This document shows positions 1-56,666 of a DNA stretch of 56,666 nucleotides, piece by piece. The DNA is from Lachnospiraceae bacterium. GTDB taxonomy: Bacteria; Bacillota; Clostridia; Lachnospirales; Lachnospiraceae. Under the pieces are notes generated by a model. That model made no database searches. It was not told where the DNA came from and saw only the letters and a program-made list of their open reading frames with translations. The DNA is taken from contig JAIECJ010000042.1 in NCBI GenBank assembly GCA_029068555.1, positions 1 to 56,666 of the forward strand, in the 5' to 3' direction. Numbering within the stretch: the first letter of the stretch is position 1; the number at the start of each line of letters is the position of its first letter. The position numbers and the translations under genes are program-made.

Positions 1-315
1 GTAGCCACCGCTACGCCTGCGTTTGTGAAGCAGCACGCTCAGAAAAATATTCTGCGCCAAACTATCCAAAACTTAATATTCAATGTACTAGTCAATGGTT
101 AATGAAACATTTTTATTTATAGTATACCATATTGTATTTGATGACTGCAATCACAAGAAAAACTTTTGAAAATGCAACATACAGGAACTTTTTGCAAACG
201 AGAAGTCACGCTTTTTCATTTACAAAACCAGACGATTATGGTAAATTATAGATAATTGAGTTTACTATGTAAAATGTACGTAAAAATATGAAATGAGGAA
301 AGGCGATGGCAATCA
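1..315. other. intergenic leader upstream of metG
   Basis: No convincing gene is visible. Plus-strand frame 1 is open from the window edge to a TAA at 100-102, which could be the end of a truncated gene but is too short to judge. The rest is AT-rich. I looked for a T-box leader (specifier stem, conserved T-box sequence, terminator) and found none. Confidence 0.4.
219..247 (+). promoter_or_regulatory. possible metG promoter
   Basis: TTTACA at 219-224 is followed after 17 bases by TAAATT at 242-247, a fair sigma-A-type match about 70 bases before the metG start. It was picked by eye in AT-rich DNA, so it is a weak call. Confidence 0.3.
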
Positions 316-2289
316 ATGCAGAATAAAGGAAAATACTACATTACTACGGCTATTGCGTATACATCAGGCAAGCCGCATATTGGAAATAATTATGAAGTCG
401 TGCTGGCGGACAGTATCGCCCGCTATAAGAGAAAGGACGGCTATGATGTCTTTTTCCAGACAGGAACAGACGAGCACGGACAGAAAATTGAGTTGAAGGC
501 GGCGGAGGCGGGCGTTACGCCAAAGGCGTTTGTGGACAATGTTGCAGGGACTATCAGGGGACTCTGCGATTTGCTCAACATTTCATATGACAAATTTATC
601 CGCACTACGGATGATTTTCATGAGAAGCAGGTGCAGAAGATTTTCAAACGTCTGTACAATCAGGGTGATATTTACAAGGGGGCATATGAGGGAATGTACT
701 GTACTCCCTGTGAATCTTTCTGGACTGAGTCGCAGTTAAAGGATGGAAAATGCCCTGACTGCGGGCGCGAGGTGAAACCGGCAAAGGAGGAGGCATATTT
801 CTTCAAGATGAGCAAATATGCCGACAGGCTGATAGAGCATATCAACAAACATCCTGAATTTATCCAGCCTGTTTCCAGAAAGAACGAAATGATGAACAAC
901 TTCCTTCTTCCGGGATTACAGGATTTGTGTGTATCGCGAACTTCCTTCAAGTGGGGGATTCCTGTAGATTTTGATGATAAACATGTCGTTTATGTCTGGC
1001 TGGATGCACTTACAAACTATATTACAGGTATCGGGTATGATGCAGACGGAGACAGCACAGACCAGTATAAAAAACTCTGGCCTGCCGATCTGCATCTGAT
1101 TGGAAAGGATATCATCCGTTTTCATACGATTTACTGGCCTATTTTCCTGATGGCGCTTGGCGAGAAGCTTCCACATCAGATATTTGGTCATCCATGGCTT
1201 TTGCAGAATAATGACAAGATGAGCAAGTCAAAGGGAAATATTATGTATGCGGATGACCTTGCTGAGCTGTTCGGCGTAGATGCGGTGCGGTATTTTGTGC
1301 TCCATGAGATGCCGTTTGAAAATGATGGTTCCATCACATGGGACTTGATGGTGGAACGACTGAATTCCGATCTTGCAAATACACTTGGAAATCTTGTGAA
1401 TAGAACGATTTCCATGAGCAATAAATATTTTGACGGCGTGGTGGAGAACAAAGATGCCAAAGAGGCAGTGGACGACGATTTGAAAGCAGCTGTCACGGGA
1501 GCTTATGACAAGGTTGAGGCGAAAATGGATGAGCTCCGGGTCGCTGATGCGCTGACAGAGATTTTCAATGTATTTAGACGTTGCAACAAATATATTGACG
1601 AGACAGAGCCATGGGTGCTCGCAAAGAATGAGGCGAGGAAGGACAGGCTTGCAACCGTCCTCTATAATCTGGTAGAAGGAATCTCGATTGGCGCAGGTCT
1701 GCTCGAGCCGTTTATGCCAGAGACCGCCCAGCGAATCATGTCACAGTTAAACAGTCAGATCCGCGATTTTGACTCGGTAAAAACATTTGGCATGTATGTG
1801 TCTGGAACAAAGGTGACGGAGACGCCGGAAATTCTTTTTGCACGTCTTGACCCAAAGGAAATTGACGCTAAGGTGGCGGAACTTGCCGAAAGACAGATGG
1901 CGGAGGCAGGAGCGGTGCAGACGAAAGAAAGTGACACGGATGTCATAAATATAGAGCCGAAAGATGAAATCACATATGATGAGTTTGCAAGAATGCAGTT
2001 TCAGGTAGGCGAGATTATCTCCTGCGAGGCAGTGCCAAAATCGAAAAAGCTTCTGTGCAGCCAGGTAAAGGTCGGTTCACAGGTGAAACAGATTGTGTCA
2101 GGTATCAAGGCATATTATAGCCCAGAAGAGATGGTCGGCAAAAAGGTGATGGTGCTTGTCAATCTGAAGCCGGCGAAGCTTGCGGGCGTTATGTCGGAAG
2201 GAATGCTTTTGTGTGCGGAGGACGCTGATGGAAACCTTGCATTGATGACACCGGAGAAGACAATGCCGTCAGGTGCGGAAATTATGTGA
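316..2289 (+). CDS. metG: methionyl-tRNA synthetase
   Basis: Cytoplasmic class I aminoacyl-tRNA synthetase that charges tRNA-Met with methionine. The HIGH-type signature is HIGN at residues 21-24 and the second signature KMSKS lies at residues 301-305. One zinc knuckle is formed by C129, C132, C146 and C149. After the anticodon-binding helical region, the last 110 or so residues form a Trbp111/EMAP-type tRNA-binding domain. At 657 residues this is the normal length for the long bacterial form. An AGGAAAGG sequence at 294-302 serves the ATG at 316; the ATG at 306 is out of frame. It stands alone upstream of a HAD phosphatase. Confidence 0.97.
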   Translation: MQNKGKYYITTAIAYTSGKPHIGNNYEVVLADSIARYKRKDGYDVFFQTGTDEHGQKIELKAAEAGVTPKAFVDNVAGTIRGLCDLLNISYDKFIRTTDDFHEKQVQKIFKRLYNQGDIYKGAYEGMYCTPCESFWTESQLKDGKCPDCGREVKPAKEEAYFFKMSKYADRLIEHINKHPEFIQPVSRKNEMMNNFLLPGLQDLCVSRTSFKWGIPVDFDDKHVVYVWLDALTNYITGIGYDADGDSTDQYKKLWPADLHLIGKDIIRFHTIYWPIFLMALGEKLPHQIFGHPWLLQNNDKMSKSKGNIMYADDLAELFGVDAVRYFVLHEMPFENDGSITWDLMVERLNSDLANTLGNLVNRTISMSNKYFDGVVENKDAKEAVDDDLKAAVTGAYDKVEAKMDELRVADALTEIFNVFRRCNKYIDETEPWVLAKNEARKDRLATVLYNLVEGISIGAGLLEPFMPETAQRIMSQLNSQIRDFDSVKTFGMYVSGTKVTETPEILFARLDPKEIDAKVAELAERQMAEAGAVQTKESDTDVINIEPKDEITYDEFARMQFQVGEIISCEAVPKSKKLLCSQVKVGSQVKQIVSGIKAYYSPEEMVGKKVMVLVNLKPAKLAGVMSEGMLLCAEDADGNLALMTPEKTMPSGAEIM

Positions 2290-2301
2290 GTAACTGTTAA
2301 T

Positions 2302-2357
2302 AAATAACTTATGACTACAGTGAATTATTTATATGATGTCTTTGCCGCAAGTTATTT
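2302..2357 (+). terminator. possible terminator after metG
   Basis: AAATAACTT at 2302-2310 is complementary to AAGTTATTT at 2349-2357, followed by TT. The stem is AT-only and the loop is 38 bases, so termination is uncertain. Confidence 0.25.
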
Positions 2358-2396
2358 TTGGACAGTTTTAAGACTTTGGCAAGAATGGAGATTCGT

Positions 2397-3038
2397 ATGG
2401 CAAATAATGTAGAAGCAATCATATTTGATTTGGACGGAACAATGTGGAATGCACTGGAGGGAATCCGCAAGACATGGAATCAGGTTGTGGCAAATCATCC
2501 AGAGTACAGAAAAGAACCAATTTCGTCTGAAGAGCTGGAGGGCTGCCTTGGACTTCCCATGACAGATATAGCTGGCAGGCTGTTTTCAAACACGACGGCA
2601 GAACAACAGCAAAAACTGATGGAAGAGTGCTGCGAGGTTGAGAATGCCTATTTGAGTGAGCATGGAGGGATTCTTTACCCGAAGCTTGAAGAGACGCTCA
2701 CCGAGTTGAAAAAAAGTTATAAGCTTTTTGTGGTGAGCAACTGCCAGAAGGGATATATCGAGAGTTTTATTAAGGCGCATAAGCTTGCGGATTATTTTGA
2801 CGATATTGAGTGCTGGGGAAACAATCTGTTTTCCAAGGGTGAGAACAATAAACTTATCATGAAGCGCAATGGCGTGACCAGGGCGGTTTATGTCGGCGAT
2901 ACTGCAGGTGACGAGGAGTCGGCAAGAATCGCAGGAATCCCGTTTATCTTTGCAAAATATGGATTTGGGGAGGCGAAGTCGCCTGACTATGTTCTGGAGG
3001 AGTTTTCACAGCTTCCTGCAGTTATGGAGAAAATATAG
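2397..3038 (+). CDS. HAD-family hydrolase
   Basis: Predicted soluble phosphatase of the haloacid dehalogenase superfamily, phosphoglycolate phosphatase/beta-phosphoglucomutase-like. Motif I is FDLDGT near residues 10-15, with the nucleophile Asp and the acid/base Asp two residues later. Motif II is around VVSNCQK and motif IV is VGDTAGDE. An all-helical cap lies between motifs I and II. The frame is open upstream to a TTG at 2358, but GGAG at 2387-2390, six bases before the ATG at 2397, makes 213 residues the better reading. The substrate cannot be told from sequence. Confidence 0.88.
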   Translation: MANNVEAIIFDLDGTMWNALEGIRKTWNQVVANHPEYRKEPISSEELEGCLGLPMTDIAGRLFSNTTAEQQQKLMEECCEVENAYLSEHGGILYPKLEETLTELKKSYKLFVVSNCQKGYIESFIKAHKLADYFDDIECWGNNLFSKGENNKLIMKRNGVTRAVYVGDTAGDEESARIAGIPFIFAKYGFGEAKSPDYVLEEFSQLPAVMEKI

Positions 3039-3098
3039 GCAGACACTGATGCAAAAATAACGTTTTTTACAGTGATTCATACGATGGAGGTTATCAGA

Positions 3099-4085
3099 AT
3101 GAGTATACGTATTGGAATTTTGGGATATGGCAATCTGGGCCGCGGCGTTGAGTGCGCGGTTCGGCAGAATGACGACATGGAGCTTGCGGCAGTGTTTACC
3201 CGCAGGAGTCCGGAGTCGGTTTCCATTCTGACAAAGACAGCAAAAGTCTGCAATATTGCAGAGGCTGCAGAATGGAAGGATAAGATTGACGTGATGATTA
3301 TCTGCGGAGGCAGTGCGACGGATTTGCCCAGACAGACACCGGAGTATGTGAAATATTTTCATGTCATTGACAGTTTTGACACACACGCAAAGATTCCGGA
3401 GCATTTTGCAAATGTGGATGCAGCAGCTAAGGCGAGTTCACACATCGGCATTATTTCGGTGGGATGGGATCCTGGAATGTTCTCGTTAAACCGTCTTTAT
3501 GCAAATGCTATACTGCCAGAGGGAAAGGATTACACGTTCTGGGGCAAAGGGGTGAGTCAGGGACATTCGGATGCCATCCGCCGCATAGAGGGTGTCAAAA
3601 ATGCGAAGCAGTATACGATTCCTGTCGAATCTGCCCTTGAGGCTGCCCGTTCTGGCAGCAATCCAGAGCTTACAACAAGGCAGAAACACACAAGGGAATG
3701 TTTTGTTGTCTTAGAGGATGGTGCGGATGCCGCAAAGGTTGAGGAGGCAATCAAAACCATGCCCAACTATTTTGCTGACTATGACACAACCGTGCACTTT
3801 ATCAGCGAGGAGGAGCTGCTCGCAAACCACAGCGGGATTCCGCATGGCGGTTTTGTGCTGAGAAGCGGCGTGACAGGCTGGGAGAAGGAGAATAAGCATT
3901 TAATTGAATACAGCTTAAAGCTGGACTCTAATCCGGAATTTACCGCAAGTGTTCTTGTCGCATATGCGAGGGCTGCGCAACGCCTTGCAAAAGAGGGACA
4001 AAGCGGCTGTAAAACTGTTTTTGACGTTGCGCCGGCATATCTAAGTGCAAAGAGTGCGGAGGAGCTGCGGGCTTCGATGTTGTAA
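3099..4085 (+). CDS. ddh: meso-diaminopimelate D-dehydrogenase
   Basis: NADPH-dependent enzyme of the one-step dehydrogenase route to meso-diaminopimelate, which feeds lysine and peptidoglycan synthesis. The N-terminal Rossmann motif is GILGYGNLGRG, just after the start. Other family signatures seen are a FTRR segment, a SVGWDPGM stretch, and GKGVSQGHSDAIRRI in the substrate-binding half. With the ATG at 3099, supported by GGAGG at 3086-3090, the protein has 328 residues, the usual family length. It is a single gene closed by a strong hairpin at 4113-4150. Confidence 0.95.
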   Translation: MSIRIGILGYGNLGRGVECAVRQNDDMELAAVFTRRSPESVSILTKTAKVCNIAEAAEWKDKIDVMIICGGSATDLPRQTPEYVKYFHVIDSFDTHAKIPEHFANVDAAAKASSHIGIISVGWDPGMFSLNRLYANAILPEGKDYTFWGKGVSQGHSDAIRRIEGVKNAKQYTIPVESALEAARSGSNPELTTRQKHTRECFVVLEDGADAAKVEEAIKTMPNYFADYDTTVHFISEEELLANHSGIPHGGFVLRSGVTGWEKENKHLIEYSLKLDSNPEFTASVLVAYARAAQRLAKEGQSGCKTVFDVAPAYLSAKSAEELRASML

Positions 4086-4112
4086 AAGAATAAATATAGG
4101 AAGAAGAAACTG

Positions 4113-4150
4113 CAAACAAAACATGACGCACTGTTGTCATGTTTTGTTTG
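4113..4150. terminator. bidirectional-type terminator after ddh
   Basis: A perfect 15-bp inverted repeat, 4113-4127 with 4136-4150, with an 8-base loop. It lies 28 bases past the ddh stop and ends in TTTTGTTTGTT. It separates ddh from the ABC exporter operon. Confidence 0.75.
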
Positions 4151-4208
4151 TTATAAAACAATAAACAAGTTAGTAATTACCTCGTAAATATAGAAAGGCA
4201 TGGTCAAA

Positions 4209-5978
4209 ATGGAACAGCTTCAATTTATCTGGCAGTATATCAGGCGCCACAAAGGGCAGTATGTCGGCGGAATCATTACTTTATTTGTACTGGATTTTGC
4301 AAATCTCTATATTCCAAAGGTGACAGGTATTATCACGGACGGACTTGCGGCGCGGACGATAGAAATGAACGGTGTGCTTCGGAACATTGGCTTGATAATG
4401 GGAATCGGTTTAACGCTTGCAGTGGGGCGTTTTCTATGGCGTTACTTTATATTTGGCGCGGCGCGCGGGGTCGAGCGTGAAATCCGGGATGACATGTTTG
4501 CCCATCTGGAAACGCTGGATGTGGAGTATTACAATGAACACAAGACGGGCGATCTGATGACTCGTTTTACAAGTGATCTGAACGCAGTACGCATGGCAAT
4601 AGGTCCCGCTGTCATAGCAGCATTTGACGCGGTTGTCATGACTGTCATGGTAATTGGGCAGATGATGGTCTATGTCAGTGTGAAGCTGACATTAATAGCC
4701 ATTATTCCGATGTTTTTTATCGCCGTGGGCGAGCTGTATTATGGGAAAATAATGCAGAAGCGCTTTCTGGAGCGGCAGGAGGCGGTGTCAGAGCTTACAG
4801 ATTTTGTGCAGGAAAGTTTTTCAGGTGTTCGTGTCGTGAAAGCATTTGTGCGCGAGCGGTCACAAATCAGGGCGTTTGCAAAAGCAAATGAAAATGCAAA
4901 AAAGAAAAATCTTGGGATAGCGAAGATGGAATCCATTGTCATTCCGCTTCTGGATGTGGTAATCGGAGTGAGCAGCCTGCTGACGCTCCTGTATGGCGGC
5001 TGGCTTGCGCTAAACGGGGAAATTACGATTGGGCGTTTTGTCGCTTTTAACCAGTATATTACAATGCTTGTGTGGCCAATGATAGCATGTGGAGAAGCGA
5101 TTAATATGTTCTCGCAGGGGGGAGCTGGTATTAAGAGAATACAGGAGGTTTTTGCACAGGAGCCTGAGATAGCGGACAGAGCGGATGTGGCGTCAGTGAA
5201 CAGCATTCGTGGTGATATCCGCCTGAATCACCTTACGTTTATTCACAGGGGACACAGCGAGCCGACATTGAAGGACATCAGTCTGGACATCAAGGCGGGG
5301 ACAACACTTGCTGTTATCGGACGAACTGGAAACGGAAAATCTACGCTTGTCAACCTGCTGCTGCATCTGTATAACACAAAGCCGGGTATGATTTTTATTG
5401 ATGGGAGGGACATCAACACGATTCCCCTGAAAGTGCTGCGTGAAAATATCGCCTATGTGCCGCAGGATAATTTTCTGTTTTCGGATACCCTGAAATCCAA
5501 TATTGCATTTGGAACGGACAATGAGGAGATGGAGGAAATCGTAAAGGCGACAAAGACGGCATGTATTCATGACAACATTATTGCGTTTCCGGATGGGTAT
5601 GAGACCATTGTGGGTGAGCGCGGTGTTACGCTGTCAGGCGGTCAGAAACAGAGAAGCTCCATTGCACGGGCGTTGAAAAAGAACGCGCCGATACTGATTC
5701 TGGATGATGCGCTTTCTGCAGTGGACACGGACACCGAGGAAAAGATCCTGCATAACCTGAAAGAAAATAGAAGCGGAAAAACGACGATTCTGATAGCACA
5801 TCGTATCTCGACGATACAGAATGCGGATAAGATTCTTGTTCTGGAGGATGGAGAGGCTAAGGAATGCGGGAATCACAAGGAATTGATGGCACTTGGCGGC
5901 ATATACAAGGAAATGTTTGAGAAACAACAGCTGGAAGCTGCAATTGGAGAAAAAAGGGCGGCGGGAGGTTTTGTATGA
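4209..5978 (+). CDS. heterodimeric ABC exporter, subunit with degenerate Walker B
   Basis: Half-transporter with an N-terminal six-helix export domain and a C-terminal nucleotide-binding domain, of the multidrug type (BmrC/BmrD, LmrC/LmrD, TM287/288). Walker A is GRTGNGKST, the signature is LSGGQKQ, and Walker B ends LILDDA: the catalytic Glu after the Walker B Asp is Asp here, as in the non-canonical partner of heterodimeric exporters. The ATG at 4200 sits directly on the AGAAAGG at 4192-4198, so the ATG at 4209 with a 10-base spacer is preferred (589 residues). It overlaps the next gene by four bases, implying coupled translation. The substrate is unknown. Confidence 0.92.
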   Translation: MEQLQFIWQYIRRHKGQYVGGIITLFVLDFANLYIPKVTGIITDGLAARTIEMNGVLRNIGLIMGIGLTLAVGRFLWRYFIFGAARGVEREIRDDMFAHLETLDVEYYNEHKTGDLMTRFTSDLNAVRMAIGPAVIAAFDAVVMTVMVIGQMMVYVSVKLTLIAIIPMFFIAVGELYYGKIMQKRFLERQEAVSELTDFVQESFSGVRVVKAFVRERSQIRAFAKANENAKKKNLGIAKMESIVIPLLDVVIGVSSLLTLLYGGWLALNGEITIGRFVAFNQYITMLVWPMIACGEAINMFSQGGAGIKRIQEVFAQEPEIADRADVASVNSIRGDIRLNHLTFIHRGHSEPTLKDISLDIKAGTTLAVIGRTGNGKSTLVNLLLHLYNTKPGMIFIDGRDINTIPLKVLRENIAYVPQDNFLFSDTLKSNIAFGTDNEEMEEIVKATKTACIHDNIIAFPDGYETIVGERGVTLSGGQKQRSSIARALKKNAPILILDDALSAVDTDTEEKILHNLKENRSGKTTILIAHRISTIQNADKILVLEDGEAKECGNHKELMALGGIYKEMFEKQQLEAAIGEKRAAGGFV

Positions 5979-7714
5979 AAAGACTGTTAGCTTATTTGAC
6001 ACCGCATAAATGGATGATGATAGTTTCTTCGGTTCTTGTCGTGGCGCTGATTGGCGTGGAATTATATAAGCCCATTATAATTGGCAATGCGATTGACAAT
6101 TATATCAGCAGTTATGGGCAGACAGGACTAGCAATTGGGGAGGCGTACTGTGGTATTTTATATGCAGGGGCACTGTACGCATTGCTGCTGCTGCTTGGTT
6201 TTGCGTTCAATGCAGCCAACACATGGATTTTGCAGAATGTAGGGCAGTCCATTATTTACAGGATGCGCGCAGAGGTATTTACACACATTCACAGTCTGTC
6301 CGTGAATTTTTTTAATACGCAGCCTGTAGGAAAACTCGTTACAAGGGTTTCAAACGATACGGAGGCTGTCAACGAGCTATTTTCACAGATTCTGGCAAAG
6401 CTGTTTAAGAACACGGTTAAGATTATTGGATTTGCAGTTGTCATGCTTTCGATTAATGTGAAGATGGCACTCTATTCCTTTTTGCTAATTCCGATTGTCA
6501 CGGCGCTGACATTTTTTTTCCGATATCTGTCAAGGAAAGCGTACCGGATTACTAGGACGCGCATTACAGAGTTGAATACGTTTTTGTCAGAGCATATATC
6601 AGGCATGAAGCTGATACAGATATTTGCGCGGGAGAAGGAAAAGTATGAAGAATTTGAGTGGAAAAGTGAACAGCTTTTCAAGGCGAACTGGCGCGAGGTT
6701 ATGACATTTGCCATTTTCCGCCCATCTATTTATATGCTTTCTGTCATTGCGATGGTGATTGTAATTGGGCAGGGGAGCGCATCTGTTCTGGCAGGGACGG
6801 TTTCGCTGGGGACGCTCTTTGTATTTATCAATTATATTAGTTCCTTTTTTGAGCCGATTCAGGAGCTGGCGGAACAGTTTGGAACACTGCAGTCTTCGCT
6901 TGCGTCTGCGGAGAAAATATTTTCGATATTGGATGAAGAGCCGGAAATCGTAAATCCCGAAAATCCGCGTAGTGTGCGGATCACAGGAAAGATAGAGTTC
7001 CGCCATGTATGGTTTGCTTATGAAAAGGATGATTACATATTGAAGGATGTAAGTTTTACCATTGCGCCGGGGGAAAAGGTTGCATTTGTGGGCGCTACGG
7101 GTGCCGGGAAATCGTCCATACTGAATCTGATAGGGCGCTACTATGATGTCCAGAAAGGCGAAATATTGATAGACGGCGTGAACATCAGGGAGATTGACAA
7201 GGATGCCTTGCGTCATGCCATTGGTCAGGTACAGCAGGATGTGTTTATTTTTACGGGGGATATCAAGGGGAATATTTCACTGAATAACGAGGAGATATCG
7301 CGGGAGGAGATAGAGCGCGCCGCCCACTTTGTGAATGCGGATACTTTTATCAGCAAAATGCCGCAGGGCTTTGACGAGCCGGTTACGGAGCGCGGCAGCA
7401 CATTGTCGGCAGGGCAGCGGCAGCTTCTTTCCTTTGCACGGACGCTTGCATATCAGCCGACGATACTGGTGTTGGACGAGGCGACGGCAAATATTGACAC
7501 TGAGACAGAAAGTCTGATTACACAGGCATTGGAAAAGCTGATGGAGGGCAGGACAACCATCATGGTAGCACACAGACTTTCTACAATCCAGCACGCCGAC
7601 AAGATCATCGTCATGCACAAAGGTGAAATCAAGGAAAGTGGCTCGCATCAGGAACTTTTGCAGCTGGATGGAATGTATAAGAAGCTGTATGATTTGCAGC
7701 TTGTTGAGGTGTAG
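5975..7714 (+). CDS. heterodimeric ABC exporter, catalytic subunit
   Basis: Second half-transporter (579 residues) with the same layout: six transmembrane helices, then an ATPase domain. Walker A is GATGAGKSS, the signature is LSAGQRQ, and Walker B ends LVLDEA, keeping the catalytic Glu that its partner lacks. In this exporter class one ATP site of the dimer is active and the other degenerate, which fits the pair. The start ATG overlaps the stop of the first subunit (ATGA type), with GGGAGG just upstream. A strong bidirectional terminator follows at 7758-7797. Confidence 0.93.
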   Translation: MKRLLAYLTPHKWMMIVSSVLVVALIGVELYKPIIIGNAIDNYISSYGQTGLAIGEAYCGILYAGALYALLLLLGFAFNAANTWILQNVGQSIIYRMRAEVFTHIHSLSVNFFNTQPVGKLVTRVSNDTEAVNELFSQILAKLFKNTVKIIGFAVVMLSINVKMALYSFLLIPIVTALTFFFRYLSRKAYRITRTRITELNTFLSEHISGMKLIQIFAREKEKYEEFEWKSEQLFKANWREVMTFAIFRPSIYMLSVIAMVIVIGQGSASVLAGTVSLGTLFVFINYISSFFEPIQELAEQFGTLQSSLASAEKIFSILDEEPEIVNPENPRSVRITGKIEFRHVWFAYEKDDYILKDVSFTIAPGEKVAFVGATGAGKSSILNLIGRYYDVQKGEILIDGVNIREIDKDALRHAIGQVQQDVFIFTGDIKGNISLNNEEISREEIERAAHFVNADTFISKMPQGFDEPVTERGSTLSAGQRQLLSFARTLAYQPTILVLDEATANIDTETESLITQALEKLMEGRTTIMVAHRLSTIQHADKIIVMHKGEIKESGSHQELLQLDGMYKKLYDLQLVEV

Positions 7715-7757
7715 GGGATATAATAGGCAGATTTGCGGCTGATTCCCATGAACAAAA

Positions 7758-7797
7758 AGACAGGTCTATCTCCGAAGAGACAGACCTGTCTTTTTTT
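7758..7797. terminator. bidirectional terminator between ABC exporter and hicA
   Basis: AGACAGGTCT at 7758-7767 pairs with AGACCTGTCT at 7782-7791, with a T run to 7797 and an A run before the left arm. It can end both the exporter transcript and the convergent hicA transcript; the hicA stop codon lies inside it. Confidence 0.85.
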
Positions 7798-7960
7798 CAA
7801 GATCCTTTACTATGCCAGTTGTCAGCTCCTTATCACTATGGTTTGGGACAATAATGGTATAAGGAATGCCTGCCTTTTGGTACTGGCAGGTCAGATTTCC
7901 CGTTCTGATTAAGAGCCAGTTATTGGCTTTCAGGATTTTCTCGATTTCACGAAATGTCAT
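7766..7960 (-). CDS. hicA: HicA-like toxin lacking the usual catalytic His
   Basis: 64-residue HicA/YcfA-type small protein, a dsRBD-like fold that in active members cleaves mRNA. The N-terminal MTFREIEKIL helix, the central RTG strand and the C-terminal PNHSDKELTTG / KDLEKKTGL segment match the family. The usual GSH tripeptide carrying the catalytic His is replaced by NLT in RTGNLTCQY, so RNase activity is doubtful. The frame opens at a TTG at 7966, but AGGAGG six bases before the ATG at 7960 decides the start. It is transcribed away from hicB rather than in the usual hicAB operon. Confidence 0.72.
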   Translation of the reverse strand: MTFREIEKILKANNWLLIRTGNLTCQYQKAGIPYTIIVPNHSDKELTTGIVKDLEKKTGLSLRR

Positions 7961-8063
7961 ATGCAACCTCCTATAGAAAACAGTTAATGGTTTCCAATAT
8001 ATTAACGATTAAACTGTTATGGGCTGCATATTTAGCATATCTTATGCACACAAAATGCAAAGG

Positions 8064-8103
8064 ACGCACCTTGGCGCATGTACGGAGTCCGCAGCAGGTG
8101 CGT
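8064..8103. other. GC-richer hairpin in the hicA-hicB intergenic region
   Basis: ACGCACCT at 8064-8071 pairs perfectly with AGGTGCGT at 8096-8103 around a 24-base loop, an island of higher GC in AT-rich DNA. No U-run follows on either side. The rest of the 376-base gap 7961-8336 holds the promoter and inverted repeat listed next and no other gene. Confidence 0.35.
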
Positions 8104-8191
8104 ACTCCTGTTTGAAAATTTTAGGGCTTTTACAGTAAAATTATAAATTATCCAGGTGAAATAATCAATAAAAAGTTTTTATTTTTAGTTG

Positions 8192-8220
8192 TTGACAAAA
8201 CAATCAAGGAAGATTATAAT
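8192..8220 (+). promoter_or_regulatory. consensus sigma-A promoter for hicB
   Basis: Perfect TTGACA at 8192-8197 and perfect TATAAT at 8215-8220, separated by exactly 17 bases. It points toward hicB, about 115 bases upstream of its start. It is the best promoter seen in the window. Confidence 0.8.
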
Positions 8221-8260
8221 CTGTATTATAAAATTCAACACAGATTACAATCTTCCTTGA
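8204..8260. promoter_or_regulatory. 21-bp inverted repeat over the hicB promoter (candidate operator)
   Basis: The left arm 8204-8224 covers the spacer and the whole -10 box. The right arm 8240-8260 is its reverse complement with one mismatch, and the centre is 15 bases. Because the left arm lies in the promoter and would not be fully transcribed, this reads as a protein-binding site rather than an RNA hairpin. HicB antitoxins with a DNA-binding C-terminus commonly autorepress, so HicB is the natural candidate ligand; that is inference. Confidence 0.55.
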
Positions 8261-8336
8261 AACGATAAGGTTGAATAAAAAAGCGGATTCAACTGATTGA
8301 TTCAGTGCGTGACGCAGCGCACAGATGGGGATGAAG

Positions 8337-8720
8337 ATGAAAGAAAATTATGTATATCCTGCAAAAATAACATGTAATGAAAACATGTATCAGATTACAT
8401 TTCTGGACTTTCCTGATATGAGTATTGTAGAGGAGGCAGCAAGAGAGGATGCTATTCATTCCGCACAGGAATACCTGGCGCACGAAATACTCAGTTATGA
8501 GGAACGAAACGAGAAATTACCGGTTCCAAATGAAAGCGCATCCGACGTTATTTATATTCATATCTGGATGCCATATTATAGAAACGCTGCAAAAGAAGTA
8601 TATGTCAAAAAGAACGTTACGATACCGCAGTCTCTGGATATTCTTGCAAAGGAACACAAGGTGAATTATTCGGCAGCGCTTGTCAAAGGCATTAAACTGG
8701 CTTTAGGCATTGAACATTAA
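8337..8720 (+). CDS. hicB: HicB-family antitoxin
   Basis: About 127-residue HicB-like protein. The N-terminal half (YPAKITCNENMYQITF followed by DFPD) is the partially degraded RNase H-like fold that binds HicA. The C-terminal KNVTIPQSLDILAKEH and LVKGIKLAL segments resemble a ribbon-helix-helix DNA-binding end. Three in-frame ATGs occur at 8325, 8331 and 8337; GGGG at 8327-8330 best serves 8337. The gene sits behind a consensus promoter with a large inverted repeat and 66 bases ahead of two micropeptide genes that may share its transcript. The partner hicA lies divergently, 376 bases away. Confidence 0.78.
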   Translation: MKENYVYPAKITCNENMYQITFLDFPDMSIVEEAAREDAIHSAQEYLAHEILSYEERNEKLPVPNESASDVIYIHIWMPYYRNAAKEVYVKKNVTIPQSLDILAKEHKVNYSAALVKGIKLALGIEH

Positions 8721-8786
8721 AATCTCAATTGAAAATTAATACATATGAAGCAGCTATTAATATTTCAAAAATACGGAGGTATAAAT

Positions 8787-8864
8787 ATGGGATTTGAAGA
8801 ATGGGTAAGAATGATTAAAAATGTTGCCAAGGCAGTTGTGGCTGTTATTGAGATTTTTGAATAG
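8787..8864 (+). CDS. amphipathic micropeptide 1 (25 aa)
   Basis: Below usual gene-finder cut-offs but with a near-ideal ribosome-binding site: CGGAGG at 8774-8779, seven bases before the ATG. The product begins MGFEEWVRMIKN and ends VIEIFE. Placed on a helix, F3, W6/V7, I10, V13/A14, V17/V18, V20/I21 and F24 form one face and E4, R8, K11, K15, E22 the other. There is no leader or cysteine pair. It resembles phenol-soluble-modulin-like, leaderless-bacteriocin-like or type I toxin peptides in form only; no homologue is recognised. The second micropeptide follows 11 bases later. Confidence 0.6.
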   Translation: MGFEEWVRMIKNVAKAVVAVIEIFE

Positions 8865-8875
8865 GGGGAAATGCA

Positions 8876-8956
8876 ATGAGTATTATCAAAATGGTTAAGG
8901 TTACGTGCCAGGTTGTCAGTGGAATTGTCAGCATTATCTCGCTGTTGCGGGACTGA
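8876..8956 (+). CDS. amphipathic micropeptide 2 (26 aa)
   Basis: Second tiny gene, with GGGGG at 8864-8868 seven bases before its ATG. The product starts MSIIKMVKVTC and ends SIISLLRD. Polar residues K5, K8, Q12, S15, S19, S22 and D26 form a regular i+3/i+4 stripe opposite an Ile/Val/Leu face, so it should form an amphipathic helix. It holds a single Cys (C11). It is similar in size and design to micropeptide 1 but not an obvious duplicate in sequence. A weak hairpin follows at 8980-9006 before the kinase-like gene. Confidence 0.57.
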   Translation: MSIIKMVKVTCQVVSGIVSIISLLRD

Positions 8957-8979
8957 AAATATTACTTGCAGGTTTGACG

Positions 8980-9013
8980 GGCATCTGTTTATTATAATCA
9001 GATGCCTTGCTTT
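8980..9013 (+). terminator. weak terminator or attenuator after the micropeptides
   Basis: GGCATCTG at 8980-8987 pairs with CAGATGCC at 8999-9006 (8 bp, 11-base loop), followed by TTGCTTT. The T-tract is interrupted, so partial read-through into the kinase-like gene at 9104 is plausible. Confidence 0.5.
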
Positions 9014-9103
9014 CATAGTACAGTGCCATTGTTAAAATGATGGAATGTGACTGAATAGCATGGCAAGGATGCGGGAAATGGAAAGAAGTCCAGGAGGAGT
9101 TTT

Positions 9104-10939
9104 ATGTACAAGGTAGTTCAGGATTATATGGATAAATTAAATGAGTTGGCGGAAGATAGAGGAAATAATTTTTTTGATAAATGTGACAAGGAGTTATGTG
9201 CCGGGGTCAGAGCTATTGCCCTGGAATGGTTAAATGAAATATTTACAGAAAACGGGTGGAGTGAAGAATTTGTGACAGCGTTTGCTGTATACTGCAATTT
9301 TTTTATTTTGCAGGGACTGCATTTGTGCCTCGGGAATGATTTTGGGCTGCAAGTAGTTTATGACACAAATGAAATGGATGACGAAGACAGGCAGTACTTG
9401 GAATTGATTCGTGAGGGGATATCTGAACAGGACATTGTCTGTTTTTTCAATGCAATAAGTATGGCGATATATAATTTTGACATACCAAAATTATATATAT
9501 ATGTTTTAAGCTTCCTGGAAATATGTCTGGCAGATGAACAGGATTTTCAAACGGATGAAGAAAAAGAGAATATATACGATATATTGCTTTTAATGGAACA
9601 CGCTAAGGGGGAAATTACAGGTGAATTACAGATGCTGGCAGAACCCCAAAATTTGTCTGTTGAACAAGAAAAAATAAAATGCGCTGATTTCTCAATGTTA
9701 TTGCCCGAAATTATTATTTCAAATCCCATGAGAAAATTGTCACTTGCTGCGATAAGTGATTTGGAGACATTATCAAATCTTTGTGATAATGAAATCAAAT
9801 CTTTTAAGGATATACTGGAAGGGTTATCCGGCGTAATAAAAAAAGGTGATGATAGTAAGGTGTGTAAGTATATAATTTTTTTAGATGAATTTGTTAAAAG
9901 AACTTTAAGCGCCGAGAAAATAGGGGACGAATATGAATATTATGGAAAGATCACAGAGTACAGGGACGGTGCACCAATCTACAGGAGAGAGTTCTTAAAC
10001 CTGCCGGTAAATGTATCTGAAAAACAGTACCGCAACCTGGAACTGGCAAAACAGATCAAGCTCAATGTTGAAAAAGACAGACTGATAAGGAAGAACGAAA
10101 AAATGGTGGAAGATTATTCCCATTCGATAGAGAATATTATAAAACCGGCACTGATAGCCGAAGTTGCAAACTGTTTAAGGGAGGATGAAAAAAACAGACA
10201 TTTGTACAGCAAAATCATGTATATCTATTTTAATGAAGTTATCACGCAAAATGAGTGCAGGCTTTTGAAAATGGTGCATAATGTATCTGTCTCAAAGGGA
10301 GCAATACGGGAAAACATTAGCAGGGCGAAGAAAAAAAATACCAGAAACGGAATATCCATACAAAAGATTGCGTATAAGGCAATAAATCAGATTTCTTTGC
10401 AGCTGGCAGAGAATGCACAAAAGGCAAGATTTATGTTTATACTGGAAAAAATGTCCCAGGCAGGAATTGATTCGGAACAAATAAACAGTAAGCTCTGGGA
10501 TTCTTCAAGGGAGATGGATGCATTATATAAAATGTATCATGACAAGTTGAATGTTGTGATAGAGCTATCCAGAGATTTGGCAGACCTTGAATTGAACGAG
10601 GAGGAGCTGGGGACATCATTCCTATATACGAGAATTGTAGAAGTGCTGTCAAATGCGCTGACGTATGGAGATTACGGAAGCGGTAGGAAGTTTCATCTCA
10701 AAATATACACAGAAAATACAGAGGAAGATGAGAACTATATTGTTGTTGAAATGATAAATGGAATCGGGGACAGGAGCTTTTCGGATAACAGGGCAGGAAA
10801 CGGGTTAAAAGCAACTGAGGTAATGCTGGAGAGGATAAATTTTGAGAATCCCGAAAAAGAAAGCTTTGTCAGTACAGACGAGACAGAAGATGGATTTTTT
10901 GTGACAAAGATGTATATAGATGCGGATCTTTATATGTGA
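9104..10939 (+). CDS. large cytosolic histidine-kinase-like protein
   Basis: 611 residues with no transmembrane segment. The first 330 residues are helical and match no family I know. A possible phospho-acceptor His (H340, in DYSHSIEN) precedes a long helical region. The last 110 residues carry GHKL ATPase features: an N-box EVLSNAL with N517, a degenerate G1 region EMINGIGD, and a G2-like GNGLKATEVML. The AGGAGGAG at 9092-9099 strongly supports this start. The next gene, with a receiver-like domain, begins 12 bases after the stop, so the two should act as a signalling pair. The DNA is AT-richer than the flanking operons, suggesting acquisition. Confidence 0.65.
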   Translation: MYKVVQDYMDKLNELAEDRGNNFFDKCDKELCAGVRAIALEWLNEIFTENGWSEEFVTAFAVYCNFFILQGLHLCLGNDFGLQVVYDTNEMDDEDRQYLELIREGISEQDIVCFFNAISMAIYNFDIPKLYIYVLSFLEICLADEQDFQTDEEKENIYDILLLMEHAKGEITGELQMLAEPQNLSVEQEKIKCADFSMLLPEIIISNPMRKLSLAAISDLETLSNLCDNEIKSFKDILEGLSGVIKKGDDSKVCKYIIFLDEFVKRTLSAEKIGDEYEYYGKITEYRDGAPIYRREFLNLPVNVSEKQYRNLELAKQIKLNVEKDRLIRKNEKMVEDYSHSIENIIKPALIAEVANCLREDEKNRHLYSKIMYIYFNEVITQNECRLLKMVHNVSVSKGAIRENISRAKKKNTRNGISIQKIAYKAINQISLQLAENAQKARFMFILEKMSQAGIDSEQINSKLWDSSREMDALYKMYHDKLNVVIELSRDLADLELNEEELGTSFLYTRIVEVLSNALTYGDYGSGRKFHLKIYTENTEEDENYIVVEMINGIGDRSFSDNRAGNGLKATEVMLERINFENPEKESFVSTDETEDGFFVTKMYIDADLYM

Positions 10940-10951
10940 TGGAGGAACTGT

Positions 10952-12496
10952 ATGATGGATATAAAAAGGTTTAAGAGAGTGTTGGTTATCAATGATGACG
11001 ACACAGAAGAACAATTTTTTATGAAAAACGAAAACTTACAGAAGCATCAGGATATGATATCCTATTGTAATACGCCAATGCAGGCATTTGAATTAATTAC
11101 GTCGGATAATTTTGGCGGATTTGACAAGATTGTGTTAGATATTAAATTAGAATGGGAAATACCGAAGACATATGAGGCGAAACTGAACGAGCATGTTGCC
11201 ATGAATGCAATCACTAATGCCAATATAGGATTTTTGATATTTATGTATCTTGTATCAAGGGGATATCCTATTGACAGAATTGCATTTTTGAGCGCATACA
11301 TTATGGAGACGGATGATGAGCTGAAAGAAAAGGAAAGGATTCTGGAGGTGGTAAGGGGCTGGAAAAAGAGAGATGCAGGACAGGATGAGTGGCTGATTCA
11401 GAATGCTGATATAGTGCCGTCATTAAAGGGGAGGATCATCAGGACTTTAAAGAATAATTCTTATAAAGGGATAAAAGCCTATGAGGAAATTAAAAAAATA
11501 CTTATTCAGGATATAGCGCCGCTGCACGGTTCCCAGACAAATACGAATGGGGAGGTGGAAACGAATGAGGCGTTTTTTCAGCTAATAGCGCAGACTGGGT
11601 TGATTGTCAAAAATAAGATAAATAAAAAAGACAAAGGCAAATTGGAAGCGTGGATTGGAAATGAAAAGACGGATGGACTCAGGGAATATTATGCATTCAG
11701 GAATATGGTTTTGAATATCTGTGAGCATGCCCAGACTGAAAGTCCTGATATATATAATTGTTATAGAAGTAATAAGTTTAAAACGAGTTATCCAGACAAA
11801 TATTTTGAGGATTTAATGAAAAAGGTACAATATGAGATTTCTGCGTTAAAGGAAAATGAAGACATTGAGAGAATCACGAAAAATGTGGTCAGTATTTTGG
11901 TGTCCTTTTGGGAAAGCCTTGATAAGAAGTATATAACAGATACAGTCCCAGCTATAGAGGATATCAATATCCACGCTCTGACAATGCTGCTGAAAAACAC
12001 TAGGAATTGGTACGCACACGGTCGTCTGAAAAAAATCGGAATAGCGTTTTGCAGGTTTGTTTTTTTAAGTTCTGTTCGGGTTATTTACGGTGACAGTAAG
12101 ATATTGGAGGACTATATTGAAAGGGAGTTAGGTCTGAAAAATGCTGTGATTCATGCAAACGAAGCATTTTATAAGAAAATATGGAAGGATATTAATGACA
12201 AAATAATAGCTACAAAAAGCTGCAAGGCAAACGCCTATATAATCAACCTGCCGGATTTATACAATAAATATTCCCATGACGAAGCAAGGGGGGATATTCA
12301 TTTAACCATATTTGATTTGTATGGGATGTTTATACTTTGCCTTCATTTTCCCAATGTAGTCATTTCAAATACCGGGGAGGGGTTTTTTAGAATTGTATTT
12401 AATGAGATAGACTATACAAAACAGGAGCGGTATATGCTTTTTTTAGAAAAAATAGCAATGATTAATTTGGAAAGACAACAGAATTTCACAAAATAA
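10952..12496 (+). CDS. receiver-like / HEPN-motif protein
   Basis: 514 residues. Residues 10-17 (VLVINDDD) give the acidic pocket of a CheY-like receiver and D63 in VLDIK stands where the phospho-acceptor Asp is expected; FLSAY, further on, fits the Ser/Thr strand. The receiver looks divergent, with long insertions. The C-terminal 300 residues are helical and contain R351-N352-W-Y-A-H356, matching the R-N-x3-H catalytic motif of HEPN RNases. No DNA-binding output domain is seen. With the kinase-like gene 12 bases upstream, it may be an RNase-type effector controlled by phosphorylation; this is inference from motifs. Confidence 0.6.
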   Translation: MMDIKRFKRVLVINDDDTEEQFFMKNENLQKHQDMISYCNTPMQAFELITSDNFGGFDKIVLDIKLEWEIPKTYEAKLNEHVAMNAITNANIGFLIFMYLVSRGYPIDRIAFLSAYIMETDDELKEKERILEVVRGWKKRDAGQDEWLIQNADIVPSLKGRIIRTLKNNSYKGIKAYEEIKKILIQDIAPLHGSQTNTNGEVETNEAFFQLIAQTGLIVKNKINKKDKGKLEAWIGNEKTDGLREYYAFRNMVLNICEHAQTESPDIYNCYRSNKFKTSYPDKYFEDLMKKVQYEISALKENEDIERITKNVVSILVSFWESLDKKYITDTVPAIEDINIHALTMLLKNTRNWYAHGRLKKIGIAFCRFVFLSSVRVIYGDSKILEDYIERELGLKNAVIHANEAFYKKIWKDINDKIIATKSCKANAYIINLPDLYNKYSHDEARGDIHLTIFDLYGMFILCLHFPNVVISNTGEGFFRIVFNEIDYTKQERYMLFLEKIAMINLERQQNFTK

Positions 12497-12506
12497 ACAC
12501 ACCATA

Positions 12507-12539
12507 TTTAAGCTTCATTTAAGTTTACCGTCATATACT
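12507..12539 (+). promoter_or_regulatory. PmrA-box-like direct repeat and -10 box
   Basis: TTTAAG at 12507-12512 and again at 12518-12523 (five-base spacer, 11-bp period), followed after ten bases by TATACT at 12534-12539. This is the layout of an OmpR-family activator site replacing a -35 box; the PmrA/BasR consensus is YTTAAK-N5-YTTAAK. The operon it precedes ends with an OmpR-type regulator and its kinase, so autoregulation is likely. Confidence 0.55.
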
Positions 12540-12585
12540 TTTCCCATCACAAAACAATTTACTTGTACAGGAATGGAGGATAATT

Positions 12586-13314
12586 ATGGCATATCAGGCT
12601 GTGTTTAAACGTTATGAAATGAAATACAGGTTGTCCAGGAGGCAGAGGGCAGCAGTTCTTGAGGCGATGCTTCCGCATATGCGGCTGGACGATTTCGGGC
12701 ATACAACAATCAGGAACATTTACTTTGATACAGATACATACCGACTGGTGCGGCGCTCCATAGAGAAGCCTGTTTATAAGGAAAAGCTCCGCATTAGAAG
12801 TTACAAACAGGCAGCGGCACAGGATGAGGTTTTTATTGAACTTAAGAAAAAGTATGATGATGTGGTGTATAAACGGCGTGAATCCCTTACCCAGCTTGAG
12901 ACGCTGGAATGGCTTGTTAAGGAAACACCATTTCCGAAAGCGTCACAGATTGGGAATGAGCTTGACTATTTCTTTCAGTTTTACCAGACCTTGAAACCCA
13001 AAGTGTTTCTATCCTATGAGCGTGAAGCGTTTTATGCGTTGGACGGCAGTGACTTCCGGGTGACTTTCGACGAAAATATTCTTGCCCGTCAGGATGAACT
13101 TTCCCTTTCAAAAGAGGTATGGGGAGAGCGGCTTATTGACGAGGATGACGTACTGCTGGAAATCAAAACTTCGGGCGGCATCCCGCTCTGGATGACAAAG
13201 ATACTGACACAGGAAAAGATTTACAAGACATCTTTTTCAAAATACGGGACAGCATATGAAAAAATAATTTGCAGGAATCAAAGGGAACAGGCGGAAAAAA
13301 TCTTTATAGCCTGA
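12586..13314 (+). CDS. VTC-domain protein (polyphosphate polymerase-like)
   Basis: 242-residue protein of the VTC domain family (triphosphate-tunnel fold), whose yeast members make polyphosphate. Basic and acidic tunnel residues are visible in KRYEMKYRL near the N-terminus, KEKLRIRSY, ELKKKYDDVVYKRR and the C-terminal LLEIKTSGGIP. A GGAGG precedes the ATG. In Firmicutes such genes lie next to DUF4956 and CotH or surface-protein genes, as here, where DUF4956 starts 15 bases after the stop. Whether this bacterial member makes polyphosphate is not shown by the sequence. Confidence 0.85.
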   Translation: MAYQAVFKRYEMKYRLSRRQRAAVLEAMLPHMRLDDFGHTTIRNIYFDTDTYRLVRRSIEKPVYKEKLRIRSYKQAAAQDEVFIELKKKYDDVVYKRRESLTQLETLEWLVKETPFPKASQIGNELDYFFQFYQTLKPKVFLSYEREAFYALDGSDFRVTFDENILARQDELSLSKEVWGERLIDEDDVLLEIKTSGGIPLWMTKILTQEKIYKTSFSKYGTAYEKIICRNQREQAEKIFIA

Positions 13315-13329
13315 CGGAGGAGTAGAACG

Positions 13330-14025
13330 ATGGAAAATATTTTCAGGGGATTATTTGACGCAGAGACGGCAGGCGTTATATCGGTGGCAGACTTTATGAT
13401 TTGTATTGTCAGCGCACTTGTTATAGGGTTGATGATATCAGTGATGTATATGTACAAGAATACATATTCCAAAAGTTTTATCGTGACGATTGCCACCATT
13501 CCGGCGATTGTGTGTGTTGTCATTATGATGGTAAACGGCAACGTAGGCGCAGGCGTGGCAGTTGCAGGGGCTTTCAGTCTGGTAAGGTTCCGCTCTGCGC
13601 CTGGGACGGCAAAGGAAATTGGTGTGCTTTTCATGGCAATGGGGGCCGGCATTATCACAGGAATGGGGTATATTGCATATGCGTTTCTGTTTGCCGTTAT
13701 TATGGGACTTGTCGACATGCTCTACGCACAGATAAATTTGGGGGCAAAAAAACATGCGGATTTAGACCGGACACTGCATGTCACGATTCCAGAGGACTTG
13801 GATTATGTGGATGTATTTGATGATTTGTTTGACAAATATACATGTAAGCGTGCGCTTGTCAATGTGAAGACAACAAATATGGGAAGCTTGTTTAAGCTTA
13901 CATACCATATAACATTTCGGGAATCGGGCACAGAGAAAGCTTTTATTGACGGGATACGCTGTCGAAACGGAAATTTGGAGATTGTGTTGTCAAATCAGGA
14001 GAGCAGTGCGATGGAAATGATGTAG
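13330..14025 (+). CDS. DUF4956 membrane protein
   Basis: 231-residue integral membrane protein. Three to four hydrophobic helices fill residues 20-140, including a glycine/alanine-rich segment GAGVAVAGAFSLVRFRSAPGTAKE that is the hallmark of DUF4956. The C-terminal 90 residues are cytosolic and soluble in character. It is coupled to the VTC gene upstream and to the lipoprotein and two-component genes downstream. Its function is unknown; association with VTC proteins suggests a shared membrane process. Confidence 0.85.
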   Translation: MENIFRGLFDAETAGVISVADFMICIVSALVIGLMISVMYMYKNTYSKSFIVTIATIPAIVCVVIMMVNGNVGAGVAVAGAFSLVRFRSAPGTAKEIGVLFMAMGAGIITGMGYIAYAFLFAVIMGLVDMLYAQINLGAKKHADLDRTLHVTIPEDLDYVDVFDDLFDKYTCKRALVNVKTTNMGSLFKLTYHITFRESGTEKAFIDGIRCRNGNLEIVLSNQESSAMEMM

Positions 14026-14117
14026 AAAAACGCTGCGGAGTGGACAGTAACAAAGGAATTATATGTGATGGGACAATAGCAGGTTATTTGTTGAGCGGGA
14101 AAGGGATGAGGAATAGA

Positions 14118-15887
14118 ATGATGAAGCAATGGAGTAGGAAATGGTATCATGTAATGGCAGTATGCATCCTGTCTGCTGCATCTGTGACGGCATGTGCAAA
14201 TAAGGAGACTGTCAACACAAATGCTGTAAATGAGAATAGTAGTGACACAAATGTCATTTCTGATGTGACGGCAGATGAATCCGGACTTTTTTCGAAACGT
14301 GATCTGAGCGGGGCGTTTGACGCATCAAAATGTGAGAACATCACGCTTTCCGATGCGGGGTGCACGACGGATTCGAAAAATGTGACGATAGACGGAAGTA
14401 AAGTTACGATAACAGGAGAGGGGGACTATATGGTAAACGGTTCCCTGAGCGACGGAATGCTAATCGTGGACGTCGACAAGACGCAAAAGGTTCAGCTGGT
14501 GCTGAACGGAGTAGATATTAATGCTGTGACATCAGCAGCGGTATATGTAAAAAGTGCAGACAAGGTGTTCATCACACTGCCTGACCGAACGGAAAATACA
14601 CTTACAAACGGCGGATCGTTTGTGGCAATTGATGACAATAATATTGATGCAGTGATATTTTCAAAAGATGATTTGACGCTGAATGGAACAGGGACACTCA
14701 CAATCAATTCTCCGGCAGGACATGGCGTTGTATCAAAAAATGATCTTGTCATTACCGGCGGAACATATGATATAACAGCTGCCTCCCATGGCATGACGGG
14801 AAAGGACAGTGTGGCAGTTGCTGATGGTGATTTTCGGATTACAGCGGGAGAGGATGCCATAAAGTCAGACAATAATGATGATGACACAATGGGAAGTGTA
14901 TACATTCTGGGCGGAAACTATGCACTTACGGGAGAAAGCGACGGGATTAACGCGCTCAATGAAATCAATATATCTGGCGGAAATATTGTGGTAGGGCAGG
15001 CAGAGGAAGGTCTGGAAGCGCGTATTATCAATATTTCCGGCGGTACAGTTGATATTAATGCATCTGATGACGGAGTGAATGCTACAGATAAGCGTGTATC
15101 CACAAATGAACAGATGGCAGGTGGACAGGATGAGGAAGATAAAAAAGGTCATATCGGTGGAATGGGTGATAATGAACCAGATGCAAGCATCAATATTTCT
15201 GGAGGAGTTCTTCGTGTAAATGCAGAGGGTGATGGTTTGGATTCAAACGGCTATATCACTGTAAGCGGCGGGGAGGTTTATGTCACGGGTCCCACGCATG
15301 GCGGTGATGCTGCGATTGACTATGGGATTGATGCCGTGGTAAGCGGAGGAATTGTAGTGGCAGCAGGACAGGGCAATATGGCGCAGAACTTTGGCACGGA
15401 CTCTACACAGGGTGCTATTCTGGTCAATACACAGGCGCAGAATGAAGCCGGAAGCGATATCGTACTTTTGGATAATAATGGAAGCGAGCTTCTTGCATGG
15501 ACTGCTCAAAAAAGCTATAATTCAGTTACAATCAGTTGTCCGGAAATCAAAGCAGACGGTACTTACACAGTAAAAATGGGTGAGAATACTACAGATGTCA
15601 CAATGAATGGACTTATTTATGGACAAGGCGTCTCTTTTGGCGGAGGAAGACGTGGACTGGGCGGAGGAGAGAAGCCGGAGGGGATGCCAGAGCGTTCTGA
15701 TTTTCCAAACGGAGAGAGACCAGAGGGAATGCCGAACCCGCCTGATTTTCCGAACGGAGAGAAGATGGACGGAAAAAGGCCGGAGGGAATGCCAGAGCTA
15801 CCGGATTTTCAGAATAAAGACAACTCAGACGGAGCGGAACAACATACAGGAAATGTTCCAAAAACAGAGGAGGAAATCAGGCAATGA
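14118..15887 (+). CDS. surface lipoprotein with DUF4353-type beta-solenoid domain
   Basis: About 589 residues. A signal peptide with lipobox VTAC ends near residue 20, predicting a lipid-anchored exported protein. The body holds many ISGG, VSGG and DGINA turns typical of the Cthe_2159/DUF4353 carbohydrate-binding beta-helix family. The tail carries three 15-residue Pro/Gly repeats of the form GE-PEGMP---DFPN. The frame is open from 14040, but the ATG at 14118 with AGG six bases upstream gives a proper signal peptide. Its stop overlaps the response regulator start by four bases. It probably binds acidic polysaccharide at the cell surface. Confidence 0.82.
   Translation: MMKQWSRKWYHVMAVCILSAASVTACANKETVNTNAVNENSSDTNVISDVTADESGLFSKRDLSGAFDASKCENITLSDAGCTTDSKNVTIDGSKVTITGEGDYMVNGSLSDGMLIVDVDKTQKVQLVLNGVDINAVTSAAVYVKSADKVFITLPDRTENTLTNGGSFVAIDDNNIDAVIFSKDDLTLNGTGTLTINSPAGHGVVSKNDLVITGGTYDITAASHGMTGKDSVAVADGDFRITAGEDAIKSDNNDDDTMGSVYILGGNYALTGESDGINALNEINISGGNIVVGQAEEGLEARIINISGGTVDINASDDGVNATDKRVSTNEQMAGGQDEEDKKGHIGGMGDNEPDASINISGGVLRVNAEGDGLDSNGYITVSGGEVYVTGPTHGGDAAIDYGIDAVVSGGIVVAAGQGNMAQNFGTDSTQGAILVNTQAQNEAGSDIVLLDNNGSELLAWTAQKSYNSVTISCPEIKADGTYTVKMGENTTDVTMNGLIYGQGVSFGGGRRGLGGGEKPEGMPERSDFPNGERPEGMPNPPDFPNGEKMDGKRPEGMPELPDFQNKDNSDGAEQHTGNVPKTEEEIRQ
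15666..15815 (+). repeat. 45-bp coding tandem repeats in lipoprotein tail
   Basis: Three in-frame 45-base units at 15666-15710, 15711-15755 and 15771-15815, each encoding a 15-residue PEGMP-containing block. The last two are separated by a five-residue spacer. It is a wall-spanning or disordered linker by appearance. Confidence 0.8.
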
Positions 15888-16570
15888 GATTGTTACTTGC
15901 GGAGGACGAAGCGTCACTTTCAAAAGCAGTTGTGACAATACTAAGGCGAAATAACTATACGGTGGATGCAGCATGTGACGGCATAGAGGCGCTGGAATTT
16001 CTGGAAATGAATGTGTATGATGGCGTTATTCTGGATGTGATGATGCCGCGCATGGACGGAATTAGTGTGCTTCAGAACATTCGCAAAGCGGGAAATCAGG
16101 TTCCGGTTATCCTTCTTACGGCGAAGGCGGAGGTGGACGACAAGGTACGCGGACTTGACAGCGGCGCAAATGATTATCTCACAAAACCATTTGCGTCAAA
16201 GGAGCTGCTGGCACGTATCCGCGCCATGACGAGAAGCAGTGCGGCGGCAGTGCAGCCGGATGCGAAACTACGTTTGGGAAACATTGTGCTCGACTGTGCA
16301 TTATTTGAGCTGTCTTCACCGTTTGGATCGTTTGTGCTTGCCAACAAAGAATTTCAGATGCTGGAATTTCTGATGAGAAATCCGAGGCAGATTATTTCTG
16401 CGGAGAAGTTTATGGACAAAATATGGGGATTTGAGACGAATGTGGAAAGCAATGTCGTTTGGACCTATATCTCCTATCTGCGAAAAAAGCTTGCGGCACT
16501 CAAGGCAGATGTAGAAATCAGGGCAAGGCGCGGGGCGGGATATGCTCTCGAGCAGGCAAAGAAGGAATAG
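15884..16570 (+). CDS. OmpR-family response regulator
   Basis: 228 residues: a receiver with acidic residues E7-D8 and phospho-acceptor D51 (ILDVMMP), Lys in LTKPF, and a C-terminal winged helix (WTYISYLRKKL, RRGAGYAL). It overlaps the lipoprotein gene by four bases and is followed by its kinase. The PmrA-box-like repeat at 12507-12523 ahead of the operon is a plausible binding site for this regulator. Confidence 0.93.
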   Translation: MRLLLAEDEASLSKAVVTILRRNNYTVDAACDGIEALEFLEMNVYDGVILDVMMPRMDGISVLQNIRKAGNQVPVILLTAKAEVDDKVRGLDSGANDYLTKPFASKELLARIRAMTRSSAAAVQPDAKLRLGNIVLDCALFELSSPFGSFVLANKEFQMLEFLMRNPRQIISAEKFMDKIWGFETNVESNVVWTYISYLRKKLAALKADVEIRARRGAGYALEQAKKE

Positions 16571-16581
16571 GAAGGATGCAT

Positions 16582-17868
16582 ATGATAAGGAAGCTGCGCA
16601 CAAAGTTTGTTATATTATCAACAATATCACTTCTATTATTGCTGGGTATTATTGTAGTATCCAGCAATTTTCTGACTTACAGGGAGCTTGTGGAAAATGC
16701 GGATATTGTACTTGAAATGATTGCCAAAAACGGTGGACGACCCATGCATTTGCTGCCGCCAGAGAAAAAGGAATTTCCGGAGACTGGTATGCATGGAGAG
16801 CGTGACAGACTTTTCGGAAAAAAGTTTTTGACGCCAGAAATCATGTATGAGGCGAGATTTTTCACTGCAAATATTTCTAGGGATGGGCAAGTTATATCCG
16901 TAAATACACAGAGCATTGCCATGGTAGATGACGATGAGGCAGCGTATTATGCAAAACAGGTATATGGCAAAAAGAATGACAGCGGTTTTATCGAGGATTT
17001 CCGATATATAAAATACTATAAAGAAAATGACATTTATGTCATTTTCTTGGACTGCGGAAGAAATCTTATTACGTTTAAGAATGCCCTTTTGATTAACTGC
17101 CTGATATCATTTGCCGGATTGTTGGCGATTTTTGTCATCATAGTTATTTTTTCGGCCAAAATCGTCAGACCGGTATCGGAAAGTTACGAGAAACAAAAAC
17201 AGTTCATCTCTGTGGCAGGGCATGAGCTCAAGACGCCAATCACAATTATAGACGCGGATGCGGAGGTTCTTTCCATGGAAATTGGTGAGGACAATGAATG
17301 GCTTGCAGATATCTGCAAGCAGACAAAGCGGATGGCACTGCTGACAAATGACCTGCTCACATTGTCGCGCATGGATGAAAACAGACAGCAGTTTACCATG
17401 ATTGATTTTCCGGTATCGGATGTAGTCAGTGAGACGGTTGTGTCTTTTGAGTCTCTGGCGCGTAGTAAGGGAAGGCATATCCGAACAGAAATAGCGCCAA
17501 TGCTTTCCTGTCGCGGTGATGAGAACAGTATACGCCAGGTTGTGGGTATTCTTTTGGACAATGCCATCAAATATACCAGTGAAGACGAAGATGGCACCTG
17601 TGAAGATATCCTGCTGCGGCTTGAGAAAAAGAGTCACAGTATCTGTCTGACCGTAAGAAACCATTCAGAGCCTGTAAGTGACGAGCAGCTTACGCACTTT
17701 TTTGACCGCTTTTACAGGACAGAGCAGTCAAGGGATTCTGGGAGCGGCGGTTATGGACTGGGGCTTTCTATCGCCTGGTCAATCGTGGAAGCGCATAAGG
17801 GCAAAATTACCGCAGCAGCGCCGGATTTGGAATCTGTGCAGATTACGGTGATGCTGCCTGTAAAATAG
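16582..17868 (+). CDS. sensor histidine kinase
   Basis: 428-residue membrane kinase paired with the regulator at 15884. A first transmembrane helix lies at residues 10-33, an extracytoplasmic sensor of about 130 residues follows, then a second helix. The H-box is VAGHELKTP with H214, the N-box is QVVGILLDNAIKYT and the G-box is GYGLGLSI. GGAAGG at 16570-16575 abuts the ATG at 16576, so the ATG at 16582 is taken. There is no clear HAMP domain. The input signal is unknown. Confidence 0.9.
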   Translation: MIRKLRTKFVILSTISLLLLLGIIVVSSNFLTYRELVENADIVLEMIAKNGGRPMHLLPPEKKEFPETGMHGERDRLFGKKFLTPEIMYEARFFTANISRDGQVISVNTQSIAMVDDDEAAYYAKQVYGKKNDSGFIEDFRYIKYYKENDIYVIFLDCGRNLITFKNALLINCLISFAGLLAIFVIIVIFSAKIVRPVSESYEKQKQFISVAGHELKTPITIIDADAEVLSMEIGEDNEWLADICKQTKRMALLTNDLLTLSRMDENRQQFTMIDFPVSDVVSETVVSFESLARSKGRHIRTEIAPMLSCRGDENSIRQVVGILLDNAIKYTSEDEDGTCEDILLRLEKKSHSICLTVRNHSEPVSDEQLTHFFDRFYRTEQSRDSGSGGYGLGLSIAWSIVEAHKGKITAAAPDLESVQITVMLPVK

Positions 17869-17955
17869 AAATTGTTATAATTTGGCCATGGCCGTTCATA
17901 AGCTGCCGGTTTGTAAATTCAGTTTTTCACGGCTGGCTGATACTGAAAATAAACA

Positions 17956-18285
17956 TTATTGTTCAAGATGCTCCTGATATGCTTTCAGCATATAATAAAA
18001 AAGCTTCTGATCACGTCTTGGGAGCTTCTGGAACAGATCATAAAATTCTAGAGAATGATCTTCGTTCGGTATCGTGGACTGTTCAATTAAGTCTGAAGCG
18101 GAGCAGTCAATGAAATCACATATATCTACAAATGTGTCCAGACTCATTTTTGTGACACCACGTTCAATCTGACTGATAAAGCTCAGGGATAGGTCAAGCT
18201 GTTCTGCCATCTGTTCCTGGGTGATATGCATCTGTTTTCTGTAAAATTTTATTCGTTTTCCCAAAGTTTTATAATCTAAAACCAT
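17956..18285 (-). CDS. XRE-family transcriptional regulator
   Basis: 109 residues. An N-terminal Cro/CI-type helix-turn-helix spans residues 8-62 (GKRIKFYRKQMHITQEQMAE, then LSFISQIERG). A short helical C-terminus follows. It is divergent from the glycosyltransferase at 18521, and the 235 bases between them hold a promoter candidate, so it may control the polysaccharide locus. Confidence 0.85.
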   Translation of the reverse strand: MVLDYKTLGKRIKFYRKQMHITQEQMAEQLDLSLSFISQIERGVTKMSLDTFVDICDFIDCSASDLIEQSTIPNEDHSLEFYDLFQKLPRRDQKLFYYMLKAYQEHLEQ

Positions 18286-18441
18286 AATAATCCCCTATTC
18301 TTGTCAAAACTGTGAATGCCAAAAACGATATTCGTATTAAGGCTAATGACTATCATATCCATTTTCTATTATGTTGATGATATAGTGACAGACATATATA
18401 GTGCGTGTTATTGTCAAAATTCGCACAAATAGTATTGATTT

Positions 18442-18471
18442 TTGACAGTATTAGTGTTAAACTGCTATAGA
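18442..18471 (+). promoter_or_regulatory. promoter candidate for the polysaccharide locus
   Basis: TTGACA at 18442-18447 and TATAGA at 18466-18471 with an 18-base spacer, about 50 bases upstream of the first glycosyltransferase. Upstream, GTGCG and CGCAC flank a 16-base centre near 18400-18425 and could be a regulator site. Confidence 0.5.
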
Positions 18472-18520
18472 AATCACAATAATAGTGTTATTTTTGTAAT
18501 ATGAAAAGGATAAAACAAAA

Positions 18521-19480
18521 ATGGGTGAAAATTATAGTGCAGTCATAGTGACGCATAACCGGCTGAAACTTCTGAAAGAGTGCCTGGAGCATGTGGAAAA
18601 CCAGACCGCGGCGGCGGGCAGAATCATTGTGGTCGATAATGCTTCTGAGGATGGAACAACGCAATACCTCAGGGAGAAGAGTGCCGCTGATCCAAGGTAC
18701 ACGATAATCGAATGCAGGCAAAACACGGGCGGAGCCGGCGGATTTGAAAGGGGAATCGAATATGTCTGTAGAATTTCTGACAGAGAGCAGACAGACTGTG
18801 TCCTCTTAATGGATGATGATGCCATACTGAATGTGGATTATATGGAAAAAATACTGGCAAAGCGCAGAATCAATGAAACCTATCAGGCATTTGCAGGCAC
18901 AGTGCAAAGCAACAGTGCTATTGACATCTGGCACAGGCGCAGAAAAGTGAAAAACGGGATAAGACAGAAACTTTGTCCGGTCAGTGATTATGAAAAGGAG
19001 GATTTTGAATGTGATATCGCTTCTTTTTGTGGAATGGTAGTTGATATGGACATCATAAAGAAAGTCGGACTTCCCTGCGGTGAGTATTTTATCTGGAATG
19101 ACGATGTTGAATATTCGCTGAGAATTAACAAATACACAAAATTCCTTGTCATACCATCTGCAAGGCTTAATCATAAGACCGCTGAGCGGAAAAAGAAATA
19201 TCCGCACCGAAGATATGACTGGCATGAATACTACGGCATAAGAAACCGGCTTCTGTATGTCCGCAAACATGGGACGGCGTGGGACAGACTGATAAACCGC
19301 GCGGATATGTTTGTCAATATTGTTTTCCGCAACTGGATTTTTGGGATCTTAAGGATGGACGGATATGACTGGAAATACGAGAATACACTGATCCGCAAGG
19401 CATATAGGGATGCAGACGTATTTTATGTAGAAAGTGATATAAAAAGAAAGCCAGAGGAGATTTATGAATGGGGCGAATAA
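18521..19480 (+). CDS. GT2 glycosyltransferase, GlfT2-like
   Basis: 319 residues, GT-A fold. It begins SAVIVTHNRLKLL, has VVDNASEDGT, the NTGGAGGFERG segment typical of galactofuranosyltransferase GlfT2-type enzymes, the metal-binding LLMDDDA, and a later FIWNDDVEY. A basic C-terminus suggests peripheral membrane attachment. It overlaps the ABC permease gene by 13 bases. It likely adds a sugar to a cell-surface glycan; donor and acceptor are unknown. Confidence 0.87.
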   Translation: MGENYSAVIVTHNRLKLLKECLEHVENQTAAAGRIIVVDNASEDGTTQYLREKSAADPRYTIIECRQNTGGAGGFERGIEYVCRISDREQTDCVLLMDDDAILNVDYMEKILAKRRINETYQAFAGTVQSNSAIDIWHRRRKVKNGIRQKLCPVSDYEKEDFECDIASFCGMVVDMDIIKKVGLPCGEYFIWNDDVEYSLRINKYTKFLVIPSARLNHKTAERKKKYPHRRYDWHEYYGIRNRLLYVRKHGTAWDRLINRADMFVNIVFRNWIFGILRMDGYDWKYENTLIRKAYRDADVFYVESDIKRKPEEIYEWGE

Positions 19481-20244
19481 GGGAACTGGTCGAATACAGG
19501 GAAATGACAGCAAGTCTTGTGAGGCGGGAGCTTCGTGGAAAATATAAGGGCTCCATTCTCGGTTTTCTATGGACGTTTATCAATCCGTTGTGTCAGATAG
19601 TCATTTATACGGTTGTATTTTCCATGATCATGCGCAGCGGTCTGGAAAACTTTAACATATATATGATATCGGGAATGATACCATGGTTTTTTTTCAGCGG
19701 ATCTGTCCTGCAGGGGGCGGGCTGTATCAGAGCACATGCAAACATGGTGAAGAAAATATATTTTCCGAGGGAAGTACTGCCGATCGTTGTGACGACTTTT
19801 CAGTTTATTAATATGCTGCTGAGTTTTATCTTTATTATCGCGGTGGTTATTGTGGAAAAAGGGCAGTTTAATCCCGCGGCATGGGGATATCTTCCGCTGG
19901 TGATGCTTATAGAATATATGCTTGCGCTCGGGTTGTCGCTGCTGATATCAGCATGTACTGTCTATTTCCGGGATTTGGAGCATATTACAAGTGTTATGAT
20001 GATGGCGTGGATTTATCTGACGCCGATATTTTACCCGATAAAGACCATACCAGAATATCTTCTTCCGGTCTTTTGCTGGAATCCGATGACGCCTGTGATA
20101 GAGATGTACCACAGCATAATATATTATGCTGTGGTGCCTGATTTGGCGGATCTTGTGCAGGCTGCTTTTTCTGCCATTGCTTTTTTGATACTGGGGAGTC
20201 TTGTATTCAGAAAACTCGAAGAAAATTTTGCGGAGGAACTGTGA
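19468..20244 (+). CDS. polysaccharide ABC exporter permease (Wzm/TagG type)
   Basis: 258-residue ABC-2 type membrane protein with six hydrophobic helices. It starts with the amphipathic segment LVRRELRGKYKGSILGFLW typical of O-antigen and teichoic-acid exporters and contains LTPIFYPIKTIP. It overlaps the ATPase gene by four bases. Together they would export an undecaprenyl-linked glycan. Confidence 0.92.
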   Translation: MGRIRELVEYREMTASLVRRELRGKYKGSILGFLWTFINPLCQIVIYTVVFSMIMRSGLENFNIYMISGMIPWFFFSGSVLQGAGCIRAHANMVKKIYFPREVLPIVVTTFQFINMLLSFIFIIAVVIVEKGQFNPAAWGYLPLVMLIEYMLALGLSLLISACTVYFRDLEHITSVMMMAWIYLTPIFYPIKTIPEYLLPVFCWNPMTPVIEMYHSIIYYAVVPDLADLVQAAFSAIAFLILGSLVFRKLEENFAEEL

Positions 20245-20981
20245 TGACAACAATATCAGTGTGTGCGGTCAAAAAAAACTTCAAGGTATATTTTGACAAA
20301 GGAAACATGCTCAAGGAAAGAATCCTTTTTCCAAACCGGAACCACTATGAGAGACGGGAAGTTCTGCGCGGTATTAGTTTCGCGTGTCAAAGGGGAGAGG
20401 CAGTCGGACTTATCGGGAAAAACGGATGCGGCAAAAGCACCATACTTAAGCTGTTATCCAGAATACTGCGCCCCAATGAGGGAACCATTACCGTGAATGG
20501 AAGGGTATCAAGCCTGATAGAACTTGGCGCTGGTTTCCATATGGATATGACAGGGAGGGAAAATATTTATATTAACGCTGCCATTTTCGGCTTAAAGAGG
20601 AAGGAAATCAATGCACGTCTTGATGCGATCATCCGATTTTCGGAGCTTGGGGAATACATAGACAATCCCGTCAGAACCTATTCCTCGGGCATGTATATGA
20701 GACTTGCATTTTCTGTTGCAATTAACGTGGATGCAGATATTCTGCTCGTGGATGAGATTCTCGCGGTGGGGGATGTAAATTTCCGAAAAAAGTGTTTTGA
20801 CAAACTAAAAGAGATTAAAGCTTCCGGAACGACAATTGTAATTGTGTCACATTCCATGGAGCAGTTATATGAGATTTGTGACCGGCTGATATGGATTGAT
20901 AACGGACTGATACGGATGGAAGGAGATACAAGACGGACTGCCGAAGCGTACCTTAACGAAATGAAAAACGAAAGAGATTAG
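20241..20981 (+). CDS. polysaccharide ABC exporter ATPase (Wzt/TagH type)
   Basis: 246 residues. Walker A is GKNGCGKST, the signature is YSSGMYMRL and Walker B is LLVDEILAVGD, the form seen in Wzt/TagH/KpsT ATPases. It is short and lacks the C-terminal carbohydrate-binding domain of long Wzt proteins, so export is probably not coupled to recognition of a terminal sugar. It is translationally coupled to the permease. Confidence 0.93.
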   Translation: MMTTISVCAVKKNFKVYFDKGNMLKERILFPNRNHYERREVLRGISFACQRGEAVGLIGKNGCGKSTILKLLSRILRPNEGTITVNGRVSSLIELGAGFHMDMTGRENIYINAAIFGLKRKEINARLDAIIRFSELGEYIDNPVRTYSSGMYMRLAFSVAINVDADILLVDEILAVGDVNFRKKCFDKLKEIKASGTTIVIVSHSMEQLYEICDRLIWIDNGLIRMEGDTRRTAEAYLNEMKNERD

Positions 20982-21000
20982 GATAGATGGGGGAACAAGA

Positions 21001-22836
21001 GTGAAGCTGCAGGATATATTATGGCCAAAGGACGGAATATGTACAGATATAGAAATGTATTTCCATTCCAATTACAAGATAAATCTTATCAAAAAGGAGG
21101 ATAAAAAAGAGAATATCTGTATTTTGTTTAGAAGGGGCGGTGTCATTACGACGGATACGTATTTCAACAGCCTGTCCATAGAGAAATGGAAAAAATACAC
21201 GGAGGTTCAAAATATTTCGCTCACATTGACTGTGCAGGGAAGCTTTCTCGTCAGTCTGTGCTGGAAACAAAAGATAAACGGCACATACATTGAAAGGGAG
21301 CTGAAGAACACTGTTGTCGATGAACCGGAAAAGAGGGAGCTGACACTGGAATATCCGGACGAGACAAAGGGAATGTTCTTTTTCAGGATAGAGGCGTTGA
21401 AAAAGGGTGGGATATTTTACGGTGGATACTACGGTACGAATACGGAATCGGATAAACGCAGACCCGTAAAATTAGGCATTGTCATCTGCACATTTCGTCG
21501 GGAAAAATTTGTCAGGGACAATGTAAAACTTTTAAATGAGGAAATTATAGAGAACGAAAACAGTCCGCTCTTTGGCAGACTGGAAGTGTTCATATCCGAT
21601 AATGGACAAAGTCTTGAGGAATACCAGCTTTCGAGTAAAAAGGTACACGTGGTTAAAAATAAAAATGCCGGCGGAGCAGGCGGATTTACCCGTGGACTGA
21701 TGGAAATCATAAAAAGACCGGACAGGCATGGGATAACACATGCATTGTTAATGGATGATGATGTCGTTATTGATACGGCATCCATTATCAAAACGGCTGT
21801 TCTGTTGTCACTTTTAAAGGAAGAATATAAGGATGCATTTGTCGGGGGCGCGATGCTTCGTTCAGACCAGAGAAACATACAGGTGGAGTCTGGCGCCTCA
21901 TGGAATGCCGGAAACCTGATTTCACTAAAAGCGGGACTGGATTTGCGGTTATGGCAGAACTGCCTCAAAAATGAGCAGGAGGAGTACAGGGAGTTTAATG
22001 CGTGGTGGTACTGCTGCTTCCCGATAGAATTTGTCAGGGAGGATAATCTGCCGCTCCCGATATTCATAAGAGGCGATGATCTGGAGTACGGGCTACGTAA
22101 TATGAAGACGTTGATTCTGATGAACGGGATTTGCGTGTGGCATGAACCGTTTGAGAATAAATATTCTTCATTTCTGGAGTATTACATTATCCGTAACAGA
22201 TTGATAGATAATGCGTATCATTTTCCGGAATGGGGGAAAAAGCAAGTGATAAAGAGTCTGATAGGGGAATACAGGAGAGAAGGGTTCCTCTACCGGTATA
22301 AAAACGTGGAATTGTACATTAGGGGAATCCGCGATTTTCTCAAAGGAATCGACTTTTTGGAACAGACGGATCCGGAAGAGCTGCACAAAGAGATTATGGC
22401 GGCAGGTTACAAGGCACTTCCGTCAGAACAGCTCGAAGTACCGTTTATGGACAGTGAGTACGAACGGGGAAGGACAGAAAAACATTCGCGCCTGCATGAG
22501 ACAGTACGACGACTTTCGCTGAACGGGTATCTGCTTCCGGCCAAGCATATAAGGACAGTCCCCATGGCACAGGCAAGACCAGAGTTTGTGTGGCGGGCAA
22601 AAGCCATTTTATTTTATGATATTGTAGAAAATAAAGGTTTCGTGACACACAGGAGTATTAGGAAGTTCACTGAACAGGGATTCCGGGTGCTGGGCACGGT
22701 CATTGCAATACTGGCAAAGTATGACAAGGCAAAAAAAAGCTATATCAGCAGAGTGCGTGAGATTACATGCACAGAGTTTTGGGAAAAGTATCTTGGCATA
22801 AATTCACTGGCACCAGGTGACGGAATGGAGGAATAG
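21001..22836 (+). CDS. large GlfT2-like glycosyltransferase
   Basis: 611 residues with a GTG start behind a G-rich site. The first 150 residues form a beta-rich domain as in GlfT2. The GT-A core has VICTFRREKFV, FISDNGQ, NKNAGGAGGFTRGL, LLMDDDV, an aromatic WWYCCFP and RGDDLEYGLR. A helical C-terminal domain follows. The architecture matches mycobacterial galactan galactofuranosyltransferase 2, so a galactofuranose-type polymerase is a reasonable guess, although no UDP-galactopyranose mutase is in the window. Confidence 0.85.
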   Translation: MKLQDILWPKDGICTDIEMYFHSNYKINLIKKEDKKENICILFRRGGVITTDTYFNSLSIEKWKKYTEVQNISLTLTVQGSFLVSLCWKQKINGTYIERELKNTVVDEPEKRELTLEYPDETKGMFFFRIEALKKGGIFYGGYYGTNTESDKRRPVKLGIVICTFRREKFVRDNVKLLNEEIIENENSPLFGRLEVFISDNGQSLEEYQLSSKKVHVVKNKNAGGAGGFTRGLMEIIKRPDRHGITHALLMDDDVVIDTASIIKTAVLLSLLKEEYKDAFVGGAMLRSDQRNIQVESGASWNAGNLISLKAGLDLRLWQNCLKNEQEEYREFNAWWYCCFPIEFVREDNLPLPIFIRGDDLEYGLRNMKTLILMNGICVWHEPFENKYSSFLEYYIIRNRLIDNAYHFPEWGKKQVIKSLIGEYRREGFLYRYKNVELYIRGIRDFLKGIDFLEQTDPEELHKEIMAAGYKALPSEQLEVPFMDSEYERGRTEKHSRLHETVRRLSLNGYLLPAKHIRTVPMAQARPEFVWRAKAILFYDIVENKGFVTHRSIRKFTEQGFRVLGTVIAILAKYDKAKKSYISRVREITCTEFWEKYLGINSLAPGDGMEE

Positions 22837-22837
22837 G

Positions 22838-25213
22838 ATGGATATACAAAAGATGCTTCACGCGCAGAACAAAATGTGCACAGGCTGTAGTGCATGCCAT
22901 GACAGCTGTCCGGTAAATGCAATACATATGGAGGAGGATTCGCTGGGTTTCCGCTATCCTGTCGTGGACGAGCGGCTGTGTATAAGTTGTCGGCGATGTG
23001 AGCACGTGTGCCCGAAATTAAATGTATACCATGGAAATTCTGAGACGCCGGACTGCTATGCGGCACGGGCAGAGGACGCGATACGCATGGAAAGTTCTTC
23101 TGGGGGCATCTTTACCGTGCTGGCGCGCCATGTGCTGTCACAGGGCGGGGTCGTATGCGGCGCGGCAATGGATAAGGAGTACACTGTGCGCCACATGTGT
23201 GTGGAAAATGAAGATGGGCTAGCACGTCTGAGGCAGTCAAAATATGTCCAGAGTGATATGAGATTTATTTACAGGGAGATAAAAAGATATCTGGAAAATA
23301 AGAGAACGGTTTTATTTTCCGGCTGTCCTTGTCAGACTGCCGGTGTTCGTAATTATTTTGGGAACAGTGCGGACATTATATATGTCGATCTGCTATGTCA
23401 TGGTGTGCCATCCAACAAAATGCTGCTGGACTATATCAGGGATAGTTTTCAGGCGGATAAAATAAGCGGTATTTCGTTCAGAAGTAAGCTTAACGGATGG
23501 CGCTCTGACCAGATCAGAGTATTTTTCACTGACAAAACCTCGGTATGTATTCCGCGGGAAAAAAGTGCATACGAAGAAGGCTTTCAAAGAAATATTATAT
23601 TGAGGGATGGATGCGAGGACTGTGAATTTTGCGGGAAACAACGGCAGGGAGACATTACACTCGGGGATTTCTGGCATGTGGAGGATTATGATCCGGCGCT
23701 CAACGATGGAAAGGGTACAAGCATTGTGCTGGTCAATAATGAGCGGGGAGCCAGGTTACTGCATCAGGTTGAGAAGCAGCTATATGATATACGAAGCACT
23801 CCCATAGACGCGGCAAGATATAACAGACTCTCGGAGAAGGCTGAAGTCCATTTGTTAAAAGAAAGATTTAAACTCCTTTATACGGGGGGGCATAATTTCA
23901 GCGAATCTGTTTTTCAGTGCAGGCATTCCTTGTATGATATAGGGCTGATCGGACACTATACTGCCGGCAATTATGGGGGCGAACTGACCCAGTATGCACT
24001 ATACAGGACATTGACAGATTTGGGGTATTCTGTATTGATGATCGCGCAGCCCGAAAATTCTGTCAATCCGCCACATCCAAAAGGTGCGCATTTATTTGAG
24101 AAGGATCCCTATGCCGGCTGGGATAAGAGCAGATATTTTGCAAATACTGCTGAAATGAAATTTCTGAATCTGCAGTGCAATGTATTTGTGTCGGGCTCCG
24201 ACCAGATGTTTAACAATAATCTGTACCGTGAACTAAAGCATTATATGGTGCAGGATTTTGTCAAGGATAATCATTGCAAGATAGCATATGCTGCTTCGTT
24301 CGGCCATGACAGAATCTGGGGGAGTGAAGACGACCGGGCATCAGAATCATTTTTTTTGAAAAAATTTGATTACATTTCGACGCGGGAGGATTCAGGAGTG
24401 GAGGTGCTTCAAAGAGAGTTTGGCGTTGAAGCGGTACAAGTGCTTGACCCGGTATTTTTATGTCCTGAGCACTGGTATGAAGCGTTTATCGCAAGACGTG
24501 CCGGAGATGTCCCGAAGAAGCCATATGTATTTGCATATGTATTGGATCCTGACAGGGATAAAGAAGAGATTTTAATAAATTATGCAGTAAAAAATAATCT
24601 GGCTATAAAGGCGCTTACGGATTATGAAAAATATTTTTATCAGCCAGAGCAGGTGAAAGGCGCGTGGAGCATAGAAACATGCACTTATATGAGTATGGAA
24701 AACTGGATGGCCCATATAGCCAAAAGCGAATTTGTGATTACAGATTCTTTTCATGGAATGTGCGTTGCCATTATTAACCATAGGCAGTTTATGGTTATTG
24801 TAAATAAACTGCGCGGCGAGACAAGGTTTGTTTCAATTCTAAAACGTCTAGGATTGGAACACAGGATGGTATATAGTGCATCCGAATTAGCGGACAGGTT
24901 AAGCCATCTGGGAAGTATTGATTACCAGCAGGTAGATAATATCCTGGCTGTCGAAAAGAGGAAGTCTATTCAATGGCTGTGCAATGCGATAGAGGAAGGA
25001 AAGAAACTGAAAAAACCGTTTTCGACCTTTGATCTGGCAGATGCAAGGATTGATGAACTGTGGAAAAGGACTGACCAAAGGATAGATTACCTGACCAGAC
25101 ATATTCCACAGGAGGAAACCATCAGAAAGTTTGAGGATGATATAAAGAAGCTGAAGGAAAGGCTTGAAACGCTGGAACGGCTTGTTGAAAATAACAATGG
25201 ATGCAGGCAATAA
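22838..25213 (+). CDS. Fe-S / F420-dehydrogenase-beta-like and pyruvyltransferase fusion
   Basis: 791 residues in three parts. Residues 14-58 carry two CxxCxxCxxxC ferredoxin clusters (C14, C17, C20, C24; C48, C51, C54, C58). Residues 70-360 resemble the FrhB/FdhB beta-subunit family (SSGGIFT, FSGCPCQTAG, ITLGDFWHVE). Residues 370-690 match polysaccharide pyruvyltransferase (GHYTAGNYGGELTQYAL, FVSGSDQMFN, ITDSFHGM). The end is a coiled coil. GGAGG precedes the ATG at 22838. It probably adds ketal pyruvate or performs a reduction on the exported glycan. Confidence 0.88.
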   Translation: MDIQKMLHAQNKMCTGCSACHDSCPVNAIHMEEDSLGFRYPVVDERLCISCRRCEHVCPKLNVYHGNSETPDCYAARAEDAIRMESSSGGIFTVLARHVLSQGGVVCGAAMDKEYTVRHMCVENEDGLARLRQSKYVQSDMRFIYREIKRYLENKRTVLFSGCPCQTAGVRNYFGNSADIIYVDLLCHGVPSNKMLLDYIRDSFQADKISGISFRSKLNGWRSDQIRVFFTDKTSVCIPREKSAYEEGFQRNIILRDGCEDCEFCGKQRQGDITLGDFWHVEDYDPALNDGKGTSIVLVNNERGARLLHQVEKQLYDIRSTPIDAARYNRLSEKAEVHLLKERFKLLYTGGHNFSESVFQCRHSLYDIGLIGHYTAGNYGGELTQYALYRTLTDLGYSVLMIAQPENSVNPPHPKGAHLFEKDPYAGWDKSRYFANTAEMKFLNLQCNVFVSGSDQMFNNNLYRELKHYMVQDFVKDNHCKIAYAASFGHDRIWGSEDDRASESFFLKKFDYISTREDSGVEVLQREFGVEAVQVLDPVFLCPEHWYEAFIARRAGDVPKKPYVFAYVLDPDRDKEEILINYAVKNNLAIKALTDYEKYFYQPEQVKGAWSIETCTYMSMENWMAHIAKSEFVITDSFHGMCVAIINHRQFMVIVNKLRGETRFVSILKRLGLEHRMVYSASELADRLSHLGSIDYQQVDNILAVEKRKSIQWLCNAIEEGKKLKKPFSTFDLADARIDELWKRTDQRIDYLTRHIPQEETIRKFEDDIKKLKERLETLERLVENNNGCRQ

Positions 25214-25245
25214 GGAGGCAGCGGAATTGAAAGGAGAACTGAGTG

Positions 25246-27042
25246 ATGCAGATGATAAGCAGCTTTGTATACCTGCTTAGTATCGTCTTAGCAGTAGGTG
25301 GTATATTTTTGGTGAAAAAAAAGCCAGAGCCGCTTAATGGTGTATGTTATTTTTTTATGTCGATAGTTATATTCATGTGCTATCAGGCTTCTGCAGGCTT
25401 TGTTCTGCATCTGTGCGGCCTAGGTGTTTCAGATATCACAGTTGGTACTGCAAATTATTTACTTGCAGCCGGTTGTCTGGGGGGAAGCATAAAGAAAAAA
25501 ACAATACAGAAGTATGATTTTTTAATATCTGATTTAATCGTTCTGATTATTTTGGCAGTAGCAGCTGTGGGAGCGGGAATACATCAGTTTGGCAGCAGTT
25601 TAATGCTGCCAAACTATGAAACTGTGGATTACGCAAGACATATAACATTTGCAAGAGCTGTTGCCGTAAATCATGAGGTAACAACGGACAGGTGCTTTAT
25701 GGCAGTTAATTCAGGTCTTATATTCGAGGCACTTGAACCGTTTATGAAACCATATATGGATTATCGGATTTTTATTTTTACAGATGTATTTATGCTGTTT
25801 TTGTCGGGAGTAATGTTCTGGGTGCTTATCAGGAAATATCTAAGTGATCGTTTTCTGTTTTTGACCGGAGCTGCGGTTACTTTATTTTATATGATGGGTT
25901 ATCCATTAAACAATATGGTATGCGGAACGTCTTATCTGGGTGCCGGTATAACGGTTTCGGTATTGATTTTCATATTAGCTGATAATTATAGTATGAAAGA
26001 GAAGTATTTCGTTCTGTCATTGATTATAGCGTTAATCGGACTGCTGACAGCATATACAATATTTTTTCCCATCGTTGCTGTTTGCGTTGTATTGTATCTT
26101 GCTTTGGTACATATGTGTGATAAAAATATTCTGGATAAAAGGGCTGCAATGTTTTTGCTGCTGTTTTTATGTACCGCCTGTCTGGTATCAATATGTGTAA
26201 TTTTTAAACGCTCTCCGGAGGGAATAGTATCTATAAAGGCAGAGGGATATATGTATAGAAATCTTTTGGGAGATTACATTTTTTTACTGCCATTTGTCCT
26301 GTACCGTATATTTAAATGTCTGAATAGAAAAGAAATACCCTTTGATTTTGCGATTTGTCTTTTTTTGACTGCGTATATTGCCTCTTTTTTATATGCGGTC
26401 TGCATTGGTCAGGTATCTACATATTATTTTTTCAAGATATACTATTTATTCTGGATAGTGCCTTTTTGGATGCTGATGATAGATATTGCGTATTGTGATA
26501 AGGAAAAGCGGGAGCTGATAGCCGTATATTGCGCATCCGTATTGTCGCTGTTTGTATTTGTTTTCAGTGGATTAAATACGCGTCTGGAGAATCGGAGCAA
26601 GTCAGAAACAGGTTACAGCCTGAATGATAATGGATCTGTTTCAAATATATTCCGGATATATGCATGGAATTTTGAGCGCGGAAAAATCAGTAACATGCAT
26701 ATAAGCTATGCGAGTATAGAATTATTTGAAAAGGCGGCAGAATTGAACAGGGATCCCAACAGGGTGGTTCCATATATAGGGCCTTATAATATATGGGAGG
26801 AATTTAACTATTTTGCATTAGCTTACCAGTGGGAGGATGCGATACGGGAGCACAGCTATCAGGATGGCAGAAGCTTTATCGAGTGGGCACAGGCGGATTC
26901 GGATTATATCTGTCGTGTATACAAGGAAGGAACCAATCAAAATCCGGAAAGTCCGTGTCTGGATGAGGAACTTGAAAAATATTTGGATTCACTATCTGTT
27001 GTGTATCAAAATGAGGCAGGGGTAATCTATAGCATAGAATAG
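25246..27042 (+). CDS. polytopic membrane protein of the polysaccharide locus
   Basis: About 598 residues with roughly a dozen hydrophobic segments up to residue 450, then a soluble C-terminal domain of about 130 residues. It has the layout of GT-C glycosyltransferases or O-antigen polymerase-like proteins, but no signature I can name. AAGGAG lies nine bases before the ATG at 25246. It is the last gene of the locus and converges on the kinase at 27084. Confidence 0.7.
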   Translation: MQMISSFVYLLSIVLAVGGIFLVKKKPEPLNGVCYFFMSIVIFMCYQASAGFVLHLCGLGVSDITVGTANYLLAAGCLGGSIKKKTIQKYDFLISDLIVLIILAVAAVGAGIHQFGSSLMLPNYETVDYARHITFARAVAVNHEVTTDRCFMAVNSGLIFEALEPFMKPYMDYRIFIFTDVFMLFLSGVMFWVLIRKYLSDRFLFLTGAAVTLFYMMGYPLNNMVCGTSYLGAGITVSVLIFILADNYSMKEKYFVLSLIIALIGLLTAYTIFFPIVAVCVVLYLALVHMCDKNILDKRAAMFLLLFLCTACLVSICVIFKRSPEGIVSIKAEGYMYRNLLGDYIFLLPFVLYRIFKCLNRKEIPFDFAICLFLTAYIASFLYAVCIGQVSTYYFFKIYYLFWIVPFWMLMIDIAYCDKEKRELIAVYCASVLSLFVFVFSGLNTRLENRSKSETGYSLNDNGSVSNIFRIYAWNFERGKISNMHISYASIELFEKAAELNRDPNRVVPYIGPYNIWEEFNYFALAYQWEDAIREHSYQDGRSFIEWAQADSDYICRVYKEGTNQNPESPCLDEELEKYLDSLSVVYQNEAGVIYSIE

Positions 27043-27071
27043 AAGTATGAACGCGCGGTAAAGGGCATGAC

Positions 27072-27100
27072 AGGCAGGGAGAATTACTTCTCACCTGCCT
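27072..27100. terminator. bidirectional terminator between convergent operons
   Basis: AGGCAGG-GAGAA at 27072-27083 pairs with TTCTC-A-CCTGCCT at 27088-27100 (12 bp, one bulge, tetraloop), followed by TTTT. It includes the stop codon and last codons of the minus-strand kinase. Confidence 0.75.
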
Positions 27101-28499
27101 TTTCAAGTGTAAAGATAAATTCTGTGCCAACCCCCTCGGTGCTGATGACATTGATATTTTCATTGTGGGACTGGATGATTTCCTTTGTAATGGAAAGGCC
27201 CAATCCGGTTCCTTTTTTATCTTTTCCGCGTGAGAGGTCGGTCTTGTAGAAGCGATCCCAGATGAGCCGGATGCTGTCTTTGGGAATACCGATGCCGTTG
27301 TCTTTTACGGAGACCATCAGTTTGTTCGATTTTTCTACTGTCTCAATTTTTATTGCGGAGTTTCGGTGGCTGAATTTGATGGCATTGTCTACGAGATTGT
27401 AAAGTACCTGCTGGATTTTGACAATATCTGCATTGACGTACATCTCATCTCCTGTGAGGACAAGCTCAATAGAAATCAGTCTCTGGCGGCATGTTCCCTC
27501 AAAGGACATTGCTGTATTTTTGATTACTTGATTAATGTCAAAATTGCTCCTGTCGAGAATCATGCCTTTTGTCGTCAGATTGTTGAGCGTAAGCAGGGAG
27601 TTTGTCAGCTTTGTCAGGCGGTCTGTCTCATTCAATACTACACCAATATATTTTTCGTGCATCTCGGGGGGGATCGTGCCGTCAAGCATTGCCTCAAGAT
27701 AGCCGCGCATGGAGGTAAGCGGGGATCGGAAGTCGTGGGAGATGTTTGCGACAAGACGTTTCTGGTTGTCCTCGCTCTTAGCGACCTCGCTTGCCATATA
27801 CGCAAGCGACGCAGCCAGATAACCGATTTCATCCTCGCTGTCTACCTGAAATTCATAACGGAAATTACCGATGGCATATTGTTCTGTCGCGTGTGTAATC
27901 TTGCGCAGCGGGAGATAGACCATCTCTGTAAAAAAGAGCAGGATGATAAGTGACAGCAGGAAAAGGATAACCAGTGTGATATACGATATATTTAAAAGTG
28001 AGTTGCACGAATACTGCAAGTCGTCAACAGAGCCATGGATAACCACATAGCCCTTTACTTTATACTGGGAAGATATGGGGGCAAATGCCGATATCATCTC
28101 CATGTCAAACATGCCAAAGAAATTTCCAACCGTATAAAAGGAATTTCCCGTGATGGTGGGGCTGAAGTTCGGTATTGTGACCGGATTCTCGATGTCAGGC
28201 GGAGAGCTTGAGTCCAATACAATAAGCCCCGACGGATTTACAATCCATATCGAGGCGTCAAGAAAGGTTCCGATGGCTTCAATCTGACGCCACACGGATT
28301 CCAGTGTGATTTCGCTGTTGTAGAGATCGGCGGCGTAGGAGTCGGCTATCAGCAGCGCTTCCTTGTACAGCGAATCGGCACGCTCGCGTTTCATGTGTTC
28401 AAGTGTCATGCTTGAGGTAAACGTTGCAACGACAATAAAGCCGAAAAACGCAAAGATGAAGTATGCAAGCACAAATTTCAGATAAAGTGTCTTTTTCAT
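27084..28499 (-). CDS. sensor histidine kinase
   Basis: 471 residues. Transmembrane helices lie at residues 8-30 and about 170-192 with an extracytoplasmic sensor between, then HAMP (PLRKITHATEQYAIGNF), an H-box with H255 (ISHDFRSP), an N-box (LYNLVDNAIKFS) and GTGLGLSI. It overlaps the response regulator by four bases. A cognate signal cannot be inferred. Confidence 0.92.
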   Translation of the reverse strand: MKKTLYLKFVLAYFIFAFFGFIVVATFTSSMTLEHMKRERADSLYKEALLIADSYAADLYNSEITLESVWRQIEAIGTFLDASIWIVNPSGLIVLDSSSPPDIENPVTIPNFSPTITGNSFYTVGNFFGMFDMEMISAFAPISSQYKVKGYVVIHGSVDDLQYSCNSLLNISYITLVILFLLSLIILLFFTEMVYLPLRKITHATEQYAIGNFRYEFQVDSEDEIGYLAASLAYMASEVAKSEDNQKRLVANISHDFRSPLTSMRGYLEAMLDGTIPPEMHEKYIGVVLNETDRLTKLTNSLLTLNNLTTKGMILDRSNFDINQVIKNTAMSFEGTCRQRLISIELVLTGDEMYVNADIVKIQQVLYNLVDNAIKFSHRNSAIKIETVEKSNKLMVSVKDNGIGIPKDSIRLIWDRFYKTDLSRGKDKKGTGLGLSITKEIIQSHNENINVISTEGVGTEFIFTLEKAGEK

Positions 28500-29197
28500 G
28501 ATTTGACCTCAAACTTGTACCCAACACCCCATATGGTTGATATGCGCCAGGATTCATGATCCTTGATTTTTTCACGCAGCCTCTTAATATGGACATCGAC
28601 GGTGCGCGTGTCTCCAACATACTCGTAGCCCCATATTTGGTCAAGCAGCTGTTCTCTTGTATATACATGGTTTGGAGACGCGGCGAGAAAGTACAGCAGT
28701 TCAAGCTCTTTAGGCGGCATTTCGATGGTTTTTCCATTGTAAATGACAGAGTAGTTTGTCAGATTAATAGTAAGGTTAGGATAAGAAACCTGTTTGGCAT
28801 CAGAAGCTGGCTCCACAGGGGCAGCGGTTTTATAACGGCGCAGGACTGCCTTGACACGTGCAACGAGCTCTTTGGTGTCAAATGGCTTTTCCAGATAATC
28901 GTCAGCGCCGAGCTCCAGACCAAGCACCTTGTCGAAGACCTCCCCCTTTGCGGAGAGCATGATAATCGGTGTCTGTGATTTCTGCCGGATCTCGCGGCAT
29001 ACCTGATAGCCGTCAATGCCCGGAAGCATCAGATCCAGCAGAATCAAATCCGGTGCAAAGCTGTTTGCTTCCAGCAGGGCAGATTCTCCATCATACACGA
29101 TTTTGGTCTCGAAACATTCTTTTGTCATGTAGAGGGAAATCAGTTCTGCAATGTTTTCATCGTCATCCACAATTAAAATTTTTTGTTTGTTTGCCAT
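28496..29197 (-). CDS. OmpR-family response regulator
   Basis: 233 residues: a receiver with D11-D13 and phospho-acceptor D55 (LLDLMLPG), Lys in EKPF, and a winged-helix output domain (RTVDVHIKRLREKI). It lies 28 bases downstream of mutS2 on the same strand and is coupled to its kinase, so the three may form one operon. Confidence 0.93.
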   Translation of the reverse strand: MANKQKILIVDDDENIAELISLYMTKECFETKIVYDGESALLEANSFAPDLILLDLMLPGIDGYQVCREIRQKSQTPIIMLSAKGEVFDKVLGLELGADDYLEKPFDTKELVARVKAVLRRYKTAAPVEPASDAKQVSYPNLTINLTNYSVIYNGKTIEMPPKELELLYFLAASPNHVYTREQLLDQIWGYEYVGDTRTVDVHIKRLREKIKDHESWRISTIWGVGYKFEVKS

Positions 29198-29225
29198 TTA
29201 TATCTTCCTCAATTTCTATGTTTTG

Positions 29226-31637
29226 TTATTTAAATTCTGCAATTGTTACACCGGCATCGCCTTCGCCAAATTCTCCAAGGTGAAAGGATTTCACATAGGA
29301 AATGCGTTTCAGATACTGCTGCACTGCCTGTCTGAGGGCGCCAGTTCCCTTGCCATGTACGATACGGACACTTGGTGCGTGTGACAGATAGGCGTCGTCA
29401 AGGTATTTGTCAAGCTCGGCAATCGCCTCGTCCACGGTTCTGCCAAGCAGGTTAATCTCTGTGGAAATCGTGGCAGTTTTGGACATACCGATTCGCCCGC
29501 TTCCAGCGTTTTTGGCGCTGCCTGCACTGCCGCCGTAGCCTTTTTTATAATTGGTAACGCCAGGCACGGAGTCTTCGTTTATCAGGACAAGGTCTTTGAT
29601 ATTGACCTTTGAGCGGATAATGCCGCATTGTACGAAAAGGTCTCCCTTTGTATCCGGCTTTGAGGAAACAGTGCCCTTGAGTCCCATGGAAACGACCTTG
29701 ACCCTATCACCGGGTTTAATCTGATTTGGCTTTAGAATTTTGTGCGTGGGCTTTTCGGCAGTTGATGCCAGTTTTGTATTCTTCTCGGAAATTTTGTCGC
29801 GTACCTTCGTGCGGGCCTTCTCCAAATCCTTGATAGAAGCGTTGTTGAGATTGACTTTCTGGAAATCCCGGATTGTCTCGTCAGCAACGTCTTTTGCTTC
29901 CTGTAATATTTTTCGCGCTTCCTCGTTTGCCTTGCGCAGTATTTTATCTTTCTGTGCATCAAGGCGTTCCTGCTTTTGTTCAAGTTTTTGTTTCAGTGAT
30001 GCAATCTCTGCCTTGTAGCGCTGAATTTCGTTTTGTTCATTTTCAATGGTGCGCCTGCTTGTCTCAAGGTCGGACAGTAAGTCTTCGAAGCTTTCGTCCT
30101 CCTCGCTGATATGTTCCCTGGCGGATGCGATAATCTCGTCAGGCAGTCCCAGCTTTGACGAGATAGCAAAAGCGTTGCTCTTACCAGGAATACCTATCAG
30201 CAGGCGGTAAGTCGGACGCAGTGTTTCTACATCAAATTCGCAGCAGGCATTTTCCACATAGGATGTTGTGAGCGCAAAAACTTTGAGCTCGCTGTAGTGT
30301 GTGGTAGCCATTGTGCGGATGCCTTTGTCATGCAGGTGTTTTAAAATGGCGATGGCAAGCGCGGCACCCTCGGTGGGGTCTGTTCCGGCGCCAAGCTCGT
30401 CAAAAATGCAGAGCGAATTCTCATCAGCATGCTTCAGAATGGAGATGGTGTTTGTCATATGGGCAGAGAAAGTGGACAGATTTTGCTCAATGCTCTGTTC
30501 ATCACCGATATCTGCATAAACTTCAGTAAATACGCCGAGTTCTGACCGATCAAGCGCCGGTATGTGAAGCCCGGACTGACCCATCAGGGTAAACAAGCCC
30601 ACTGTTTTCAGAGAAACTGTTTTACCGCCGGTGTTGGGTCCTGTCACAACCAAAAGGTCAAAGTCCTTTCCTAGGCAGATGTCGATAGGAACGACTTTTT
30701 TCTTGTCCAGAAGTGGGTGGCGTCCTTTCCGGATGTTGATATAATGTTCCGTATTAAAAAGCGGCCGCGATGCGTTCATGTCAATGGCAAGCCCTGCCCT
30801 TGCAAAGATGAAATCAAGCTTTGTCAGCAGTCGCAGGTTGTTTGCAAGTGCTTCTGTATGCTCGCTGGCACTTGCACTCAGGGTGGCAAGAATCCGTTCT
30901 ATTTCCTCCTGTTCCTGCATTGCCAGTTCCTTTAGCTGGTTGTTGAGATTGACAATTACAGCCGGTTCTATAAAAAGGGTGGAACCGGTAGAAGACTGAT
31001 CGTGGATCATTCCGGGGACATTGCCCTTGTGTTCGGATTTGACAGGAATACAGTAGCGGTTGTTGCGCATGGTAATAACGGCGTCCTGCAGGTAGGTGCG
31101 GCAGCTGCCGTTCACCATGCTGGTAAGCTGGCTGTGTATCTTTTCATTTGTGAGATTGATGCTGCGCCGGATGTGCTTCAGTGTGGAGCTGGCGTCGTCG
31201 GCAATTTCCTCCTCGGAAAGGATGCAGCGGCTGATTTCGTTCTGAAGCGGTGTCAGCGGTTCGAGATTTTCGAAATACGCCTGGAGACTGTCTGTGATAT
31301 CCTCGCTGTGTTCCGGGCGGGAAAACGCTTTTGCTTTTGATGCACAGGAGAGTGAAGCGGCAATTTTCAGCAGCTCGCCTGCAGAGAGCGCACTTCCGAT
31401 TTCCAGTGACTTGATGCTCAGACGGATGTCCTTGTTTTCATTAAAGTGAATGCGCCCGTCCTTTACAAGTCGCGTAAAGGCGTCAGCGGTCTGCTGTTGT
31501 GCTTCCTCGATTTTATTAATATCTGTCATAGGTGTCAGTTTTTGACATAGTTCTTTTCCAGGTGCAGAGCTGGCTTTATCGACTAACAGACTGATTATTT
31601 TTTTGTATTCTAGTATTCGTAATGCCCTGTCGTTCAT
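29226..31637 (-). CDS. mutS2: MutS2 ATPase/endonuclease
   Basis: 803 residues. The clamp and lever region is followed by the ATPase with Walker A GPNTGGKT, Walker B LCIFDELGAGTDP, a long coiled-coil insertion, a KOW-like basic segment, and a C-terminal Smr nuclease domain (INLLGRTVDEA, IVHGKGTGALR). MutS2 acts on branched DNA and on stalled or collided ribosomes in Firmicutes. The frame is open to 31694, but GGAGG five bases before the ATG at 31637 fixes the start. Confidence 0.95.
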   Translation of the reverse strand: MNDRALRILEYKKIISLLVDKASSAPGKELCQKLTPMTDINKIEEAQQQTADAFTRLVKDGRIHFNENKDIRLSIKSLEIGSALSAGELLKIAASLSCASKAKAFSRPEHSEDITDSLQAYFENLEPLTPLQNEISRCILSEEEIADDASSTLKHIRRSINLTNEKIHSQLTSMVNGSCRTYLQDAVITMRNNRYCIPVKSEHKGNVPGMIHDQSSTGSTLFIEPAVIVNLNNQLKELAMQEQEEIERILATLSASASEHTEALANNLRLLTKLDFIFARAGLAIDMNASRPLFNTEHYINIRKGRHPLLDKKKVVPIDICLGKDFDLLVVTGPNTGGKTVSLKTVGLFTLMGQSGLHIPALDRSELGVFTEVYADIGDEQSIEQNLSTFSAHMTNTISILKHADENSLCIFDELGAGTDPTEGAALAIAILKHLHDKGIRTMATTHYSELKVFALTTSYVENACCEFDVETLRPTYRLLIGIPGKSNAFAISSKLGLPDEIIASAREHISEEDESFEDLLSDLETSRRTIENEQNEIQRYKAEIASLKQKLEQKQERLDAQKDKILRKANEEARKILQEAKDVADETIRDFQKVNLNNASIKDLEKARTKVRDKISEKNTKLASTAEKPTHKILKPNQIKPGDRVKVVSMGLKGTVSSKPDTKGDLFVQCGIIRSKVNIKDLVLINEDSVPGVTNYKKGYGGSAGSAKNAGSGRIGMSKTATISTEINLLGRTVDEAIAELDKYLDDAYLSHAPSVRIVHGKGTGALRQAVQQYLKRISYVKSFHLGEFGEGDAGVTIAEFK

Positions 31638-31673
31638 AAAATCCTCCATTCTTACATAATCTGCAAATTTGCC

Positions 31674-31696
31674 CTGTGAAAAATTTATTTTCACAG
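31674..31696. promoter_or_regulatory. perfect 9-bp palindromic repeat upstream of mutS2
   Basis: CTGTGAAAA at 31674-31682 and TTTTCACAG at 31688-31696 around a five-base centre, 37 bases before the mutS2 start. It could be an operator or a leader hairpin. The remaining bases to 31907 hold no recognised gene. Confidence 0.4.
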
Positions 31697-31907
31697 TACC
31701 TTCCCTATAAGCTTTGTGTGTGGATTACAAAATTTCTCATTATCGCTCATTATATCATATTCAGACATTTTAATCAAAGAAAAAGAGAGCGTCTCTTAAA
31801 AATCATTGACCACCGAAATACTATCAGCTATACTTATGAAAGTAGAAAGAAACACTGCCGCGTGAAAACGGTATTTGGGCAGTTGCCACAGAAAGGCATG
31901 GGCGGTA

Positions 31908-33491
31908 ATGAAGGACGAGAAAAAAAATGAGATAAAAGAGGACAGAAAGCAGGCTTCGGAATCGAAAGTGGAGGATTTTTCAGAGACGGTAAGTGATTTT
32001 GAGTTTTTGCAGGAAAAGATTAAGGAGCGCCCTGTAGATAAGAAGAAGCTTTTGCGCAGAACCATCACGACTGCTTCGCTGGCGGTTCTTTTTGGCGTGC
32101 TTGCCTGCCTGTCTTTTCTGCTTTTGGAGCCGGTTCTCAATAACTGGCTGTATCCTGAGGAGGAGCCAGGAGTGGTGACTTTTCCGCAGGAGAAGAATGA
32201 GATGCTTCCGGAGGATATGCTGACAGAAGGATCGACAACCGGTCAGGAGGAGAGCGGGGAAGCGGATGAAAGCGAAGGTCAGACGGAAATCGGGACGAAC
32301 GCTGGGACGGACGGGACGCTGCCCACAGATATACCAGAGACAGACAGTGCAGCGGCGGATGGCACACATGCAGAAACTTCTGACGGAAATCATTCCGATG
32401 AGGAGAATGCTGAGAATGCCAATGTAGATAGTCCGCAAGAAGCGGATAGCAGTGAAAACAGTTCTAATGCGGAAAATGTGTCAGAGACCAGTGAGACAGA
32501 AGAAATAGAGCCGCTGAGACCATATCAGACACAGTATGAGGAGCTTTACAATATTTATCGCGAAGTTGAGTCCAGTATGGTTACGGTTACAGGGGTGCGC
32601 TCAAATGTGGACTGGTTCAACAACCCATATCAGAGTGAGGGCAGTACGGCGGGTGTCATCATTGCAAACAATAACAGAGAGCTGCTGATATTAAGCAAAA
32701 AATCTCCACTGGACGGCGCGGAGACAATCCGGATCAGCTTTTGCAATAACATGAATGCAGATGCAGTAATTAAGCAGTATGATAAAAATACAGATCTGGC
32801 AGTTCTGGCGGTAGATTTAAAGTATATCGGCGGCAATACATTGCAGCAGGTAGTGGTGGCGACACTTGGAAGTTCAGTGTCTCACGGGACAGCAGGAATT
32901 ACAGGGACGCCGGTTATCGCGATAGGAAATCTGTTCGGGTACAAAGATACGGTTTGTTACGGTATGGTGACATCAAATGGAAATGTGATATCAATGGCGG
33001 ACAATGAGTACAAGCTGATTACGACGGATATCTACGCCGGCACGAGTCCAAGCGGTATTCTCGTAAATATGGACAGGGAAGTAATCGGAATCATAGATAA
33101 CAGCCACAACCATGATGACACGCGAAACTTGTTATCTGCAATTGGAATCACAGAATTAAAGGAAACAATTGCAAAGCTGTCCAACGGAGAACCGATTCCA
33201 TATCTCGGAATTTATGTGCAGGATATTGATGTCCGGGTTCGAAATGAACAGGGACTCCCGCAGGGCGCATATATTTTTGACATTGATATGGATTCACCAG
33301 CAATGCTTAAGGGTGTTCAAAAGGGCGATATCCTGATACGGATTGGAACACAGGAAATAAGAAGCGCTGCTGATTATATGAATGCACTCAGGAATGTCCC
33401 GATAGACAGAAGCATAAATATAGTAGTACAGAGGGCAAGTGTCAATGCATACGAGGAAATGCAGTTTTCAATACAGCCTGCAATAAAATAA
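31908..33491 (+). CDS. membrane-anchored HtrA-like pseudoprotease with PDZ domain
   Basis: About 527 residues: a cytosolic N-terminus, one transmembrane helix near residues 52-74, a long acidic low-complexity linker to residue 195, a trypsin-like domain, and a C-terminal PDZ domain (YLGIYVQDIDV, GVQKGDILIRIG). The DLAVL Asp segment is kept, but the His region reads LLILSKKS where HtrA has TNNHV, and the Ser region reads GTSPSGILVN where HtrA has GNSGGPLVN. His and Ser thus seem lost, so a scaffold or signal-binding role is likelier than proteolysis. It is divergent from mutS2 and upstream of yhaM. Confidence 0.75.
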   Translation: MKDEKKNEIKEDRKQASESKVEDFSETVSDFEFLQEKIKERPVDKKKLLRRTITTASLAVLFGVLACLSFLLLEPVLNNWLYPEEEPGVVTFPQEKNEMLPEDMLTEGSTTGQEESGEADESEGQTEIGTNAGTDGTLPTDIPETDSAAADGTHAETSDGNHSDEENAENANVDSPQEADSSENSSNAENVSETSETEEIEPLRPYQTQYEELYNIYREVESSMVTVTGVRSNVDWFNNPYQSEGSTAGVIIANNNRELLILSKKSPLDGAETIRISFCNNMNADAVIKQYDKNTDLAVLAVDLKYIGGNTLQQVVVATLGSSVSHGTAGITGTPVIAIGNLFGYKDTVCYGMVTSNGNVISMADNEYKLITTDIYAGTSPSGILVNMDREVIGIIDNSHNHDDTRNLLSAIGITELKETIAKLSNGEPIPYLGIYVQDIDVRVRNEQGLPQGAYIFDIDMDSPAMLKGVQKGDILIRIGTQEIRSAADYMNALRNVPIDRSINIVVQRASVNAYEEMQFSIQPAIK

Positions 33492-33513
33492 TAGGAAAGG
33501 ATAAGACAGGGCA

Positions 33514-34452
33514 ATGAAGTATATTAAGGATTACAAGGATGGCGACAGGGTTTTTGACATTTATTTCTGTAAATTTAAAAGTTCTGCAGTAACGAAAAAC
33601 GGAAAGAATTACGATAATGTCGTAATACAGGATAAGACGGGGACTCTCGATGCAAAAATCTGGGATCCCAACAATGCCGGAATTGCTGACTTTGACGCGA
33701 TGGATTATATCGAGGTATATGGTGATGTCACAAACTTTAATGGAGCATTGCAGGTCAATGTCAAACGCGTGCGCAGATGTGAGGAAGGCGAGTATGACGA
33801 GAGTGAGTACATGCCTGTGAGCAGGAGAAATCTGGATGAAATGTATGCGGAGCTTCTGAAAATAGTAGAGAGCATCGAAAATACATACCTAAAAGCGCTT
33901 CTCAACAAGTTTTTTGTCGAGGATGAGAAGTTTGCGGCTAGATTCAGAAAGGCTTCGGCAGCAAAGTCCATTCATCATGGATTTATCGGCGGACTTTTGG
34001 AGCATACCGTCAGTGTGGCGAAGCTCTGTGATTATTATTGTACAGCATATCCCATATTGAACCGTGATCTCCTGCTGACGGCGGCAATCTGTCATGATAT
34101 AGGGAAAGTGCAGGAAATCAGTCCGTTTCCAACGAATGATTACACAGATGCAGGGCAATTTCTGGGGCACATCGTGATGGGGGCGGAGATGGTTGGCAAA
34201 AAGGCGGCAGAAATTTCAGGATTCCCGCAGATGCTTGAAATGCAGCTCAAGCATTGTATACTTGCACACCACGGAGAATATGAGTATGGTTCGCCGAAAA
34301 AACCGGCACTCATTGAGGCAGTGGCATTAAGCCATGCTGACGACACGGATGCGAAGATGGAGACTTTTACCGAAATTTTAGAATCCTCACAGGAGACGGG
34401 ATGGCTTGGATTTAACAGACTGTTTGAATCAAATCTCAGGCGGACAATGTAG
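33514..34452 (+). CDS. yhaM: 3'-5' exoribonuclease YhaM family
   Basis: 312 residues. An N-terminal OB-fold (residues 10-90) precedes an HD phosphohydrolase-type domain with HHGFIGGLLEHT and ICHDIGKV as metal-binding motifs. The layout and length match the Firmicutes YhaM exoribonuclease. It lies 22 bases after the HtrA-like gene and 25 bases before rlmD. Confidence 0.9.
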   Translation: MKYIKDYKDGDRVFDIYFCKFKSSAVTKNGKNYDNVVIQDKTGTLDAKIWDPNNAGIADFDAMDYIEVYGDVTNFNGALQVNVKRVRRCEEGEYDESEYMPVSRRNLDEMYAELLKIVESIENTYLKALLNKFFVEDEKFAARFRKASAAKSIHHGFIGGLLEHTVSVAKLCDYYCTAYPILNRDLLLTAAICHDIGKVQEISPFPTNDYTDAGQFLGHIVMGAEMVGKKAAEISGFPQMLEMQLKHCILAHHGEYEYGSPKKPALIEAVALSHADDTDAKMETFTEILESSQETGWLGFNRLFESNLRRTM

Positions 34453-34477
34453 AGCGTGTAATGGTTGGAGGATTGGG

Positions 34478-36085
34478 ATGAAATACGAAAAGGATGATAT
34501 CATTACGCTGGTTATTGAAGATATGGGAATGGATGGAGAGGGCATTGGTAAAATACACGGTTTTACTTTTTTTGTGAAAGATGCAGTAATTGGTGACGAA
34601 GTAGAAGCAAAAGTCATGAAAGTAAAAAAGGGATATGCGTATGCCAGACTGATGAACATTGTGGTGCCCTCCCCGAACCGCGCAGAACCAAAGTGCCGCT
34701 ATCATAAACAGTGCGGCGGATGTCAGATACAGGCACTCGATTATCAGGAGCAGCTTATATTTAAGGAAAAGAAGGTCAGGAACAATCTGCTGCGAATCGG
34801 CGGGTTTTCAGAAGAATTGATTGACAAGGTAATGGAACCGATTGTGGGAATGGATCACCCGTATCGTTACAGGAATAAGGCGCAGTTTCCAATGGGAACA
34901 GACAAAGACGGTGATATTGTGACGGGATTTTATGCGGGGAGAACCCACACAATTATACCAAATACAGACTGTGTTCTTGGTATTTCGGAGAACAGAGATA
35001 TCCTGGAAATTCTTATGGACTATATGAAAAGTTGTAAGGTGGAGCCATATGATGAAATGACTGGAACGGGGATGATCAGACATGTCCTGATACGAAAAGG
35101 CTTTACGACAGGTGAAATTATGGTATGCATCGTTATTAACGGCAAAAAGCTCCCACAGGAGGACAAGCTGGCTGAAGCCCTCAAAAAAATTGAGGGGATG
35201 ACGAGTATATCTGTCAACATCAATACACAAAGGACAAATGTAATTATGGGAAGCATATGCCGCGTCATTTGGGGAAAAGACACAATAAATGATGTGATTC
35301 ATATGAGGAGTGGGGGCGGCATTCAGTTTGCCATTTCTCCGTTGTCTTTTTATCAAGTGAATCCAGTTCAGACGGAAAAGCTGTACAGCATTGCCCTTGA
35401 TTATGCGGAACTGACTGGGACTGAGATAGTGTGGGACTTATACTGCGGCATCGGAACCATCAGCCTGTTTATGGCAAAGAAAGCAAAACAGGTATACGGC
35501 ATTGAAATTGTGGAACAGGCAATCAGCGACGCACGCATGAACGCAATCCGAAATGGGATAAATAATGTGAATTTTTATGTGGGAAAGGCAGAGGAGATTC
35601 TCCCGGAACGCTATAATAAAGAAGGTATTTATGGAGATGTTGTCTGTGTAGACCCACCGCGCAAAGGATGCGACAAAGCATGCCTTGACACCATAGTAAA
35701 GATGATGCCAAAGCGCATTGTGTATATAAGCTGCGACAGTGCCACCCTTGCGAGAGATTTAAAGTACCTTTGTGCAAATGGATATGAACTGCGGCGTGTA
35801 AGGGCGGTGGATTTATTTCCGCAGACGATGCATGTGGAGACGGTGTGCTTATTGTCCAAACTAAATGTCGAGCATCATATTGAGGTGGAGGTAAACCTTG
35901 ATGAGATGGATTTGACGGCGGCGGAGAGTAAGGCAACTTATGAGGAGATTAAGGAGTATGTGTTGGAGCATACGGGATTGAAGGTAAGTAATCTCTATAT
36001 TGCGCAGATAAAGCAAAAGTGTGGTATTATTGAGAGGGAGAATTATAATCTACCAAAATCAGAAAATTCCAGACAGCCAAAATGA
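34478..36085 (+). CDS. rlmD: 23S rRNA uracil-C5 methyltransferase, C-terminus cut by TGA
   Basis: 535 residues of a TrmA/RlmD-family SAM-dependent methyltransferase. It has an N-terminal TRAM domain, [4Fe-4S] cysteines C73, C79 and C82 plus a later Cys in NTDCVLG, a SAM site around WDLYCGIGTISL, and catalytic C419 in YISCDSA. The last 50 residues begin a helical extension (TYEEIKEYV...). Translation stops at TGA 36083-36085, but the same frame continues with 18 sense codons (PPEKETAIREALEYF...) to a TGA at 36140-36142. That tail aligns with the end of the serine recombinase at 49388, so the TGA looks like a nonsense change. The catalytic core is intact. GGAGG precedes the ATG at 34478. Confidence 0.88.
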   Translation: MKYEKDDIITLVIEDMGMDGEGIGKIHGFTFFVKDAVIGDEVEAKVMKVKKGYAYARLMNIVVPSPNRAEPKCRYHKQCGGCQIQALDYQEQLIFKEKKVRNNLLRIGGFSEELIDKVMEPIVGMDHPYRYRNKAQFPMGTDKDGDIVTGFYAGRTHTIIPNTDCVLGISENRDILEILMDYMKSCKVEPYDEMTGTGMIRHVLIRKGFTTGEIMVCIVINGKKLPQEDKLAEALKKIEGMTSISVNINTQRTNVIMGSICRVIWGKDTINDVIHMRSGGGIQFAISPLSFYQVNPVQTEKLYSIALDYAELTGTEIVWDLYCGIGTISLFMAKKAKQVYGIEIVEQAISDARMNAIRNGINNVNFYVGKAEEILPERYNKEGIYGDVVCVDPPRKGCDKACLDTIVKMMPKRIVYISCDSATLARDLKYLCANGYELRRVRAVDLFPQTMHVETVCLLSKLNVEHHIEVEVNLDEMDLTAAESKATYEEIKEYVLEHTGLKVSNLYIAQIKQKCGIIERENYNLPKSENSRQPK

Positions 36086-36142
36086 CCGCCAGAGAAAGAA
36101 ACGGCTATAAGGGAGGCATTGGAATATTTTCAAATGATTTGA
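36083..36142 (+). pseudogene. rlmD: detached last 18 codons of rlmD
   Basis: In-frame continuation of rlmD after its TGA: 18 sense codons ending at a TGA at 36140-36142. It matches the C-terminal residues of the module in the recombinase (EK--AI--ALE-F---I). It marks the boundary between core DNA and the AT-rich island. Confidence 0.65.
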
Positions 36143-36163
36143 TTAACAATGAGGAGAATTATT

Positions 36164-37204
36164 ATGACGGATAGATGTATTATATCAAAATGTATGGCTA
36201 TTGCCCGAAGTCACTTTTTAAATACCCCATATAAAGGTAAAGAGGTAATTGATTTATATAAAGTAGATGGATTTGCAAATAAAGTGTCTGGAATATGCCA
36301 TTATTGTACAGTTGATACGTTAAATGCAATTCTCAAAGATAAAGCTTTACGTTTTACGGATGTTCGCTTTTTAAATGATTCAACGGAGTTTATAGAGATT
36401 ATACCACTTATAAAAGAAGTACTGAATGAAGAACACTATACTTCAAGTTTTAGAGAGTTTCTTTTAAATAGTGATGTGATTTGTGAATTAGAAGAGTATA
36501 AACAGTCTTATATTGGTTTTTCACGAAGGGAACATGACTTTAAACAAACATCCTATCATACATATACGTGTTCATTTTCTACAAACAGTGATTCGCTTAG
36601 CATGTGGAATTATTACGGTACTACAACTGCTGGTCTTAATGTGGTTTTTGATTTTGCTTGGAATATGTTTAAAGAATGCGAAAAAACAGAAGTCAATATT
36701 GGGGAAAAATTAAGCAATGATATTATGATTTATCGCGGATTGATTTTGTATTCGAGAGACGATAAGAAAAAGTGTGTTGCAGAGTTGCTGAACAGATTAG
36801 CAAAGATTTTTGAAGAAGCAGGAAATGATTTAGACAAATATAAAGGTTCAATTTTATATGCATTCAAAGAGGCAATAAATAATATGCGATGCTTTTTTAA
36901 GAATGAGTCGTTTAGAAGTGAAGAAGAATATAGAACTGTGTTAAAAATTCCAGAGGATTTATTAATGGCAGAGACTTTAGTTGATGAAATAAAAGCCAAG
37001 GGTGTTTTTAAGAAAGGAAATATCTTAATTCCATATGTGGATTATAAATTTAAGCCTGAAAGTATAAAAAGTATAACCATCAACCCATATGAAAAAGAAA
37101 CGGATTCAATGTTTGAACTTGGTATAAGAAACTTATTATGGATGAAGGGATTAGAAAATGTGAAAATTGTCCATTCAAATATTCCGATAAGAAAATATGA
37201 TTGA
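36164..37204 (+). CDS. DUF2971-type protein 1
   Basis: 346 residues, soluble. The signature resembles DUF2971: ICHYCTVDTLNAILKDKALRFTDVRFLNDSTE near residue 45, a SMWNYYG segment mid-protein, and FRSEEEYRTVLKI toward the end. GAGGAG seven bases upstream supports the ATG at 36164 over the one at 36149. It is AT-rich, the first gene after the broken rlmD end, and a paralogue-like neighbour of the next gene. Its function is not established; such genes often sit in defence islands. Confidence 0.65.
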   Translation: MTDRCIISKCMAIARSHFLNTPYKGKEVIDLYKVDGFANKVSGICHYCTVDTLNAILKDKALRFTDVRFLNDSTEFIEIIPLIKEVLNEEHYTSSFREFLLNSDVICELEEYKQSYIGFSRREHDFKQTSYHTYTCSFSTNSDSLSMWNYYGTTTAGLNVVFDFAWNMFKECEKTEVNIGEKLSNDIMIYRGLILYSRDDKKKCVAELLNRLAKIFEEAGNDLDKYKGSILYAFKEAINNMRCFFKNESFRSEEEYRTVLKIPEDLLMAETLVDEIKAKGVFKKGNILIPYVDYKFKPESIKSITINPYEKETDSMFELGIRNLLWMKGLENVKIVHSNIPIRKYD

Positions 37205-37376
37205 GTTTGATGCGAATTATGAAGAGATTATAAATTGATTTCTGTTTCAAAATTTATTAATGTGGCTTTTGTTTTAATATGCTGTTGAATAACGGAATAA
37301 TGTGGTACAATGATGGAGTAAATGTATAAACAGCACTGATGACATTAATGCTGAAAGGATATGTGTCAAGAAACTT

Positions 37377-38558
37377 ATGATAGAAGGAAATAACAGTAAT
37401 TTTAGTAAAGATGATTATAGAAGCAAAAACTATTCTGGCAATTGGACAAAACATTGGTTACAACAGGCAGACAAAAGTGCAATTTCCAGAAAAAAGAGCA
37501 TTCATGAGGCGATGTGGGAATTGTGTGATGAGAAAGCAGAGCATATGCCTAAATCAGTTTTTAAATTTTATCCATTTACCCCAAACTCATTGAAGTGCTT
37601 AGAATCAAATAAAGTCTATTTGAATACACCTGAAAATTTTAATGATCCATATGATTGTTTCATATGTTCGGATCAAGAAACTTTTGCTAAGACTTTTTTC
37701 ATAGAATACATAGAAAAAAATGATTATATACAGCAAGGAATTATAACGGAGGACGAATTTGAAAGAATAAAATCATCATATCCTGATCCGCCGGGTGAAT
37801 TTATTCCAAGTCATTATTTAAAAACTTTTGAAAGTATCATAAGAAGTATTTTGCTACTTGATGATAGAGGATTCAAATTAGATGATATTCGTTACAATGC
37901 GCATAAAGAGTATCAAAATACAATTACATCTATTAGAAATAATAAGATTCGGGTAAGTTCTTTTTCAAGTCTGAGTGATGATGAATTTTGCCGTTCAACA
38001 GAAATGTGGGGGCATTATGCTGCATCACATACCGGTTTTTGTGTTGAATATGATCTGGAGAGTAAATTATCAAATGCAAAGATTGATTCCTTGGTGCGAG
38101 GTGGAATGATGCCTTGTAAGTATTCAAAAAAGCCGATTTTTATATCCAGTTCCCTATTTTGGAAATATTATAACGGAAATCGAATGACCGATAACCAAAG
38201 AATTCAATTTGAAAAGAGTATCCTTTTATCTTTTTTGAATAAGTCACGTTCATGGAGTTATGAAAAAGAATGGCGTTTAATTGTGCCGGACGATGTATGT
38301 AAAATGTTTGATAATATGATAGAATTTTTCCCTATAAAGGAGATATATTTAGGGGTAAATATGCCATCGGATAATAGAGAATATTTTTATGATTTTGCTA
38401 AGCGAAAAAATATACCCGTAATGGATATGAGATGTGGAACAGATGCTTATGAATTAGAAGCTGTTGCAGTTGATGTAGACAAATATTATGATTGGAAAAC
38501 TTTTATTAGGCAAGGTACTATTAATAAGAGTAAATATACATTTTTGTGGAATGTATAG
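37377..38558 (+). CDS. DUF2971-type protein 2
   Basis: 393 residues. An N-terminal extension of 60 residues is followed by the DUF2971 pattern: FKFYPFTPNSLKCLESNKVYLNTPENFNDPYD, RVSSFSSL, EMWGHYAASHTGFCVEYDL and SYEKEWRL. The order (end of a 'cost' of access strand, FNDPYD, W-HYA, E-EWR) is that of the family. The start is uncertain: AAAGG at 37354-37358 lies 18 bases away from the ATG. It lies 24 bases upstream of the type III methyltransferase and may belong to the same operon. Confidence 0.68.
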   Translation: MIEGNNSNFSKDDYRSKNYSGNWTKHWLQQADKSAISRKKSIHEAMWELCDEKAEHMPKSVFKFYPFTPNSLKCLESNKVYLNTPENFNDPYDCFICSDQETFAKTFFIEYIEKNDYIQQGIITEDEFERIKSSYPDPPGEFIPSHYLKTFESIIRSILLLDDRGFKLDDIRYNAHKEYQNTITSIRNNKIRVSSFSSLSDDEFCRSTEMWGHYAASHTGFCVEYDLESKLSNAKIDSLVRGGMMPCKYSKKPIFISSSLFWKYYNGNRMTDNQRIQFEKSILLSFLNKSRSWSYEKEWRLIVPDDVCKMFDNMIEFFPIKEIYLGVNMPSDNREYFYDFAKRKNIPVMDMRCGTDAYELEAVAVDVDKYYDWKTFIRQGTINKSKYTFLWNV

Positions 38559-38582
38559 AAAAGGCAAAGGAGACTTTATATA

Positions 38583-40259
38583 ATGGCTAATTTATCGCAA
38601 ATGAAGCGTGAGCGTATGCTTGCCTTTTTAGATATGATACGAGAAGAACATAAGGACGATGATGAGGTGCTGATTGCACTTGGCGAAATTGAAAATGAAC
38701 TTTGCTCCAAGAAGTACGGTTTAATATGGGAGAAACACGAGGAATTGGTTGATGTGCAGATGCAAGACAATATTCCGGTATTTACGGAAGTAACGGATAG
38801 AGAAATCTGTGCAGATGCAGGTGGTAATTATAATTTTCTGTTGGAGGGCGATAATCTCCACAGTTTGCGCTTATTAGAAAAAACACACCGTGGGAAAATT
38901 GATGTGATTTACATAGACCCGCCGTATAATACAAAAAACAAGGATTTTGTTTATGATGATGTATTTGTGGATGGAACAGATGGTTATCGTCATAGCAAGT
39001 GGATTTCATTTATGGCGGAACGGTTGGATATAGCGGCAAAATTGTTGTCTGATAGTGGATGTATTTTCATATCCATTGATGATAATGAGCAGGCGGCGTT
39101 AAAGATGCTGTGTGATGAGATTTTTGGAGAAGATAAATTTGTTGCCCATATTCCATGGCGAAAAAGAACGGCAAAGTCGGACGTGCCGTTTGGAATCTCG
39201 CAAGACTGCGAAAGTATATTATGCTATGCAAATAGTGCATTTATGGCGGCAGTTAAGGGAAAAGAGAGAAAATATTTTGAAACGGATGATTTTCCGGGTA
39301 GAGCGTGGAGATACCACGATTTGACGAAACAAACAACAATTGAAGAACGCCCTAACTCAAATTTTACGATTGTAAATCCTAAAACAGGAGATGAATATCC
39401 AGTTAATCCGCTTAGAAGTTGGGCAATAACACATGAAACCTTTGAATTTTACTACAAAGAAAATCGAATTATCTTCCCTGGAGACTATGACTTCTTAAAT
39501 ATTTCAAAGCCAGTTTTGCGTTATTGGAAAGATGATGATATGAAAAAAGCTGGAGCGGATTTTGGATTGGTGGCGGCAAGTACATATTTGCCGTCTGAAA
39601 TTGTGGGTATGACTCAGGATGGAACGAAAGAAATTACTGCTCTTTTTGGAAGTAAAAAGTTCAGTTTTCCTAAACCTGTTGGACTAATAAAATATTTGAT
39701 TGAGATTGCAACAGTTAGAAACCCAACAGCATTGATACTTGACTTTTTTGCCGGCTCCGGAACAACAGCGCAGGCTGTTCTGGAGTTGAATCAAGCTGAT
39801 GAAGGAAATCGAAAATTTATATTATGCACGAATAATGAAAACAGGATATGCGAAGATATAACCTATCCTCGTATAAAAACTGTTATTATAGGAAAACGAA
39901 TGGATGGTAGCGTTTATTCTGATGGTATTCCTGCCAATCTGAAATATTACCGAACAGATTTTGTTTCAAAAGATTCTGATGATGTCAGTGCTGAATTACT
40001 GGAACATATAACAGAAATGGTTCAGCTGGAACACGGCATAAAAATTGATAATAAAGAGTATCTTATTGTCTTGAGTGATGATGAGGCAGATGAACTTGAG
40101 CAAAACTGGAATGAATACCCGGATATTAAAGCACTATACATTTCAAAGGAGGTTTTGTTGACCACATCACAAAATACGTTGTTTGGAAGCGTGCCGGTGC
40201 ATATTATTCCAGACTATTATTTTAAATTTGAGTTAAGGGAGATTGGGGAAGCATGGTAA
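38583..40259 (+). CDS. mod: type III restriction-modification methyltransferase (Mod)
   Basis: 558-residue adenine-N6 DNA methyltransferase of the beta group. Catalytic motif IV DPPYNT (VIYIDPPYNTKNKDF) comes before the SAM-binding motif I FFAGSGTT, as in type III Mod proteins; target recognition lies between. AAAGGAG ten bases before the ATG supports the start. It overlaps the Res gene by seven bases. Mod alone protects DNA and guides Res for cleavage. Confidence 0.92.
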   Translation: MANLSQMKRERMLAFLDMIREEHKDDDEVLIALGEIENELCSKKYGLIWEKHEELVDVQMQDNIPVFTEVTDREICADAGGNYNFLLEGDNLHSLRLLEKTHRGKIDVIYIDPPYNTKNKDFVYDDVFVDGTDGYRHSKWISFMAERLDIAAKLLSDSGCIFISIDDNEQAALKMLCDEIFGEDKFVAHIPWRKRTAKSDVPFGISQDCESILCYANSAFMAAVKGKERKYFETDDFPGRAWRYHDLTKQTTIEERPNSNFTIVNPKTGDEYPVNPLRSWAITHETFEFYYKENRIIFPGDYDFLNISKPVLRYWKDDDMKKAGADFGLVAASTYLPSEIVGMTQDGTKEITALFGSKKFSFPKPVGLIKYLIEIATVRNPTALILDFFAGSGTTAQAVLELNQADEGNRKFILCTNNENRICEDITYPRIKTVIIGKRMDGSVYSDGIPANLKYYRTDFVSKDSDDVSAELLEHITEMVQLEHGIKIDNKEYLIVLSDDEADELEQNWNEYPDIKALYISKEVLLTTSQNTLFGSVPVHIIPDYYFKFELREIGEAW

Positions 40260-42466
40260 ATCCGGGACTTACAATAAATTTATTCGATTTTCAGGAACAG
40301 ACGGTAATAAAACTTGTTGACCTGACCGTGGATAAAAACAGTAAACAGACCATTACAGTCAAGGCTCCAACTGGAGCAGGAAAGACGATTATTCTTATTG
40401 ATTATATAGAGGAGTATCTTTGCAATGTTGAAAGCAATACTGCTTTTATTTGGCTGTGTCCCGGTAAAGGGGATTTAGAGGAACAGAGCCGCAGTAAAAT
40501 GCAGAAGTTTGCACCGCATCGTAATACGCAGAATCTTTTTGATGCACTTTTGAACGGCTTTGCAGCGGAAAGCACTACGTTTATTAATTGGGAACTGGTA
40601 ACAAAGAGAGGAAATACGGCAATACGTGACAGTGAACGCAAAAATTTATATGACCGCATCGCGGATGCCCATAGGAGTGGAACCACGTTTATCGTAATTA
40701 TTGATGAGGAACATTCCAACAACACAGCAAAAGCAAAAAATATAATTGATGCTTTTGCAGCTAAGAATATTATCCGTGTCAGTGCGACAGCCATAGAAAA
40801 TAAGCGATATGAGTTTATAGAGGTTGATGAGTTAGATGTTATAAACGCAGGTTTGATTACCAAGGCACTTTATGTTAATGAGGGAATTTCGGATGGTGTC
40901 GAAGTTACAAATGATTATGATTATCTTCTCGATCTTGCGGATGCCAAAAGAAAAGCAATAGCAGCCCGTTATATTGAAGTCGGGAAAACCATACGTCCAT
41001 TAGTTTTGATTCAATTTCCAAACGGACAGCCGGAAACGGTTGCCGCAGTAGAGCAGAAGTTGCAATCTATGGGTTATACATATGATAATGGTATGGTCAG
41101 TAAATGGATGAGTGAGGATAAGAAGGATTTGCCGGATAATCTGACACAGAATGATGGTATTCCTGTTTTTTTACTTATGAAGCAGGCAATTAGTACGGGA
41201 TGGGATTGCCCTCGTGCCAAAATTCTTGTCAAGTTACGAGAAAATATGAGTGAAAGCTTTGAAATTCAGACAATCGGACGTATCCGTAGAATGCCGGAAG
41301 CCGTTCATTACGAAGATGACTTGTTAGATTTTTGTTATGTCTATACGTTTGATGAGAAATATAAGGCGGGACTGCTTGCGAATATAGATAAGGCTTATGA
41401 AACCCGCAGATTATTTCTGAAAGATAAATGCAAGACCTTCACTATGGAGAAACAGATTCGTGACCTTGATTTTGATGGTTTGGGTGAGCGTGAAGTATCA
41501 AATAAGATTTATGATTCGCTTGTCAGAAAATATAAATTGGGAGCAGATAAAAAACAGAATAAATTGTTATTTATGGAGAGAAGTTACCGCTTTGGGGAAG
41601 AAATTTTAGGACGGGCATTATATGGTCAGTATGTTTATACGGATCGTGTGGCGGAAAGCACAAATTACTATACAACACGCAAAAGAGTAGATACCCATGA
41701 GCATGGTATTTATTTGTTACATAGTGTAGATGCTATAAAAACAACGATTGGCATGTCAACAGGTAAAGTAAAAACGATGCTTGAACGCCTTTTCCGTAAG
41801 GGTGGCAACGTAAGCAAGAAGTTGTTAAATCTTAATACAGCAGAATTTTATGCATTTGTAGTCAATAATGAGCATTTGTTAAAAGAGGAATTTCGTGAAG
41901 TTACTGCTGAAATGTCAAAGCAGAACGCTTTTAATTTTTACCCGAAGACATCAATGTTTTATATACCGGAACAGGATTTTTTTAAATATGATTCCGGAGT
42001 CAAAGATGAAGTAGAATATCTGAACAATGCATATCAGGAATATACCTCCGGTTATGCCACAAGTCTTGTGAGAAGTACTTGTGAAATGCTGTTTGAGCAG
42101 TATTGCGAGGGCAGAGATGATATTGACTGGGTATATAAAAATGGCGATACCGGACAACAGTATTTTTCTATTGTATATGCAAATGGAATTGAAAAACAAA
42201 AATTATTTTATGCGGATTATATTGTAAAAATGAAGGATGGAACGGTTTGGGTTATTGAAACCAAAGGCGGTGAATTCAAGGGAAAAGATAAGAATATTGA
42301 CCGTCAGATAGAAAACAAGTTCAATGCGTTCAAAGATTATGCAAAAGCCAAAGGTATTCAATGGGGATTTGTTCGTGATAAGGATAGCCGTCTTTATATC
42401 AATAATACAGAATTCGCAGAAAGTATGTCAGATGAGCATTGGGTGGCGTTGGACAATGTGCTTTAG
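40253..42466 (+). CDS. res: type III restriction endonuclease (Res)
   Basis: 737 residues. It is a superfamily 2 helicase with Walker A APTGAGKT, a DEEH box (IIDEEHSNN), SATAIENK, and motif VI-like IQTIGRIRRMP. A C-terminal PD-(D/E)xK nuclease is seen as ADYIVKMKDGTVWVIETKGG. It is shorter than many Res subunits (over 900 residues) but all key motifs are present. Translation is coupled to mod. Confidence 0.9.
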   Translation: MVNPGLTINLFDFQEQTVIKLVDLTVDKNSKQTITVKAPTGAGKTIILIDYIEEYLCNVESNTAFIWLCPGKGDLEEQSRSKMQKFAPHRNTQNLFDALLNGFAAESTTFINWELVTKRGNTAIRDSERKNLYDRIADAHRSGTTFIVIIDEEHSNNTAKAKNIIDAFAAKNIIRVSATAIENKRYEFIEVDELDVINAGLITKALYVNEGISDGVEVTNDYDYLLDLADAKRKAIAARYIEVGKTIRPLVLIQFPNGQPETVAAVEQKLQSMGYTYDNGMVSKWMSEDKKDLPDNLTQNDGIPVFLLMKQAISTGWDCPRAKILVKLRENMSESFEIQTIGRIRRMPEAVHYEDDLLDFCYVYTFDEKYKAGLLANIDKAYETRRLFLKDKCKTFTMEKQIRDLDFDGLGEREVSNKIYDSLVRKYKLGADKKQNKLLFMERSYRFGEEILGRALYGQYVYTDRVAESTNYYTTRKRVDTHEHGIYLLHSVDAIKTTIGMSTGKVKTMLERLFRKGGNVSKKLLNLNTAEFYAFVVNNEHLLKEEFREVTAEMSKQNAFNFYPKTSMFYIPEQDFFKYDSGVKDEVEYLNNAYQEYTSGYATSLVRSTCEMLFEQYCEGRDDIDWVYKNGDTGQQYFSIVYANGIEKQKLFYADYIVKMKDGTVWVIETKGGEFKGKDKNIDRQIENKFNAFKDYAKAKGIQWGFVRDKDSRLYINNTEFAESMSDEHWVALDNVL

Positions 42467-42480
42467 GAGGATATTTACGA

Positions 42481-43068
42481 TTGGATAATTGGAACAATAT
42501 ATTGAATGAGGACGTTTTGAAATTTAATATAAATTTTGCGGCTTTATTTGTGCTTAATTTTGAATGTTTAAAAGATTATATTATTACACAGCCTAGAACT
42601 TTTTACAGTGATGTTTTAATCAAGGATGGAGAACTATGCTGTGAGGAAACAGAAGAATATAAAAAGGAAGTGCGGTCACTAGAGAAAAATATAGAGAATG
42701 CTTCGTTGCGCTGGTTTATGAATACAGATGCTATTACAGAAGAAGATTATAATTTATATCAAGAACTGCGGGAAAGAAGAAATGATATTACGCATGAACT
42801 TTTGAAAAATCTAAATAATGGTTTTAATGAAACAGATGCAAAGCTGTATGTAAAGTTATTAGAATTATATCAAAAAATTGACAAATGGTGGATAAATGAA
42901 ATAGAAATTCCAATATCAGGGGAGGTATTGCCGGATGAATATGATTCGGAACAGGTATTGGGCGGACAGGCAATGATACTATCAATAATTAACGATATTA
43001 TTTTTGATAACAATAAAGAGAGATATAAAAATCTGTTAGATGAATTAAAGAAATTGGGAATAGTTTAA
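42481..43068 (+). CDS. HEPN-motif protein next to type III R-M
   Basis: 195 residues, helical, unrecognised by name. The frame opens at an ATG at 42439 inside res, but AGGAGG at 42465-42470 ten bases before TTG 42481 favours the TTG. It contains R100-N101-D-I-T-H105, the R-N-x3-H motif of HEPN RNases, in a helix RERRNDITHELLKNL. It lies 14 bases after the restriction gene, so it may be an accessory RNase of that system or an independent toxin. No antitoxin nucleotidyltransferase is adjacent. Confidence 0.6.
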   Translation: MDNWNNILNEDVLKFNINFAALFVLNFECLKDYIITQPRTFYSDVLIKDGELCCEETEEYKKEVRSLEKNIENASLRWFMNTDAITEEDYNLYQELRERRNDITHELLKNLNNGFNETDAKLYVKLLELYQKIDKWWINEIEIPISGEVLPDEYDSEQVLGGQAMILSIINDIIFDNNKERYKNLLDELKKLGIV

Positions 43069-43116
43069 TATAAGATGAATATTAGTGAATACTTTTAATA
43101 ATGATAGGAGCATAAT

Positions 43117-43869
43117 ATGCCGGAAGAAAAGGATTTGACATCTAGGAGATGTACAATCAGTCAGTTAAAAACACATGAAATGTGCGATAGTATCTTAGAG
43201 CAATTAGAAAAAGCGATTTCTTTAAAAGAAGATGGATTAATTTTGGAATCAGATGCTGTGATGAATATGTTGTCATTGGAGGTTGAAAAAATAAGGGTAC
43301 AATTTGATGAGCCAAAAGAGAAAACTGAAAATCTGAATTTTGATAAAAGTACATTGCCAAGGCGAGGCCAGCTTCTCGCTGAATATGATATGGTTATATT
43401 AAGGACTAAATCAGATGAGGATTATGAAGATTATATGAAAGTATCCTACGAATGCGCTATTATGAAAAGTGCTTTTAAGGAAGATGCTTTTAAAAAGGAT
43501 TTATGGGAATCATTTTTATCTGATACAGCCGCGAACTTTTCTATTTTTGACAAGGTAACGGGAGAATATGTGGGTTATTGTGGAATAAAAAATTTGAGTG
43601 CCGAGAATTGGGAATTAGTAATAGAACTTTTAAAGAAATATGGGCATCGGGGATATGGATATCATGCGCTTGTAGTAATGTTAAATGCTTTAACGGAATT
43701 GGCAGGAAAAACTACATATAGAAGCAGGGTTGACTCTGATAATTATGCTTCACAGAATCTTATGAAAAAACTTGGAGCGATACCTAACGGGATCAGTGAA
43801 ATGTTTATTCATGGAGAAGATTTACGCAAGTTTCAGGAAGAAAACAAAAATTTATTGATGATAAACTAA
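43117..43869 (+). CDS. GNAT-type acetyltransferase with N-terminal extension
   Basis: 250 residues. The first 85 are helical and unassigned. From RRGQLLAEYDMVILR on there is a GNAT fold with GEYVGYCGIKNL, the acetyl-CoA loop KYGHRGYGYHAL, and a C-terminal NYASQNLMKKLGAI, as in ribosomal-protein-type N-acetyltransferases. The substrate is unknown. Confidence 0.75.
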   Translation: MPEEKDLTSRRCTISQLKTHEMCDSILEQLEKAISLKEDGLILESDAVMNMLSLEVEKIRVQFDEPKEKTENLNFDKSTLPRRGQLLAEYDMVILRTKSDEDYEDYMKVSYECAIMKSAFKEDAFKKDLWESFLSDTAANFSIFDKVTGEYVGYCGIKNLSAENWELVIELLKKYGHRGYGYHALVVMLNALTELAGKTTYRSRVDSDNYASQNLMKKLGAIPNGISEMFIHGEDLRKFQEENKNLLMIN

Positions 43870-43961
43870 GAAAATTGGCAAAGGAGTTTCATGTTGCACC
43901 GATTGATTTGATTGGGCATGTGTTGGAGTTTCGTATTGACTGGAATCCAACAGATTTATAG
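43836..43961 (+). pseudogene. C-terminal remnant of an unknown gene
   Basis: Overlapping the end of the previous gene in another frame, an open stretch reads KQKFIDDKLRKLAKEFHV then APIDLIGHVLEF and DWNPTDL before TAG. It has no start or ribosome site and looks like the tail of a protein whose front was lost when the GNAT gene arrived. Confidence 0.4.
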
Positions 43962-43989
43962 AATGATGTGGGCAGAAAGGCAGTAAATT

Positions 43990-44457
43990 ATGAAATACTC
44001 GATAAGATTGGCGGTAAAAGATGATTACGATAAAATTGTGCGGCTTTACGAAAAGGCATTTGAGCATAGAGAAGGTATAGTTGCGAAATATTATACAGGC
44101 TTTAATGAGTATTTATCCTTTTTTGTTAATAGGAATAACGCATTTATAGTGGAAGAAGATGATACGATTTGCGCTGCTGTATTGGTGTATGAAACACCTG
44201 ACATGTTTTGTGGTCGCTCATTATACATTGAGTTTTTGGCTGTTTTGCCCGACTATCAAAATAAAGGCGTGGGCAGGGCATTGATTGAGTATGTCTGTAA
44301 TGAGGCGCACAGAAGGGGGATTACAGAAGTTTCTATCCGTACTGCCTGTTATAAAGATGCATATCTGATATATCGCCATATGGGTTTTCGGGATTCTCAA
44401 AGCGATTGTCGATTTTTAACGATGAATTTGAAAAAGATAGATACAGATGTGGGCTAA
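43990..44457 (+). CDS. GNAT acetyltransferase
   Basis: 155-residue single-domain GNAT. The acetyl-CoA pyrophosphate loop is PDYQNKGVGRAL with a preceding LYIEFLAVL strand, and YLIYRHMGF is the usual beta6-alpha4 segment. The acceptor is unknown. Confidence 0.88.
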   Translation: MKYSIRLAVKDDYDKIVRLYEKAFEHREGIVAKYYTGFNEYLSFFVNRNNAFIVEEDDTICAAVLVYETPDMFCGRSLYIEFLAVLPDYQNKGVGRALIEYVCNEAHRRGITEVSIRTACYKDAYLIYRHMGFRDSQSDCRFLTMNLKKIDTDVG

Positions 44458-44523
44458 GTATGGTTGCATTTTCTATTCGTATTGAATGAAGACCAATGAG
44501 TTTATAGAATGAGGAGAAGGCTT

Positions 44524-45120
44524 TTGAGTGACAAAAGAAATGACTTTATTGCAGATAATGACCTTGCATTATATGGAGAAAAAATCATTGTAAGTCTGCT
44601 GAATCAATCAAATGTGGAATGCTATTTGTCTACATATAAAAGTGCTTCTGATTTTTCAAAAGTCTATGAGATGATGCCTGATTTTTGGGAACAACCAAGT
44701 AGGCACATTAAAGATTATGCTGACGGAAAACAGGAGAGCAAAGCGAGGTATTTGATAGTTGAAAAAGTGTCATTACAGGGAGTCGGTTATATTGAGTTAG
44801 ACTATAGTAATTTGGAGATGCCGGAAGTAGCTATCGCAATACTTGGGGAATATCAAGGGAAGGGTTATGCCTTTGAAGCATCCAAGATACTGTTTGTAAA
44901 TGTATTTGAAAATGAATCAGTAGAGTGTATTGTTTGGAATGCTTTTCGTTCAAATAAAGCAAGCTGTAGAATAGCCGAGAAGTTGGGCGGTAAGGTAGTG
45001 GAGGAGAAGAATTTGGTAATGGAAGTCATGCAGGCAGCAGGATTAAAAGTGAATCCGGCGGATTATGAGAAGGCTCCTGCGACAGTGACATATGAGATTA
45101 GAAAAAATGATATTTATTAA
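44524..45120 (+). CDS. GNAT-like acetyltransferase
   Basis: 198 residues with a TTG start: AGGAG at 44512-44516 is seven bases before TTG 44524, while the upstream ATG at 44509 lies in front of that site. GNAT features are AILGEYQGKGYAFEA and NKASCRIAEKLGGK. It is the third acetyltransferase in a row, ending before a 920-base non-coding region. Confidence 0.75.
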   Translation: MSDKRNDFIADNDLALYGEKIIVSLLNQSNVECYLSTYKSASDFSKVYEMMPDFWEQPSRHIKDYADGKQESKARYLIVEKVSLQGVGYIELDYSNLEMPEVAIAILGEYQGKGYAFEASKILFVNVFENESVECIVWNAFRSNKASCRIAEKLGGKVVEEKNLVMEVMQAAGLKVNPADYEKAPATVTYEIRKNDIY

Positions 45121-45187
45121 CAGATTTTGCAATAGGAATTGTATGTGAGAAAAATTTTTATTAATGACAGGATGGGGGATGTATTGA

Positions 45188-45271
45188 ATGAAAACGTTTG
45201 CTGAATTAAGCATGGATTTTTTGTTTGATACATCTTTTTTATTGCCGCTTTTGCAATTTTATTATAATTAA
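45188..45271 (+). CDS. possible 27-aa peptide
   Basis: Short frame starting MKTFAELSMDFLF, rich in Phe, Leu and Tyr, with GGGGG at 45174-45178 upstream. It could encode a hydrophobic peptide but may be chance in AT-rich DNA. Confidence 0.22.
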   Translation: MKTFAELSMDFLFDTSFLLPLLQFYYN

Positions 45272-45338
45272 GGGGTCAGGGGATTTTTCCTCTGTTAGCA
45301 ATTTTTATAGAATTTCCTCATGGGAATTTTATAAAAAA

Positions 45339-45445
45339 CTGTCTGTGGACGTCCATAGGCAGTGCTTGCTATTTTATTCTGCGTATATACGCAGGCAGTG
45401 CTTGCTATTATGCTCTGTGTCATGACACAGGGAGTGCTTGCTGTT
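45339..45445. repeat. three 36-bp-period palindrome plus constant-element repeats
   Basis: The constant element TGCTTGCT(A/G)TT begins at 45363, 45399 and 45435, exactly 36 bases apart. Each is preceded by G(C/A)AG and a palindrome of different sequence: 45339-45362, 45379-45394 and 45415-45430. Symmetry is kept while sequence changes. Read on the minus strand, the last palindrome is followed by six Ts (complement of 45333-45338), forming a good terminator for a minus-strand transcript. It could be a small structured RNA or an array of protein sites. Confidence 0.7.
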
Positions 45446-45501
45446 TCGGTGAGATGAACAAATGGATTTTAAGTTGTATGGTTAGTCTGTCCTAAACTGA
45501 T

Positions 45502-45519
45502 ATGGGCGTTGCCGCCCAT
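45502..45519. terminator. 7-bp tetraloop hairpin
   Basis: ATGGGCG at 45502-45508 and CGCCCAT at 45513-45519 with loop TTGC, followed by TTTT on the plus strand. It is a possible weak terminator in the 45121-46044 gap. The rest of 45520-45800 shows nothing I can name. Confidence 0.4.
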
Positions 45520-45803
45520 TTTAACAGAAAAATTTTGAAAAAGTTTTGTAAATAGGAAGGAATTTTGCATATTTACCATATAGAATAATATTTAAGGCAT
45601 ATGAAATAAAAGCCTGTTTGAAAACTGAATATTGCAATATACATACAGGACGTGAGGATATGTGTAGCCACAATGTAGGTGCGCCATGATATGATCGCTT
45701 TAATCCATTTTCAGGCAAATGTGAAGAAATGGAAAACAAACCTCTGAAGCGAAGGCATTGAGCGATAAAAACCTGACAAAATGCACAGCAGTTGTGCGGG
45801 GCG

Positions 45804-45893
45804 ATGAAGCATATCTGTGATAATGATACTTCTGAATTTTTGATTGAAATTCAGTCATATAATGACAGTGTGATTCCGATGTGGGCAGCGTAA
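45804..45893 (+). CDS. possible 29-aa peptide or gene remnant
   Basis: Frame beginning MKHICDNDTSEFLIE and ending VIPMWAA before adjacent TAA and TGA stops, with GGGGCG just upstream. The composition is protein-like, so it may be the tail of a decayed gene. Confidence 0.3.
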   Translation: MKHICDNDTSEFLIEIQSYNDSVIPMWAA

Positions 45894-45940
45894 TGACCTG
45901 TCACTTGTATGTAGGTTTATGGATTAAAGTAAAGGAAAAA

Positions 45941-45968
45941 TTGACGGGAAATTTGTAATTTTTAGAAT
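45941..45968 (+). promoter_or_regulatory. promoter for the leader of the 52-aa gene
   Basis: TTGACG at 45941-45946 and TAGAAT at 45963-45968 with a 16-base spacer. A transcript from here would start close to 45975, directly before the attenuator-like hairpins. Confidence 0.5.
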
Positions 45969-45982
45969 GAAAACAGCGTAAG

Positions 45983-46030
45983 GGCAGTTATGAACGTAAC
46001 AGTTTATAGCTGTCTTTTTTTGCGTTCATA
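45983..46030 (+). promoter_or_regulatory. attenuator-like leader with competing hairpins
   Basis: Terminator: GGCAGTTAT (45983-45991) pairs with ATAGCTGTC (46006-46014), two G-U pairs, then seven Ts. Alternative: TATGAACG (45989-45996) pairs perfectly with CGTTCATA (46023-46030) and would break the terminator stem; its right arm ends next to the GGGAGGG ribosome site at 46032. This is the design of a transcription attenuator for the 52-aa gene. Confidence 0.55.
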
Positions 46031-46044
46031 TGGGAGGGATATTT

Positions 46045-46203
46045 ATGACTGATGAATGGAGCGGATTGGCAGATATGCTTGCAAATTTGATTGAAAAATA
46101 TGCGTCAGATTTGGATATAGAAAATTTACCTGATATAACAGTAGATAATCATGTGGAAGAAAAAAATAAGGCAACAAAAGACTGGCAAGATGTTTCTTGC
46201 TAA
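46045..46203 (+). CDS. 52-aa acidic small protein
   Basis: Starts MTDEWSGLADMLANLIEKY and ends KDWQDVSC. It is acidic and helical, with GGGAGGG seven bases before the ATG. It lies behind a promoter and attenuator-like leader and directly ahead of the rhuM promoter; its stop overlaps the palindrome there. Function is unknown. Its place next to RhuM and the recombinase suggests a mobile-element accessory or regulator. Confidence 0.6.
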   Translation: MTDEWSGLADMLANLIEKYASDLDIENLPDITVDNHVEEKNKATKDWQDVSC

Positions 46204-46225
46204 TAGCAAGTGTTTAATGTATAAT
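46196..46225 (+). promoter_or_regulatory. rhuM promoter with palindrome over the -35
   Basis: TTGCTA at 46197-46202, 17 bases, TATAAT at 46220-46225. A perfect palindrome CTTGCTA-A-TAGCAAG (46196-46210) covers the -35 box. Its half-site CTTGCTATT (read on the minus strand) is the constant element of the 36-bp repeats at 45363-45445, suggesting one DNA-binding protein for both. Confidence 0.6.
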
Positions 46226-46308
46226 AAACATGATGAGCGTGTCCAAACCAAACTTGGAAAAACATACTTGCTTATATTTGAGTGAAAGTACAAGGAGATG
46301 AGGTGACT

Positions 46309-47319
46309 ATGGATTACAGAGATGAAATGGGAAAATCAAATATTATAATCTATACAACAGAGGATGGTTTGTCTAAGATCGAAACAACTTTTGATGGGGA
46401 TACTGTGTGGCTGTCTATTGACCAAATGGCAGAACTATTTCAGAGAGATAAATCAACAATTTCAAGGCATATTAAAAATATTTATTCAGAAGAAGAACTT
46501 GTGCAGGAAGCAACTGTTGCATATTTTGCAACAGTTCAAAATGAAGGAAACCGGCAGGTAGAACGCAGCATTTGTTATTATAATCTCGATGTAATCATCT
46601 CTGTCGGCTATCGTGTAAAATCAAAACGCGGCACACAGTTCAGGATATGGGCAACCGGAGTTTTGAAAGAGTATATGCGTAAAGGTTTTGCACTGGATGA
46701 TGAACGTCTGAAAAACTTAGGCGGCGGTGGATATTTTAAGGAACTGCTTGAACGGATCAGAGACATTCGTGCATCTGAAAAGGTATTTTACAGACAGATT
46801 TTGGAAATTTATGCCACAAGCATTGACTATGATCCAATAGCGGAAATATCCATTCAGTTTTTTCAGAAGGTTCAGAACAAAATTCATTATGCCATTCATG
46901 GGCAGACGGCGGCGGAGGTTATTTATACAAGAGCGGATGCGGAAAAGGAATTTATGGGGCTTACCACATTTGCAGGAAACCAGCCAACTTTGCGGGAGGC
47001 TGTCATTGCTAAAAATTATCTGAATGAAAAAGAACTTCGCGCAATGGGGCAGCTTGTATCGGGATATTTGGATTTTGCAGAACGTCAGGCAGAACGGGAA
47101 CAGATTATGACCATGAAAGATTGGACGAAGCACTTAGACCGGATTTTAACAATGAGCGGCGAACAGTTATTGTCAGGAAACGGGAGTGTGACGCATAAGC
47201 AGGCGGTGGAAAAAGCAACTGGGGAATATAAGAAATATAAAGAGCGTACTTTAAGTGATGTGGAACAAGACTATTTAAACTCAATAAAAATATTGGGTAA
47301 AAAGTCAGATAAAGAATGA
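46309..47319 (+). CDS. rhuM: RhuM-family protein
   Basis: 336 residues. It matches the RhuM (virulence protein) family: an N-terminal DNA-binding-like start (VWLSIDQMAELFQRDKSTISRHIKNI), RSICYYNLDVIISVGYRVKSKRGTQFRIWAT in the middle, and the YFKELLERIRDIRASEKVFYRQ helix. The frame opens at GTG 46282, but GATGAGG five bases before ATG 46309 is preferred. It overlaps the recombinase frame by four bases, though the likely recombinase start is 78 bases later. Such proteins accompany mobile elements and defence loci; the role is unproven. Confidence 0.85.
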   Translation: MDYRDEMGKSNIIIYTTEDGLSKIETTFDGDTVWLSIDQMAELFQRDKSTISRHIKNIYSEEELVQEATVAYFATVQNEGNRQVERSICYYNLDVIISVGYRVKSKRGTQFRIWATGVLKEYMRKGFALDDERLKNLGGGGYFKELLERIRDIRASEKVFYRQILEIYATSIDYDPIAEISIQFFQKVQNKIHYAIHGQTAAEVIYTRADAEKEFMGLTTFAGNQPTLREAVIAKNYLNEKELRAMGQLVSGYLDFAERQAEREQIMTMKDWTKHLDRILTMSGEQLLSGNGSVTHKQAVEKATGEYKKYKERTLSDVEQDYLNSIKILGKKSDKE

Positions 47320-47396
47320 GAATTTACAGATTACGAAAAGAATATGATTATCAAAATGTAAAAGTGCAACGGGCGTTGCACAAATGGAGAGATGAT

Positions 47397-49388
47397 ATGC
47401 ACAGCGAGAAAATAAAGGTTTACACATATACAAGAGTATCTACAGCCATGCAGACAGACGGTTACTCCTTGGATGCGCAGAAAGCCAGAATGAAAGCGTA
47501 TGCCGACTATAATGATTATGAAATTGTCCGTACATATGAGGATGCAGGAAAATCTGGAAAGTCCATTGAGGGGCGAATAGAATTTAACCGCATGATGGAG
47601 GATATCAAGTCAGGGAAAGACGGCATTTCCTTTGTTCTTGTTTTTAAGTTATCCAGATTTGGCAGAAATGCGGCAGACGTACTTTCTGCATTGCAGGTTA
47701 TGCAGGACTTTGGGGTAAATCTGATCTGCGTGGAAGATGGCATTGATTCTTCAAAGGATGCAGGCAAATTGATGATTTCTGTCCTGTCGGCGGTTGCCGA
47801 GATTGAACGGGAGAATATTCGTGTACAGACAATGGAGGGGCGTATTCAGAAAGCCCGTGAGGGAAAATGGAACGGCGGATTTGCGCCATATGGTTATCAA
47901 CTGATAGATGGGAAATTACAGATTAACGAAGAAGAAGCAAAAGCTATCCGCATAATCTTTGAACAGTATGTGCATACGGATATTGGTGCTAACGGTGTGG
48001 CAAAATATCTTGAAAACCACGGTATTCGTAAAATACAGCGACAGAACGGGAAAAATCCTCTTTTTGATGCGCACTTGGTTCGTCTTATCCTGAAAAATCC
48101 GGTATACTGCGGTAAGATTGCCTATGGACGCAGAAAGACAGAAAAAGTTCATGGAACACGAAACGAGTATCATCTTGTGGAGCAGGATAACTATATTCTG
48201 GTGGATGGACAGCATGATGCGATTATTGAGGAAGATGTTTGGCAGGCGGCACAGGTAAAGCTGCTTGCACAGGCGAAAAAATACGAACATGTAAATAGAG
48301 GTAAAGACATGAAAACGCATCTTCTTTCGGGAATTGTCAAATGTCCGGTCTGCGGAGCGGGCATGTATGGAAATAAGAGCATTAAGCGAAAAAAGGATGG
48401 GACAAAATATAAGGATTTTTATTACTACGGCTGTAAGCATCGTACCATGACACGCGGGCATAAGTGCGATTATAAGAAGCAGATACGGGAGGAACTATTG
48501 GACGATGCGGTGGCGGAAGTCATTGTAAAGTTAGTTGGCAATCCTAAGTTTGCGGCAATGATGCAGGAAAAGATCAACTGCAAAGTGGATACTGTCACAA
48601 TAGACGGAGAACTTGCAGATTTTGAAAAGCAGTTGCGGCAATATTATGCAGTCAAGCTAAAACTGGCGGAGGAAATTGATTCCCTTGATCCGGATGACAG
48701 ACATTATATGAAACGGAAGGCAGACCTTGATGACAGGCTCTATCGAATGTATGATAAAATAGAGGATGTGGAAGCGAAGCTTATTGAAACAAGGGCAAAG
48801 AAGCAGGCGGTTGAAGCTGAGAAACTGACGGGAGATAATATTTATAAGGTATTGATTTATTTTGAAAAGCTGTATGCTGTGATGAATGAGATAGAACGGC
48901 GGCAGTTTATGGAGGCGTTAATTTCTGAGATACAGATTTATGAGGACAGAAAGCCCAATGGACAGTGGCTGAAGTCTATTAAATTCAAGCTTCCAATTAT
49001 TGAGGAAGATATGGATTTGAGTTTGGAAGATGATAAACATGTGGAGACCGTTGTAATGCTTTCCTACAAAAAAACCGACAGCGTAATCAATGTAAAAGTG
49101 GAGTTTGGCGAGGGTGAGGGAAAAGTGCCGCTTGATAATATCGCCAAGAGAGCCGAAGCGTACAAGCCGAAAGAGCGGGTTACATACAAAATGATTAAGG
49201 AGTACATAGAAGCGAAGTATGGCTTCAAAGTACATACCGCATATATCGCAGAGGTAAAGAGGGAGTTAGGATTGCCGATGTATGATGCCTCGAATGCGGA
49301 AGAAGAATTGAAAAAGCCGAGGAAGCATCCGACGGCGGAGAAAGTGGAAGCGATAAAGGATGCCTTGGAGCATTTTGAGATAATTTAA
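47397..49388 (+). CDS. large serine recombinase with RlmD-like C-terminal module
   Basis: 663 residues. The N-terminal resolvase domain has catalytic S15 (YTRVSTAMQ), the LSRFGRNAAD segment and EIERENI. It is followed by the recombinase domain (GFAPYGYQ), a zinc ribbon (CPVCGAGMYGN ... YYGCKHR ... C), and a coiled coil. The last 69 residues (VTYKMIKEYIE to the end) align without gaps to the RlmD C-terminus at 36142. The start at 47397 has GGAGA six bases upstream. Enzymes of this class integrate or excise elements such as Tn4451-like transposons; att sites were not found. Confidence 0.92.
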   Translation: MHSEKIKVYTYTRVSTAMQTDGYSLDAQKARMKAYADYNDYEIVRTYEDAGKSGKSIEGRIEFNRMMEDIKSGKDGISFVLVFKLSRFGRNAADVLSALQVMQDFGVNLICVEDGIDSSKDAGKLMISVLSAVAEIERENIRVQTMEGRIQKAREGKWNGGFAPYGYQLIDGKLQINEEEAKAIRIIFEQYVHTDIGANGVAKYLENHGIRKIQRQNGKNPLFDAHLVRLILKNPVYCGKIAYGRRKTEKVHGTRNEYHLVEQDNYILVDGQHDAIIEEDVWQAAQVKLLAQAKKYEHVNRGKDMKTHLLSGIVKCPVCGAGMYGNKSIKRKKDGTKYKDFYYYGCKHRTMTRGHKCDYKKQIREELLDDAVAEVIVKLVGNPKFAAMMQEKINCKVDTVTIDGELADFEKQLRQYYAVKLKLAEEIDSLDPDDRHYMKRKADLDDRLYRMYDKIEDVEAKLIETRAKKQAVEAEKLTGDNIYKVLIYFEKLYAVMNEIERRQFMEALISEIQIYEDRKPNGQWLKSIKFKLPIIEEDMDLSLEDDKHVETVVMLSYKKTDSVINVKVEFGEGEGKVPLDNIAKRAEAYKPKERVTYKMIKEYIEAKYGFKVHTAYIAEVKRELGLPMYDASNAEEELKKPRKHPTAEKVEAIKDALEHFEII

Positions 49389-49396
49389 CTAATATA

Positions 49397-49426
49397 GTCG
49401 TCTGATGTTGTGCAGGCGGCTTTTTT
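49397..49426 (+). terminator. terminator after the recombinase
   Basis: GTCGTCTG (49397-49404) pairs with CAGGCGGC (49413-49420) with two G-U pairs, then six Ts, nine bases after the recombinase stop. Confidence 0.7.
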
Positions 49427-49451
49427 AGTTCAGTTAGTAAAAATTTTATTT

Positions 49452-49496
49452 TTTGTCCCAAAACAGTATTATTTTGTCCCGATATATGATATAATA
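49452..49496 (+). promoter_or_regulatory. ietA promoter with 21-bp-spaced direct repeats
   Basis: TTTTGTCCC occurs at 49452-49460 and 49473-49481, 21 bases apart (two helical turns), followed by TATAAT at 49491-49496. No good -35 hexamer is present; the repeats flank that position, so a regulator probably binds there. The helix-turn-helix at the end of the ATPase makes self-regulation possible. Confidence 0.5.
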
Positions 49497-49524
49497 TAAA
49501 AAAGGTAATTGGAGGTGCGCTCTT

Positions 49525-50592
49525 GTGAAAAAACAAAATATATTAAACTTGATAAAATATCATGTTGAAAAAAATGAGAATGCATTTAGAAATGAGGCAG
49601 TAAGCATAGCGAAATATTTTGATACTATTGGTGATTATCAGCTGGCTGAATATATAATGGGGTTAATAGCAGAATCCAACTTGTATGTTCCACAGGCTAG
49701 TGATTTTGAAAGTGAATTTTTAAAACAGATAGATATTAGAGAACTGCAACCATTGAATTTGCCGGTAGTAATATCTAATGATATAAAAGGTATTATTAAT
49801 GCAGTTAATCATAATATAGGGATAAATAAATTTTTGCTTGAAGGACTGCCAGGTAGTGGAAAAACAGAAGCTGCGAAACATATAGCAAAGCTGCTTGGTA
49901 GAACATTATATTGTGTTGACTTTGAGCATTTAATTGATAGTAAACTAGGTCAAACTAATAAAAATATTGCCAGTGTTTTTACTGAGATAAATATGATTCC
50001 ATATTCAAATAAAATTGTTGTTTTATTCGATGAAATAGATGTGATTGCCTTAGATAGAGTTAATAGGAATGATGTGCGAGAAATGGGGCGGGTTACTTCA
50101 ACTATATTGAGAGAACTTGATAGATTAACTGATTTGAACAAGGAAATAGTAATTATTGCGACAACAAATTTGTATTCCAATTTTGATAAAGCTCTAATTA
50201 GACGTTTTGATGCAGTGATTAATTTTAATAGATATAGCAAAGAAGATTTATTGGAAGTCGCAGAGTACTATTTTATATCTTTTATTAAAAATTTTAAAGG
50301 TATTCCTAAAGATACCAGATTATTTAAGAAAATATTGAAGGCATCGTCTGATTTGCCCTATCCAGGGGAATTGAAGAATATTATAAAAACCTCTTTAGCA
50401 TTCAGCGATGCAAATATAGAATATGATTATTTGAGAAGGCTTTATAATTATTTGATAGGTAATTTAGAAGAAATAGATATAGAACAACTTCATGCACAAG
50501 GATTTACGGTCAGAGAAATAGAAAAGCTCAAGGGAGAATCTAAAAGCACTGTATCCAGAAAATTGAGTAAGGGGGAAGAAATTAATGAATAA
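49525..50592 (+). CDS. ietA: IetA-type AAA ATPase
   Basis: 355 residues, GTG start with GGAGG nine bases upstream. AAA+ motifs: Walker A GLPGSGKTEA, Walker B VVLFDEIDVIA, sensor 1 IIATTNLYS, and an arginine-finger region ALIRRFDAV. The last 30 residues read as a helix-turn-helix (QGFTVREIEKLKG, KSTVSRKLSKG). The gene overlaps the subtilase by eight bases. AAA ATPase plus subtilase pairs are known as IetAS, first seen as a plasmid exclusion module and later as an anti-phage system. Confidence 0.82.
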   Translation: MKKQNILNLIKYHVEKNENAFRNEAVSIAKYFDTIGDYQLAEYIMGLIAESNLYVPQASDFESEFLKQIDIRELQPLNLPVVISNDIKGIINAVNHNIGINKFLLEGLPGSGKTEAAKHIAKLLGRTLYCVDFEHLIDSKLGQTNKNIASVFTEINMIPYSNKIVVLFDEIDVIALDRVNRNDVREMGRVTSTILRELDRLTDLNKEIVIIATTNLYSNFDKALIRRFDAVINFNRYSKEDLLEVAEYYFISFIKNFKGIPKDTRLFKKILKASSDLPYPGELKNIIKTSLAFSDANIEYDYLRRLYNYLIGNLEEIDIEQLHAQGFTVREIEKLKGESKSTVSRKLSKGEEINE

Positions 50593-52819
50593 TGTACTGG
50601 AATTAAAAGGAAAGCGATCTGTTCAAGCCTCAAAAACTGGTGGCGGCGGCGGAGCATCTATGAACAGCAAAAAAATAGTAACAAGAGAACAGTTGCTTAG
50701 ATTGGTAGAAAGAATAGGTCAAATCAAAGAATTTTGGAAACAAGAAAGAAAACCTTTTGAGGGGATATTGATTAGTGTTCATTATAATAAAATAGTTGCA
50801 AAGAGTAATCGAATTGCAGGATTGTTTAAAGGAAAAGATTCTAATTATGCTATTGTAGGCGCTAAATTTAACAAAGAAAAAACGAAACATATTATTACGT
50901 ACTTTCTTGATATGGAAGATTTGGATGAAAGTATAGAACTACTTTTAAAAACAAGTGATATAATCAAAGAGAAGTTTCAAAATGGAATAGATAAAGTTAC
51001 TTTTGACGATAAAAAAACAATGGATAAAATACCATTTTCTCAATTTTCAATAGCAAAATCTACGTTTAAACAGATAGTCGCAGATGTTTCATATATTGAA
51101 GATTTTGAAGTAGAAATGGCGACACGCCAATTAAAACAAAGTATCATAACGTTGTATAATACGCATACAGATACAAAAATGTTATTCAAAAATATTGGAA
51201 TCGACATTTTAAAAAGTAGAATATTAGATAATCAAACAGTATTTTTAGATGAAAGTCAATTACAGATTTTATTTGAGAAAGCTCCATATCTTGTTTCTAT
51301 GGCAACCGAGGATTTATCAGAATTGTCTCCAGAAGACTTCATTCAGGAATATCAGCAAGGGACTCTATATATGCCTTCTCCAACTATTGAGCCAACTATT
51401 GGTGTGATTGATACGTTATTTGATAAACGTGTTTATTTTGGCGAATGGGTAGAGTATCATGATATGATTGACGATAATCTTCCTAAAAATCCAGATGACT
51501 ATCGTCATGGTACAGCGGTGGATTCTATTATTGTAGATGGTGCAAGATTAAATCCTTGGCTTGATGACGGGTGTGGCAGATTTAGGGTACGCCATTTTGG
51601 TGTTGCGATAGGTTCAAAATTTTCTTCTTTTACTATTACAAAACAAATAAAAGAGATTATTGCAAATAATAAAGATATAAAGGTTTGGAATATTTCGCTC
51701 GGAAGTAATCAAGAAGTTAATGACAATTTTATTTCTGCAGAGGCTGCTATATTAGATAAAATCCAATATGAAAATGATGTTATTTTTGTTGTTGCTGGGA
51801 CAAATAAGCCTAGCACTGATATTGAGAAAATAGGTTCGCCTGCTGATTCAATAAACAGTATGGTAGTTAATGCAGTGACTCAAAATGGTTTGTCAACTAA
51901 GTATGCAAGAAGAGGATTAGCATTATCCTTTTTTGCAAAACCAGATGTTAGTTATTATGGTGGGAGTGAAGAAAAATATATTAAGGTTTGTGAACCATTA
52001 GGAGAAGCAAATGTTGCTGGTACTTCATTTGCAGCTCCTTGGATTGCTCGAAAATTGTCTTACTTAATTGATATTTTGGGATTGAATAGAGAAGTTGCAA
52101 AAGCAATGATTATTGATGCTGCAAGAGACTGGAATGAAAAGCCGACACCAGAAGAGGTTGCCTTATATGGACATGGTATAGTACCTATTAAAATAGATGA
52201 TATTGTTCATACAAAAGAAGATGAAATTAAATTTCTGGTATATGATGTGAGTGAAAAATGGAATACATATAATTATTATTTTCCAGTTCCAATTAAAGAT
52301 GACAAATACCCTTATATTGCAAGGGCAACGATGTGCTATTTTCCTATGTGTGATAGAACACAAGGTGTTGATTATACAAATACAGAACTTAATTTACATT
52401 TCGGTAGAATCAATAATAAAGGAAAGATAGAGGATATTAAAGGGGATAAACAGAATCAAGATGTAATATTAGATAATGAAAAATATTTTCTTTTGGAGGG
52501 CGAAGCAAGAGAAAGATTTAGAAAATGGGATAATGTAAAATATATTGCAGAAAGACCAAAAAACAAAATGATGCCGAAGAAATCTTACGACAATAAAAAT
52601 TGGGGAATGGAAATAAAAACAAATAACCGCTTAGACCCTAAAGATGGAATGGGGATTCGCTTTGGTGTTGTAGTTACATTAAAAGAAATTAATGGCATCA
52701 ATAGAATTGATGAATTTATTAAGAATTGTACTCTGAATGGTTGGTTAGTTAATCGAATTGATATTCAGACAAGAGTTGACATTAATAAAAAAGTCAATGA
52801 GGATATTGAATTTGAGTAA
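50585..52819 (+). CDS. ietS: IetS-type subtilisin-like serine protease
   Basis: 744 residues, no signal peptide, so intracellular. Peptidase S8 triad: D276 in GVIDTLFD, H308 in RHGTAVDS, S481 in AGTSFAAP. A 260-residue N-terminal domain, which may bind the ATPase or a target, and a 200-residue C-terminal beta-rich domain flank it. Coupled to ietA. In the known pair the protease is the harmful partner and the ATPase its control. Confidence 0.85.
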   Translation: MNNVLELKGKRSVQASKTGGGGGASMNSKKIVTREQLLRLVERIGQIKEFWKQERKPFEGILISVHYNKIVAKSNRIAGLFKGKDSNYAIVGAKFNKEKTKHIITYFLDMEDLDESIELLLKTSDIIKEKFQNGIDKVTFDDKKTMDKIPFSQFSIAKSTFKQIVADVSYIEDFEVEMATRQLKQSIITLYNTHTDTKMLFKNIGIDILKSRILDNQTVFLDESQLQILFEKAPYLVSMATEDLSELSPEDFIQEYQQGTLYMPSPTIEPTIGVIDTLFDKRVYFGEWVEYHDMIDDNLPKNPDDYRHGTAVDSIIVDGARLNPWLDDGCGRFRVRHFGVAIGSKFSSFTITKQIKEIIANNKDIKVWNISLGSNQEVNDNFISAEAAILDKIQYENDVIFVVAGTNKPSTDIEKIGSPADSINSMVVNAVTQNGLSTKYARRGLALSFFAKPDVSYYGGSEEKYIKVCEPLGEANVAGTSFAAPWIARKLSYLIDILGLNREVAKAMIIDAARDWNEKPTPEEVALYGHGIVPIKIDDIVHTKEDEIKFLVYDVSEKWNTYNYYFPVPIKDDKYPYIARATMCYFPMCDRTQGVDYTNTELNLHFGRINNKGKIEDIKGDKQNQDVILDNEKYFLLEGEARERFRKWDNVKYIAERPKNKMMPKKSYDNKNWGMEIKTNNRLDPKDGMGIRFGVVVTLKEINGINRIDEFIKNCTLNGWLVNRIDIQTRVDINKKVNEDIEFE

Positions 52820-52840
52820 ATATAGTTGATATTTTCTAAC

Positions 52841-52884
52841 AGAAGAATTTTTAGGGTAGAAAATGGGTAATTCTCTTCTTTTTT
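52841..52884 (+). terminator. terminator after ietS
   Basis: AGAAGAATT at 52841-52849 pairs with AATTCTCTTCT at 52869-52879 with a two-base bulge, then a T run to 52884. Confidence 0.5.
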
Positions 52885-53002
52885 ATGGCAAAAATAACTG
52901 TAATAGTAAGAGAAAAAACAGAGGAAATAAGGTGGAAAATATGCTATGATATATAGTGTATGTGTATTGGCTTTATCAAACCAAAGAATGGAGAAAACAA
53001 TT

Positions 53003-53275
53003 ATGAATATAGCGATATTTGCATCTCATGGCGGAAGTGATTTACAAGCGATTATGGATGGGTGTAAAAATAATCAAATGAATGCAAAGGTGGCAGTTGT
53101 TATTAGTAACAATGGAAGTTCAATGGCTTTACAAAGAGCTGCCGACGAAGGTGTCCCAAACTATCACCTTAGTGCCGAGAAATCAGGAAGTGAAGAGTAT
53201 TATAGAATAGGCGATGAGATAGAATTTGTTAATACTAAGACTGAGGAACAGCTTGTAGTAAGTGTTAATATATGA
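53003..53275 (+). pseudogene. purN: purN fragment fused to an ASCH-like fragment
   Basis: 90-codon frame. The first 60 residues match the N-terminus of phosphoribosylglycinamide formyltransferase PurN (MNIAIFASHGGSDLQAIMDG, VVISNNGSSMALQRA), the nucleotide-binding part only. After SAEKSGSEEYY the sequence becomes RIGDEIEFVNTKTEEQLVVSV, which resembles the middle of an ASCH domain, and then stops. Both parts are incomplete, so this is most likely a deletion chimera. A GGAG site before the ATG remains. Confidence 0.6.
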
Positions 53276-53296
53276 TTTTGGTACAGAGGAAAAGGT

Positions 53297-54106
53297 ATGG
53301 ATGTATTATTTGAATTATTAATAAAATTGATGCTATTAACAGTAATAATGATTTTTTCTGTTGGTTTATTATTCGTTATGTTAATTTCAGTAGTACACAT
53401 AGCGGGATATGTTTACGATAGTATATTTGGCAATTCATTTATAAGTCTGGGGCACTTTATAAGTGGAAACTATCCGAAAATCAAGGATATTCCGATAGTT
53501 GTAAAACTGTGGAGAAAAATACAACCAAAAGAATTATATTTACGATATGAAACTCCGTTATTTACATATTGTTTTTCGTATACGGCAATTTCGTTGTTGG
53601 CATTAGTATTGCCGGATGAGAATGGTATGGGTATTATTGTAGCATCGGCTTTATATCTATTGTTTTACTTTGTCGGAATGGCTAGAAAATGTGGAAGAAA
53701 TGAACAATATTATGAAAAAATATTGGACAACAATATTGAATTTCTTAAATTATCTTTTTTACCATTAGGTTTCATTATCACAGTGTTGGGATTCTGTTTT
53801 ACTATTACTGGGATGAAAGTGCAAGAACTTCCTCTGGATTTTGCAATAATTGAAAATACATACGCGAGTTTAATGAATTATAATGACGAGACAAATACAT
53901 TAATGCTCTTTCTGAAATCGATTGTATCTGGGGGACTTATATTGATTTTGTTTTATGTTATAAGTTTACCTATTCAAGTGATATCATATTTTGTCATTTC
54001 AGTTATTAATTATTTCAGAAAACATAAAGCTGGCTACATAGGACTATCTAAGAAATTTCTTGGCATTGTAGCTTATTTCTTGAAAAATATATATAGGAAA
54101 AAGTAG
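53297..54106 (+). CDS. integral membrane protein of unknown function
   Basis: 269 residues with four strongly hydrophobic regions, at about residues 5-35, 92-135, 155-180 and 205-245. No motif is recognised. AGGAAAAGG precedes the ATG. It ends two bases before the WYL regulator, suggesting co-transcription. Confidence 0.65.
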   Translation: MDVLFELLIKLMLLTVIMIFSVGLLFVMLISVVHIAGYVYDSIFGNSFISLGHFISGNYPKIKDIPIVVKLWRKIQPKELYLRYETPLFTYCFSYTAISLLALVLPDENGMGIIVASALYLLFYFVGMARKCGRNEQYYEKILDNNIEFLKLSFLPLGFIITVLGFCFTITGMKVQELPLDFAIIENTYASLMNYNDETNTLMLFLKSIVSGGLILILFYVISLPIQVISYFVISVINYFRKHKAGYIGLSKKFLGIVAYFLKNIYRKK

Positions 54107-54108
54107 TA

Positions 54109-55029
54109 ATGAAAACAGACAGATTATACGCACTTACTTTATATCTGCTAAATCATGGAAAGTCTTCCGCCTCGGAGTTAGCAAAGCATTTTGAAGTATC
54201 TGTACGGACGATTCAGAGGGATATAGATGCTTTGTGTCAGGCTGGCATTCCGATTTGTGCTTTTACCGGTACAAATGGTGGATATGAAATTTTAAGTGAT
54301 TTCAAAATGAATAACCAACTTGCATCGAAGGATGAATATGCCTATATTGCAACTGCCATAAATGGATTAAAAACGGTTACTAATAATCCGGTGGCTGATG
54401 ATATTTACGAGAAAATAACAGCCATATCCAAGAACAATAATACAGGTATGATTCTGGATTTTTCCGTATTAAGAGAAGGAGATGAAAAATTACTTCAAAT
54501 CTTGCAATCTGCGGTTAAGAATAAGCGAGTGGTTAGATTTACATATACAAATAATAGCGGAGAAACAAGGCAACATTGTGTAGAACCGATAGCGGTTATT
54601 TACAAATGGTATGCTTGGTATATGTTGGCATATAATTCGGCGAAGCAGGATTATAGGACATATAAGCTGGTTCGAATGGAAGATGTTTGCATAACAGAAG
54701 ATGAATTTTCCAAGGAGCACAAGTCGGCACAGGCTATATTAAATGATTGTGATAATTCCTATCGGGGAAAAGATATAACTACAAGAGTTCGGATGCGATG
54801 TCGTGGAAATTCGATACATAGAATAAAGGAATATTTAAACGGACAGCTAATAGAAACATGTGATGACGGTAGTTCTATTATGGAGATTCATATTGTAGAG
54901 AATGAGCAATGGTGGATTGGCGTTGTTTTATCGCAGGGAAAAGAAGTCGAGATTATAGAACCAAAGCATATAAAAGAACGGATAATTAATAGCGCCCAAG
55001 ATATTCTTTTTTTATATAAGAAACTATGA
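54109..55029 (+). CDS. YafY/WYL-domain transcriptional regulator
   Basis: 306 residues: an N-terminal winged helix (SASELAKHFEVSVRTIQRDIDAL), a linker, and a WYL domain (KNKRVVRFTYTNNSGETR, YKWYAWYMLAYN, YRTYKLVRM) with a C-terminal WCX extension. WYL proteins sense nucleic acids or small ligands and often regulate defence genes. Here it lies between the membrane protein and a GNAT gene. Confidence 0.9.
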   Translation: MKTDRLYALTLYLLNHGKSSASELAKHFEVSVRTIQRDIDALCQAGIPICAFTGTNGGYEILSDFKMNNQLASKDEYAYIATAINGLKTVTNNPVADDIYEKITAISKNNNTGMILDFSVLREGDEKLLQILQSAVKNKRVVRFTYTNNSGETRQHCVEPIAVIYKWYAWYMLAYNSAKQDYRTYKLVRMEDVCITEDEFSKEHKSAQAILNDCDNSYRGKDITTRVRMRCRGNSIHRIKEYLNGQLIETCDDGSSIMEIHIVENEQWWIGVVLSQGKEVEIIEPKHIKERIINSAQDILFLYKKL

Positions 55030-55114
55030 CACACAGATGTCGTAATTTGTGTGAGACAATGCTTATAAAGCTATTTAGTGCTTAACGAATTGCGATATGG
55101 AGGTTGATAAGAAG

Positions 55115-55678
55115 ATGAGTATTGATGTGTATGAACAGATTCCGGTTATGGAAAGCGGTAAGTTTTTGTTGAGGGAAATTGAAGAGGCGGATGCGGAGCA
55201 TTTGCTTAAGGTATATTCCGATAAGGATGCCGTACCGCTTTTCAACAGTGACAACTGCGTAAATGGTTTTTACTATACTTCAATTGAAGAAATGAAGGAT
55301 ACCATTGCGTTTTGGAAGAGAGAATATCAAAGTAGATATTATGTACGGTGGGCTATTATTGACAAAAATGCTAACTGTGCAATTGGTACAATAGAATTGT
55401 TTAACCGAAAGGCAAGGGATTATTTCAATAACTGCGGATTGCTCCGACTGGACTTAAGAAGTGATTATGAAAAACAAGATATTATAGAGGATATTCTTGG
55501 AATTGTCATTCCTGAAACAAAAGAAATGTTTGCCTGTGAAATGATTGCAACCAAGGCGATTTCGATTGCAAAAGAACGTATACGAGCTTTAGAACATAAG
55601 GAATTTTGTTTATCAGAAGAATCGGTGATAGGACATAACGGAATAAAGTACGATTCCTATTATGTTCGGGAGGTGTAG
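55115..55678 (+). CDS. GNAT acetyltransferase
   Basis: 187 residues, RimJ/RimL-like. GKFLLREIEEADAEHLLKVYSD starts the GNAT fold and CAIGTIELF marks beta-4. The acetyl-CoA loop is degenerate: after LRSDYEK the usual Gly-rich Q/RxxGxG/A signature is missing, so catalysis is uncertain. GGAGG at 55100-55104 favours the ATG at 55115 over 55097. Confidence 0.7.
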   Translation: MSIDVYEQIPVMESGKFLLREIEEADAEHLLKVYSDKDAVPLFNSDNCVNGFYYTSIEEMKDTIAFWKREYQSRYYVRWAIIDKNANCAIGTIELFNRKARDYFNNCGLLRLDLRSDYEKQDIIEDILGIVIPETKEMFACEMIATKAISIAKERIRALEHKEFCLSEESVIGHNGIKYDSYYVREV

Positions 55679-55681
55679 AGA

Positions 55682-56371
55682 ATGGCTTTTGATTTCAAGA
55701 AAGAATACAAAGAATTTTATATGCCTAAGAATAAACCTGAAATAGTCAATGTTTCGACGGCTAATTATATTGCTGTCAGAGGGAAAGGTAATCCGAACAC
55801 TCCGGATGGCGAGTACCAACAGGCAATAAGTGTATTGTATGCGGTTGCATATACTTTGAAGATGAGTTACAAAACAGATTACAAGATAAAAGGATTTTTC
55901 GAATATGTAGTTCCGCCATTGGAAGGTTTCTGGTGGCAGGGTGAGCGGCATCCGATGGATGCTGTGGTGCGAACCGACCGAGCCGGCAGGCGAGATGATG
56001 TTCAAGGTGTGGACTATGGGAATAAGGACACATTTAACTGGATTTCTGTTATTCGATTGCCTGACTTTGTAACAAGAAAGGATTTTGAATGGGCGATAGA
56101 TACTGCGACCAAAAAGAAAAAGTTAGACTGCAGCAAAGCAGAATTTTTGACGATTGACGAAGGCTTATGTGTTCAGATCATGCATATAGGACCATTTGAT
56201 AATGAGCCAGAGTCGGTGGCGATTATGGATGCGTTTCTGGAAGAGAACGGGTATGTGAATGATATTAATGAAAAGCGTTTACATCATGAAATTTATATGT
56301 CTGACGCAAGGAAGGTTGCGCCGGAGAAGTGGAAGACAGTAATTAGACATCCGATTAAAAGAAAAAAGTAA
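55682..56371 (+). CDS. GyrI-like small-molecule-binding protein
   Basis: 229 residues. It is a stand-alone GyrI-like/SOUL-type domain: DFKKEYKEFYMPKNKPEIV, NYIAVRGKGNPN, FEYVVPPLEGFWW, FNWISVIRLPDFVT, CVQIMHIGPFDNEP and a C-terminal HHEIYMSDARKVAPEKW. Between FWWQ and QGVDYGNK lies a GC-rich insertion of about 20 residues (HPMDAVVRTDRAGRRDD) that I do not expect in the family. It starts three bases after the GNAT gene. Confidence 0.82.
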   Translation: MAFDFKKEYKEFYMPKNKPEIVNVSTANYIAVRGKGNPNTPDGEYQQAISVLYAVAYTLKMSYKTDYKIKGFFEYVVPPLEGFWWQGERHPMDAVVRTDRAGRRDDVQGVDYGNKDTFNWISVIRLPDFVTRKDFEWAIDTATKKKKLDCSKAEFLTIDEGLCVQIMHIGPFDNEPESVAIMDAFLEENGYVNDINEKRLHHEIYMSDARKVAPEKWKTVIRHPIKRKK

Positions 56372-56395
56372 TTTATGCGAAAGGAGTTGCAGGAT

Positions 56396-56550
56396 ATGAA
56401 CAATTCAATAATTTACCGTCCTTTGACGGCAACTCCGTTCAAAAGAAATAGCTTTATACGAAAATTCCCCCTTCTAAAGAATTGCAATCCTACATCAGAT
56501 GTTTTTGGGGAACAGAAAATCCACTTATACAAATCGGGATTTGCAGATGA
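56396..56550 (+). pseudogene. frameshifted AraC-family regulator fragment
   Basis: Starts MNNSIIYRPLTATPFKRN with AAGGAG nine bases upstream. At the C run 56467-56471 the frame must shift by -1 to continue as PPSKELQSYIRCFWGTENPL, the typical N-terminal cupin-region start of AraC-type regulators, and then stops at TGA 56548-56550. No helix-turn-helix end follows, so the gene is both shifted and truncated. Confidence 0.55.
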
Positions 56551-56613
56551 AAATATTAAACTTTCCCTATTTTTCAAGGCTTTTCAAGTCTCATACAGTG
56601 AATTGATATGTAT

Positions 56614-56660
56614 TTTCCCTTGTTTTTGCCCTTATGGGCAGTTTACAAGGGAAAGTTTTT
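56614..56660 (+). terminator. hairpin at the window end
   Basis: TTTCCCTTGT (56614-56623) pairs with ACAAGGGAAA (56645-56654) around an inner GCCC/GGGC hairpin, followed by GTTTTT. AAACTTTCCCT at 56558-56568 can also pair with AGGGAAAGTTT at 56648-56658. It could be a terminator or the end of a mobile element cut off by the window. Confidence 0.4.
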
Positions 56661-56666
56661 CTGAAT

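Follow-up and report, generated by a model that had tools for sequence, protein, structure and literature searches.

Gene layout of the locus

The window, a stretch of 56,666 nucleotides from a Lachnospiraceae bacterium, carries two adjacent large genes, one for a histidine-kinase-like protein (P0001) and one for a receiver protein with a putative HEPN effector part (P0002), preceded by a HicA gene, a HicB-like gene and two micropeptide frames (Table 1). The two large genes, placed at 9104..12496 in a preliminary description of this DNA, are real, lie exactly there and are tightly coupled: both are on the + strand, separated by 12 bases, with a Shine-Dalgarno-like site upstream of each.

Table 1. 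Positions of the genes, sites and protein regions in the window
Feature	Position	Strand	Details
HicA toxin gene	7766..7960 (start 7960 or 7966)	-	PF07927 E 2.5e-9; GGAGG before ATG at 7960; divergent from operon
Sigma-70-type promoter TTGACA-N17-TATAAT	8192..8220	+	perfect, 12/12 matches
Candidate operator, two inverted 19-bp half-sites	8206..8258	.	overlaps -10 box
HicB-like antitoxin/repressor gene	8325..8720 (start 8325 or 8337)	+
Micropeptide 1, 25 aa, strongly amphipathic	8787..8864	+	Shine-Dalgarno-like GGAGG
Micropeptide 2, 26 aa, hydrophobic	8876..8956	+	GGGGG upstream
P0001, histidine-kinase-like, likely soluble	9104..10939	+	611 aa; N-terminal region without a named domain; H340 as possible H-box; GHKL-like motifs C-terminal
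H340 codon, candidate phospho-acceptor	10121..10123	+	DYSHSIENII
GHKL-like N-box, G1-like, G2	10640..10807	+	E513..N517; INGIG 551-555; GNGL 565-568
P0002, receiver + putative HEPN effector	10952..12496	+	514 aa
Receiver domain of P0002	10952..11512	+	residues 1-187; acids at 15-17, D63, S114; lysine K159 by eye, Q150 by hhalign
RNWYAHG, candidate HEPN catalytic motif	12002..12022	+	residues 351-357
C-terminal part of P0002	12149..12493	+	residues 400-514; fragment holding this part without family match

Between 7600 and 12700 there are 32 promoter-like sites, against 18.6 expected by shuffling, and only the promoter ahead of the HicB-like gene matches at every position. The candidate operator contains a palindrome, AGATTATAATCT, at 8211-8222 and a near-palindrome, AGATTACAATCT, at 8242-8253. 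Its half-site pattern gave nine matches in the organism's own genome at up to three mismatches (0 for the two operator sites, 3 for each of the other seven), and a control pattern gave two. Three terminator-like sites were found, none on the + strand.

A HicB gene had been reported next to the pair, and a HicB-like gene is indeed present: its product matched 36 plasmid records, and all 20 of the matches listed are annotated HicB, at 29-35% identity. The Pfam HicB-like_2 profile reached E 0.043, below its cut-off. As in HicAB toxin-antitoxin systems, HicA and HicB-like genes lie side by side with palindromes at the promoter; unlike in those systems, the two genes diverge rather than forming one operon, and the HicB-like gene heads another operon. 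The micropeptides noted beside the pair likewise proved to be two frames with ribosome-binding-like sites. The helical moment of micropeptide 1 (0.53) was equalled by only 5/20000 shuffles, and a second copy was absent from its own genome at E 10. That of micropeptide 2 (0.33) was equalled by 1530/20000 shuffles and is therefore not special.

The HicB-like, kinase-like and receiver genes have a GC content of 36-38% (GC3 37-40%), and the ten flanking genes 44-50% (GC3 47-53% in nine, 40% in one). By composition the cluster looks like a foreign low-GC block, with the qualification that such values are not unusual for the window, whose mean is 40.5% and which falls to 30% elsewhere. A scan of 14 proteins encoded at 316-17868 found no restriction-modification gene, a neighbor to be expected within ten genes of a HEF_HK/Response_reg_2 pair; an R-M-like gene cluster lies at 38.6-42.5 kb of the window. 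A VTC gene is found in 20/36 same-genus genomes, the organism's own included, and VTC-locus stretches were compared from 17 of the 19 others (G023 and G025 were left out). HicA, HicB and the kinase and receiver genes were found in none of these 17 stretches at E 1e-4, and MetRS-HAD is directly followed by VTC in two. We rejected the idea of a defense hotspot at this locus: four of the 17 stretches are shorter than 5 kb and the upstream genes differ widely, which indicates variability, not a hotspot.

A probable divergent receiver domain at the N-terminus of P0002

The motif patterns used here were all written after the proteins had been seen. The first GHKL version missed P0001, and the first receiver version found no receiver but P0002; the results given for both are those of rewritten versions.

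The order expected of a receiver, acid(s) after strand 1, then a phospho-Asp, then Ser/Thr, is present at the N-terminus of P0002. Only 4/1125 background proteins, P0002 itself among them, carry this motif set at the N-terminus, and in 5000 shuffles it arose there in none and anywhere in eight. An hhalign comparison of residues 8-168 with a receiver alignment from which P0002 had been excluded scored 19.3, above all 40 shuffles (maximum 12.0) and the reversed sequence (3.3). It pairs D15 with an acid, D63 with the phospho-Asp and S114 with the profile Thr. The same alignment has a probability of only 8.4%; in it the first acid falls opposite N14, and the conserved lysine opposite Q150 rather than K159. 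Pfam gave no match to the P0002 receiver. The divergent receiver with D63 proposed earlier is thus borne out by motif set and profile alignment, apart from the ambiguous lysine, and is the best-supported part of our sequence-based reading.

Kinase-like motifs in P0001

P0001 was described as ending in a GHKL-type ATPase, with a possible phospho-histidine and no membrane part. H340, EVLSNA (513-518), INGIG (551-555) and GNGLK (565-569) are present; H340 may mark an H-box, GHKL-like N and G2 boxes are recognizable, and the G1 aspartate is apparently replaced by I551. A loosened GHKL motif was found in 6/665 background proteins (P0001 itself included) and in 0/5000 shuffles; the other five read as kinases. 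Profile support did not follow. Pfam, NCBIfam and PDB sequences gave no GHKL or kinase match, and an HATPase profile aligned with hhalign scored 6.6, within shuffle noise (maximum 9.0). The absence of a membrane part held: the usual Kyte-Doolittle membrane limit is 1.6, and the largest 19-residue mean in P0001 is 1.53, so the protein is likely soluble. The corresponding maximum for P0002 is 1.72, slightly over the limit, at residues 453-471.

An HEPN-type motif in the output region of P0002

P0002 contains R351-N352-WYA-H356-G as earlier written, which fits the HEPN pattern R[NDH]x3-5H. A protein of P0002 composition is expected to contain RNxxxH 0.03 times and R[NDH]xxxH 0.07 times by chance. 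The pattern R[NDH]x3-4HG arose in 39/5000 shuffles and in 24/665 background proteins, a background enriched for it because many of its loci had been fetched by RNWYAHG. On these figures an HEPN-type motif in P0002 is unusual but not decisive.

HEPN motifs commonly take the form RNxxAHG and lie on a short helix with a longer one on either side. RNWYAHG has a similar placement in P0002, in a predicted short helix between two longer helices, in models of low confidence: the two AlphaFold models bearing on the HEPN fold have mean pLDDT values of 37.6 and 43.5. Structure comparison of such a low-confidence model returned generic helical bundles; the list holds no HEPN entry, which excludes nothing.

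RNWYAHG occurred in 68 stretches of genome contigs and five of viral contigs, and blastp and tblastn of both proteins against these stretches showed no similarity beyond the motif stretch. Seven short frames with FRNWYAHG (L030, L036, L046, L057, L065, L070 and L071) read as HEPN-like; none of the four that were scanned (L030, L036, L057 and L065) matched an HEPN family. An HEPN profile made from frames of only two of the seven loci that had been fetched scored 22.6, and shuffles that did not keep the motif reached at most 18.0. When the motif was kept, the similarity was reached by 373/2000 shuffles, and by 652/2000 when the hydrophobic pattern was kept too. Outside the motif, HEPN similarity therefore did not rise above the shuffle background. 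Of the HEPN output domain described previously, the RN-x3-H motif and the predicted helical surroundings stand; both models are too low in confidence to speak for or against the putative HEPN fold, and the similarity is limited to the motif.

Searches for relatives

Neither protein had a trusted match in Pfam, NCBIfam, PADLOC or PHROGs. Both were unmatched in plasmids, even at E 10; phages and plasmid DNA gave no match either, and protein-derived scans of viral contigs, and a scan of genome contigs with P0002, found no relatives. In overlapping sets of 144, 398 and 397 genomes, the only real match to P0002 was its own gene. The 398-genome search also gave weak matches in 15 other genomes (E 0.0125-0.0993). 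Two were rejected as a solute-binding protein (L006) and a repeat protein (L012) by reading. Thirteen match places were left, and nine of them, with RGDIHIHDLDFY, read as anaerobic ribonucleotide reductase; these ribonucleotide-reductase-like proteins and P0002 have a short stretch in common near P0002 residue 440. The weak match in L007 is a 79-residue frame only. Weak matches in five other genomes of the 397-genome search were also discarded, two as ordinary histidine kinases (L095 and L099) and three as unrelated, all named by reading. For P0001, no relatives were identified in 291 and 397 genomes, which gave three and six other weak matches; two of these nine (L003 and L005) were rejected as relaxase-like by reading.

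Comparison with known systems

Detocs genes encode a kinase, a phosphotransfer protein and a receiver-effector. The parts of the sources available describe Detocs as a defense two-component system (PMC9966839, PMC11249213) with three named genes (PMC11249213). Like Detocs, the locus pairs a kinase-like with a receiver-effector protein, here likely for abortive defense; unlike it, there are two large genes instead of three, no PNP domain was found, and a putative HEPN output stands in its place.

HEF_HK (PF19191) and Response_reg_2 (PF19192) are known soluble two-component-like kinase/receiver pairs, which the accessible part of PMC8011034 describes as neighboring genes, as here, one encoding a soluble kinase-like protein and the other a protein with an extended receiver that has phospho-Asp and Ser/Thr. 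The lengths also agree, at 180 positions for PF19192 and about 187 residues for the P0002 receiver. Nevertheless, PF19192 found no match in P0002 and PF19191 none in P0001; a sub-threshold PF19191 match falls in P0002 (E 0.16, 12.9 bits, cut-off 24.1) and was taken as chance. Across 299 genomes of the phylum, PF19192 exceeded its cut-off in none and gave one match below it. Unlike HEF_HK, P0001 has no detected N-terminal HATPase_c_3 and has S, not E or D, after H340; unlike Response_reg_2, P0002 has an ambiguous conserved lysine (K159 or Q150). By this analysis the pair is one that would work like Detocs and HEF_HK/Response_reg_2 pairs, yet it lacks tested membership features of both.

According to the part of PMC3710099 available, Ymh HEPN domains are fused to GHKL paraMORC ATPases. 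P0002 resembles HEPN RNases, Ymh included, in its RNx3H within a helical region and in its GHKL-like partner; it differs in matching no HEPN family, in carrying the motif on a receiver protein, and in that the GHKL-like part is a separate protein. The preliminary description had called the combination an unfamiliar system. That is too broad for soluble kinase/receiver pairs, already known from the accessible part of PMC8011034, and for Detocs; it stands for an HEPN output on a response regulator, which our literature searches did not find.

A possible phosphorelay-controlled effector

We tentatively favor, at a little under even confidence, an operon that was gained by horizontal transfer and is under HicB control. 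It would encode a two-component-like pair in which the regulator has an effector part, perhaps an HEPN RNase, and would perhaps serve defense or dormancy. The N-terminal region of P0001 would sense an internal cue, and P0001 would phosphorylate itself, probably at H340. The phosphate would then pass to D63 of P0002, whose receiver similarity is described above, and phosphorylation would release or dimerize the helical output domain. If the motif is catalytic, R351 and H356 would cut RNA, with growth arrest or abortive defense as the likely result. HicB is probably the repressor of the operon and would act at the two palindromes over the promoter. In a bolder version, which we consider unlikely, the locus would be the first known member of a class of RNase immune systems run by a phosphorelay: a cytosolic kinase would phosphorylate the receiver and thereby switch on the HEPN RNase, expression would be set by HicB, and the amphipathic micropeptide would serve as a trigger, a brake or a second effector.

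A real kinase/receiver pair may instead have an output other than an RNase, with RNWYAHG coincidental and the helical part serving protein-protein contacts or another activity. The recurrence of the looser motif in shuffles and the generic bundles from structure comparison favor this, as does RNWYAHG in long frames that read as non-HEPN, for instance those of an RND-type transporter and of a membrane protein resembling NnrS. The HEPN-like placement of the motif, at low model confidence, and its common RNxxAHG form speak against it, and we hold it somewhat improbable. The RNA-cutting part nonetheless remains a motif-based proposal, since relatives of P0002 were not found.

Doubt may also fall on the kinase: P0001 could be a degenerate GHKL protein or an ATP-binding switch that controls P0002 by binding, with the receiver a nucleotide- or protein-binding switch. 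This would suit the unmatched kinase profiles, the HATPase alignment within noise, INGIG without its usual aspartate, and a receiver alignment in which the lysine and one of the two acids go unmatched; receivers in conflict systems are predicted, in the part of PMC8195603 available, to possibly work without histidine kinases. Against it stand D63, S114 and a three-aspartate run, all retained in the receiver, and the kinase-like gene that adjoins it; we consider an inactive P0001 quite unlikely. It is very improbable that the locus is an ordinary HicAB toxin-antitoxin locus plus cargo, two unrelated orphan genes without common function. HicA, the HicB-like gene and the lack of found relatives would fit; the long intact frames, tight spacing, ribosome-binding sites, single low-GC block and complementary kinase/receiver content argue otherwise.

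The targets of most known response regulators are DNA, proteins or small molecules. If the favored operon does encode an RNase that is controlled directly through His-Asp phosphate transfer, it would provide a fast, reversible stop to translation and extend Detocs-type immunity to RNA. That the pair lacks detectable relatives also hints at how many switches of this kind may escape current profiles.

Organization of the putative kinase-receiver cluster

The genes for P0001, a histidine-kinase-like protein, and P0002, which joins a receiver to a putative HEPN output, lie 12 bases apart, and both have good ribosome-binding sites. They are the last members of a cluster that opens at a consensus promoter and also holds a HicB-like gene and two tandem frames for short peptides.

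Features of the cluster and of other loci on the contig
Feature	Position	Strand	Details
HicA gene	7766-7960 (within 7766-8720)	-	Opposite orientation to the cluster; PF07927, E 2.5e-9
Promoter	8192-8220	+	TTGACA-N17-TATAAT, perfect match
HicB-like gene	8325 or 8337 to 8720	+	
Short peptide frame 1	8787-8864	+	25 residues; ribosome-binding-like site
Short peptide frame 2	8876-8956	+	26 residues; ribosome-binding-like site
P0001 gene	9104-10939	+	611 aa
P0002 gene	10952-12496	+	514 aa
R-M-like cluster	36149-42466		Two DUF2971 genes, N6_N4 DNA methylase, ResIII helicase
Large serine recombinase	47316-49388		Resolvase, Recombinase, zinc ribbon
355-aa gene, then subtilase	49525-52819		Low-GC DNA; subtilase of 744 aa (PF00082)

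P0002 begins with a receiver-like domain

Sequence comparison supports a similarity of the N-terminus of P0002 to a receiver. A general receiver pattern was written with P0002 already seen and then widened from its first version; of 1125 background proteins, 4 carried it N-terminally. Besides P0002, these were the response regulator that Pfam confirms in the window and two proteins that read as receivers. Among 5000 shuffles the same pattern appeared 0 times at the N-terminus and 8 times anywhere. We then have an hhalign comparison of P0002 residues 8-168 with a receiver alignment made without P0002, which scored 19.3 against a maximum of 12.0 over 40 shuffles, at a reported probability of only 8.4%. 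The alignment paired D15 with an acid of the acidic pair, D63 with the phospho-aspartate, and S114 with the threonine; against this, N14 fell on the first acid, and the conserved lysine was paired with Q150, not K159. At about 187 residues the domain is long compared with the 111 profile positions of a canonical receiver and close to the 180 of Response_reg_2, and PF19192 did not match P0002 despite this Response_reg_2-like length.

P0001, a possible soluble histidine kinase

The largest hydropathy mean in P0001 is 1.53, and the protein is therefore likely soluble. The segment DYSHSIENII at H340 reads as an H-box. An N-box/G1/G2 pattern, loosened so as to admit the INGIG of P0001, matched 6 of 665 background proteins (P0001 and five kinase-like proteins) and none of 5000 shuffles; P0001 was missed when the pattern was made stricter by requiring the usual aspartate. 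Pfam (searched with fragments, up to E 10), PDB sequences and hhalign gave no kinase profile support for P0001.

Promoter sites and short peptides

Two inverted 19-bp half-sites, palindromic or near-palindromic, overlap the -10 box and extend into the sequence downstream of it. The seven other matches in the same genome all carry three mismatches, so the two sites look private to the cluster promoter. They lie between the HicA and HicB-like genes, which are divergent, an arrangement atypical of HicAB. Micropeptide 1, encoded by the first short frame, is strongly amphipathic, its moment being equalled by 5 of 20,000 shuffles; by the same test the amphipathicity of micropeptide 2 is not special. 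We take micropeptide 1 to resemble PSM-like or leaderless peptides.

A proposed signaling route

The reading we consider most likely runs from a kinase-like sensor through a receiver to a HEPN RNase, and ends in arrest or defense. P0001 would be the cytosolic sensor and would phosphorylate D63 of P0002. The receiver would then switch the helical output of P0002, probably a dimeric HEPN RNase, and the switched-on output would bring about arrest or abortive defense. The operon is probably repressed by HicB, acting via the palindromes.

Comparison with known systems

HEF_HK and Response_reg_2 form soluble kinase/receiver pairs, described as enriched near restriction-modification genes (PMC8011034). 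Their layout and some receiver residues are common to the P0001/P0002 pair, whereas neither of our proteins matches their profiles. Detocs is a family of defense two-component systems with three genes; among its effectors, a PNP is the best described (PMC9966839, PMC11249213). REC domains also occur in the predicted RNA-targeting systems among CoCoNuTs (PMC11090510), and both HATPase and REC domains are listed in a DefensePredictor figure legend on predicted systems. On these precedents, receivers in immunity are already known. Passages of a HEPN survey describe GHKL paraMORCs that carry fused HEPN domains and one membrane segment common to HEPN and receiver proteins, and name no receiver-HEPN fusion (PMC3710099). 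The literature searched yielded no description of a receiver with a HEPN output. No relatives of P0001 or P0002 were found in the genomes, plasmids, phages and viral contigs searched, nor any of P0002 in genome contigs.

Composition and genomic neighborhood

The HicB, P0001 and P0002 genes have a GC content of 36-38% and a GC3 of 37-40%. The ten flanking genes have a GC of 44-50%; nine of them have a GC3 of 47-53%, and the tenth has 40%. Because the window averages 40.5% GC and falls to 30% in other parts, the low GC of the cluster is distinctive against its neighbors, not against the window. Core-type genes stand on both sides: the block is preceded by MetRS, HAD, diaminopimelate dehydrogenase and two ABC transporters and followed by a VTC-domain gene and DUF4956. 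In 2 of 17 stretches from the same genus, VTC comes immediately after the MetRS-HAD pair, and the HicA, HicB, P0001 and P0002 genes are each absent from all 17. The cluster thus fits a variable block, probably an acquired one.

Other loci on the contig

The R-M-like cluster starts in low-GC DNA, and its ResIII helicase has a weak TnsA-like nuclease match close to the end. The large serine recombinase suggests a second mobile element. The 355-aa gene and the subtilase behind it are possibly a conflict pair.
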